Below, one piece after another: positions 1 to 37,985 of a DNA stretch of 37,985 bases. Source of the DNA: Candidatus Contendobacter odensis Run_B_J11 (lineage in GTDB: Bacteria > Pseudomonadota > Gammaproteobacteria > Competibacterales > Competibacteraceae); assembly GCF_000531125.1 (NCBI RefSeq), contig NZ_CBTK010000079.1, positions 1-37,985 of the forward strand, given 5' to 3'. The notes under the pieces are model-generated. The model saw only the letters and a list, made by a program, of their open reading frames with translations. It did not search any database and was not told where the DNA came from. The stretch's first letter is position 1. Each line of letters opens with the position of its first letter. The position numbers were made by a program, and so were the translations under genes.

Positions 1-114
1 CGGCCTCGTTGAAGCAAGAAATCACTCATGGATTATTTGTCCATGGTTGATGCAACGGTTGAAAAATGACACTATGGATACACGGCATACCCATACCCTA
101 ATACCGTTTCCTGA

Positions 115-251
115 TAGGTTTTGTATTTTTCAGGTCAAAAACAGCTTAGTTCGTCATACCCGCGAAAGCGGGTATCCAGTTTTTCAGCGGCTTACTGGAT
201 TCCCGCATTCGCGGGAATGACGGAAACGGGAACCCTGAATGCGAAAACCTA
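115..251. repeat. Degenerate copy of the CAGGACTTTCGCT-type inverted-repeat element
   Basis: The core at 152-222 is a double hairpin bounded by CGTCAT and ATGACG: ATACCCGC/GCGGGTAT and ATTCCCGC/GCGGGAAT, a layout like the neisserial dRS3 repeat. Worn terminal inverted repeats, TAGGTTTTG at 115 and GCGAAAACCTA ending at 251, flank it. The right end supplies the TAG stop codon of the methyltransferase gene. Better-preserved copies lie at 12350-12463, 17325-17439 and 33582-33696. The stretch 1-114 holds nothing I recognise. Confidence 0.6.
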
Positions 252-1091
252 CTGAGAATTGGTATAACTTGGCACTGTATCTGTCCATGCCCATAAATCC
301 CAATGTCCGACCTGCAAACGCGATTGCCCGCATTCAATCCAGCGGCGACGCTGAATCTGCCAATTCGCCAATTCACTCGCCGCTTCGGGCGCAATTTCCA
401 GCGCCGCATTAACCCAACCCTCCAATAGCGCCGTTTGCAACATTGCCTGTTCCGGCCCCAACTGCCACCGACTGGGCCGCACCATAACTTTGTAGTCCTG
501 GTTTCGCAGCAAGGTCGCCAGCGCCGCTACCGCATCGGAACCGAGCGCCGGGCCAAAACCCTTGTCGGTGCGCTGATGGCGATTGACCCACTGGCGCAAT
601 ACTTCATCACCCGCCAGCGCCGGTTGCCAAATGATTTCACCGTCGTAGCTCAGCGCGATAAAAAGCGCCGCCCGCCATTGCCCGCAACAGTGCGCCAACC
701 GTTCCAGCCAGTCCGCTGACACCAAATCGAGCAAAGCGGACGCTGTAACCAGTTGCACCTCTTGAAAATCCAGCCGCTCCCAGTCGCGGACTAAATCCAA
801 AAGCAGCCATTCCAAATCGCAATGACCGGTTGCATTGGCCCATGGCTGCATTTCCAACTGACTCCGCGCCAACAGCGCCGGATCATAATCCACCAGTCGC
901 CAATGCTGTTCACCGCCGAGCAACGGGGCCAGAAAGCGGCAATTCGCCCCGGTTCCACTGGCCAAATCCAGCACCGTCAACGAACTTTGCCGCTGCCGCC
1001 AATCCAGCAAGCGGGCCATGAGTTCCAGGTTGCGGGCAGTGGTATCCGCCGGTTCGCGTAGCGACAGCCATTCCGCCGAAAAACCGCTCAT
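249..1091 (-). CDS. Class I SAM-dependent methyltransferase
   Basis: The protein (280 residues from the chosen start) has the class I methyltransferase SAM-binding motif I, VLDLASGTGANCRFL, at about residues 40-54, followed by an acidic motif II, LVDYDPALL. The acceptor cannot be read from sequence. An upstream ATG at 1142 would overlap the glycosyltransferase by 55 bases. The ATG at 1091 makes an ATGA overlap with the glycosyltransferase stop, so 1091 is preferred and translational coupling is likely. It is the last gene of a minus-strand run of dehydrogenase, PTPS-like protein, glycosyltransferase and methyltransferase, which suggests it methylates the product of those enzymes or a related metabolite. 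The stop codon lies inside the end of an inverted-repeat element. The family call is firm, the role unknown. Confidence 0.85.
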   Translation of the reverse strand: MSGFSAEWLSLREPADTTARNLELMARLLDWRQRQSSLTVLDLASGTGANCRFLAPLLGGEQHWRLVDYDPALLARSQLEMQPWANATGHCDLEWLLLDLVRDWERLDFQEVQLVTASALLDLVSADWLERLAHCCGQWRAALFIALSYDGEIIWQPALAGDEVLRQWVNRHQRTDKGFGPALGSDAVAALATLLRNQDYKVMVRPSRWQLGPEQAMLQTALLEGWVNAALEIAPEAASELANWQIQRRRWIECGQSRLQVGHWDLWAWTDTVPSYTNSQ

Positions 1092-2137
1092 GCCGGGATC
1101 ACCGCAAGCGCCGTTGCAAAATAAGCACACGTCGTCGGCCAATCCGGCAAGGTTTGCCGCGCCACCCGCGCCCCCGCCGCCAAACGCTGGCGTAATTCAG
1201 GATCAGTCATTACCCGCAACAAAGCTTCGGCCAGCGCCGCCTCGTCGCCGGGCGAAATCAGCAACCCGGCATCCGCCGGCACGGTGTCGGGAATTGCACC
1301 CGCTGTAGTGCTGATGATAGGTAAACCGTGCGCCAGCGCCTCGGCCAGCGCCATGCCATAGCCTTCGTGATACGACGGCAGCACAAATATATCGGCCCGC
1401 CGGTATTCGTGCGCCAACGCCGCTTCGTCCAGTTGACCCAAAAATTCGATACGCGCTGACAATCCCAACGCCTCAGCCAAAATTGACAGTTCAGCGGCGG
1501 TGACCGGATCAAGATCGGTGCTGCCCGCACAGCGCAAGCGCCAAGGCTGATCCTTAATCCGCGCCAGCGCCCGGAACAACACGGCGTGACCCTTGCGCGG
1601 CGTCAGCGAGGCGACGCACAGCAGCGCCAATTCAGCGCTGCCCGAACCTTCCGCCAGCGGCGCGGGATCGGTACCAGGCACGACAACAACGCACTGCTCT
1701 GGCGAAATACCATAATCGGCCAGCGCCCGCACGGTGCTGGGACTGGTAACAATCACACTGCGGGCGTGGCATAACGCCTCGCGTTCGCTAACGTACAACT
1801 GCTGACGCAATCCCGCCGTCAAGCCGGTTTCCAGCGCCAGCGGATGATGAACCAGCGCCACCAGCCGCAACCGGTTGCGATGATTGGCAGCAACGGCAGG
1901 CATCGCGCCCAGCGCCAGTCCGTCAATCACCACTAAAGCCTGCCCTGGCAATGCCGCCAATACTGCATCGGCTTGATCCAGTGCAGCGGCATCCGGCATT
2001 GGAAAGGCGTGACTCAAGCGATGCAGTTCAACCCGCCAGCCCAGCGCCGCAAGTCCGGTCATGATGCGACGGTCGTAGCGATAGCCACCGGTACGAGTCT
2101 CAGGATCGCCGGGTATCAGGAAATGAACTGCATTCAA
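1088..2137 (-). CDS. Glycosyltransferase family 4 (GT-B fold)
   Basis: This 349-residue protein has GT4 hallmarks: an N-terminal acceptor domain opening with VHFLIPGDPETRTGGYRYDR, the donor-domain strand LLCVASLTPRKGHAVL, and the EX7E motif in HEGYGMALAEALAHGLP, followed by STTAGAIPD. Such enzymes transfer a sugar from a nucleotide sugar with retention of configuration. Donor and acceptor are unknown. The first codon is TTG at 2137, and TTGA overlaps the TGA stop of the PTPS-like gene. The next in-frame ATG (about residue 26) would remove the glycine-rich first loop, so TTG is preferred and coupling expected. No membrane segment or signal peptide is visible, so it probably acts in the cytoplasm or at the inner membrane face. 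Confidence 0.87.
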   Translation of the reverse strand: MNAVHFLIPGDPETRTGGYRYDRRIMTGLAALGWRVELHRLSHAFPMPDAAALDQADAVLAALPGQALVVIDGLALGAMPAVAANHRNRLRLVALVHHPLALETGLTAGLRQQLYVSEREALCHARSVIVTSPSTVRALADYGISPEQCVVVVPGTDPAPLAEGSGSAELALLCVASLTPRKGHAVLFRALARIKDQPWRLRCAGSTDLDPVTAAELSILAEALGLSARIEFLGQLDEAALAHEYRRADIFVLPSYHEGYGMALAEALAHGLPIISTTAGAIPDTVPADAGLLISPGDEAALAEALLRVMTDPELRQRLAAGARVARQTLPDWPTTCAYFATALAVIPA

Positions 2138-2535
2138 GGCAGCGGTCCTTCATAGGCGGCCCAGGCCACATGAGATTCATGCAGGGTCACGCGCATAGCG
2201 GTCAGGTCGGTGGCGTGAACGCCCAACTGGCCGTCTTCGATCCGAATAGCGATACGGTTGAAAATGGCCTGCGCCAGAAACTCAGTAGTAGTATTGCGGC
2301 CCGCGAACTCCGGTAACTCGTCGAGGTTGCGGTAATTCCATTCTTCTAGCACGGTGCGTAGACAATCGCTGGCTTTGCCGATATCCACGACGACGCCATC
2401 GGGGTCCAGATCGGGGCGGCGCAACTCCAGGTCAACGACATAAGTAGCGCCATGTGGGCGCTGGGCAGGGCCGAAAGTTTCCCCTCTAAAGCTGTGGGCG
2501 ATCATGAAATGGTCACGGACGCAAACGGTGTACAT
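2134..2535 (-). CDS. 6-pyruvoyl-tetrahydropterin synthase/QueD-fold protein with altered active site
   Basis: The 133-residue protein matches the PTPS/6-carboxytetrahydropterin synthase family in length and order: an N-terminal strand with MIAHSF (zinc-ligand His14), an HG-x-x-Y element (HGATY, His28), the central WNYRNLDEL...TTTEFLAQ segment, and the C-terminal HESHVAWAAYEG with its conserved Glu. Several usual catalytic positions differ. The Cys four residues before the HGH motif is Ala24, the second His of HGH is Ala30, and the Asp-His before the central loop is Asn-Tyr. A canonical QueD or PTPS reaction is therefore doubtful. It may handle a different pterin-like substrate or have lost catalysis. 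It sits between a dehydrogenase (57-base gap) and a glycosyltransferase (overlap). Confidence 0.8.
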   Translation of the reverse strand: MYTVCVRDHFMIAHSFRGETFGPAQRPHGATYVVDLELRRPDLDPDGVVVDIGKASDCLRTVLEEWNYRNLDELPEFAGRNTTTEFLAQAIFNRIAIRIEDGQLGVHATDLTAMRVTLHESHVAWAAYEGPLP

Positions 2536-2592
2536 GGTGAGACCTTGGGTTGATTGCTTGGAAAACTTAGGCTGATTCCGAACGATTCCGGT

Positions 2593-3585
2593 TCAGTCAA
2601 CGGCAGGATAAGCGATGCGATGGCACAACGTACCACCCGGATTTTGGCTCAATTCGGCCATCTTCTGCGGTAGATCGGCAAACGAACTCTCGCCGCTGAT
2701 CAGCGTATCCAACACCGGATCGTCCAGTAAATCCATCACCGTCGCCATGCGCCGCCGATAATCCCAGCGGCTACGCTGTGCAGTGGCAATGCTACCGACT
2801 TGAGAGCTACGGAGGGTGAGCCGCTGGCTATGGAACGCTTCACCGAGCGGCAGGCTGACCGGTTGGGTGCCGAACCAACTTACTTCCAGCACCGTCGCCT
2901 CGAACCCGGCCAGACGCAGCGCCGTCACTAGCCCGGCGGGCGATCCGCTAGTGTGAATCACCAAATCCTGTTCCGGTTGCGCCTGCTCCGGTGTGGTAAA
3001 GCGGACACCGATCCGGTTGGCGACAGACTCCTTGCCGGGGTCTACATCCACCAGTTGTACCACGCAACCCGGCAACCGGTTAACTAATCGGGCGATGAGG
3101 CAACCGACCACGCCCGCGCCGATGACCGTGATTCGATCTCCCAAACGCGGCGCAGCGTCCCATAAAGTGTTCAGCGCCGTTTCCAGATTGGCGGCCAGCA
3201 CCGCTCGACCGGGCGGAATATGCGCCGGGATCAGCGTCAGCGCCGTGGCTGGAACCACATAGCGATCCTGATGCGGAAATAGGCAAAACACCACTCGACC
3301 ACGCCATTCGGCGGGGCCAAGTTCGACCATACCGACATTGCAATAACCATATTTGACCGGCGCGGGAAAATCGCCTTGCTGGAACGGGGCGCGCATCGCC
3401 TGATGCTGGCTGGGCGGCACTTCGCCACGAAATACCCGGCTCTCGGTGCCACGACTGATGCCGGTATACAGGGTTTGGATTTGCACTTCGTCCGGGCCGG
3501 GCGGATTCAGAGTTTCAGCGCGAATCTCGCCTTGGCCGGGAGTCACCAGCCAGAAGGCTCGTGCGTACATCGAATTACCGGTCAT
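2593..3585 (-). CDS. Zinc-type alcohol dehydrogenase-like (MDR family) oxidoreductase
   Basis: From the ATG at 3585 the protein has 330 residues. It shows an N-terminal GroES-like domain and a Rossmann NAD(P) site, ITVIGAGVVGCL (glycines 156-161), followed by the acidic strand end LVDVDPGK. At the position where zinc-dependent MDR enzymes usually carry a catalytic Cys it reads GISRGTES (residues 42-49), so catalytic zinc may be absent or bound differently. A longer frame begins at 3648 but overlaps the divergent gene at 3624. The 3585 ATG has GGGGAG eight bases upstream and is preferred. It leads the minus-strand run with the PTPS-like, GT4 and methyltransferase genes. Only 38 bases separate it from the divergent phosphatidyltransferase gene, so promoters for both must be packed or overlapping. 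Confidence 0.83.
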   Translation of the reverse strand: MTGNSMYARAFWLVTPGQGEIRAETLNPPGPDEVQIQTLYTGISRGTESRVFRGEVPPSQHQAMRAPFQQGDFPAPVKYGYCNVGMVELGPAEWRGRVVFCLFPHQDRYVVPATALTLIPAHIPPGRAVLAANLETALNTLWDAAPRLGDRITVIGAGVVGCLIARLVNRLPGCVVQLVDVDPGKESVANRIGVRFTTPEQAQPEQDLVIHTSGSPAGLVTALRLAGFEATVLEVSWFGTQPVSLPLGEAFHSQRLTLRSSQVGSIATAQRSRWDYRRRMATVMDLLDDPVLDTLISGESSFADLPQKMAELSQNPGGTLCHRIAYPAVD

Positions 3586-3623
3586 ACTTTCTCCCCTGAC
3601 CATCGCCAGAAACGGCAAGTGTA

Positions 3624-4373
3624 ATGAATCGTTCCACTGCATTCCCATTTCAGCCGCTACTAATCAGCACCTTATTGACCGTAGTACCGGCGATCCTGCT
3701 GCTGGCGAGCGCGGCGAGCGCGATTGCCGCACGGTTTCAATTACCCGCCAGTTATATCATTCAAAGCATCGCTGTTTTGATCGGACTGCTGCTCACCCTG
3801 CTGCCCTTTTTACCGCAACATCAGCCGCTACAGCGACTCGGCGCGGCCAATACCGTAACGCTGCTACGCGCCGGCATTGCCGCATTGCTGGCAGGTTTAA
3901 TCGGCCAGGCGATGTTAGTAGCCAGCTTAGCCTGGTTGATGGCTGCACTCGCCGGCATCGCCCTGCTGCTCGATGGGGTTGATGGCTGGCTGGCGCGGCG
4001 CAGCCAGATGCAAAGCATATTCGGCGCTCGGTTCGACATGGAAGTAGACGCTTTTTTTATTCTGGTTCTGGCGGCATTGGTCTATCAGATGGACAAGGCC
4101 GGGGTTTGGGTCTTGCTATCGGGGGCGATGCGCTATGGTTTTGTCGCCTTGGGTTACGCCCTGCCCTGGTTGCGCCAGCCGCTGCCGCCGCGCCAGCGCC
4201 GCCAAACCGTGTGCGTATTCCAGACCGCCATTCTGGCGCTGTGTCTAATTCCGCCGCTGCTTCCACCGTGGACAACGCGGTTGACCGCTGTCGCGTTGGG
4301 GCTGCTAACCCTCTCATTTTTGGTGGATACCGTTTGGCTGGCTCGTTGCCGCATCAGCGGCATGAGTCGCTGA
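3624..4373 (+). CDS. CDP-alcohol phosphatidyltransferase family membrane enzyme
   Basis: This 249-residue integral membrane protein carries the complete CDP-alcohol phosphotransferase signature D-x2-D-G-x2-A-R-x8-G-x3-D-x3-D, seen as DGVDGWLARR and GARFDMEVD (Asp117, Asp120, Asp138, Asp142). At least six hydrophobic segments are visible. The family moves a phosphatidyl or phospho-alcohol group from a CDP-activated donor to an alcohol, with two metal ions at the four aspartates. The true pgsA lies at 21997, so this paralogue probably makes a different phospholipid or a non-lipid phosphodiester. It diverges from the dehydrogenase gene, and its last 60 bases overlap the 3' end of the sulfatase-fold gene on the other strand. 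The acceptor alcohol is unknown. Confidence 0.85.
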   Translation: MNRSTAFPFQPLLISTLLTVVPAILLLASAASAIAARFQLPASYIIQSIAVLIGLLLTLLPFLPQHQPLQRLGAANTVTLLRAGIAALLAGLIGQAMLVASLAWLMAALAGIALLLDGVDGWLARRSQMQSIFGARFDMEVDAFFILVLAALVYQMDKAGVWVLLSGAMRYGFVALGYALPWLRQPLPPRQRRQTVCVFQTAILALCLIPPLLPPWTTRLTAVALGLLTLSFLVDTVWLARCRISGMSR

Positions 4374-5960
4374 CGGGCGGTCCAACGTCCGCAACAGCAA
4401 CGGTCCTAGCTCTTCAATCCCGCCCAGCGCCGTCGAACCCGGGGTTATGCCCACCTGAAATCCTGCCGCCTGAAATGCGCTAATGATGGCCGGATCGCGT
4501 GAGAACACATGCACCGGCACCTGCCAGGAAATATCGCGTCCGCCGACAATCGCAGGCGGCTGGTGATCACCGAGTACCAGTAACAGCGCGTTGGCAGGGG
4601 CGTGCTGGCGCAGATAGCCGCCTAGCACTGCAAGGTTGTAACGGATGCTACGGACATAGGCCGCTGCCAGTTCCTCACCATCCAGCCGCCCGCTCAGTTC
4701 CACCGCGCCTGACGACAGCGTTGCATCGGATACGGCGGCAACATGGCTCCAATCCGGGTGATAGGGCGGCAAGGGCGCAAACGGAGCATGACTGTTGATG
4801 GTCGGGAAAAACACCAGCAACGGTGATCGCCCGGTCGGAGTGACTTCAGTCTGATGCAGCCGGTACAGGCTGTATTGATCGGGAATCACCCACCCGCCAT
4901 AAGCCGGACCGTGATACTCCAGGCGTTCAGCGTCGACAATCCGATCAAAGCGGTAGAACTGTCCTTCCGGCCAGGCATAACGCAGACCGGGCATCAGCGC
5001 CACTGTGCGATAACCGGCAGCGGCAAAACGGCTGACCAGCGTAGCGCGGTTACTGGTCAACAAGTCGTGGTAATCATCCTGATCGGCAATGCGCAGGCCG
5101 GACAGCAGGCTGGAATGGGCCAACCAGGACGAGCCACCAAAGGTGCTGGATTCGACCCGCGCTGAGGCGATCTGCCAACCTGCGGCCAGCAGTGACCGTT
5201 CCAGTGTCGCAAAATCGTCAGCCAGCGGAATCGCGAAGCGGGGATCGTCGAATACCAGCGCTCCCTGTGACTCGAAAAAAATCACCCACACGTCGCCTTT
5301 ACCCAAGCGGCTCAAATCCGAAACCGGCAGCGGCGGTTGCCCGGCGATTCGACCATGATCCCTGAACACGGTCGCAGCCAGCACCCTCTTCACTTGCTCG
5401 GCCAACATGGCAGTAACCGGCAACGCGAAGCCGTGTCCAACCGGCAGGCGCGGAATCAGCCAACCGGCACCGTAGGGCACCAGCAGGATCAAAGCCAGGA
5501 CGCCGAGCGCACGACGGACAGGAGTATGGTCAAGCGCCTCGATGACGGTGCTGAGCGCCCAGCGCAGAACCAAAACCAGCGCAGTGAGCAGCGCCAGCAG
5601 CGCCAACCCGCCGAGCAACACCTGCCAGCCCGCGACTTGATCCAGAAACAGGGCCGCTACTTGCGGCAGATGCGGGCTGTCCCAGTACAGATTAATGGAT
5701 CGCCCCATCAGGGCCGGCGCGGTGACATCCAGATAGCGCCCCAGCGTCAGGATGACGTAGCCGACCAAAACGGCGCAACGCAACCGGCGACCCGGCGCAC
5801 CCCGCCAAGCCGCGATCAATACCAGCACCAGCAGCAACAGCGCCAGTTCAATGGACAGTTCGGGAACCCAGCGCACCCCGACCGTGGGCCAGCGGTTCTG
5901 GAAGGTCAAGGCCGAGTTGAGGATGAACAGTGCGAGTAGCAGTTGGGACAAGTGGAGCAT
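4314..5960 (-). CDS. LTA synthase/sulfatase-fold membrane phosphotransferase or hydrolase
   Basis: About 550 residues with an N-terminal block of four to five hydrophobic segments (roughly residues 1-190) and a C-terminal alkaline-phosphatase-superfamily domain. Seen in that domain are VWVIFFESQGAL (metal-ligand Glu), the candidate nucleophile stretch STFGGSSWLAHSSLLSG, FFPTINSHAPF, and the metal-binding LVLGDHQPPAIV. The architecture is that of lipoteichoic-acid-synthase-like and phosphoethanolamine-transferase-like enzymes, which use phospholipid head groups outside the inner membrane. The start is uncertain: ATG at 5960, or an in-frame TTG at 5969; neither has a clear ribosome site. It converges on the CDP-alcohol phosphatidyltransferase gene with a 60-base 3' overlap. 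A role in transferring or cleaving the head group made by that enzyme is inference. Confidence 0.8.
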   Translation of the reverse strand: MLHLSQLLLALFILNSALTFQNRWPTVGVRWVPELSIELALLLLVLVLIAAWRGAPGRRLRCAVLVGYVILTLGRYLDVTAPALMGRSINLYWDSPHLPQVAALFLDQVAGWQVLLGGLALLALLTALVLVLRWALSTVIEALDHTPVRRALGVLALILLVPYGAGWLIPRLPVGHGFALPVTAMLAEQVKRVLAATVFRDHGRIAGQPPLPVSDLSRLGKGDVWVIFFESQGALVFDDPRFAIPLADDFATLERSLLAAGWQIASARVESSTFGGSSWLAHSSLLSGLRIADQDDYHDLLTSNRATLVSRFAAAGYRTVALMPGLRYAWPEGQFYRFDRIVDAERLEYHGPAYGGWVIPDQYSLYRLHQTEVTPTGRSPLLVFFPTINSHAPFAPLPPYHPDWSHVAAVSDATLSSGAVELSGRLDGEELAAAYVRSIRYNLAVLGGYLRQHAPANALLLVLGDHQPPAIVGGRDISWQVPVHVFSRDPAIISAFQAAGFQVGITPGSTALGGIEELGPLLLRTLDRPSATHAADAATSQPNGIHQK

Positions 5961-6149
5961 CCAGTGCAAAAACAGCAGCTAACCTTCAGCAACAACCGAT
6001 GCCGGTCATCAAAGGTCTCTGCCTCGATGCCCACTCGCATGGTATTCTTGAGCAAATAAGACGGATATCTTCGCCACGCCCTTTGCAAACGACCACGACA
6101 CCCGACCGCTTGAACCCCAACCCGACCCGGACGACAGGAGGCGAACACG

Positions 6150-6554
6150 ATGAGCAGCGTGGATGAGAAACAGGAGGTAATGATCGCGGGTGAAGTTCCG
6201 CGCACTGCTGAACAGCCTAGCGAAGAAATGCGACGCTGCCTCGATGAAGTGGCGACCGTGCTTGGCAAATACGACATCGGGGTTACCCTCTGTCTGGCCA
6301 ATGACCGGGAATCGGTGCTGCTCTATCGGCTACCCGACTGGTGCGCAGTGGTTTTGAACGACGGCGAGCCGGAAGTCAACCCGGAACGGCTCTGGCAGAC
6401 CGATGATCTGGAACAACTCATGTTCCGTACCTACCGCTTAACCAGCGCTTTGCACCAGGTTCACGAACGGATGCACGATGAATCGGCGCAACTGGAAACC
6501 TTCGTCAAGGATTTGGGCCGACATCTGCTGGATCCCAATCGCAAGTGCCATTAG
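6150..6554 (+). CDS. Small acidic protein of unknown function
   Basis: This 134-residue protein has a strong ribosome site, AGGAGG, nine bases before the ATG. I do not recognise a family. It is acidic and apparently cytoplasmic, with no signal peptide or membrane segment. The N-terminal 20 residues look disordered. A middle region reads VGVTLC-like strand, VLLYRLPDW and CAVVLNDG, as in a small alpha/beta or roadblock-like fold (a guess). The C-terminal third (ERLWQTDDLEQLMFRTYRL and on) looks helical, with an amphipathic pattern through ALHQVHERMHDES. It starts 189 bases from the divergent sulfatase-fold gene and converges on the Sel1 gene with a palindrome between them. Codon use and the ribosome site support a real gene. 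Confidence 0.75.
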   Translation: MSSVDEKQEVMIAGEVPRTAEQPSEEMRRCLDEVATVLGKYDIGVTLCLANDRESVLLYRLPDWCAVVLNDGEPEVNPERLWQTDDLEQLMFRTYRLTSALHQVHERMHDESAQLETFVKDLGRHLLDPNRKCH

Positions 6555-6579
6555 CTCCGTTCGCAACACCATCCCGCGA

Positions 6580-6598
6580 CACGGGCTGGAAGCCCGTG
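6580..6598. repeat. CACGGGCT-GGA-AGCCCGTG palindrome, half copy of the GGAAGCC repeat family
   Basis: A perfect 8-bp stem with loop GGA lies between the convergent ends of the unknown gene (6554) and the Sel1 gene (6610). It shares the GGCTGGAAGCC core with copies near 23085, 29321 and 33530. It could stop transcription from both sides, but there is no T-run. Confidence 0.6.
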
Positions 6599-6609
6599 CC
6601 ACGAACCCC

Positions 6610-8694
6610 TCAATTCGCTCTGGAATTCCCAGCATTGGCGGCTCGCCACTCGCGAGCCAGTTGTCGCGCTTGCGCCAGTTCAATTTCATTCATCTGACTG
6701 CTGATGTAATCCAGTTGCTGGGTCGCGCCCACATAGCCCCCAGACGCAGCCATGGTTAACCACAGATACGCCTTGATCCAATCCTGCCCGATCCCGCGAC
6801 CGTTGCTATACAGCATCCCCATTCCGTACTGCGCCAATGCCGATCCACTGGCAGCGGCGCGCTCAAACCATTGGAAGGCCTGCCGATCATCGCGGGGCAG
6901 GCCGCGCCCGTTCGCGTAAGCCAGCCCCAACATGAGCTGGGCCAGCGATAACCCCTGTTCAGCGGCCTTACGATACCCGGCTACCGCCTGCGCCTCGTCA
7001 CGTGGCAACCCGCCCCGACCTTCCGCATACAACAATCCCAGATTCAACTGAGCAATAGGCAAACCGCGCTCGGCGGCCTTGCGAAACCAAAGCGCGGCCT
7101 GTGCTTCGTCGCGGGTTGCGCCCTGTCCAGTCGCCAGCATGATCCCGACATTCAGTTCTGCCTCGGCGTTGCCTTGGCGGGCGGCTTCGCGGAACCACCG
7201 CAATGCCTGTTGCAAGTCACGCGGTACCCCAAGACCCGCGATGTACATGCCGGCCAAGCGGGTCTGACTGGCGATATGGCTCTGCTCGGCAGCCTTGCGG
7301 TACCAATCCGCCGCCTGCCGGTCATCACGTCCGATCAGCTCGCCCTGGTTATACAATGTCCCTAGCCGGTATTGGGACTCGGGATGATTCTGCTCGGCAG
7401 CCTTGCGCAACCACTCCAGACCAACCCGCTCATCGCGCGGCATCCCACGTCCAGCGAAGGCGTATTCCGCCAGCATTGCTTGCGCCTCGGGACTACCACC
7501 CGTCGCCGCCTGATTCAGCAGTTGCATCCCCTTGGCTTGGTCCAGCACCACCCCGCGCCCGTTCAGATAACCGGTGGCCAGTTCCAGTTGCGCCAAGGGT
7601 AGATTCTGGTCGGCGGCGCGGCGGTACCATTGCAAGGCTTCCCGCTCATCACGCGGCAGTCCGCGCCCCTCGGCATACATCCGGCCCAAGGAGTACTGCG
7701 CCAGCGGCAGATTCTGATCGGCGGCCCGCCGATACCAGCGCGCCGCCTCCGCATCGTTGCGCGCCACGCCCTGGCCATCGGCGTACAGTTGCCCCACGCT
7801 CAACTGGGCCAATGCCAGTCCCTGCGCGGCGGCTTTCTGGAACCACTTGAACGCTTCCCCGGCGTTGCGGGCAACGCCGCGCCCGCTCAGATAACGCACC
7901 GCCAGATTATACTGGGCTTCGGCGTGCCCCTGTTCAGCGGCCTTGCGATACTCGCTTACCGCATTTTCATCGCTGGCAAATACCCCGCGCCCGGATGCAT
8001 ACATCGCCCCTAGCGCGAACTGCGCGCCAGTGTGACCCTGCTGCGCGGCTCGCCGATACCACTGCACCGCCTCTTTATCGTTGCGCGACACCCCACGGCC
8101 ACTGGCGTAAAAATTCCCTAACTCGAATTGGGCGCCAGCGTGGCCCTGCTCGGCTGCTTGCTGATAACGCCCGGCGGCTTCCCGATCATCCCGCGCTACA
8201 CCTTGGCCCGTCGCGTACTGGGCAGCCAGCACAAATTGTGCTTCGGCATTGCCCCGATCCGCCGCATTGCGCAGCCACAACAACGCCTCCTTGGCGCTGG
8301 GCGCGATCTCTGGATCAGCGGCATACAACATCCCAAGCTGAAACTGGGCATCGGCATTGCCCTGCATCGCCGCCTTGCGGAGCCATTCAGCAGCGTTGCG
8401 CGCACTCTGTCCCACTCCCTGACCGCGCAGGTACATCAGGCCGATCATGGTTTGGGCACGAGGATCGTTCTGCTTGGCCCAACTCATATACTCCTCGAAG
8501 GCAGCGAGATAATCACCGCGCCGATAAGCTTCGGCAGCGCTGTTGACGGCGGTATCGGGCGAAACCGGCCGGGCATCGCCATAGTGCCAGACCCCTTTTT
8601 CATCCTGCCATTTTTTGACGTTCGATTCAGGTGCAGGGGCGGCATGAACCGCGCCGGCCAGAGTCGCCGCCAACAGTAACGCCATCATGCGCAT
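6610..8694 (-). CDS. Secreted Sel1-repeat protein with N-terminal DUF4124-like segment
   Basis: About 694 residues. The ATG at 8694 has GGAGG five bases upstream and opens a clear signal peptide (MRMMALLLAATLAGAVHA), so it is preferred over the ATG at 8706. After the signal comes KKWQDEKGVWHYGDARP, which resembles the DUF4124 motif. Then follow about 16 Sel1-like repeats of roughly 36 residues (AQ-x-x-LG-x-x-Y-x-x-G-x-G pattern) and a short helical tail. Sel1 repeats form an alpha solenoid that binds proteins or peptidoglycan partners. The signal peptide places it in the periplasm or outside. It diverges from the ter cluster across 221 bases. The DNA of the repeats is similar but not identical, so the array has been diverging. 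The specific partner is unknown. Confidence 0.88.
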   Translation of the reverse strand: MRMMALLLAATLAGAVHAAPAPESNVKKWQDEKGVWHYGDARPVSPDTAVNSAAEAYRRGDYLAAFEEYMSWAKQNDPRAQTMIGLMYLRGQGVGQSARNAAEWLRKAAMQGNADAQFQLGMLYAADPEIAPSAKEALLWLRNAADRGNAEAQFVLAAQYATGQGVARDDREAAGRYQQAAEQGHAGAQFELGNFYASGRGVSRNDKEAVQWYRRAAQQGHTGAQFALGAMYASGRGVFASDENAVSEYRKAAEQGHAEAQYNLAVRYLSGRGVARNAGEAFKWFQKAAAQGLALAQLSVGQLYADGQGVARNDAEAARWYRRAADQNLPLAQYSLGRMYAEGRGLPRDEREALQWYRRAADQNLPLAQLELATGYLNGRGVVLDQAKGMQLLNQAATGGSPEAQAMLAEYAFAGRGMPRDERVGLEWLRKAAEQNHPESQYRLGTLYNQGELIGRDDRQAADWYRKAAEQSHIASQTRLAGMYIAGLGVPRDLQQALRWFREAARQGNAEAELNVGIMLATGQGATRDEAQAALWFRKAAERGLPIAQLNLGLLYAEGRGGLPRDEAQAVAGYRKAAEQGLSLAQLMLGLAYANGRGLPRDDRQAFQWFERAAASGSALAQYGMGMLYSNGRGIGQDWIKAYLWLTMAASGGYVGATQQLDYISSQMNEIELAQARQLAREWRAANAGNSRAN

Positions 8695-8915
8695 GACTAC
8701 CTCCATTCAAAAAATGCCCGATGCCCTTGAATTTGGCGCATCCGACTCAACATTAGCTAAAATTTTAATCAAAATCCGACCAAAATCGCTGCCCGCCAAC
8801 GGTTTCTCATTCCGCCGGGGCCGCGCACTTTATCGGAACCGGTGTCTACACTATCCATGACGGCAGCGCTCGTCATCCCTATTCAACTTTTAGCCTTAGC
8901 AGCGAGGAAATCCGC

Positions 8916-9518
8916 ATGGCCATCAATCTGCAAAAAGGACAGCGCATCAGCCTGGAAAAAGAGGCCGGGCGCGGCCTGAGCCGGGTCGTCATGGGTCTGG
9001 GCTGGGGCATGAAGCAAGTGCAGTCCAAGGGTTTTCTGGGCTTCGGCGCGGGTACTCGCCAGGAAGCGGTGGATCTCGACGCCTCCTGTCTGCTGTTCGA
9101 CGCCGGTGGCAATCCGGTGGATACCGTCTGGTTTCGACAACTGCAAAGTCGCTGCGGCTCTATTCATCACAGCGGTGATGATCGCTCCGGCGGTGGCGAG
9201 GCCGGTTCCGAGAACGAGCGTATCACTATTGAACTGAATCAGGTGCCCGCTACGGTGCAGACTCTGATTTTCACCGTCAACAGCTTCAGCGGCGAAGGTT
9301 TCGCCGGCATTCCCAGCGCCTTCAGCCGGCTGACGGACGGCGCTAACGGCAACGAGGTCGCTCGCTTCGACCTGTCGCTGGAGGGCGGTAATTACACCGG
9401 ACTGATTATGACCAAGCTCTATCGTCATAACAGTGAGTGGAAGCTGCAAGCCATCGGTGAACACGCCAGCGGCCGCACCTTCCACGACCTGCTACCGGCG
9501 CTCCGGCCCTATTTGTAG
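8916..9518 (+). CDS. terZ: TerD-family protein, TerZ-like
   Basis: This 200-residue protein begins with the TerD-family signature MAINLQKGQRISLEKE and continues with MGLGW, DLDASCLLFDA (residues 53-63) and GDDRSGGGEAGSENE (87-101), the acidic loops that bind calcium in TerD. The wording VWFRQLQS and LIFTVNSFSG is the TerZ subtype. TerD-family proteins are cytoplasmic calcium-binding scaffolds linked to tellurite resistance, colicin tolerance and phage inhibition. GAGGA lies six bases before the ATG. It is the first gene of a same-strand ter cluster, divergent from the Sel1 gene. In this copy the second acidic loop reads GSENE where TerD has GDDE. Confidence 0.85.
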   Translation: MAINLQKGQRISLEKEAGRGLSRVVMGLGWGMKQVQSKGFLGFGAGTRQEAVDLDASCLLFDAGGNPVDTVWFRQLQSRCGSIHHSGDDRSGGGEAGSENERITIELNQVPATVQTLIFTVNSFSGEGFAGIPSAFSRLTDGANGNEVARFDLSLEGGNYTGLIMTKLYRHNSEWKLQAIGEHASGRTFHDLLPALRPYL

Positions 9519-9537
9519 ACCGGTCGAGGATGGAATT

Positions 9538-10770
9538 ATGGATCTGCAACCCGGCCAGAATATCGCTATCACCCGACACAGCCCGCCACCGACTGCCGTC
9601 GAAATCACCCTCGCCTGGGAACCCGTGACCACGCCGCTGGCGATTGATTCCAGCGCCTTCGCCCTGAGCGCTCAGGGCAAGGTGCGCGGCGATGGCGATT
9701 TCATTTTTTACAACCAGTTAGCGCTGGCCGGCGGCGGTCTCCAGCGCGCCAGCGACGGTCGAAGCTTCACCATCACCTTCGCCCAGCTTCCTGCGAGCAT
9801 TGAGCGAATTGTTATAGCCCTGACCATTGACCAGGGCCAGCGGCGTGGGCAATCGTTCGGCCAGTTAAGCCAGGTGCGGGCGGAAATCCGCGAGGCCGGC
9901 AGCAAGGCGACGCTGGCGACTTTCCCGTTAGCGACCAAGATGATGCCGGAAACCGCGCTGATCGTTGGCGAGCTATACCGCCGCAATAATGAATGGAAGT
10001 TTCGCGCCGTCGGTCAGGGCTTCGTCGGCGGGCTGGGGCCGCTGGCGCGGCAGTACGGGGTGGATGTCGCCGACGATCCCGATGTAGCCGAAGCCGCTCC
10101 ACCGCCGCATCCGACTGCCCCAGCGCCTACTTCCACTCCGCTACCGAGTTCACCCAAACCGATCCGGCTGGAAAAAATTACCCTGGACAAGAAGACGCCC
10201 AGTATTTCGCTGGAGAAAAAAGCGCAAGGATTCGGCGAAATCGTGGTCAATCTCAACTGGAATCAGGGCAGCGGCGGCAAGGGATTTTTTGGCCGACTGA
10301 CCAGCCGTAAGATCGATCTCGACCTGGGTTGCCTGTTCAAATTGAGCGATGGCCGACCTGGCGCAGTGCAGGCGCTGGGCGGCAACTTCGGCAGCCTGCA
10401 ACAACTGCCCTATATTCAGCTTATGGGCGATGATCGCAGCGGCGCCAGCGCGGCAGGCGAATTCCTGCATATCAACGGCCAGCAGTGGGGTCAGTTGGAC
10501 CGGGTGCTGGTGTTCGCCATGATTTACGAGGGCGCGCCCAACTGGGCGGAAACCGATGCCGTGGTGACTATCACCATTCCGGGTCAACCGACGCTGGAAC
10601 TCCGGGTGGACAGTCATCGCAACGATCAGCGAATGTGTGCGCTGGCGATGCTGGAAAACCAGAACGGCAATATCAAGGTCACAAAATTGGTCGAGTATTT
10701 CGCGGATCATCGCGTTCTTGACCAAGCCTACGGCTTTGGACTGCGTTGGGTCGCTGGTTCCAAAGACTAA
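9538..10770 (+). CDS. terA: TerA-like two-domain TerD-family protein
   Basis: From the ATG at 9538 (GAGG eight bases upstream, 19 bases after the terZ-like stop) the protein has 410 residues; the frame opens earlier at 9433 but that would overlap the previous gene. Residues 1-180 are a TerD-like domain (FIFYNQLAL, GQSFGQL, ALIVGELYRRNNEWKFRAVGQGF). A Pro-rich linker covers about 185-215. A second TerD-like domain follows (SISLEKKAQGFG, VNLNWNQGSG, KIDLDLGCLFKL, GDDRSG). The first domain lacks the usual DLDAS acidic pair (AIDSSAF) and the GDDE loop, so calcium binding there is doubtful; the second keeps more of it. The double-domain layout resembles TerA. It probably works with the other Ter proteins as a membrane-associated complex. 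Confidence 0.8.
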   Translation: MDLQPGQNIAITRHSPPPTAVEITLAWEPVTTPLAIDSSAFALSAQGKVRGDGDFIFYNQLALAGGGLQRASDGRSFTITFAQLPASIERIVIALTIDQGQRRGQSFGQLSQVRAEIREAGSKATLATFPLATKMMPETALIVGELYRRNNEWKFRAVGQGFVGGLGPLARQYGVDVADDPDVAEAAPPPHPTAPAPTSTPLPSSPKPIRLEKITLDKKTPSISLEKKAQGFGEIVVNLNWNQGSGGKGFFGRLTSRKIDLDLGCLFKLSDGRPGAVQALGGNFGSLQQLPYIQLMGDDRSGASAAGEFLHINGQQWGQLDRVLVFAMIYEGAPNWAETDAVVTITIPGQPTLELRVDSHRNDQRMCALAMLENQNGNIKVTKLVEYFADHRVLDQAYGFGLRWVAGSKD

Positions 10771-10807
10771 TTTTTCAACACGTTGCAATAACTAGAGGAA
10801 CACGCGC

Positions 10808-11263
10808 ATGGCTCTTGAATGGTTGAAACAGCGTTACAGTGAAGTCTCCGCCAGCCTGAAAACCGAAGTCACCAAGATTCGCAACAAGAGTTTCCTGGAA
10901 TCGGTAGTGGCGGGTTGCGCCCTGGTGGCTCACTCCGACGGGGTCGTTCGCCCGGAGGAAAAGCAGAAGATGATGGGGTTTCTGCGCAATTCCGAGGTGC
11001 TCTCCGTATTCAGCGTTGAAGAAGTGATCACGATCTTCGACAAATACGCCAAGCAGTTCGAGTTTGATCAGCAGATCGGTCAGGCCAGCGCCTTACAGGC
11101 CGTGGCCAAGCTCAAGGGTAACGAAGCCGAAGCCAAGCTGATGGTGCGGGTCTGCTGCGCGATTGGAGCTGCTGACGGCAATTTCGACGATGGCGAGAAG
11201 GCGGTGGTGCGCAAGATTTGCGCTGAGCTGAGCCTGAATCCTAAAGACTTCGATCTGGGCTGA
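10808..11263 (+). CDS. terB: Tellurite resistance TerB-family protein
   Basis: The 151-residue all-helical protein matches TerB. The paired acidic motifs HSDGVVRPEEK (near residue 42) and AADGNFDDGEK (near residue 121) correspond to the metal-binding halves of the TerB fold. AGAGGA lies about ten bases before the ATG. TerB is a cytoplasmic protein that associates with the membrane protein TerC; the terC gene begins 12 bases after this stop, consistent with co-transcription and a TerBC complex. Length is ordinary for the family. Confidence 0.9.
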   Translation: MALEWLKQRYSEVSASLKTEVTKIRNKSFLESVVAGCALVAHSDGVVRPEEKQKMMGFLRNSEVLSVFSVEEVITIFDKYAKQFEFDQQIGQASALQAVAKLKGNEAEAKLMVRVCCAIGAADGNFDDGEKAVVRKICAELSLNPKDFDLG

Positions 11264-11275
11264 GCACGGTCATCC

Positions 11276-12349
11276 ATGGAACAACATCTCGGCTTTCCAC
11301 TGGAAACCATCGCCATTTTTGTGGCGGTGGTCGCCTTTTCAGTCTGGCTGGACCTCAAGCTGCACAAGGACAGCAAGGACATCAGCATCCCCAATGCGGT
11401 GGCCTGGTCGCTATTCTGGATCGGCCTGTCCATCGCGTTCTTTTTTTACATCAAGATTCACCACGGCAACGAGTACGCCGATCTGTTCCTGGCCGGCTAC
11501 ATTCTGGAAAAGTCCCTGTCGGTGGACAACATGATGGTATTCGTCGCCATCTTCGCTTCCTTCGGCATCAAGGGCGCTCTGCAACACCGGATTCTGTACT
11601 TCGGCATTCTGGGCGCGGTGGTATTCCGGATGCTGTTCATCGCCTTCGGCACCAGTCTGTTTGGCTTGAGTACCTGGATCGAGTTTGTATTCGCCGCCAT
11701 CGTGGCCTGGACCGGCTACAAGATGTTGGCGGGCATCGGCGGAGATGACGAAATCGAGGATTATTCCGATCACTGGTCGGTGCGGTTAACCCAAAAATTG
11801 GTGCCGATCTTTCCTCGTCTGCATGGCGACCACTTCGTCGTCCATCACGGCCACGTCAAAACAGTAGTGGAGCAGGACTCCAGCGTGTCGGTCAGCCGGG
11901 AGGCGGTGGTGTATGCCACGCCGATGCTGTTGTGTCTGGTTTGCATCGAGGTGTCGGACATCATCTTTGCCTTCGACTCGGTGCCGGCAGTGATCGCGGT
12001 GACCCGCGAACCGCTGCTGGTCTATTCGTCGGTCATTTTCGCCATTCTCGGTCTCCGCTCGTTGTACTTCGTGCTGGCGGCGGCGCAGAAATACCTGGTG
12101 CATCTCGACAAGGCGGTGGCGGCGCTGTTGTTCTTCATCGCCTTCAAGCTGGCGCTCCAGGCGTCGAACCACCTGTTCCACTGGCCCGGATTCGAGATTT
12201 CTTCAAACCTGAGCCTGATGATCATTCTCGGCGTGCTGGCGGTGGGCGTGATCGCTTCGCTGCTGTTGCCGGAAAAGGAAGAGAATGAAGCGACCGATGG
12301 GGCCGCGCCGGAGAAGACCGACTCCAACTCCAGTGTGGGGAAGAGTTAA
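11276..12349 (+). CDS. terC: TerC-family integral membrane protein
   Basis: This 357-residue polytopic protein has seven to nine hydrophobic segments and the diagnostic intramembrane acidic motifs EKSLSVDNMMVF (Asp84) and CIEVSDIIFAFDSVPAV (Asp228, Asp234). TerC proteins sit in the inner membrane, and relatives have been linked to metal (manganese) handling and to the Ter stress complex. A charged, His-rich loop (residues 155-210) lies between the halves. The last 25 residues are hydrophilic. The gap to terB is 12 bases; no strong ribosome site precedes the ATG, so coupling to terB is possible. An inverted-repeat element begins one base after the TAA stop and separates terC from terD. Confidence 0.92.
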   Translation: MEQHLGFPLETIAIFVAVVAFSVWLDLKLHKDSKDISIPNAVAWSLFWIGLSIAFFFYIKIHHGNEYADLFLAGYILEKSLSVDNMMVFVAIFASFGIKGALQHRILYFGILGAVVFRMLFIAFGTSLFGLSTWIEFVFAAIVAWTGYKMLAGIGGDDEIEDYSDHWSVRLTQKLVPIFPRLHGDHFVVHHGHVKTVVEQDSSVSVSREAVVYATPMLLCLVCIEVSDIIFAFDSVPAVIAVTREPLLVYSSVIFAILGLRSLYFVLAAAQKYLVHLDKAVAALLFFIAFKLALQASNHLFHWPGFEISSNLSLMIILGVLAVGVIASLLLPEKEENEATDGAAPEKTDSNSSVGKS

Positions 12350-12463
12350 CAGGACTTTCGCTTTCCGTCATTCCCGCGTCAGCGGGAATCCAGTAACCCG
12401 CTGAAAAACTGGATACCCGTTTTCACGGGTATGACGACGCCAGGTTTATTAGCGAAGGTCCTG
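12350..12463. repeat. 114-bp inverted-repeat element between terC and terD
   Basis: Termini are CAGGACTTTCGCT at 12350 and AGCGAAGGTCCTG ending at 12463, a 13-bp inverted repeat with one mismatch. The core at 12366-12436 is the dRS3-like double hairpin (ATTCCCGC/GCGGGAAT and ATACCCG/CGGGTAT) in the orientation opposite to the copies at 152, 17352 and 33608. The element starts one base after the terC stop. The ATG at 12431 inside it opens a frame running into terD, but that is not the likely start. Confidence 0.85.
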
Positions 12464-12532
12464 GTTAATAAACCTTCCCAAGATTCCAGATTCTCAAATC
12501 ACCAAGTCCTTAACCAAGTGAGTAACAAGCTC

Positions 12533-13108
12533 ATGGCTATTTCCCTCAATAAAGGCGGTAAGCTGTCGCTTAGCAAGGAAGCGCCGGATCTCAAAAAAGT
12601 GTTGGTTGGGCTGGGCTGGGACGCCCGCGCCACTGATGGTGTGGATTTCGACCTGGACGCTTCAGCGTTCCTGCTGGGCGCGGGTGACAAGGCTCGCTCA
12701 GAAGCCGATTTCATCTTCTACAACCAGTTGAAATCCGCCTGTGGCTCGGTGCAGCACACCGGCGATAATCTCACCGGCGCCGGTGAAGGCGACGACGAAA
12801 CGATCATGGTGGATTTGAGCCGGGTGCCAGCGGAGGTGCAGAAGATCGCGGTCACCGTCACCATCCACGAAGCTGAGCAACGCCGACAGAATTTCGGCCA
12901 GGTGATGAACGCCTATATCCGGCTGGTCAACGCTGAAACCAATGTCGAGGTCGCCCGCTACGATCTGGCCGAGGATGCCTCGACCGAGACGGCGATGATT
13001 TTCGGCGAACTCTATCGCCATGGCGGCGAGTGGAAGTTCAGCGCGGTGGGTCAGGGCTACGCCGGTGGCTTGGCGGCGATGTGCCGCCAGTACGGCATCA
13101 ACATCTAG
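12533..13108 (+). CDS. terD: TerD-family calcium-binding stress protein
   Basis: The 191-residue protein begins [18 protein letters not shown], the normal TerD N-terminus. It carries the two acidic calcium sites intact: DLDASAFLL (residues 40-48) and [13 protein letters not shown] (77-89). The ending [22 protein letters not shown] is also typical. The open frame extends 34 codons upstream into the inverted-repeat element, but that extension has no family resemblance, so the ATG at 12533 is used. The ribosome site is weak. It is followed 21 bases later by a close paralogue, as terD and terE are in classical ter operons. Confidence 0.93.
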
Positions 13109-13129
13109 TTTTCCGAGGAGAATTGTGCA

Positions 13130-13708
13130 ATGGCTGTCTCTCTCCAAAAAGGTCAGAACGTCTCGCTGAGTAAAGCGGCGCCGGGGATGAAGAAGGTGCG
13201 CTTCGGTCTGGGCTGGGATGCCCGCGCCACCGACGGCGCTGCTTTCGATCTGGATGCATCGGCGTTCGTGCTGGACGCCAGCGGCAAGGTGCTGAGCGAT
13301 CAGCATTTCGTGTTCTATAACAACCCGCACGATCCCTCTGGCGCAATTGCGCACAAGGGCGATAACCGCACTGGGCAGGGTGGCGGCGACGATGAGGTGC
13401 TCGAAATTGACTTGGGCCTGATGACGCCCAATGCCGCCAAGGTGACCTTCGTAGTCACCATCCATGACGCCGAGGCGCGCAAGCAGAGTTTTGGCCAGGT
13501 CAGCAACGCCTACATCCGGGCGCTGAATGCCGAGGGCGAACTGGAACTCGCTCGCTATGATCTGTCTGAAGACGCCTCGATTGAGACGGCGATGATCTTC
13601 GGTGAACTGTACCGCAACAACGACGAGTGGAAGTTCAAGGCCATCGGCCAGGGTTATGCCGGCGGACTGGTGGCGGTCGCCCGCGATTACGGGGTTAGCC
13701 TCGGCTAA
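13130..13708 (+). CDS. TerD-family protein, TerE-like paralogue
   Basis: The 192-residue protein is clearly homologous to its upstream neighbour and has both calcium motifs: [11 protein letters not shown] (residues 40-50) and [13 protein letters not shown] (77-89). GAGGAG precedes the ATG. The tandem pair presumably arose by duplication and corresponds to TerD/TerE; which is which cannot be settled by eye. It is the last gene of the cluster, since a strong terminator follows 36 bases after the stop. The product should be cytoplasmic and act with TerB/TerC. Confidence 0.92.
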
Positions 13709-13744
13709 AATCAGCGGCGCTTGATCGCCGCACTGGATAAACCC

Positions 13745-13778
13745 AGCCCGCCGACGCCATGGCGGGCTTTTGCTTTTT
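13745..13778 (+). terminator. Rho-independent terminator closing the ter cluster
   Basis: AGCCCGCC (13745-13752) pairs with GGCGGGCT (13761-13768), followed by TTTGCTTTTT. It lies between the last terD paralogue and trpB2. A frame starting inside it at 13759 is not the real trpB2 start. Confidence 0.88.
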
Positions 13779-13791
13779 GGACAAAGAAATC

Positions 13792-15159
13792 ATGACTGAA
13801 TCCGTCAAATACCTGCTCGACGAGAGCCGGATGCCCAAGTCCTGGTACAACCTGGTGGCTGATCTGCCGACACCGCCGCCGCCGGTGCTACATCCCGGAA
13901 CCTTGCAACCCATTGGCCCGGACGATCTGGCCCCGCTGTTTCCTCGGTCGCTGATCCAGCAGGAAGTCTCCACTGAGCGGGAGATCGAGATTCCAGAACC
14001 GGTTCGTGACATTTACCGGCAGTGGCGACCGACTCCGCTGTACCGTGCCCGCCGGCTGGAGAAAGCGCTCGGCACCCCGGCGCGGATTTACTACAAGTAC
14101 GAAGGAGTTAGCCCGGCGGGCAGCCACAAACCCAACACCGCCGTGGCTCAGGCGTTCTACAACCGGGAAGCGGGGATTAAGCGGATCGCGACTGAAACTG
14201 GCGCTGGGCAGTGGGGATCGTCGCTGGCCTTCGCTGGCGCGCTGTTCGGAATTGAGGTGCAGGTGTTCATGGTGCGGGTGTCCTACCAGCAGAAGCCCTA
14301 CCGTCGGGCGCTGATGGAAACTTACGGCGCCCGCTGCGTGGCCTCGCCCTCCGAAGAAACCGCCTGCGGTCGGGCGATTCTCGCCCAGCGGCCGGATCAT
14401 CCCGGCAGTCTCGGCATCGCCATTTCCGAGGCGGTGGAAGTGGCCGCTCAGCGCGACGACACCAAATACGCGCTCGGCTCGGTGCTGAACCATGTGTTGC
14501 TGCATCAAACGGTGGTGGGGCTGGAGAGCATGGCGCAGTTGGAAATGGCCGGCGATTATCCCGATGTGATCGTGGCCTGCACCGGTGGCGGCTCCAATTT
14601 CGCGGGCATCGCCTTTCCTTTTATCGGTGCGCAACTGCGCGGTGGGCAGAGGGTTCGTATCGTCGCTATTGAACCGGCGGCCTGTCCCACCCTGACCCGT
14701 GGCCCGTATGCTTATGACTTCGGCGATACCGCGCATCTGACCCCGCTGACCAAGATGCACACCCTGGGTTCAACTTTCACTCCGCCCGGCTTTCACGCCG
14801 GCGGCTTGCGCTATCACGGCATGGCCCCGCTGGTCAGTCACGTCAAGGAATTGGGCCTGATCGAGGCCCGCGCCTACCACCAGCTCAGTTGTTTTGAGGC
14901 TGGGGTGCTATTCGCCCGGGTTGAGGGCATCCTGCCGGCGCCGGAAGCCAATCACGCGGTGAAAGGAGCTATCGACGAGGCGTTGCGCTGCAAGGAGGAA
15001 GGGATCAGCCGGGCGATTCTGTTCAATCTGTGCGGTCACGGCCATTTCGACATGCAGGCTTACATGGATTATTTCGCCGGCAAGCTGACCGATCAGAGTT
15101 ATGACGAGGCGGAACTGGCGATGGCGCTGTCGGGATTGCCGTCAGTGACGGCGGCGTAA
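13792..15159 (+). CDS. trpB2: Tryptophan synthase beta chain, TrpB2 type
   Basis: The 455-residue pyridoxal-phosphate enzyme matches the TrpB2 subtype, longer than ordinary TrpB (about 400) and with the N-terminal extension ending in [12 protein letters not shown]. The cofactor lysine is Lys113 in [13 protein letters not shown], and the phosphate-binding loop is CTGGGSN (263-269). It converts indole plus serine to tryptophan. No trpA is in the window, which is usual for TrpB2, whose work is thought to be indole salvage. The ATG at 13792 is used; an earlier in-frame ATG at 13759 lies inside the ter terminator. The ribosome site is weak. The terminator means it is transcribed separately from the ter genes. 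Confidence 0.93.
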
Positions 15160-15160
15160 C

Positions 15161-15196
15161 AATAAAAAAGGCGCGGCTGGATATGCCAGTCGCGCC
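15161..15196 (-). terminator. Rho-independent terminator for the PEP-CTERM-like gene
   Basis: GGCGCGGCTGG (15170-15180) pairs with CCAGTCGCGCC (15186-15196) with one mismatch. On the minus strand the stem is followed by TTTTTTATT, so it ends the gene at 15221-16063. On the plus strand no T-run follows; it may still help stop trpB2 transcription. Confidence 0.85.
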
Positions 15197-15220
15197 CTGT
15201 TGTTGAGATAAGCGCTGCGT

Positions 15221-16063
15221 TTAGCGAACTGAACGTCTCCGCCGCCAGAACATCGCTGGCAGAGTCAAGCCCAGCAAGGCCCAAACTGGTGGTTCGTCCA
15301 CCGGAACATCATCCTCGACCGTGATCACGTCATTAGCGCAGTTCATGGTCCAGCTCACGTTCAATTCGTCGTTATTCTTTAACAAGGCTCCAAAAACCGA
15401 CTTCGCAACACTGACTTCGTAGATCCAGTGTTGGCCAGAACCCGCACCCATTTTTTCCGGCCCCTGCTGAATAGACATCGTGGCCTTTTCAGACATTGGA
15501 GTGAGTCCGCCCTTCAACGAAGTCACCGCCTGGGTGTGCCAAAACGGGTCTTTCAGCCAATCACCATTGGTTGTTTGATACACACCGGTTGTAAATAGGC
15601 CGATGTTGGCAGGGTTACCTCCGCTGAACTGATGTGGCGTTCGGATACCAACTTCATAATTGCTATCCGGGCTTGTGCCATTCCAGAAATTCAAAGCAAA
15701 ATCCCCTGCTGCGTAATCGCCTCCTGCTTGCTTGGTGTTCGGGTCATGGCCGGTCACCAAAGCGATATAAAGATTGGTGCTGTCCCAAGTCACATAGAGC
15801 GCCTCAGCGTCATAGGCTTGACCGCCATAACCTGGATCAACCCGGCCACCGTTGCCGCTGATGTAATCCTCAACGGTGTAATAGATATTGAGGCCGTTGT
15901 ATTGGTAAGTGCCCGCGCCCTGACCATTCACATTGCCTGAAGGCGTCCACTGGTTTGTCAACCCCCAATCACTCAAACCACCATCGACCGTGATCGCATT
16001 GGCCGCGCTATTCAGCCCTAATCCTGAGATTAGCGCTAAAGATAATGTCAGTAATTTTTTCAT
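15221..16063 (-). CDS. Secreted PEP-CTERM-like protein with CBM9/DOMON-like domain
   Basis: This 280-residue protein has a signal peptide (MKKLLTLSLALISGLG...ANA). A beta-rich body follows that opens ITVDGGLSDWGL and contains ALYVTWDSTNLYIAL, wording seen in CBM9-like and related sugar- or ligand-binding domains. The C-terminus, DEPPVWALLGLTLPAMFWRR followed by RRSVR, has the proline motif, hydrophobic stretch and arginine cluster of a PEP-CTERM sorting signal, though the motif reads EPP rather than PEP. Such proteins are cleaved by exosortase and released to the surface or matrix. No exosortase gene is in the window. The upstream region holds a sigma-54-type site at 16165-16181. A good terminator follows the gene. 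Confidence 0.8.
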   Translation of the reverse strand: MKKLLTLSLALISGLGLNSAANAITVDGGLSDWGLTNQWTPSGNVNGQGAGTYQYNGLNIYYTVEDYISGNGGRVDPGYGGQAYDAEALYVTWDSTNLYIALVTGHDPNTKQAGGDYAAGDFALNFWNGTSPDSNYEVGIRTPHQFSGGNPANIGLFTTGVYQTTNGDWLKDPFWHTQAVTSLKGGLTPMSEKATMSIQQGPEKMGAGSGQHWIYEVSVAKSVFGALLKNNDELNVSWTMNCANDVITVEDDVPVDEPPVWALLGLTLPAMFWRRRRSVR

Positions 16064-16164
16064 TTCAGTTCCTACGCTAACTCAATTAAAAGGTCTGAAG
16101 TTGCGTAAAGCAAAAGATATACCATTAATATAATTAATTGTTTTATATAAATAAATTATTAAAA

Positions 16165-16181
16165 CGCATTTTACATACCAA
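16165..16181 (-). promoter_or_regulatory. Candidate sigma-54 promoter of the PEP-CTERM-like gene
   Basis: The minus strand reads TTGGTATGTAAAATGCG: the invariant GG and GC are present with exactly ten bases between them, as in the consensus TTGGCACG-N4-TTGCT, but with several mismatches. It lies about 100 bases before the start codon. Sigma-54 control of PEP-CTERM genes through PrsK/PrsR is established for related systems. Confidence 0.5.
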
Positions 16182-16200
16182 AAACGATCCGAGGGTATTG

Positions 16201-16340
16201 ACCATAATTGTCAGCCCGTTGGCCGACTATGAGAGCATCGGTTCAAGTTGACTTTGTCGATTGCCATTAAACGCCGCACCACTGATTGTCTCGCCTCACA
16301 GCCCCAAATGCAGCGGTCCAATCGTTACCAAAATTGTCAG
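16201..16340. promoter_or_regulatory. Paired 14-base direct repeats upstream of the PEP-CTERM-like gene
   Basis: ACCATAATTGTCAG (16201-16214) and ACCAAAATTGTCAG (16327-16340) differ at one base and are 126 bases apart. They lie upstream of the sigma-54-type site, where activator sites are expected. The rest of the 16064-16468 gap is AT-rich leader plus a terminator; I see no gene in it. Confidence 0.4.
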
Positions 16341-16400
16341 TTCACGGCGTAAAAATCGCAGAGCTGCTATGAGTGTGTACTCAAAAGCACAATATAAAAT

Positions 16401-16427
16401 AAAAACGCCTCATAAAAGAGGCGTTTT
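16401..16427 (-). terminator. Bidirectional-looking rho-independent terminator
   Basis: AAAAACGCCTC (16401-16411) pairs perfectly with GAGGCGTTTTT (16417-16427 region) around a short A-rich loop. On the minus strand it is followed by ATTTTATATT and lies 42 bases beyond the stop of the dienelactone-hydrolase-like gene, which it probably terminates. Confidence 0.85.
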
Positions 16428-16468
16428 TATTTTCATAGCGTTAAGCGTATCTCAGCCGACCCGCTTTT

Positions 16469-17251
16469 CTAGCGCCCGCCGAACAGCTCCCCGAAAAATT
16501 GCTGCATCGCTGCCCAGGAACGGGCATCAGCGACGGCGTTATAAGCAGCACCCTTGCTGTTGTCGTTGCCATTAGCCGGGTTGGTGAAGCCATGCACCGC
16601 GCCACCGTAAGCGACCAACTGCCAATCGACACCGCCCTGACGCATTTCATTCTCGAACGCCGCCACCTGATCCGCCGGCACATACGGATCATCCGCCCCG
16701 TGCAGCGCCAGCACCTTGGCGTGGATATTCTTGGCGTCCTGGGGCGCAGGCGTGTCGAGACCCCCGTGGAAGCTCACTACTCCCGCCACATTCGCGCCAC
16801 TCCGCGCCAGTTCCAGCACCGTAGTACCGCCAAAGCAGTAGCCGATAGCGGCTACCTTGTCGGGGGCGACGCCCGGCTGCGCCTTCAGGGTCGCCAGAGC
16901 AGCGGCAACCCGCGCCCGCAATAACGGCCGATCCTTCTTGTAGGAACCAGATAGCGTACCGGCCTCCTTCGGGTCAGCGACAACTTTTCCGTCGCCGTAG
17001 ATGTCCGCAGCGAACGCTACATAACCCAATTCTGCCAGTTGGTCGGCGCGGCGCTTGGCGTAGTCGTTCAAACCCAGCCATTCGTGCACCACCAGCACTC
17101 CCGGCAGCGGTCCCTTGGCCTCCTTGGGATAAGCCAGATAACCCACCAGCCGGGTATCACCTTGCCGGTATTCAACAGTTTTGGTTTCGATAGCGGCTTG
17201 AGTCAGGGTAGGCACCAGCAGCGCCAGCAGTAACAACAGCATTTTGGACAT
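16469..17251 (-). CDS. Exported dienelactone hydrolase family protein
   Basis: From the ATG at 17251 (GGAGG eight bases upstream) the protein has 260 residues and begins with a signal peptide, MSKMLLLLLALLVPTLTQA. The in-frame ATG at 17257 is only two bases from the ribosome site, and the open frame to 17317 is less likely. The alpha/beta-hydrolase domain has the dienelactone hydrolase triad: Cys139 in IGYCFGG, Asp188 in GADDPYV and His220 in AVHGF, plus Glu57 in VVHEWLG. The Cys nucleophile separates the family from ordinary Ser esterases. The signal peptide implies a periplasmic enzyme, so the natural substrate is probably not dienelactone. An inverted-repeat element lies upstream, between it and pyrD. 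Confidence 0.88.
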   Translation of the reverse strand: MSKMLLLLLALLVPTLTQAAIETKTVEYRQGDTRLVGYLAYPKEAKGPLPGVLVVHEWLGLNDYAKRRADQLAELGYVAFAADIYGDGKVVADPKEAGTLSGSYKKDRPLLRARVAAALATLKAQPGVAPDKVAAIGYCFGGTTVLELARSGANVAGVVSFHGGLDTPAPQDAKNIHAKVLALHGADDPYVPADQVAAFENEMRQGGVDWQLVAYGGAVHGFTNPANGNDNSKGAAYNAVADARSWAAMQQFFGELFGGR

Positions 17252-17324
17252 AGACATATCCTCCAATGGTAGGAAAACGATTTGGACTGCATCAAGGTGG
17301 CGGGTTCCCGGCTCCACTCGTTCA

Positions 17325-17439
17325 CAGGACTTTCGCTCATAAACTGGGTGTCGTCATACCCGTGAAAACGGGTATCCAGTCTTTTCAGCAGCTTACTGGA
17401 TTCCCGCTGACGCGGGAATGACGAAAAGCGAAAGTCCTG
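17325..17439. repeat. 115-bp inverted-repeat element, best-preserved copy
   Basis: The ends CAGGACTTTCGCT (17325-17337) and AGCGAAAGTCCTG (17427-17439) form a perfect 13-bp inverted repeat. The core at 17352-17423 is the double hairpin ATACCCGTG/ACGGGTAT and ATTCCCGC/GCGGGAAT. The right end is six bases from the pyrD stop codon. No open frame or transposase is inside, as expected for a non-autonomous (MITE- or REPIN-like) element. Confidence 0.88.
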
Positions 17440-17445
17440 GTTCAA

Positions 17446-18456
17446 TTAGCGCAGCGCTTTGACTGCCTCCTGGATCAAATCCGGCCCACGATAAATCAAC
17501 CCCGTGTAAATCTGCACCAGGCGGGCGCCGGCTGCGATGCGGTCGGCGGCATCAGCCCCGCTCATGATCCCGCCGACCGCGATAATCGGCAACGTATCAC
17601 CCAGAATCGCCCGTAACTGTTTGACGACAGCGGTAGCACGCTCTCGCAGCGGCGCGCCGCTCAACCCCCCAGCTTGATCGGCATCAGGCAATTGCTCCAC
17701 GCCGGTGCGGGAAAAAGTCGTGTTAGTCGCAATAACACCATCCACCTCATAGCGTAGCAGCGCCTGGGCTACCGTCGGCAGATCAGCGTCGGCGATATCC
17801 GGCGCAATCTTGACCGCCAGCGGCACATAACGCCCCTGCTCATCGGCCAGCCGCCGCTGCTCGGTTTTGAGGGCTTCCAGCAGACGATCCAGCGCCGCAC
17901 CGTATTGCAGGTCGCGCAATCCCGGCGTGTTGGGCGAGGAGATGTTGACCGCAACGTAACTGGCCCAAGGATAGACCTTGCGCAGACCGATCAGATAATC
18001 ATCGGTCGCGCGTTCAACCGGGGTATCGGCGTTCTTGCCGATATTGATACCCAGCACTCCCTTGAAACCGGAATGCCGTACCTGTTCAACCAGATAATCC
18101 ACCCCTTTGTTATTAAATCCCATCCGGTTGATCAACGCCTGCGCCGCCGGCAACCGAAACATCCGGGGCTTGGAGTTACCCGGCTGTGGACGGGGCGTGA
18201 CGGTGCCGATTTCGACGAAACCAAATCCAAAGCCTGACAACTTATTGATACATTCGCCATTTTTATCCAGGCCCGCTGCCAACCCGACTGGATTGGGGAA
18301 ATCAATGCCCATGACCCGGCATGGCGCCGCCGGCACGCAGGCGGCGAACATACGGCTCAGGGGCACCGGCATCGAACGCAGCAGGCGTAGAGTCCAGTCA
18401 TGCGCGGTTTCGGGATCGAGTTGGAACATCAGGGTACGGAGCGGACTGTAGAACAT
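17446..18456 (-). CDS. pyrD: Dihydroorotate dehydrogenase (quinone), class 2
   Basis: From the ATG at 18456 the protein has 336 residues, the same length as E. coli PyrD. It oxidises dihydroorotate to orotate with FMN and passes electrons to the quinone pool at the inner membrane, the fourth step of pyrimidine synthesis. Motifs seen: the N-terminal membrane-contact helices [56 protein letters not shown] (active-site Ser174) and the FMN phosphate loop GGIMSGADA. The open frame extends to 18609 but the extra 51 residues are unrelated to the family. AAGGA lies five bases before the 18456 ATG. It is divergent from the regulator gene at 18717. Confidence 0.96.
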
Positions 18457-18716
18457 GGGATTCCTTATGGCAGATGGGAAAGATGCCTCTTCAGTGCGGC
18501 TAATCATCCATGCATTTGACGTAGTGTTTAGGTGACAGCAGGCAACAATCCTGATACTATAAATCGACAATGGGTAACAGAATTCATCATCAACATTGGC
18601 TGATCTCACCAGTGTTTTTCTTGGATTCCCGAAACCGATTCAAAGATAAAGCCTGGATCCGCAATGATGCGGGTTCGATCTGGGCAAATAGCTCCATTGG
18701 CTGCGGGTACAAGGTA

Positions 18717-20060
18717 ATGCGCAAACTCCTCATTCTAAGCACGGCTGCCGTTGAAGACGAACTCATCCAGAAAATTTCTGCGGCAGATTGGGAAGTCTCC
18801 CAAGCCCAGGATTCAGGCGAGGCGCGGGGTCTGTTAACGGAACAGACCTTCCGCGTCGGCTTAATCCTGCTATTTAGCTGTGAGCCGGAACGATCGTTCC
18901 AGTGGATCATCGACCTGGTCCAGGCTCGCCGAAAAATGCAGTGGGTCATCGCGCTGCCGCGTCCCTGCGTGGAGCGCAAAACGCTCTCCAACCTCATTGC
19001 CGAGCGCTGCTATGACTACCAGACGCTGCCGATTGACGCCCAGCGCCTGACCGTTACCCTGGGGCACGCCTATGGCATGGCTGAGTTGGACGAGACCCAC
19101 CTGCGCCAACAGCACGAATCCGATACCCAGTTCGGCCAGATCGGCAACAGTCCAGTTATGCAGACTTTGTTTCGGGGCATTCAAAAAGCGGCTGAGGTCG
19201 ATGTGCCGATCCTGATCACCGGCGAGGTGGGAACCGGCAAGGAACAATCGGCCCGAACCATTCACGAACATTCAAGCCGGGCGGCAGCGCCTTTTGTGAC
19301 GGTCAGTTGCGCAGCGATGCCGGTCAATCTTCTTCAATCGGAGTTGTTTGGTCATGAAAAGGGAGCGTTCGCGGGCGCCAGCGAACGCCATATTGGTCAG
19401 ATCGAGGCGGCGACCGGTGGCACCCTGTTCCTGGATGAAATCGGCGATCTCGCGCAGGAATTGCAGGTTCAACTGCTGCGGTTTCTGGAGGAGAAAAAAA
19501 TCCGGCGGCTGGGTGGCGCCAAGCCGATTCCCACCAATGTTCGAGTGATCACCGCCACTAACACCAATCTGGAACAGGCGGTGCGCGATGGCCGCTTCCG
19601 CGAAGATTTGTTCTACCGTCTGAACGTCCTGCACTTGCGGGTGCCTCCGCTGCGCGAGCGCCGGGGTGATGTAGAACTGCTGGCCCGGCACTTTTTCAAC
19701 AAATTTGCCGCTGAGGTCAAAACAGTCGCCAAAGGGTTCAGTCGGGACGCGCTGGAAGTCATCAATCGTTATGACTGGCCGGGCAATATCCGGGAACTGA
19801 TGAACCGGACACGACGGGCGGTACTGTTAAGCGAAGGGCCTTACATTGCGCCTGGCGATCTGGAGCTGGAACGGCGCTCGCTGGGCCGGGGCTTCGTGAC
19901 GCTGGACGAGGCGCGAATGGCGGCGGATCGGGAGACGATTCAGGCGACGCTGTTGCGCACCCGCTTCAATATCGCTCGCGCCTCCCAGGAACTGAACGTG
20001 TCGCGCATGACCCTATACCGGTTGATGGAGAAGTATGATATTCGCCGCGATAACGGCTAA
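18717..20060 (+). CDS. VpsR-like AAA+ response-regulator-type transcription factor with GAFAGA motif
   Basis: From MRKLLILS at 18717 the protein has 447 residues: an atypical N-terminal receiver-like domain (1-125), a sigma-54-interaction AAA+ domain (about 140-370) and a C-terminal Fis-type helix-turn-helix (NIARASQELNVSRMTLYRLM). Walker A is GEVGTGKE (169-176), Walker B TLFLDE (236-241), and the arginine finger region FREDLFYRLNVL is intact. The sigma-54 contact loop reads GAFAGA (216-221) rather than GAFTGA. The receiver-like domain has no obvious phospho-acceptor Asp (VGLILLFSCE at the expected strand). This resembles VpsR-type regulators, which can act without sigma-54. The frame opens at 18570 but the first 49 residues look spurious. 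uvrC follows after 107 bases. Confidence 0.85.
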   Translation: MRKLLILSTAAVEDELIQKISAADWEVSQAQDSGEARGLLTEQTFRVGLILLFSCEPERSFQWIIDLVQARRKMQWVIALPRPCVERKTLSNLIAERCYDYQTLPIDAQRLTVTLGHAYGMAELDETHLRQQHESDTQFGQIGNSPVMQTLFRGIQKAAEVDVPILITGEVGTGKEQSARTIHEHSSRAAAPFVTVSCAAMPVNLLQSELFGHEKGAFAGASERHIGQIEAATGGTLFLDEIGDLAQELQVQLLRFLEEKKIRRLGGAKPIPTNVRVITATNTNLEQAVRDGRFREDLFYRLNVLHLRVPPLRERRGDVELLARHFFNKFAAEVKTVAKGFSRDALEVINRYDWPGNIRELMNRTRRAVLLSEGPYIAPGDLELERRSLGRGFVTLDEARMAADRETIQATLLRTRFNIARASQELNVSRMTLYRLMEKYDIRRDNG

Positions 20061-20167
20061 ACGATTGGGAACAATGAACTGAATCCGACGACTGCCACCG
20101 ACGCTTCTGGTGTGGACACCGCGTTGCGGCTACAACCGTAAACTGCCTTGATTGAACCGGTGGATGC

Positions 20168-21985
20168 ATGGCGACTGCTTTCGACCCTAAAGCCTACCTC
20201 AAGACCCTGACCACGCTGCCTGGCGTCTATCGGATGCTGGATGAGCGCAGTCAGGCGCTCTACGTCGGCAAGGCTCGCAACCTGCGGCAGCGGGTTTCCA
20301 GCTATTTCCGGGAAACCCAGACCTCCGCCAAGACGCTCAGCCTGGTTGCCCACATCCGCGCCATTGAAGTCACCGTCACCCATACCGAAGCTGAGGCGCT
20401 GATTCTGGAAAGCACGCTGATTAAGCAACTTCAGCCGCGCTACAACATTCTGCTGCGCGACGACAAGGGTTATCCCTACATCCATGTCTCCAGCGGCGCT
20501 TTTCCCCGCCTGGCGCTGCATCGCGGCGCCAGGCAAATACCGGGGCGCTACTTCGGACCTTACCCCAACGCCAACGCGGTCCGCGATACCCTGAATCTGC
20601 TCCAGAAAATATTTCGATTGCGCTCATGCGAGGACAGCTTTTTCCGTGCACGCAGCCGACCCTGCCTGCAATATCAGATCAAGCGTTGCACCGCACCCTG
20701 CGTCGGCCTGGTTGACCGCGAAAGCTATCAGCATCAATTGCACGACGCTCTGTTGTTTCTGGAAGGCCGGAGCGGGCAAGTGATCGAGGATTTGGCGCGA
20801 CGCATGGAAGCCGCAGCGACAGAACTGGATTTCGAGGCGGCGGCGGTTTGCCGCGATCAGATCGTCGATCTGCGACAGATTCAGCAGCGCCAGCATGTCG
20901 AGGGGGAAAGCGGCGATCTCGATGGGGTGGCGTGCGCCGCACGGGGTGGGGCGGCCTGCATCCAAGTCTTCGTGTTCCGGGGTGGGCGGCTGCTTGGTAA
21001 CAAAGCCTTCTTCCCCCGCCTGCCCGAAGAGGTGGATGCTGGCGCGGTGCTGGGCGCGTTTCTGGCCCAGTACTATCTCGACAAGGAGATTCCGGCCAAA
21101 CTGCTGGTTAGCCCTGAACCCGCCGATGCCGCGTTGTTGTCTCAAGCCTTCCAGGAGCGTAACGGTCGGCGGGTGACCATCAGCGCCCATCCCCGTGGCG
21201 AACGCGCTCGCTGGCTGGATCTGGCGCGGCGCAATGCCGAACACGCACTGACTGCACACCTGTCCAGCCAGGCAGGGATGCGCCAGCGGTTGGAGGCGCT
21301 GCGGGACGCGCTAGGGCTGGAATTCGAGCTGACCCGGCTGGAATGCTTTGATATCAGTCATACCGGGGGCGAAGCCACCGTCGCAGCTTGCGTGGTGTTC
21401 GGCGTGGAGGGAGCGATGAAGGCCGACTACCGCCGCTACAATATTGAGGGCATCGTGCCAGGTGACGACTACGCCGCCTTGCAGCAGGCGCTACACCGGC
21501 GCTATGTCCGGCTGCGGGAGGAGGAAGGTCGTCTGCCCGACATCCTGTTCATCGATGGCGGCAAGGGACAGTTGACCCAGGCGTGCGCGATGTTGGAAGA
21601 ATTACAAGTGATGGGGGTAACGGCGGTCGGCATCGCCAAGGGGCCAGAACGTAAACCTGGGCTGGAGACACTTTATTTGTCCGGGAAAAACTGCCCGATT
21701 ATACTGCCTGCTGATTCGTCCGCACTGCATTTGGTGCAACAAATCCGCGACGAAGCGCATCGCTTCGCCATCACTGGTCACCGCCAGCGTCGGGCCAAAG
21801 CCCGAGTCACCTCCGCCCTCGAACACATTCCCGGTATCGGTTCCAAACGTCGGCAGGCGCTGCTCAGACAATTCGGCGGCGTTAAACAACTGGCACGGGC
21901 CGGCGTTGAAGACCTTGCCGGCGTGGACGGTATCAACGCCGATCTGGCGCAACGGATTTATGACGCCTTTCATGGCGAAAGCTGA
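20168..21985 (+). CDS. uvrC: Excinuclease ABC subunit C
   Basis: The 605-residue protein is a full-length UvrC, which makes both incisions around DNA lesions in nucleotide excision repair with UvrA and UvrB. Seen in order: GIY-YIG nuclease (LPGVYRML to LYVGKARNLRQRV, residues 17-43), UVR/UvrB-binding helices (LEGRSGQVIEDLARR and following, near 198-240), the C-terminal RNase-H-like nuclease (RLECFDISHTGGEATVA, LFIDGGKGQL) and tandem helix-hairpin-helix motifs (HIPGIGSKRRQALL, LAGVDGINADLA). It is followed after 11 bases by pgsA, as in E. coli. No strong ribosome site precedes the ATG. Confidence 0.97.
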   Translation: MATAFDPKAYLKTLTTLPGVYRMLDERSQALYVGKARNLRQRVSSYFRETQTSAKTLSLVAHIRAIEVTVTHTEAEALILESTLIKQLQPRYNILLRDDKGYPYIHVSSGAFPRLALHRGARQIPGRYFGPYPNANAVRDTLNLLQKIFRLRSCEDSFFRARSRPCLQYQIKRCTAPCVGLVDRESYQHQLHDALLFLEGRSGQVIEDLARRMEAAATELDFEAAAVCRDQIVDLRQIQQRQHVEGESGDLDGVACAARGGAACIQVFVFRGGRLLGNKAFFPRLPEEVDAGAVLGAFLAQYYLDKEIPAKLLVSPEPADAALLSQAFQERNGRRVTISAHPRGERARWLDLARRNAEHALTAHLSSQAGMRQRLEALRDALGLEFELTRLECFDISHTGGEATVAACVVFGVEGAMKADYRRYNIEGIVPGDDYAALQQALHRRYVRLREEEGRLPDILFIDGGKGQLTQACAMLEELQVMGVTAVGIAKGPERKPGLETLYLSGKNCPIILPADSSALHLVQQIRDEAHRFAITGHRQRRAKARVTSALEHIPGIGSKRRQALLRQFGGVKQLARAGVEDLAGVDGINADLAQRIYDAFHGES

Positions 21986-21996
21986 GCGCCGGTCGA

Positions 21997-22566
21997 ATGA
22001 TGCAACTGAACCTGCCCACGGTGTTGACCCTGCTGCGCATCGCACTGATCCCGGTGTTCGTGGGGGTGTTCTTCCTGCCGTTCCCCGGCGCCAATCTGTT
22101 TTGCACTGCGCTGTTCGGACTAGCGGCGCTCACCGACTGGCTGGACGGCTATCTGGCGCGGCGGCTCGGGCAGACCTCGGCCTTCGGCGCATTTCTGGAT
22201 CCCGTCGCCGATAAACTGATGGTCGCTGCCGCGTTGGTATTGCTGGTGCAGGCGATTTCTACTCCATTGATGGCGGCGGCGGCGGTGGTCATCATCGGCC
22301 GTGAAATTGCCATTTCGGCACTGCGCGAGTGGATGGCGCACATCGGCGATCACGGACGGGTGGCGGTATCCAGTGTGGGCAAGTTCAAAACGACCGCCCA
22401 GATGGCTGCGGTGTTGCTACTGTTGTACCGCGAACCGATTGGGGCATTTCCAACCCTGGAAGTCGGGATGGGCTTGCTGCTGATTGCCGTAGCGCTGACC
22501 CTGTGGTCCATGCTGCATTACCTGTTGGCAGCATGGCCGGTACTCCGGGGTGTCAAAAAGGGTTGA
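21997..22566 (+). CDS. pgsA: CDP-diacylglycerol--glycerol-3-phosphate 3-phosphatidyltransferase
   Basis: This 189-residue inner-membrane enzyme makes phosphatidylglycerophosphate, the committed step to phosphatidylglycerol and cardiolipin. It has the CDP-alcohol phosphotransferase signature, DWLDGYLARR and GAFLDPVADK (Asp47, Asp50, Asp68, Asp72), and about five hydrophobic segments. The opening NLPTVLTLLRI is typical of PgsA. It lies 11 bases after uvrC and just before the tRNA genes, the conserved gammaproteobacterial order. The paralogue at 3624 shares only the signature. Confidence 0.96.
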   Translation: MMQLNLPTVLTLLRIALIPVFVGVFFLPFPGANLFCTALFGLAALTDWLDGYLARRLGQTSAFGAFLDPVADKLMVAAALVLLVQAISTPLMAAAAVVIIGREIAISALREWMAHIGDHGRVAVSSVGKFKTTAQMAAVLLLLYREPIGAFPTLEVGMGLLLIAVALTLWSMLHYLLAAWPVLRGVKKG

Positions 22567-22571
22567 AAGGC

Positions 22572-22599
22572 TTGACGACGTATTTTTTTACGCTAGACT
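22572..22599 (+). promoter_or_regulatory. Sigma-70 promoter for the tRNA-Gly gene
   Basis: TTGACG (22572-22577) and TAGACT (22594-22599) are separated by 16 bases. The expected start point would be around 22606, leaving a leader of about ten bases before the tRNA at 22616. It begins six bases after the pgsA stop. Confidence 0.65.
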
Positions 22600-22615
22600 T
22601 ACCAACCTTCACGCA

Positions 22616-22691
<76 letters not shown>

Positions 22692-22698
22692 AATTCCC

Positions 22699-22724
22699 AA
22701 GCCTCGATCTTTCGAGGCTTTTTT
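22699..22724 (+). terminator. Rho-independent terminator after tRNA-Gly
   Basis: GCCTCGA (22701-22707) pairs with TCGAGGC (22712-22718) around loop TCTT, then TTTTTT. It lies between the two tRNA genes, so tRNA-Cys may rely on read-through or its own promoter. Confidence 0.85.
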
Positions 22725-22762
22725 ACATTTTCGGCGGTTTGCTCGTCGGAATTTCCCATCAG

Positions 22763-22836
22763 GGCTAGGTGGCAGAGTGGTCATGCAGCGGCCTGCAAAG
22801 CCGTGGACGCCGGTTCGATCCCGACCCTAGCCTCCA
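22763..22836 (+). tRNA. tRNA-Cys (anticodon GCA)
   Basis: A 74-base cloverleaf with acceptor GGCTAGG/CCTAGCC, D-arm region TGGCAGAGTGGTCATGCA, anticodon stem CGGCC/AGCCG type with loop CTGCAAA (GCA), T-loop GGTTCGATCCC, discriminator T and encoded CCA. It follows tRNA-Gly as cysT follows glyW in E. coli. No tRNA-Leu follows here. Confidence 0.95.
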
Positions 22837-22869
22837 TTTCAGCATCAAAGGTTGTCTAACGAAGCCTCC

Positions 22870-22894
22870 AAACCCGCGATTAAGCGGGTTTTTT
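22870..22894 (+). terminator. Rho-independent terminator after tRNA-Cys
   Basis: AACCCGC (22871-22877) pairs with GCGGGTT (22884-22890) around GATTAA, followed by a T-run. Confidence 0.9.
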
Positions 22895-23054
22895 ATGTCC
22901 TTATCGTCTAGCAGCGCCCACTAAAATCTCTGGCATACCGACATCTTCCTTCTGTAAATTTTCCTGTGATAGCGACGAATCGTAGGATAGGCCAGATCGC
23001 CAAAGCTTTTCCAACTCACTAATCTATGGCAATCCTGGACCGGTTGTGGAGGTC

Positions 23055-23101
23055 GCACCGGCCTCTTGCCCGTGATAAGTCGACTGGCTGGAAGTCCGTG
23101 C
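23055..23101. repeat. GCACCGGC...GCCGGTGC-type nested palindrome, degraded copy
   Basis: GCACCGGC then CTCTTGCCCGTG and, after a spacer, TGGCTGGAAGTCCGTGC match the intact copy at 33502-33548, with decay in the right arm. It lies in the 22895-23168 gap between the tRNA terminator and the hydrolase gene, where I see nothing else. Confidence 0.6.
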
Positions 23102-23168
23102 TACGACGAATTCCACAACTCAATTGACTCATGACGAACCATTTTCCCAGCCGCAAGGACTTTTTATT

Positions 23169-23990
23169 ATGAAATTAGACATGATCAGCCGCTATCCCGA
23201 CACGGCACCCCAATCGACGCCCCTGCTGTTTGTCCACGGATCATTCTCCGACGCCCGCATCTGGGATGACAACTTTCTGCCCTACTTCGCCCAGCACGGC
23301 TACGAAGCCCATGCCTTCAGTCTGCGCGGCCACGGTCTCAGCGAAGGGCACGAACGGTTGCACACCTGGCGGTTGGCCGATTATGTCGCTGATCTGGAAA
23401 AAGCCGCTGCAACTCTATCCAACCCACCGGTCTTGATCGGCCATTCGATGGGCGGCATGGTGATTCAGAAATACCTGGAAACGCATCCCAACGCGGCTGG
23501 ACTGGTATTGATGGCTTCGGTGCCGCCGCAGGGACTGCTGCCGACCACGCTGCACATGGCGATGCGGCATCCGTTCCTGTTCCAGCAAATGGCCCTGTTT
23601 TCACTGCTCGGCCCCAGCTTTGGCACTCCAGAGATGATGCAGCGACTCCTGTTTTCCAGGGATTTGCCGGAGAGCCGACTTCGCAAATACTTTAGCTATG
23701 TGCAGGCAGAATCGCAGGCGGTGTCGCTGGACATGATGGGGCTGAATCCGCTGCGGCTGAAGCCGGAGTCGTTACGGATGCCGATTCTGGCGCTAGGCGC
23801 ACGCAACGATGTGTTTGTATCGCCGGCGCTGGTCGAGGAAACCGCTCGCTGGTACCAAGCTGACGTTCGCATCTTCCCGGACATGGCCCACGCCATGATG
23901 CTGGAGATGAGCTGGCGCAACGTGGCTGATCACCTGCTGAACTGGCTGGATCGGGCGGTCACTATTCAGCCCACCGCCGTGGCTGCCTAA
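23169..23990 (+). CDS. Alpha/beta hydrolase, lysophospholipase/esterase type
   Basis: From the ATG at 23169 the protein has 273 residues. The alpha/beta-hydrolase triad is readable: Ser93 in LIGHSMGGMV, Asp214 in LGARNDVFV and His241 in MAHAMMLE. The oxyanion strand FVHGSFSDARIWD is at 21-33. A lid-like helical insert (LPTTLHMAMRHPFLF to MMQRLLFS) suggests a hydrophobic substrate. No signal peptide is visible. The open frame begins at 23124, but AAGGA sits about ten bases before the 23169 ATG, and family members begin near there. It converges on the esterase gene at 24043 with a 52-base gap. The substrate is unknown. Confidence 0.87.
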   Translation: MKLDMISRYPDTAPQSTPLLFVHGSFSDARIWDDNFLPYFAQHGYEAHAFSLRGHGLSEGHERLHTWRLADYVADLEKAAATLSNPPVLIGHSMGGMVIQKYLETHPNAAGLVLMASVPPQGLLPTTLHMAMRHPFLFQQMALFSLLGPSFGTPEMMQRLLFSRDLPESRLRKYFSYVQAESQAVSLDMMGLNPLRLKPESLRMPILALGARNDVFVSPALVEETARWYQADVRIFPDMAHAMMLEMSWRNVADHLLNWLDRAVTIQPTAVAA

Positions 23991-24042
23991 ATCAGCCCAT
24001 GTTTTGACCACCAGCAAAAATGGACAGAGGGTGGAGACGAGT

Positions 24043-24723
24043 CTAAACATACAATTCCACCATTTTCCGCCAATATTTCGGGTTATGCGCCCGCCCCTGC
24101 CAAACGTGCATCGAATGCCAGACCCCTTTGTGCCACAGCGACTCGCTGAGATGCCGGTTGTTGTCCAGAAACGGGTCGTGGTCGCCCACCGCCAGCACGA
24201 TTTCCAGCCGCCGCAAATGATCCAGAACCTGTGGATCCGCCAGATTGGGCACGAAATGACTGGGCGTATTGAAATAAACGTGCTCGTCATAATGACCGTC
24301 CAGCAAATTGCGGAAGCTTTCGACCGATAGAGTTAAATCATAGCGACCGCTCAGCGCCACCACCTTGCGGAACGCATGTGGATGGCGGAAGGCGAAGTTG
24401 ACCGCATGAAACGCCCCGAAACTACAGCCGTGCGAAATGACGCAGGGGTTGGAATTTTTCATCCACATCAGCGGCAACACTTCGTTGAGCAGATAGTCCT
24501 CGTAGCGCAGGTGCCGGTGAATCCGGTCCCAGGGGCGGGACCAAAAGCAGTAGAAACTTTCCTGATCAACGCTATCCACGCAATATAGTTGCAACTGGCC
24601 CTGCTCGATTTTATGGCGCAGCGCCCCGACCATCCCCACGTCCTCATATTCGTGAAAACGGCCGCAGCGGGTTGGAAACACCAGCACCTTGGCCCCGCCA
24701 TGGCCGAAGATCAGCAATTCCAT
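24043..24723 (-). CDS. Esterase of the COG4947-like alpha/beta hydrolase group
   Basis: This 226-residue cytoplasmic protein has an alpha/beta-hydrolase pattern with nucleophile elbow SHGCSFGAFHA (Ser101), acid in VGDHDPFLDN (Asp181 or Asp183) and His213 near GRAHNPKYW. The opening GHGGAKVLVFPTRCGRFHEYED and the segment SGRYDLTLSVESFRNLLDGH match a conserved group of small esterases of unknown physiological role. The wording of the elbow, G-C-S-F-G, differs from the usual GxSxG only in spacing of small residues. It is convergent with the hydrolase at 23169 and upstream-adjacent to the AXE1-like gene on the same strand (128-base gap). Confidence 0.82.
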   Translation of the reverse strand: MELLIFGHGGAKVLVFPTRCGRFHEYEDVGMVGALRHKIEQGQLQLYCVDSVDQESFYCFWSRPWDRIHRHLRYEDYLLNEVLPLMWMKNSNPCVISHGCSFGAFHAVNFAFRHPHAFRKVVALSGRYDLTLSVESFRNLLDGHYDEHVYFNTPSHFVPNLADPQVLDHLRRLEIVLAVGDHDPFLDNNRHLSESLWHKGVWHSMHVWQGRAHNPKYWRKMVELYV

Positions 24724-24851
24724 ATCACGGTCGAGCCGGTGGCTATATCACTTGTGATATTCTCGATTCATCTGCGCATAGCCCTTTCAACCAACTGAAT
24801 TGTTTGAAATTTAACGCATAGAGGTGACAGGGTTATGACAGAGCCGGCATT

Positions 24852-25811
24852 TCAATCATGGTTGAAGAAATACCCCAGCGCATCCAGCAGTCGCGCATTT
24901 TCGGCAGCAGTTCCCGCGTGATCAAAATGGCCGGCTTGCAACACGAACAGTTGCTTGGAACCGGCCATCGCGTTGTAGATCGCGAACTGGCCGGGGGGCG
25001 GCACCGCCGGATCGAAACGGGCAGCGGCAATATGCAGGGGAAGCTGTAAATACCGCGCCGCTACCGCAGCATCGAAATAACGCAGCGTATCCAGCGCCCG
25101 CCCGGTTTGACGCTGATAGCTGCGCACCGCTTCGCCGCTGCCCACGCATGGCAAGGACAGTCGCAACGGATGATGGCCGAAACTGGGCACATTCAGATGG
25201 GCGCGATGAAAGCGCTGGTCCCACGGCAGGGCCAGCGCCCCGATACCGCCCCCGAAACTGATGCCCAGATAATCCAAGCGCCGTGCGGCCATCGGGAACA
25301 GTTCCAGCAACGCCGAGGCCGCGCACCACACCGTATCAGCGGCGCAGCCGCCGTGAACATAGCTTTCGGGCCGCTGGATCCCGTGCAGCACATGCGCATA
25401 GGGGTCGCTGGGAACATCGGCGCGAGCGCTGCGGGAGATACCACGGGCGCAGGGAAAAATCAGCGCCGCCCGCTTGAACGGCAAATGAAAATCCGGTTCA
25501 TCCCGCCCGCCGTAACCGTGGCTTACCACCACCCCGCGCTCGACCGGATCGGCGCGAGGCCGGGTTAACCAGCCCCCGATCCGAACCCCATTGAGCGAAG
25601 TAAATTCCACCTCGAATACTCGGATTCGTGGCTGTGGACTGGATATCTCCTGCAAGGTGGGCGCAACCGGCACTGATCGGGCGCGGGAGTACAAATCGCG
25701 CCAGAACGGAGCGAAATCTGCAGGTTCCGCCGGCGCGGCGATACTCAGCAGAGCAGCGAGATCATGGCTATAAGTAGGATCAAAGGGATAGGAATGTCGA
25801 AACATGGGCAT
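24852..25811 (-). CDS. Acetylxylan esterase/cephalosporin-C deacetylase (AXE1) family protein
   Basis: The 319-residue protein shows AXE1-family features: RVFEVEFTSLNGVRIGGWLTRP near residue 64, oxyanion strand GVVVSHGYGGRDE, nucleophile elbow LGISFGGGIG, acid in ARFDPAVPPPGQFA and a final His in QAGHFDH. The family deacetylates sugars or related acetyl esters. No signal peptide is seen, so action on intracellular or imported acetylated oligosaccharide is likelier than on polymer. The start is either ATG 25811 or ATG 25805; neither has a clear ribosome site. It is divergent from the CBM20-like gene at 25962. Confidence 0.83.
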   Translation of the reverse strand: MPMFRHSYPFDPTYSHDLAALLSIAAPAEPADFAPFWRDLYSRARSVPVAPTLQEISSPQPRIRVFEVEFTSLNGVRIGGWLTRPRADPVERGVVVSHGYGGRDEPDFHLPFKRAALIFPCARGISRSARADVPSDPYAHVLHGIQRPESYVHGGCAADTVWCAASALLELFPMAARRLDYLGISFGGGIGALALPWDQRFHRAHLNVPSFGHHPLRLSLPCVGSGEAVRSYQRQTGRALDTLRYFDAAVAARYLQLPLHIAAARFDPAVPPPGQFAIYNAMAGSKQLFVLQAGHFDHAGTAAENARLLDALGYFFNHD

Positions 25812-25961
25812 ACAGCGGCTAAATTTATTTGAGGTGAAAGCGATTCACGCTGTTCCTGGCTTGGAGAGCGCTTCAAGCTTGGGTTAGACTCAAAACGTAC
25901 CGGTGATGGCGTAGTGCAGACCTTACCCGGCAATTCATCGAGCGATTCAGAGGATTGATTC

Positions 25962-26765
25962 ATGTCAAAGAAAAAAGAGCAGCCGACCAAACCCTCGGTC
26001 AAGCAGGACTCCAAGCCCGCCGCCAAGGCGGATAAACCTACCACTGAGCCATTGGCGCTAAAGCCCGCTGCTGAACCTGCCAAGCCAGCGGTCGCCGCTA
26101 AACCTGTCGCTGAAGCTGTCACCAAACCCGCTGAGACCAAGGTCGTTCCAGCACCGGTTATACCACCCGCACCGCCCGCTCCTGCTCCAGTTCCCGCTGC
26201 CAAAGCCGTTGAAAAGCCAGCGCCAACGCCCGCTCCCGCTGCCAAGGCTGTTGAAAAGCCAGCGCCAACGCCCGCTCCCGCTGCCAAGGCCGTTGAAAAG
26301 CCAGCGCCAACACCTGCTGCTCCCGTTGCCAAGGTCGTTGAAAAGCCAGCGCCAACACCTGCTGCTCCTGCTGCCAAGGCTGTGGAAAAGCCCACACCCG
26401 CTTCGGCTCCCGCCGCTGCCAAAGCGCCCACAAAGCCGGCCGCGCCCGCCGCAAAATCTGCTGCTCTGTCCAAAGCCGGCAAAGCGACAACCGCCAAGTC
26501 TGGTGCGCCAGTCACCATTGTCGTCGCCAAATACGATGTCGGACATGGCAACAGTCTCTATATCCGTGGCGAGGGCGCTAGCCTCAGTTGGGATGCCGGG
26601 ATCCTGATGGACAATGTCGGTAGCGACGTATGGGTATGGACCACGACGCAAATCGCTGAAGGCATGGTTGCGTTCAAGTTCCTGATCAACGACGAAATCT
26701 GGTCAGCGGGTGACAACATGTCTGCCTCGACTGGAGAGACCACCACCCTCACCCCTAACTTCTAA
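25962..26765 (+). CDS. Pro/Ala/Lys-rich protein with C-terminal CBM20/48-like starch-binding domain
   Basis: The 267-residue protein has two parts. Residues 1-182 are a disordered, basic Pro/Ala/Lys-rich tail like those of histone-H1-like proteins and some PHA-granule proteins, with a tandem repeat (AAKAVEKPAPTPAP type) at 79-148. Residues 184-267 form a compact beta domain with Trp210, Trp224, Trp226 and Trp247: SLYIRGEGASLSW, DNVGSDVWVW, VAFKFLINDEIWSAGDN. That pattern matches CBM20/CBM48 starch- and glycogen-binding modules. AGAGGA lies about six bases before the ATG. No signal peptide, so it should act inside the cell, perhaps bridging glycogen to DNA, polyphosphate or another anion through the lysines. 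That role is inference. Confidence 0.82.
   Translation: MSKKKEQPTKPSVKQDSKPAAKADKPTTEPLALKPAAEPAKPAVAAKPVAEAVTKPAETKVVPAPVIPPAPPAPAPVPAAKAVEKPAPTPAPAAKAVEKPAPTPAPAAKAVEKPAPTPAAPVAKVVEKPAPTPAAPAAKAVEKPTPASAPAAAKAPTKPAAPAAKSAALSKAGKATTAKSGAPVTIVVAKYDVGHGNSLYIRGEGASLSWDAGILMDNVGSDVWVWTTTQIAEGMVAFKFLINDEIWSAGDNMSASTGETTTLTPNF
26196..26403 (+). repeat. In-frame tandem repeats of 42-45 bp
   Basis: Five units encode AAKAVEKPAPTPAP and variants, with lengths of 42, 42, 45 and 45 bases and a worn last unit. All changes keep the reading frame. The near-identity of the DNA suggests recent expansion, and copy number may vary between strains. Confidence 0.9.
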
Positions 26766-26786
26766 TCCGCCTCGCAAACCAACAAC

Positions 26787-26814
26787 GCCGACCGCCGGGA
26801 TTCCAGCGGTCGGC
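26787..26814. terminator. Stem-loop between convergent genes, probable weak terminator
   Basis: GCCGACCGC (26787-26795) pairs perfectly with GCGGTCGGC (26806-26814). Only ATCCTTTC follows, so it is a poor intrinsic terminator but sits between two convergent stop codons. Confidence 0.55.
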
Positions 26815-26829
26815 ATCCTTTCGCGGTTC

Positions 26830-28035
26830 TCACCCACCTTCCCGCTGCAACCGGGCAAATTCGTCCAGTGAGCGAGTGACGCAATCCTCGATAGCCACGC
26901 CGGTAAAATAATTGCCGGTCAGCGCCAGGCGGTTCCCGGCCAGCGCATGATCCACGGCGCGGATGACAGCGTGATGACCCACCCGCAACGCCGGCAACTG
27001 GTTCATCTTCATCACCGTATGCTCCGGGCTGAACGCCGGGCGCGGCAACCCCAGCACCGCGCCTATTCGCGCCCATTTCCCAGCTTCATCCAGCACGCCG
27101 GGCCGGAAATGAAAGGTGAAGCCGCGATACGCAGGGTCCGGCACAGTGTCACGCGACACCGCCGAATAAAACGCTTCATTCCGTCCGATCAAGCCGGCCA
27201 GCGGCGGCAGTTTTAACGCTTCGGCGGGCGCCGCGACCCCAACCGTCTCTACCCTTGCAGTTTGAATCCGCACCAGTGAATCAGCGAGATTTGGAAATTC
27301 CGCCCGCAGCAATTCGGCGGCGACTGCGACCGGCGTAGCCAGGCAAAGAGCGCGGGCCGTGTATTCGCCACCGTCGGTATGAACAGTAAAATCCTTGCTG
27401 GTACGCCGAATTTCCCGCACGGTTTGGCCGAGTTCGACCACGATACCCGGCTGCTGGCTCAGGCTGTCGGCGATGGTCTGTAAGCCGCCGGACAGAGTGA
27501 AACTGCGCGGGATGTCCTTGCGTCGGGGACGGGATCGGAACAGGCCATCGGCGGGGAAATCGCCAGCCGGTTGGCAAATCACCGCGCTGAACGCCGGTTC
27601 GAATACCGCCGCATAATTGCGCGAGCCAACGATAGGCCCGAAATAGTCAGCGACGCTGCGCCCAGCCTTTTTCGCTCCAATGAAGCGGAAGGGCGCCAGC
27701 AGCAATTCTGGAAAATACAGTTGTGAGGGAATACTACGGACCTTGCCATCAGCGAACAGACGAAACCCGACCCTGGCCCGGCGTTGCAACCGGTTCAGCA
27801 GTTGGAGACGTTCCAGAATCGCCAGCAGATTGCCATAGGAGTTGAAGCTGCTGTGCGCGCCCAGTTCCAGCCAGAAGTCGTCCAGCGCTCCGCCGAAATG
27901 GTGTGAGTGCAGGCAACCGCCCGCCCGCTGTTCGCTTTCCAGCACCCGCGTTTTCAGCCCGGCGCTGGCGGCGTAATGGGCCATACTCAGGCCACTGATG
28001 CCGGCGCCAATGATCAGCAGATCGCAATCGGCCAT
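26830..28035 (-). CDS. FAD-dependent protoporphyrinogen/coproporphyrinogen oxidase-like protein
   Basis: From the ATG at 28035 (GGAG six bases upstream) the protein has 401 residues. It has an N-terminal FAD site, LLIIGAGISGLSMA, then LESEQRAGGCLHS, and the C-terminal FAD-binding signature GNYFTGVAIEDCV characteristic of HemY-type protoporphyrinogen oxidases. These use FAD and oxygen to oxidise (copro)porphyrinogen in haem synthesis. It is shorter than typical HemY (about 450-470), so a relative with another substrate is possible. The open frame to 28086 adds 17 unlikely residues. It is divergent from the SDR gene at 28177, with about 140 bases between. Confidence 0.8.
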   Translation of the reverse strand: MADCDLLIIGAGISGLSMAHYAASAGLKTRVLESEQRAGGCLHSHHFGGALDDFWLELGAHSSFNSYGNLLAILERLQLLNRLQRRARVGFRLFADGKVRSIPSQLYFPELLLAPFRFIGAKKAGRSVADYFGPIVGSRNYAAVFEPAFSAVICQPAGDFPADGLFRSRPRRKDIPRSFTLSGGLQTIADSLSQQPGIVVELGQTVREIRRTSKDFTVHTDGGEYTARALCLATPVAVAAELLRAEFPNLADSLVRIQTARVETVGVAAPAEALKLPPLAGLIGRNEAFYSAVSRDTVPDPAYRGFTFHFRPGVLDEAGKWARIGAVLGLPRPAFSPEHTVMKMNQLPALRVGHHAVIRAVDHALAGNRLALTGNYFTGVAIEDCVTRSLDEFARLQREGG

Positions 28036-28176
28036 GATGAACTCCAAGGTTATGCAGGCAACGGATTCTTGACAAGAGTGGCGCAACGGTCAAGTTAGCC
28101 AAACCGTGCTAGGTATGTCGGCCTGATTTTGCTTAGGCTTGAGCGGTTTACCACACTTCTACCAAAAGGTAATGCC

Positions 28177-29004
28177 ATGAATATCACCTCTTACTTCTCC
28201 AAAGACCTGTTTCAGGGCAAAACCGTGTTCATCACCGGTGGCAGCAGCGGCATCAATTTGGGCATCGCCCGCAACTTTGCGGCGGTCGGGGCGAATCTGG
28301 GCATTTGTGGCCGGGCGCAGGATAAGCTGGACGCCGCTTCGGCGGAACTGCGCGAACTCGGTGCGCGGGTGTCGGCGCATTCGGCGGATGTGCGTGATTA
28401 CGCGGCGCTGGACCGCGCCATGCAGCGGCTAAAAGAAGAGTTGGGGCCGATTCATACCCTGGTCTGCGGCGCAGCCGGTAATTTCCCCTGTCCCGCCGAA
28501 CAGATCAGCCCCAACGGCTTCAAGTCGGTGATTGATATTGACCTGATGGGTACTTTTCACGCTTGCCGGGCCGCGTTTGAACAACTGAAGGAGACCGGTG
28601 GCAACATCCTGTTCATCTCGGCGGGACAGGCGTTCATGCCTTATGCCTTCCAGGCCCACGTCGGCGCGGCCAAGGCCGGCATTGATCAGATGATGCGCAA
28701 TCTGGCGCTGGAATGGGGACGATTCGGCATCCGCTGTAACAGCATCGCCCCCGGCCCGATTGAGGGCACCGAGGGGGTGCGCCGGCTGGTGCCGGAAGGC
28801 AGCGCCGATAAGCTGAAGAAGATGATCCCGCTGGGGCGGTTCGGCACCCCGGACGATATTGGGCAGTTAAGCGTGTTTCTGGCCTCGCCGCTGGCGTCCT
28901 ACATCACCGGTACATTGGTGGTCGCCGACGGTGGCCAGAATTTGCCCGGCTCCGGGGCTTGGACGCATCTGATCATGGCGGAAATGGCGAAGGCGAAAGG
29001 CTAG
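28177..29004 (+). CDS. SDR oxidoreductase resembling 2,4-dienoyl-CoA reductase
   Basis: From the ATG at 28177 (AAGG seven bases upstream) the protein has 275 residues. The NADP site is FITGGSSGINLGIA (residues 18-31). The catalytic Lys is Lys166 in AHVGAAKAGID, but the classical YxxxK Tyr position is Val162; with SAGQAFMPY and the later NSIAPGPIEGTEG this is the wording of the peroxisomal/bacterial 2,4-dienoyl-CoA reductase branch. Such enzymes help degrade unsaturated fatty acids. An acyl-CoA ligase at 31775 fits that role. The frame opens at 28129, but the family starts near MNITSYF. The stop is 11 bases before an inverted-repeat element. Confidence 0.87.
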   Translation: MNITSYFSKDLFQGKTVFITGGSSGINLGIARNFAAVGANLGICGRAQDKLDAASAELRELGARVSAHSADVRDYAALDRAMQRLKEELGPIHTLVCGAAGNFPCPAEQISPNGFKSVIDIDLMGTFHACRAAFEQLKETGGNILFISAGQAFMPYAFQAHVGAAKAGIDQMMRNLALEWGRFGIRCNSIAPGPIEGTEGVRRLVPEGSADKLKKMIPLGRFGTPDDIGQLSVFLASPLASYITGTLVVADGGQNLPGSGAWTHLIMAEMAKAKG

Positions 29005-29014
29005 GATTTATAGT

Positions 29015-29128
29015 CAGGACTTTCGCTTCCGGTTAAAAAAACCGTTCAGAGTGAGCCGGTCAAACCTCATTTTCATCGATGAAGGCCCTTCGACACGCTC
29101 AGGGCGCACGGATGGAACGAAAGACCTG
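29015..29128. repeat. 114-bp inverted-repeat element with a different core
   Basis: CAGGACTTTCGCT at 29015 and AACGAAAGACCTG ending at 29128 form a 13-bp terminal inverted repeat with two mismatches. The size equals that of the other copies, but the interior lacks the double hairpin and instead holds CCTTCGACACGCTCAGGGCG, another widespread proteobacterial repeat motif. Confidence 0.6.
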
Positions 29129-29258
29129 GAAAGAAATTAGCCCGAACCTCCAACCCTCCCGCAGCGGCTTGAGCTAAAATAGATATTGCAGCTACCCGCG
29201 AGAACGGGCGGGCTACCACCCATCCATGTCGATCAATTTTGGAGAAGACACTCAATTA

Positions 29259-29480
29259 CCACCAGCTAGAAGCTGGTGGGTTGACTATCGGCGGGCTAAA
29301 CCGCCGACTGGAAGAGAAGGCGGCTGGAAGCCGGTGGTTTGCACCACGGGCCGAGCGCCCTTCGGGCGGGCTGAAGCCGCCCACGGACAATCAATCCGTG
29401 GGCCAGGGAAATCGCGCAAAGGCTGCTTCCGGCGCAATCCGACGACGCGCCGTCGGCTGCTTAGAAGCCCCTTGCAGGGC
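29259..29480. other. Multi-hairpin non-coding segment upstream of thrC
   Basis: At least seven stems follow in series: CCACCAGCT/AGCTGGTGG (29259-29279), TCGGCGG/CCGCCGA (29288-29307), CGGCT/AGCCG (29321-29333), CGCCC/GGGCG (29356-29368, or GGGCGG/CCGCCC), CCACGGA/TCCGTGG (29381-29401), CCGACG/CGTCGG (29439-29456) and GCCC/GGGC (29467-29480). The 564-base gap 29005-29568 contains this, the inverted-repeat element and no credible gene. It could be a structured RNA, a thrC leader, or a mosaic of palindromic repeats. Confidence 0.55.
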
Positions 29481-29568
29481 CGGCGTCTTTGGCGGATAGG
29501 GCAGAGTACAATAGCGGCCATTTCCGCAACCCTTCCTGGCTTTTCACGCTTCCCAAGGACTCTCCAAC

Positions 29569-30984
29569 ATGCGCTATATCAGCACCCGGGGCGGCATGGC
29601 CCCCGCACCCTTTTCCGACATTTTGCTGGGTGGCTTGGCCCCTGACGGCGGTTTGGCCCTCCCGGACGCCTACCCGACGTTGGCCCCCGGGGAATTATCC
29701 GGTTGGCGCGGCTTGTCCTACCCGGAACTGGCGTTCGCCATTTTGCGCCGGTTCGCCGACGATCTGCCGGCTGATGAGTTGCGGGCGCTGATTGATCACA
29801 CCTACACCGCCGAAATTTTCCGCAGCGAAGCCATTACCCCGCTCACGCCGCTCGCTGACGGCGTTTGGTTGCTAGGGCTGTCGAACGGCCCAACCTTGGC
29901 GTTCAAAGATATTGCCATGCAGTTGCTGGGCAACCTGTTCGAGTACGTGCTGCTTAAAACCGGCGGCCACCTCAACATCTTTGGCGCGACCTCCGGCGAC
30001 ACCGGCTCCAGCGCCGAATACGCCATGCGCGGCAAGCGCAACATCCGGGTGTTCATGCTGTCGCCGCACCAGAAGATGAGCCGGTTTCAGACTGCACAGA
30101 TGTTCTCACTGCAAGACCCCAACATTTTCAACATCGCGGTGCGCGGCGTGTTCGACGACTGTCAGGATATGGTCAAGGCAGTCAGCCATGACGCCGATTT
30201 CAAGGCCCGTTATGCCATCGGTACCGTCAATTCGATTAACTGGGCGCGGGTGGCGGCGCAAATCGTCTACTACTTCAAAGGCTGGCTGGCGGTGACCGAC
30301 CGCGACGTTCAGGAAGTGTCATTTGCGGTGCCGTCCGGCAATTTTGGCAACATCTGCGCCGGCTACATCGCCAAACGCATGGGTCTGCCGATCCGCCGGC
30401 TGATTTTGGCGACCAACGAAAATAACGTGCTCGATGAATTCTTTCGCACCGGCGTCTACCGGGTGCGTCCAACCGATCAGGTGGCGCAAACCAGCAGCCC
30501 CTCGATGGATATTTCCAAGGCGTCCAATTTCGAGCGCTTCATTTTCGATGCCGTAGGACGCGATCCGGCAGTGGTTCGTGATCTCTGGCGGCAGGTAGAC
30601 ACGCAAGGGTTCTTCGATCTATCTGGCAGCGATGCGTTCCACGCGATCCAGGAATCCGGTTTCGTTTCCGGGACCAGCACCCATCAAGACCGCATGGACA
30701 CTATTCGCCGGGTTTATCAGGACAGCGGCAGCGGCATCGTCATGGACACCCACACCGCCGACGGGGTGAAGGTCGGCTTGGAATACCGCGAGGACGGCGT
30801 GCCGCTAATCTGTCTGGAAACCGCGCTGCCGGCCAAATTCGAGGAATCTATTGTTGAGGCGCTGGGTCATCCGCCGGAGCGTCCCGCCGGTTACGAAAAT
30901 ATCGAGGCGTTGCCGCAACGCTTTGAGGTGATGGACGCGGATGTAGCTGAGATCAAAGGCTATATCGTCCGGTATGCAGGTTGA
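29569..30984 (+). CDS. thrC: Threonine synthase
   Basis: The 471-residue pyridoxal-phosphate enzyme converts O-phosphohomoserine to threonine. Seen: the N-terminal MRYISTRGGMAPAPFSDILL, the cofactor lysine Lys113 in NGPTLAFKDIAMQ, the substrate loop GATSGDTGSSAEYA, and VPSGNFGNICAGY. Length and wording are those of the E. coli/fungal-type (longer) ThrC. AAGGA lies nine bases before the ATG. No hom or thrB gene is adjacent, so it is outside a thr operon here. The long hairpin-rich leader may matter for its expression. Confidence 0.96.
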   Translation: MRYISTRGGMAPAPFSDILLGGLAPDGGLALPDAYPTLAPGELSGWRGLSYPELAFAILRRFADDLPADELRALIDHTYTAEIFRSEAITPLTPLADGVWLLGLSNGPTLAFKDIAMQLLGNLFEYVLLKTGGHLNIFGATSGDTGSSAEYAMRGKRNIRVFMLSPHQKMSRFQTAQMFSLQDPNIFNIAVRGVFDDCQDMVKAVSHDADFKARYAIGTVNSINWARVAAQIVYYFKGWLAVTDRDVQEVSFAVPSGNFGNICAGYIAKRMGLPIRRLILATNENNVLDEFFRTGVYRVRPTDQVAQTSSPSMDISKASNFERFIFDAVGRDPAVVRDLWRQVDTQGFFDLSGSDAFHAIQESGFVSGTSTHQDRMDTIRRVYQDSGSGIVMDTHTADGVKVGLEYREDGVPLICLETALPAKFEESIVEALGHPPERPAGYENIEALPQRFEVMDADVAEIKGYIVRYAG

Positions 30985-31032
30985 ATCCAGCTACACTCAA
31001 ATCAGGTAAAGACTGAACATCGGAGATTAGCC

Positions 31033-31722
31033 ATGAATGCGACCGCAACCCTCAATCCTCCCGTCGCGCCAATTCAGAAGCTGAATCCAGTATCACCCGC
31101 CGAGATTATCTATCCCGACAGCGATGGTTTGCCCATGGCCGACAACACCAAACAGTTCCGCTATATCGTGATGATTCAGGGCGGCATCGCCGCGCTGTTC
31201 GCCCATGATCCCAACGTGTTCGTCGCCGGTGATCTGCTGTGGTATCCGGTGGAGGGCGACAACACAATTCGGGTCGCGCCCGATGTGATGGTGGTGTTTG
31301 GGCGACCGCCGGGCGACTGGGGTTCCTATAGGCAATGGCAGGAAGACGGCCTGGCCCCGCAAGTGGTATTTGAGGTGCTATCGCCCGGCAACACCCTGGC
31401 CGAAATGACCCGCAAATTTCAGTTCTACGACCGCTATGGCGTCGAGGAATACTACATCTACGACCCGGATCGAGGCGAACTGGATGGTTCGATCCGACGG
31501 GATGGCCGGTTGGAAAGCGTGCAGCAGATGCAAGGCTGGATCAGCCCACGCCTCAGTGTGCGTTTCACTCTGTTGGGAATTGATCTGATGCTGTATCGGC
31601 CTGATGGGCGGCGCTTTGAAACCTTCCTCGAATTGGAGCAGCGCGCCGAGTCCGAACATCAGCGCGCCGAACGGTTGGCCGAGCGGTTACGGGCGCTGGG
31701 CGTCGATCCCAATGCGCTGTAA
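31033..31722 (+). CDS. Uma2-family (DUF820) PD-(D/E)XK nuclease-like protein
   Basis: The 229-residue protein matches the Uma2 family: VAPDVMVVFG (Asp84), QVVFEVLSPGNTLAEM (Glu114) and KFQFYDRYGVEEYYIYDPD form the PD-(D/E)XK-like core. The C-terminus is a charged coiled-coil tail (ELEQRAESEHQRAERLAERL). The family is predicted to be an endonuclease, is abundant and often multi-copy in cyanobacteria and some other bacteria, and has no settled function. GGAG precedes the ATG. It follows thrC by 48 bases and precedes the acyl-CoA ligase by 52, so co-transcription is possible without functional linkage. Confidence 0.88.
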   Translation: MNATATLNPPVAPIQKLNPVSPAEIIYPDSDGLPMADNTKQFRYIVMIQGGIAALFAHDPNVFVAGDLLWYPVEGDNTIRVAPDVMVVFGRPPGDWGSYRQWQEDGLAPQVVFEVLSPGNTLAEMTRKFQFYDRYGVEEYYIYDPDRGELDGSIRRDGRLESVQQMQGWISPRLSVRFTLLGIDLMLYRPDGRRFETFLELEQRAESEHQRAERLAERLRALGVDPNAL

Positions 31723-31774
31723 AGCCGGTTGAAAATCCACCCACCCTCACGGCCCTGCGAGGAGTACAACAACA

Positions 31775-33430
31775 ATGTCCATAAAAACTATCGAACGCAC
31801 TCCATCGGCTTACGGCTATCCGTTGTTGATCAAAAACCTGCTGGATAACCCGGTGCGCCAGTTTCCCAACCAGGAAATTGTCTATGGTGATTTCAAGCGC
31901 CAAAGCTATCAGGAGACCCGCGAACGTATTGGCCGGCTGGCCAGCGGTCTGGCGGGACTCGGCGTCAGACCGGGTGATACGGTGGCGGTGATGGACTGGG
32001 ACAGCCATCGCTATCTGGAATGCTTTTTCGCGGTGCCCATGCTGGGCGCAGTGCTACATACCGTGAACATCCGGCTGTCGCCGGAGCAGATTCTCTACAC
32101 CATCAATCACGCCGAAGATGATGTGATTCTGGTCAACACCGAGTTTCTGCCGATTTTGGAGATCATCCGCGACCGGATTGAACCGGTCAAAAAGCTGGTG
32201 CTGCTGGATGATACCGGCCAGCCACCGGCGACCCGGCTCGACATCAGTACCGAATATGAAGACCTGCTGGCAGCCGGCGATCCTGCTTATAAATTCCCGG
32301 ACTTTTCCGAAGATGCCCGCGCCACCACCTTCTACACCACCGGCACTACTGGCCTGCCCAAAGGGGTGTATTTCAGCCACCGGCAACTGGTGCTGCACAC
32401 CTTCGGGGTGATGGCGGCGCTGATGGGTACCGGGCAAGGCCGCTTTAATCGTGACGACGTATATCTGCCGATTACCCCGATGTTTCACGTCCACGCCTGG
32501 GGCATTCCTTATGTTGCCACCGTACTTGGCGTGAAACAGGTCTATCCGGGCCGCTATATACCGGAACATTTGCTGCACCTGATCGAACGGGAAAACGTGA
32601 CCTTTTCCCACTGCGTACCCACTATCCTGCAAATGCTGCTGTCCAGTCCGCAGGTTGATGAAACCGATCTGTCGCGCTGGAAAGTCATCATCGGCGGTGC
32701 AGCACTACCGCAAGCTCTGGCCAAACAGGCTCGCGACCGAGGCGTAGACATCTTCGCCGCTTATGGCATGTCGGAAACCTGCCCCATCCTGACTTTCGCT
32801 CAACTCAAGCCGCACATGCTGGACTGGGACGAGGACCGCCAACTGGAAATTCGTTGCAAGACCGGGCTGCCGGTGCCGATGGTTGAATTGCGGGTGGTAG
32901 ACGATGCGATGAACGACTTGCCGCACGATGGCAAAACGCCCGGTGAGGTGGTGGTACGCGCACCGTGGCTAACCCAGGGTTATTTGAAAGACCCGCGCCA
33001 TTCCGAAGCCTTATGGCGCGGCGGCTATCTGCACACCGGCGATATTGGCGTGATCGACGCAGAAGGCTATCTCAAGATCACCGACCGGCTAAAAGACGTG
33101 ATCAAGACTGGCGGCGAATGGATCTCGTCGCTGGAACTGGAAGACCTTATTCTTAAACATCCGGCGGTGGCAGAAGCGGCAGTCGTCGGCCTCCCCGATC
33201 TGAAATGGGGTGAGCGGCCATTGGCGCTGGTGGTGCTGCGCCCGGAGCGGGAGGTGGACGAAGCTGCGATCCGCGCCTGGCTCCAGAATTTTGCGGACCA
33301 AGGCGTTATCTCCAAATGGGGCATTCCCGACCGGGTGTTGTTCATTGAAGCGATTCCCAAAACCAGCGTCGGCAAGCTCAATAAAAAGGCGATGCGTGAA
33401 CAGTATGCGACCCTCATTCAGGCTGGCTGA
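31775..33430 (+). CDS. Medium/long-chain fatty-acid--CoA ligase (AMP-forming)
   Basis: This 551-residue enzyme of the ANL superfamily activates fatty acids to acyl-CoA through an acyl-AMP. Motifs seen: the P-loop-like TTFYTTGTTGLPKGVYFSH (near residue 184), YGMSETCP (A5), LHTGDIGVIDAEGYLKITDR (A7-A8) and the C-terminal catalytic Lys in PKTSVGKLNKKAMREQ. The wording is closest to the AlkK-type medium-chain ligases. GAGGAG lies about ten bases before the ATG. Together with the dienoyl-CoA-reductase-like SDR it suggests fatty-acid use. The stop is followed at once by repeat-rich DNA. Confidence 0.93.
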   Translation: MSIKTIERTPSAYGYPLLIKNLLDNPVRQFPNQEIVYGDFKRQSYQETRERIGRLASGLAGLGVRPGDTVAVMDWDSHRYLECFFAVPMLGAVLHTVNIRLSPEQILYTINHAEDDVILVNTEFLPILEIIRDRIEPVKKLVLLDDTGQPPATRLDISTEYEDLLAAGDPAYKFPDFSEDARATTFYTTGTTGLPKGVYFSHRQLVLHTFGVMAALMGTGQGRFNRDDVYLPITPMFHVHAWGIPYVATVLGVKQVYPGRYIPEHLLHLIERENVTFSHCVPTILQMLLSSPQVDETDLSRWKVIIGGAALPQALAKQARDRGVDIFAAYGMSETCPILTFAQLKPHMLDWDEDRQLEIRCKTGLPVPMVELRVVDDAMNDLPHDGKTPGEVVVRAPWLTQGYLKDPRHSEALWRGGYLHTGDIGVIDAEGYLKITDRLKDVIKTGGEWISSLELEDLILKHPAVAEAAVVGLPDLKWGERPLALVVLRPEREVDEAAIRAWLQNFADQGVISKWGIPDRVLFIEAIPKTSVGKLNKKAMREQYATLIQAG

Positions 33431-33501
33431 AGGGAGGATTTTCTCTGGACTCACGCGGCGGGATGATCCTCATACCCATTCCCGATCATTTGAGTGAGGT
33501 A

Positions 33502-33548
33502 GCACCGGCATCTTGCCCGTGTTCGGTTCACGGGCTGGAAGCCGGTGC
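33502..33548. repeat. Intact nested palindrome GCACCGGC...GCCGGTGC
   Basis: Outer arms GCACCGGC (33502-33509) and GCCGGTGC (33541-33548) enclose inner arms GCCCGTG (33515-33521) and CACGGGC (33529-33535). The two stems are separated by a symmetric 5x5 internal loop and closed by TTCGGTT. A degraded copy is at 23055, and the GGCTGGAAGCC half recurs at 6585 and 29320. Confidence 0.8.
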
Positions 33549-33581
33549 CGCATCACCGTAAGCAAAAGTCCTGAACCGTAA

Positions 33582-33696
33582 CAGGACTTTTGCTAAACCC
33601 GTAAATTCGTCATACCCGCGAAAGCGGGTATCCAATCTTTTCAGCAGCTTACTGGATTCCCGCCTAACGCGGGAATGACGGAAAGCGAAAATCTTG
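33582..33696. repeat. 115-bp inverted-repeat element downstream of the acyl-CoA ligase
   Basis: CAGGACTTTTGCT (33582) and AGCGAAAATCTTG (ending 33696) are imperfect inverted termini around a dRS3-like double hairpin (33608-33680). A second end, AGCAAAAGTCCT at 33561-33572, faces it as a perfect 12-bp inverted repeat of 33583-33594, and GAACCGTAA is repeated at 33573 and 33697 on either side. This suggests two abutting elements or a nested insertion. The rest of the 616-base gap to 34046 holds the palindrome, the regulatory repeats and a promoter. Confidence 0.82.
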
Positions 33697-33781
33697 AACC
33701 GTAATAACCCGCGATGAATGCTCTGGGGCATGGCGATCCGCCATCCGGTCTGGCCGATGGGTACTGACCCCGCTGTGGTTT

Positions 33782-33920
33782 GTCAGGATTTTTTACACTG
33801 ATTTCCGGGCATTTTGGCGGGTTCGGGGCGCGGGGAAGAGCGATATTTTTTATAACTTATTGAAGTTAAAAATCTTATAGGTTAATTGTTACTATTCTGC
33901 ATAGTCAGGAAATTTTACAC
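33782..33920 (+). promoter_or_regulatory. Paired GTCAGGA-TTTTACAC repeats upstream of the PEP-CTERM gene
   Basis: GTCAGGATTTTTTACAC (33782-33798) and GTCAGGAAATTTTACAC (33904-33920) agree at 15 of 17 bases and are 122 bases apart. The second lies 63 bases before the sigma-54-type promoter, a normal place for enhancer-binding-protein sites. PrsR is the natural candidate activator (inference). Confidence 0.5.
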
Positions 33921-33983
33921 CTACCGGGTAGCGTTGGGCCGATTGTTTTTGGTATCCTATTGATCACTAATCCTTATATATTT

Positions 33984-34000
33984 TTGGCTCGTTTAATGCT
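33984..34000 (+). promoter_or_regulatory. Sigma-54 promoter of the PEP-CTERM gene
   Basis: TTGGCTCGTTTAATGCT differs from the consensus TTGGCACG-N4-TTGCT at only two positions, with GG and GC exactly ten bases apart. It ends 46 bases before the ATG at 34047, supporting that start over the downstream TTG at 34118. Confidence 0.72.
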
Positions 34001-34046
34001 TTATTTTCTGACCAATGACAAGACGCAGCGATAGCCGAGGACTCCA

Positions 34047-34738
34047 ATGATTTTTACCCCCCCCATTGTAACAAAAATGTAGCGGATTTTGGTCGCTGTT
34101 CGGTTTTCGCCGCCGCGTTGGCGGCTTTTTTGTGGGCCGGCCCCACGCCCGCCCACGCCACCACGCTCCAATTCAGCCTCAATACCGCTGCTCTGAACGG
34201 CACAGCGGCGAGTTTGGCCTTCGATTTCATCGGCAACGATGGCCTGGCGGGCAACAATACCGTCGTCGTCAGCAATTTTTACACTAGCGGAACGCTCGGA
34301 AATAACAGCTTCTCTGGCGGTATTGCCGTGACCCATCCCAGCCCGCCCGGCCCGTTCCCCGTCACCCTGACCGATAGCGGTTTCTTCAACGAATTCCTGC
34401 AAGAACTCACCTTGGGCGACACGGTGAGCTTCACCCTGAACCTGACCGAGCAGCTTGCATCGTCGGGATCGTCAACTCCAGATTCGTTCTCCTTTTTCCT
34501 GCTGGACGCTTCGCTGTTACCGCTGTTTGCTACCAGCGATCCGCTCGGCGCGGATGCGCTGTTTGCAGTGGACATCAACGGTACGCCCAGCGGCACTCGT
34601 TACCTCTTCAATTACGCCGGTACCGGTGGCACGCCCGTCACCTGGACGCTGGAGCCGGTGGCGGTGCCGCTACCCTCCACCGCGCTGTTAGTCGGTGTGG
34701 GCCTCCTCGGCTGGGTTGCCGGGCGGCGACGAGGGTGA
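34047..34738 (+). CDS. PEP-CTERM sorting-domain protein with apparent frameshift at a C8 run
   Basis: The mature region reads continuously from 34118 to 34738 and ends in the sorting signal VPLPSTALLVGVGLLGWVAG plus RRRG: a VPxPx motif, a membrane helix and arginines, cleaved by exosortase. The best start is the ATG at 34047, with GAGG six bases upstream and a sigma-54 promoter 46 bases before it, but that frame ends at a TAG at 34080. One extra C in the C8 run at 34057-34064 joins both parts into a normal signal peptide (MIFTPPHCNKN... FAAALAAFLWAGPTPAHA). So the gene is broken, phase-variable, or carries a sequencing error. If a TTG at 34118 were used instead, the signal peptide would be unusually short. 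The body is a beta-rich surface domain I cannot assign. Confidence 0.78.
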
Positions 34739-34742
34739 TCGG

Positions 34743-34780
34743 CTCACCTCTCCCACTGGGAGAGAGGTCGGGGGTGAGGG
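34743..34780. repeat. CTCTCCCACTGGGAGAG-type palindromic repeat
   Basis: CCTCTCCC and GGGAGAGG-like arms around ACT, followed by a GGTGAGGG tail: a motif repeated widely between proteobacterial genes. It begins four bases after the PEP-CTERM gene stop and may act as a weak terminator or mRNA end. Confidence 0.65.
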
Positions 34781-34863
34781 CGTTGGGTTCCCCACACCCC
34801 TGGATGTTCAAGAATCAGAAATAACTTATTGTAAATTAAAATTTTTATTGGGAGCGATGGGTC

Positions 34864-37800
34864 ATGGCGTTGATGCGTTCTTCGGTGAAGGGGGTCGGTT
34901 TGTGGGTGCTGTTGGCGTTGATTTTGAGCGGGTGGGTGTTGCGCACCGAATCGGCCAGTTCCGGGGGAACGGTCAGCGCCGATCTGACCACTCAAGTAAA
35001 AGTGGCGTTTTCCGGGTTGCGCCTCAACCGCACCACCCAGACCTACGATACCGTCGCCACCCTGACCAACACCTCGGCTACCGTCCCGATCCTGGCCCCG
35101 CTGGAACTGCGCCTCACCGCGATCACGCCGGCCAGCGTGACGCTGGACAATCCGACCGGAACCACCAGCAGCGGCTTTCCCTACGTCGCTATCCCTTTGC
35201 CCACCGGCATTCTGGCCCCGGGCGCCACCGTGACCAATGTCGCGCTGCGCTTCCGCAATTCCAGCAATGTTCAATTCACCTTCACCCATCAGGTCATCGG
35301 GATGCTGGCGGCCAGCAATAAGCCGCCGGTGGCGAACGCCGGGCCGGATCAGAGCGCCCGAGTCGGTACCCCGGTCACCTTGGACGGCAGCGCCTCGACG
35401 GATCCCGATGGCGACGCCCTGGGCTATCTCTGGACCTTGCCGACCGTGCCGGCGGGCAGTGTGGCGACGCTGGCCGCCTCGACCACAGTCCATCCAACCC
35501 TGACGCTGGATAAACCCGGCACCTATGCGGCGCGCCTGGTGGTCAACGACGGTCAAGCCGACAGCGCCCCGGATACGGTGACGATCAGCACCAGTAATAC
35601 CCCGCCACTGGCCAAAGCCGGTGCCGATCAACGGGCGCCGGTCGGCGCGACCGTGACCCTGGACGGCAGCGCCTCCAGCGATGTGGATGGCAACCTGTTG
35701 ACCTACCGCTGGACGCTGCCCACCCGACCCGACGGCAGCGCGGCGACGCTGGCGAATCCGACCACGGTGAAGCCAACCCTGACCCTCGACAAGGCCGGAA
35801 CCTACACCGCGCAACTGATCGTCAACGATGGGACGGTGGACAGCGCCCCGGCCAGCGTGACGATTTCCACCGCGAATACGCAACCGGTGGCGAATGCCGG
35901 CCCGGATCAGAGCGTGGCGGTCGGCGCGACCGTGCGGTTGACGGGATCCGGCTCCGGCGATGCCGATGGCGATGCGCTGAGCTATCAATGGGCGTTGACC
36001 ACGCAACCGGTCGGCAGCGCGGCGACGCTGGCGAATCCGACCACGGTGAATCCGAGTTTCACGGTGGATAAGGTCGGCGATTATGTGGTGCAGTTGATCG
36101 TCAATGATGGCAAGACCCCCAGTAATCCTGATACGGTGCGGATCAGCACCGAGAATTCCAAGCCGGTCGCCGATGCCGGCCCGGATCAGGCGGCAGTCAC
36201 CGGGCAGACCGTGACTTTGAACGGGGCCGATTCCCGCGATGCCGATGGCGATCCCTTGACCTACCAGTGGGCGTTAACCACTCGCCCGCCGCAGAGTCAG
36301 GCGGTGGTGCAGAACGCCACCCGCGTCCAAGCGACGTTCGTGCCGGATCTCGTCGGTCAATACATCGCACAGTTGATCGTCAACGACAGCTTCGTGAGCA
36401 GCGCTCCCGATACCGCAACGGTGACGGTGACCACGCCCACGCCCACGAACCACAATCCGCAGATCACCTCCAGCCCGGTCACCAAGGCCACGGTCGGCCA
36501 GCTCTACAACTACGATGTCAACGCCACCGATGCCGATGGCGACACCTTGACTTATGTCCTGAACACCGCCCCGGCGAGCATGAGCATCAATGCCAGTAGC
36601 GGCTTGATCGCGTGGACGCCCACCGCGGCGGGCGATGCACCGGTCGGGATCGAAGTCCGCGACGGCAAGGGCGGTAACGCCACCCAGTCGTTCACCATTC
36701 AGGTCACGGCGCCGGTAGGTCCGCCCCTGCCGCCCGCGCCCGAAACCGTCGCCCCGCCGATCAATCCGACGGTCGCCACCACGAATTACGCCGCGACCCA
36801 CTTTCTCTACACCGGCAGCAATCCGATTCAAACCGGCGTTGCCCCCGGCACCATCAACCCGGTGCGCAGCGCAGTGATTCGCGGCCAAGTGCTGGATAAA
36901 AACAACGCGCCGCTATCGGGCGTGACGATGACCGTCCTCAACCATCCCGAATTCGGCCAGACCCTCAGCCGCGCCGACGGCGGGTTCGATCTGGCGGTCA
37001 ACGGCGGCGGGCTATTGACCGTGAATTATCAACGGGCCGGGTATTTGCCCGCGCAGCGGCAAGTCAATGCACCGTGGCAGGATTTCACCCCCACGCCGGA
37101 CGTGGTGCTGCTCACCGCTGATCCACAAGTCAACACCATCAATCTGACCGCCAGCACCCTCCAGGTGGCGCGCGGCAGCGTGGTGAGCGATACCAGCGGG
37201 CCACGGCAGGCGACGGTGTTGATTCCGCCCGGCACTCAGGCGCAGGTCTACAACGCCGATGGCAGTACCCGGACGGTGACGAGTCTCACCTTGCGCGCCA
37301 CTGAATACACCGTGGGTCCCAATGGCCCGGCGGCGATGCCGGGACCGTTGCCGCCGACCAGCGCCTATACCTATGCGGTGGCCTTGAATACCGACGAGGG
37401 CGTGATCAAGAAGGACGGCAAGGATGTGCTGTTCAGTCAGCCGGTGCCATTTTATGTGGACAATTTCCTGAACATGCCGGTCGGGATTGCGGTGCCGGTC
37501 GGCTATTACGATCCGGCCAAGAGCGCGTGGATTCCGGCCAATGATGGGCGGGTGATCAAGGTTCTACGCATTACCAATGGCTTGGCGGAACTGGATACCA
37601 CCGGCAACGGCGCGGCGGATAACGGCGCGGCGCTGGGAGTGACCGATGCGGAACGGCAACAGTTGGCAACGCTGTATGCGGCGGGTAAGACCGTGTGGCG
37701 GGTGCCGCTGACCCATTTGTCCACTTACGACTGCAATTACGGCGTAGTGCCGGCGAGTGGTGCGACTGCGGCGAGTGGTGCGACTGCGCCGCAACTGCCA

Positions 37801-37929
37801 CCGCCCCCGTCTGACGCAAAACAAAAACTGGATGACCCGACACCCGCCTGTGGTTCCATCATCGGGTGTGAAAATAAAACGCTTGGAGAAATGATCCGCG
37901 TTACGGGTACGCCCTTCAGCCTGTATTAA
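34864..37929 (+). CDS. Large PKD-repeat surface protein ending at an RHS-like junction
   Basis: The 1021-residue protein begins with a hydrophobic signal/anchor (GVGLWVLLALILSGWVL). GGAG lies nine bases before the ATG. Four PKD domains follow, each opening like PVANAGPDQ, at about residues 152, 245, 338 and 431. A cadherin/He_PIG-like domain (from NHNPQITSSPV, about 529), a carboxypeptidase-regulatory-like domain (VIRGQVLDKNNAPLSGV, about 670-735) and a beta-rich region come next. The last 28 residues (CGSIIGCENKTLGEMIRVTG then TPFSLY) look like the lead-in to the YD-repeat core of RHS proteins, but a TAA follows at once. None of the 56 bases left in the window continues the match in any frame. 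A truncated RHS-type adhesin or toxin carrier is the likely reading. Confidence 0.82.
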   Translation: MALMRSSVKGVGLWVLLALILSGWVLRTESASSGGTVSADLTTQVKVAFSGLRLNRTTQTYDTVATLTNTSATVPILAPLELRLTAITPASVTLDNPTGTTSSGFPYVAIPLPTGILAPGATVTNVALRFRNSSNVQFTFTHQVIGMLAASNKPPVANAGPDQSARVGTPVTLDGSASTDPDGDALGYLWTLPTVPAGSVATLAASTTVHPTLTLDKPGTYAARLVVNDGQADSAPDTVTISTSNTPPLAKAGADQRAPVGATVTLDGSASSDVDGNLLTYRWTLPTRPDGSAATLANPTTVKPTLTLDKAGTYTAQLIVNDGTVDSAPASVTISTANTQPVANAGPDQSVAVGATVRLTGSGSGDADGDALSYQWALTTQPVGSAATLANPTTVNPSFTVDKVGDYVVQLIVNDGKTPSNPDTVRISTENSKPVADAGPDQAAVTGQTVTLNGADSRDADGDPLTYQWALTTRPPQSQAVVQNATRVQATFVPDLVGQYIAQLIVNDSFVSSAPDTATVTVTTPTPTNHNPQITSSPVTKATVGQLYNYDVNATDADGDTLTYVLNTAPASMSINASSGLIAWTPTAAGDAPVGIEVRDGKGGNATQSFTIQVTAPVGPPLPPAPETVAPPINPTVATTNYAATHFLYTGSNPIQTGVAPGTINPVRSAVIRGQVLDKNNAPLSGVTMTVLNHPEFGQTLSRADGGFDLAVNGGGLLTVNYQRAGYLPAQRQVNAPWQDFTPTPDVVLLTADPQVNTINLTASTLQVARGSVVSDTSGPRQATVLIPPGTQAQVYNADGSTRTVTSLTLRATEYTVGPNGPAAMPGPLPPTSAYTYAVALNTDEGVIKKDGKDVLFSQPVPFYVDNFLNMPVGIAVPVGYYDPAKSAWIPANDGRVIKVLRITNGLAELDTTGNGAADNGAALGVTDAERQQLATLYAAGKTVWRVPLTHLSTYDCNYGVVPASGATAASGATAPQLPPPPSDAKQKLDDPTPACGSIIGCENKTLGEMIRVTGTPFSLY
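35734..36050 (+). repeat. Identical 38-bp segments in two PKD repeats
   Basis: Bases 35734-35771 and 36013-36050, in the second and third PKD units, are identical and both encode GSAATLANPTTV. DNA identity greater than the protein constraint needs suggests recent duplication or gene conversion between units. Confidence 0.85.
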
Positions 37930-37985
37930 CGTGAGTTCTGGATAAGGATGGGGGGTAGCTCCTGGGATGGAACCGGCTAAAGTTC

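Follow-up and report, generated by a model that had tools for sequence, protein, structure and literature searches.

The six gene families that lie side by side in Candidatus Contendobacter odensis Run_B_J11 form one recurring module. A reasonably likely reading, and the one we favour, is that this module is dedicated to a GTP-derived, pterin-type molecule that is glycosylated, methylated and probably lipid-linked. Neither the whole gene set nor a named product was found in the literature searched. The initial annotation of this DNA had likewise known of no assigned pathway, which holds for that literature, with the qualification that the PTPS-fold protein belongs to a subfamily, PTPS-IV, that was published with two of its neighbours in 2017, as the section of that paper devoted to it describes (PMC5445326).

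Layout of the locus

The window (contig NZ_CBTK010000079.1 at its full length of 37,985 nucleotides) carries all six open reading frames at the positions, and with the families, first assigned to them. On the minus strand lie genes for a class I SAM-dependent methyltransferase (MT; 280 aa, 249-1091, ATG start; PF13649 at 24.8 bits, below the cut-off of 27), a GT4 glycosyltransferase (349 aa, 1088-2137, TTG start; PF00534, 3.3e-34), a PTPS-IV subfamily protein with an FGPAQ motif (133 aa, 2134-2535; PF01242, 3.3e-25) and a BchC-like medium-chain dehydrogenase (MDR; 330 aa, 2593-3585). The 4-base overlaps described for this run are found at the MT/GT4 and GT4/PTPS junctions, whereas PTPS and MDR are 57 bases apart. 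As annotated, a CDP-alcohol phosphotransferase gene (CDP-OH-P; 249 aa, plus strand, 3624-4373; PF01066, 3.6e-11) is divergent from MDR, with 38 bases (3586-3623, from the coordinates) between the two starts at 3624 and 3585. The gene for a membrane-anchored alkaline-phosphatase-superfamily (LtaS/EptA-like) protein, here called the sulfatase-fold protein (548 aa, minus strand, 4314-5960; PF00884, 3.4e-6, 27 bits against a cut-off of 25), is convergent with CDP-OH-P, also as annotated, and the 3' ends overlap by 60 bases. As the window spans an entire contig, with the left end of MT only 248 bases from its edge, the cluster may be incomplete.

Recurrence of the gene set

Conservation was assessed in 80 relative loci from a scan of named genomes, covering 41 taxon groups. 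MDR, PTPS, GT4 and MT form one same-strand block in 74 loci, the divergent CDP-OH-P is the next module gene beside MDR in 52, and all six families are present in 23 (13 of the 41 taxon groups). Taken singly, MDR is present in 80 loci, GT4 in 78, MT in 75, CDP-OH-P in 61 and the sulfatase-fold gene in 25; the corresponding counts are 65 for a RibD_C reductase, 44 for an LPG_synthase_TM protein, 38 for GTP cyclohydrolase II (GCHII, RibA; absent from 42) and 31 for a creatininase-family protein (absent from 49). A strong PTPS-IV match occurs in 17 of 369 genomes of the class (counting the window's genome) and a strong MDR match in 21, and every one of the 17 has both (Fisher 7e-26). Similarly, across 59 genomes (the window's own and 58 relatives), 25 encode PTPS-IV, 26 this RibD_C and 24 both (Fisher 3.6e-13). 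The families therefore occur together far above chance, and the outcome that the initial annotation had named as refuting its pathway idea did not arise. Its notion of the six genes as one unit captured a recurring set but was too strict, given the 61 and 25 loci that hold CDP-OH-P and the sulfatase-fold gene.

Pairwise distances between six families correlate as well (Pearson 0.67-0.88, Spearman 0.43-0.69; at most 0.13 in 200 label permutations per pair), partly owing to shared ancestry. In a scan with one genome per species, at least 583 stretches were confirmed, with up to two stretches per gene. Eight same-family genomes carry PTPS and MDR on separate contigs and retain PTPS, MDR and RibD_C in every case, whereas one genome (G019) has RibD_C and an FkbM methyltransferase and lacks PTPS-IV and MDR. 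Three genomes of 1.0-1.1 Mb hold seven module genes together, which suggests that the module is not a dispensable luxury there. Outside the module families, OpgG and OpgH are the only neighbours that recur in more than eight of the 80 loci.

The PTPS-IV protein and its dehydrogenase

The FGPAQ signature is invariant in an eight-row alignment that includes the window protein (A1), with the variants FGSAQ in L058 and FGPAK in L154 among the relatives. A full-length homologue with the same signature is SCO6650 (profile 224 bits), whose structure (PDB 3d7j; 3.8e-46 to the window protein) was deposited as 'uncharacterized protein'. Compared with the PDB relatives 2g64 and 3i2b, HGH is replaced by HGA and DH by NY. 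Classical PTPS has three zinc histidines and a catalytic Asp-His pair; PTPS-IV thus lacks one of these histidines as well as the catalytic pair. FGPAQ is the motif of the PTPS-IV subfamily of COG0720, and a cluster of 561 sequences, mostly FGPAQ, has PF00925 and PF01872 in its neighbourhood, as given in the relevant section of the AGeNNT study (PMC5445326). That section labels PF00925 'FolE2', whereas PF00925 is GTP cyclohydrolase II, and its text names no glycosyltransferase, methyltransferase, CDP-alcohol transferase, flippase, formamidase or sulfatase-fold partner. The same GCHII and RibD_C neighbourhood is found in relatives, not within the window itself. An unpublished link of 'PTPS-IV' to F420 (Zallot 2016) counts against our main reading.

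One may argue that this is an ordinary queuosine gene (QueD, PTPS-I) that lies next to unrelated genes by chance, since all six plasmid records examined carry the label '6-carboxytetrahydropterin synthase' and five of them a queuosine GO term, too. However, the window protein has AQRPHGA in place of the CxxxHGH motif and scores 44.1 bits with TIGR03367 against a cut-off of 89.25, PTPS paralogues are encoded elsewhere in its genome (C24, C33), and the block recurs far too often. This explanation is hardly credible, and as far as sequence goes it is refuted. Our reading would instead correct the label on these genes and provide a function hypothesis for both the PTPS-IV subfamily and structure 3d7j.

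That the module makes up for a missing GTP cyclohydrolase I by providing ordinary pterins or folate seems very improbable, too. FolE (PF01227) is indeed absent from 15 of the 21 MDR genomes, the window's included, but 20 of the 21 have FolE or FolE2 (PF02649), with neither only in G293; moreover, six of seven same-family genomes without PTPS-IV have FolE2, and such a role gives no account of the enzymes for sugar, methyl and lipid steps.

The MDR protein had no Pfam match at 1e-3, and its similarity to BchC is likeness only (TIGR01202 at 47 bits, cut-off 291). Its profile retrieves MDR alcohol and polyol dehydrogenases. In one weak alignment it has Ser at the position of the alcohol dehydrogenase Cys, and it may therefore not be a zinc enzyme.

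Precursor supply

Elsewhere the set includes GCHII, a RibD_C reductase, a creatininase-family protein, a flippase-like LPG_synthase_TM protein and an FkbM methyltransferase. Thus, the gene set first listed is real but incomplete by at least five members, and these further members place the precursor in the GTP/riboflavin branch, its likely source. This is also where single-chain GCHII-RibD_C fusions point, which abut MDR-PTPS in two distant genomes (L157 and L158) and tie GCHII and RibD_C to that pair. The window's genome encodes RibD_C and FkbM on another contig and has one GCHII and one creatininase, the latter possibly part of another system.

The module GCHII proteins are recognised by PF00925 (218 bits for L032, 154 bits for L034), and the zinc-ligand Cys triad, placed with a ruler sequence, is present in 40 of 40 aligned. 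The RibD_C domain is clear in the copy of the window's genome (L040; PF01872, 131.3 bits), whereas both proteins scanned fall below the NCBIfam cut-off for TIGR01508, the equivalog model of the archaeal-type reductase (97.8 bits for L040 and 108.5 for L031, against 186); by score, the module RibD_C would be a separate subfamily. The Streptomyces creatininase member belongs to the superfamily (PF02633, 218 bits) and scores below the ArfB (37 bits against 180) and MftE (141 against 172) models. The module shares the GCHII and RibD_C families with the riboflavin branch, fusions included, and also a creatininase-family protein, the family of the formamidase BrbF (ArfB/BrbF; PMC9478397). In contrast to that branch, all four RibD_C proteins scanned (L031, L040, L157, L158) are missing the deaminase domain, and by eye no lumazine or riboflavin synthase was noticed among neighbours recurring in at least five loci.

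A proposed pathway

In the pathway that we infer, from substrates, ring chemistry and step order to lipid linkage and products, GCHII would open GTP, in some lineages together with the creatininase-family amidohydrolase acting as a formamidase, and stand-alone RibD_C would reduce the ribosyl chain to a phosphorylated diamino-ribitylamino-pyrimidinone. In the window's genome, the single GCHII and the dedicated RibD_C on another contig would supply this precursor. Its conversion to a pterin-type aglycone would fall to the BchC-like MDR together with degenerate PTPS-IV; to this aglycone GT4 would add a sugar and the methyltransferases (MT, FkbM) a cap. The PgsA-like transferase would join a phospho-polyol group to phospholipid, the LPG_synthase_TM protein, where present, would be the flipping step, and the LtaS/EptA-like protein would transfer a head group at the outer face, perhaps to periplasmic glucans in some proteobacteria. 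A product of this kind could be the glycosylated, methylated phosphodiester lipid proposed initially.

A bolder version, which we regard as rather unlikely, is a pterin route that bypasses GTP cyclohydrolase I and leads to a new class of membrane-anchored pterin, shared from Actinobacteria to 1-Mb gammaproteobacteria. After GCHII and the RibD_C reductase had formed diamino-ribitylamino-pyrimidinone phosphate, MDR would oxidise the ribityl C2' hydroxyl and the 5-amino group would close onto the ketone, giving a 6-substituted, dihydroneopterin-phosphate-like dihydropterin phosphate; PTPS-IV tailoring, glycosylation and methylation would follow, with the phosphate as the phospholipid attachment point.

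The known tetrahydrobiopterin and biopterin-glycoside pathways consist of FolE, PTPS, sepiapterin reductase and a glycosyltransferase. The module shares with them a PTPS-fold enzyme, an oxidoreductase and a glycosyltransferase, but it has GCHII instead of FolE, an MDR instead of an SDR and a PTPS without the catalytic pair, and lipid-type enzymes are added. If our reading is right, a pathway connecting nucleotide/riboflavin chemistry with the cell envelope is common to a great many bacterial species, and its product would be a cell molecule yet to be discovered.

Membrane-side enzymes and the unity of the module

In the window CDP-OH-P protein, the motif DGxxAR(x8)GxxxDxxxD is intact at residues 120-142, and its columns are invariant in a 23-row alignment (A5). 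PGP synthase and PIP synthase use phosphorylated polyols. The predicted structure resembles both: the fit to PgsA-type PGP synthase has Z 15.4 and rmsd 2.8 over 168 aligned residues, that to PIP synthase Z 11.7 and rmsd 4.0 over 166. Identity is only 8-15%, however, and the alignments do not cover the N-terminal helices (residues 9-66).

The profile of the sulfatase-fold protein had no PDB sequence match at E 0.01. Its model (pLDDT 86.9) has the N-terminal membrane helices and alkaline-phosphatase-superfamily domain of LtaS/EptA-type proteins and scores Z 18.6-20.4 with LtaS, LtaP and GacH, 17.1-18.7 with the EptA/MCR group and 16.4-17.5 with true sulfatases, although identity to LtaS, GacH and EptA/MCR is only 10-14%. 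Full-length EptA (5fgn) aligns over residues 8-533 (Z 17.2, rmsd 7.0, 422 aligned), and E233, S281, D468 and H469 are invariant in a 20-row alignment (A3), as would be compatible with transfer of phosphoglycerol or phosphoethanolamine. The modelled CDP-alcohol and LtaS-like folds thus fit the phospho-head-group chemistry first assigned to these two classes.

Since 19 of the 80 loci have no CDP-OH-P gene in the stretch and 55 have no sulfatase-fold gene, the lipid side could be an optional extra or a system in its own right. Cyanobacteria make biopterin glucosides, and a soluble glycosylated, methylated pterin could come from MDR-PTPS-GT4-MT here, next to a set of envelope genes (CDP-OH-P, flippase-like, LtaS-like, OpgG/OpgH) with a different product. 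The four-gene block is tighter than its association with either membrane-side gene, PTPS stays with GT4 and MT in all four split genomes whose PTPS region was examined, and L035 has MDR-PTPS-MT-RibD without GT4 or CDP-OH-P. In eight relatives MDR-CDP-OH-P lies apart from PTPS, in seven of them with the sulfatase-fold gene; but since it is MDR that stays with CDP-OH-P there, CDP-OH-P is tied to the pterin-side genes. Moreover, CDP-OH-P accompanies the module into Actinobacteria and Acidobacteria, and its distances correlate with those of MDR at 0.88. Two adjacent modules are unlikely, though the most probable of the alternatives to a single one.

Still less probable, in our estimate, is that the pterin-side genes provide a cofactor or regulator, rather than a structural part, for modification of a glycosylated phospholipid or glucan. 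OpgG/OpgH genes lie nearby in 15 of the 80 loci, and an MdoG-family gene adjoins RibD_C in the window's genome. However, 13 of those 15 are Halomonas-type loci or L119, the stretch has no OPG gene in 65 loci, and by eye no obvious pterin-using enzyme was seen among neighbours recurring in at least five loci.

A second, separate pgsA-type gene was noted by eye at 21997-22566 of the window. Finally, a small open reading frame divergent from the sulfatase-fold gene (6150-6554, plus strand) matched no family at 1e-3 in the family profile search; it is a doubtful member, kept beside the sulfatase-fold gene in four relatives (L043, L053, L058 and L062).

Arrangement of the six genes

All six genes studied here are intact open reading frames (ORFs) within the left 6 kb of the window. 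Four of them form a block on the minus strand: the methyltransferase gene MT (249-1091), whose Pfam methyltransferase match falls below cut-off, GT4 (1088-2137) and PTPS (2134-2535), whose Pfam matches are both above cut-off, and MDR (2593-3585), which has no Pfam family match and shows only distant BchC-like similarity. The CDP-alcohol transferase gene, CDP-OH-P (3624-4373), lies on the plus strand with a Pfam match above cut-off, and the sulfatase-fold gene (4314-5960) on the minus strand with a Pfam Sulfatase match above cut-off. The initial annotation described the minus-strand run as joined by 4-base overlaps, which holds for the MT/GT4 and GT4/PTPS junctions, whereas PTPS and MDR are separated by 57 bases. 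It was right that CDP-OH-P is divergent from MDR, with 38 bases between the starts, and that the sulfatase-fold gene is convergent with CDP-OH-P; the 3' ends of these two overlap by 60 bases. The window genome (4.6 Mb) is in 319 contigs, and because the window is the whole of one of them, C79, the cluster may be truncated on the left. In the Pfam and NCBIfam scans the MT query carried two extra residues, and the MDR query carried three ahead of its start, as it did in the genome search, the alcohol dehydrogenase alignment and the MDR protein alignment A2.

Conservation and co-occurrence of the gene set

Searching named genomes with a PTPS alignment of eight rows gave at least 583 relatives among at least 594 matched stretches; the search used two patterns, so one PTPS gene may count twice. 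The best 80 of these relatives were analysed, and their neighbours were profiled up to 10 kb either side. These loci come from, among others, Halomonas/Vreelandella, Variovorax, Xenophilus, Thiorhodococcus, Micromonospora, Actinoplanes, Actinomadura, Streptomyces, Acidobacteria, a Gemmatimonadetes MAG and a Nannocystaceae MAG. By profile matches, MDR and PTPS are present in all 80 loci, GT4 in 78, MT in 75, RibD_C in 65, CDP-OH-P in 61, the flippase-like LPG_synthase_TM in 44, GCHII in 38, the creatininase family in 31, the sulfatase-fold family in 25 and FkbM in 21, and because the stretches are unequal in length the absences are upper bounds. The MDR-PTPS-GT4-MT block lies on one strand in 74/80 loci, and a divergent CDP-OH-P is the next module gene in 52. 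The block plus all six families occurs in 23/80 loci; of 41 taxon groups, as assigned from record titles, 13 have the six together. In three loci (L086, L093 and L110) the sulfatase-fold gene is about 9 kb from the block, adjoining OpgG. Outside the module, the neighbours found in at least 5 of the 80 loci are OpgG (13), OpgH (12) and five others (5-8 each). Cytochrome b561 was considered as a core part and rejected, being present in 1/80 of these loci, plus L031 and L034.

Co-occurrence counts and Fisher tests further indicate that the six families are found together in genomes beyond chance, the check proposed by the initial annotation for its idea of one pathway to a glycosylated, methylated phosphodiester lipid or polyol. 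Among 59 genomes (that of the window plus 58 relatives, not independent of one another), strong MDR matches (at least 400 bits) occur in 23 and PTPS-IV matches (at least 200 bits) in 25, a count that leaves out a PTPS-IV fragment of 67.5 bits in G001; all 23 MDR genomes also have PTPS-IV. Across 369 genomes of the class, the window's own included, PTPS-IV (at least 138 bits) is found in 17 and MDR (at least 260 bits) in 21, and all 17 PTPS-IV genomes have both (Fisher 7e-26), side by side in 16. MDR is present without PTPS-IV in four of the 369: in G047, G284 and G218 a different kind of PTPS adjoins MDR, and in G210 MDR lies on a 7.9 kb contig, with no PTPS match in the genome. Pairwise distances among the six main families correlate at 0.67-0.88 (Pearson) and 0.43-0.69 (Spearman), against at most 0.13 for label permutations (200 per pair). 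Thus, the six main families travel together, with shared ancestry remaining inside these distance correlations.

Even where the genes are dispersed, the set is kept. Eight genomes of the window's family show this (G004, G005, G007, G011, G018, G025, G029 and G036): PTPS and the MDR-CDP-OH-P pair are on different contigs; the MDR-side stretch is without PTPS, yet MDR, PTPS and RibD_C are all retained, and the four PTPS regions fetched (L171, L172, L173 and L193) all carry PTPS-GT4-MT. Three gammaproteobacterial genomes of 1.0-1.1 Mb (G178, G290 and G385; 94-99% complete) keep CDP-OH-P, MDR, PTPS-IV, GT4, MT, a flippase-like gene and RibD_C together (L154-L156). Among 22 plasmid records six were examined, and MDR adjoins PTPS in all six; their other neighbours vary among RibD-family proteins, RibA, creatininase, and flippase-like proteins or CDP-OH-P. 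Viral contigs gave 10 pattern matches for PTPS, with no relative among them.

The PTPS protein

The window PTPS belongs to a subfamily with an FGPAQ signature, named PTPS-IV in the AGeNNT study (PMC5445326), whose full-length members include SCO6650, a protein of solved structure (3d7j). Ordinary PTPS structures have HGH and an Asp-His pair, whereas the window protein has HGA and NY at these places. E120 is invariant in the eight aligned rows, and HxH is retained in the divergent PTPS of L061, L157 and L158. The same study places PF00925 and PF01872 near a cluster of 561 sequences and, in its section 19, labels PF00925 as GTP cyclohydrolase I / FolE2 (PMC5445326). In Pfam, PF00925 is GTP cyclohydrolase II and PF02649 is GCHY-1, and the Pfam definition of PF00925 changes how the published PTPS-IV neighbourhood reads. 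GCHY-1 corresponds to FolE2. A 2016 review gives PTPS-IV a place in F420 synthesis, citing unpublished work (PMC5041015), a role that does not obviously fit the module found here. The window genome also encodes a triple-PTPS protein, with three tandem PTPS-domain matches in one 378-aa open frame (contig C33, 4037-5068).

Partners on the GTP and riboflavin side

The strongest clue to the substrate is a single-chain GCHII-RibD_C fusion found in two distant gammaproteobacterial genomes (L157, 11069-12412, 447 aa; L158, 7503-8804, 433 aa), in both directly upstream of MDR and PTPS. Judged from these gene fusions, the substrate chain would start at GTP and run via the first riboflavin intermediates. 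The deaminase domain is absent from all four RibD_C proteins scanned. Among the 59 genomes RibD_C occurs in 26, PTPS-IV in 25 and both in 24 (Fisher 3.6e-13); the exceptions are G002 (75% complete), with PTPS and without RibD_C, G035 (75% complete), with RibD_C only, and G019 (100% complete), in which RibD_C and FkbM are present and PTPS-IV and MDR absent. The window genome has a single GCHII, and its RibD_C and FkbM genes are paired on contig C319. Next to this pair is an MdoG-family gene (7934-9514 of the fetched locus L040), which is convergent with RibD_C and 21 bases from the RibD_C stop.

The creatininase family may belong to the same chemistry. The formamidase BrbF, originally annotated as creatininase, completes the cyclohydrolase reaction, as archaeal ArfB does (PMC9478397). 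The Streptomyces module creatininase shares this superfamily, but scores far under the ArfB model. GCHII residue 105 is other than Tyr in 6/40 module proteins, and a creatininase is present in all six of those loci versus 20/34 with Tyr (p = 0.07), which is suggestive only of a coupling between the altered residue and the creatininase. The alteration expected at this residue was an SCO6655-like change from Tyr to Met. The window genome has a creatininase on contig C311 with 35-38% identity to seven module proteins, the Streptomyces module protein itself having only about 30-38% to the other six; the gene after it resembles, by eye, a mycofactocin gene, and this creatininase was not counted as part of the module.

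Alternatively, the module might replace GTP cyclohydrolase I in making folate. FolE is missing in 15 of 21 MDR genomes, but FolE or FolE2 is present in 20 of the 21, so this role is unlikely.

The membrane side

The predicted model of the CDP-OH-P protein (pLDDT 92.5) matches phosphatidylglycerolphosphate synthase (PgsA; Z 15.4, rmsd 2.8, 168 aligned) and PIP synthase (Z 11.7, rmsd 4.0, 166 aligned); since Z below about 13 can be common with helical models, only PgsA stands clear, and designed and helical-repeat matches at Z of 7.6 or less were unused. Both synthases transfer a phosphorylated polyol onto CDP-diacylglycerol. A ribityl- or neopterin-type phosphate, we infer, would be a fitting acceptor of this phosphorylated polyol kind. 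Searched by sequence profile alone, the protein has its closest relatives of solved structure among choline phosphotransferases, a weak match (31 bits). The CDP-OH-P alignment (A5) comprises 22 of 61 loci and the window; L139, a row of alignment A4, was omitted (wrong frame).

The sulfatase-fold model (pLDDT 86.9) matches LtaS, LtaP and GacH at Z 18.6-20.4 and the EptA/MCR group at 17.1-18.7, with true sulfatases, at 16.4-17.5, not far under LtaS. A PDB profile search with its alignment (A3; 19 of 25 loci and the window) gave no match at E 0.01.

The periplasmic glucan genes OpgG and OpgH provide a side clue. One or the other is near in 15/80 of the best loci, and 13 of these 15 are of Halomonas type or L119. 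Such genes are also found in Methylosinus (L033), the window genome (L040), G399 (L164) and G006 (L174), an OpgG-type gene adjoining RibD_C in the last, and are absent from 17 of the 18 same-family RibD_C loci fetched (L174-L191; two short).

A proposed pathway

From the observed module, its partners and the GCHII-RibD_C fusions we infer a pathway, reaction by reaction. GCHII, in some species with a formamidase, and RibD_C would yield a ribityl-pyrimidinone phosphate, from which MDR and PTPS-IV would form a ring system of the pterin type. Decoration by GT4 and methyltransferases would come next, CDP-OH-P would couple the decorated product to lipid, and the flippase-like and LtaS-like proteins would act at the outer face. 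A full-text literature search, with most subscription papers outside its scope, found neither the whole gene set nor a pterin-bearing lipid. We know of no pathway that joins these enzymes and therefore rate the proposed pathway type as new; each of the enzyme families is already known, and the product is putative.

Other features of the window

Beside the sulfatase-fold gene, an ORF of 134 aa (6150-6554), without a Pfam or NCBIfam match, is conserved at this position in four relatives (L043, L053, L058 and L062). Several further features were noted by eye. Near the contig edge, an inverted-repeat element at 150-235 (cccgcgaaagcggg ... cccgcattcgcggg) is possibly a repeat at which the assembly broke. 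A run at 8916-13708 comprises TerD-like and TerC-like tellurite/stress genes with a TerB-like ORF, and two proteins (15221-16063 and 34118-34738) have PEP-CTERM-like C-terminal tails.
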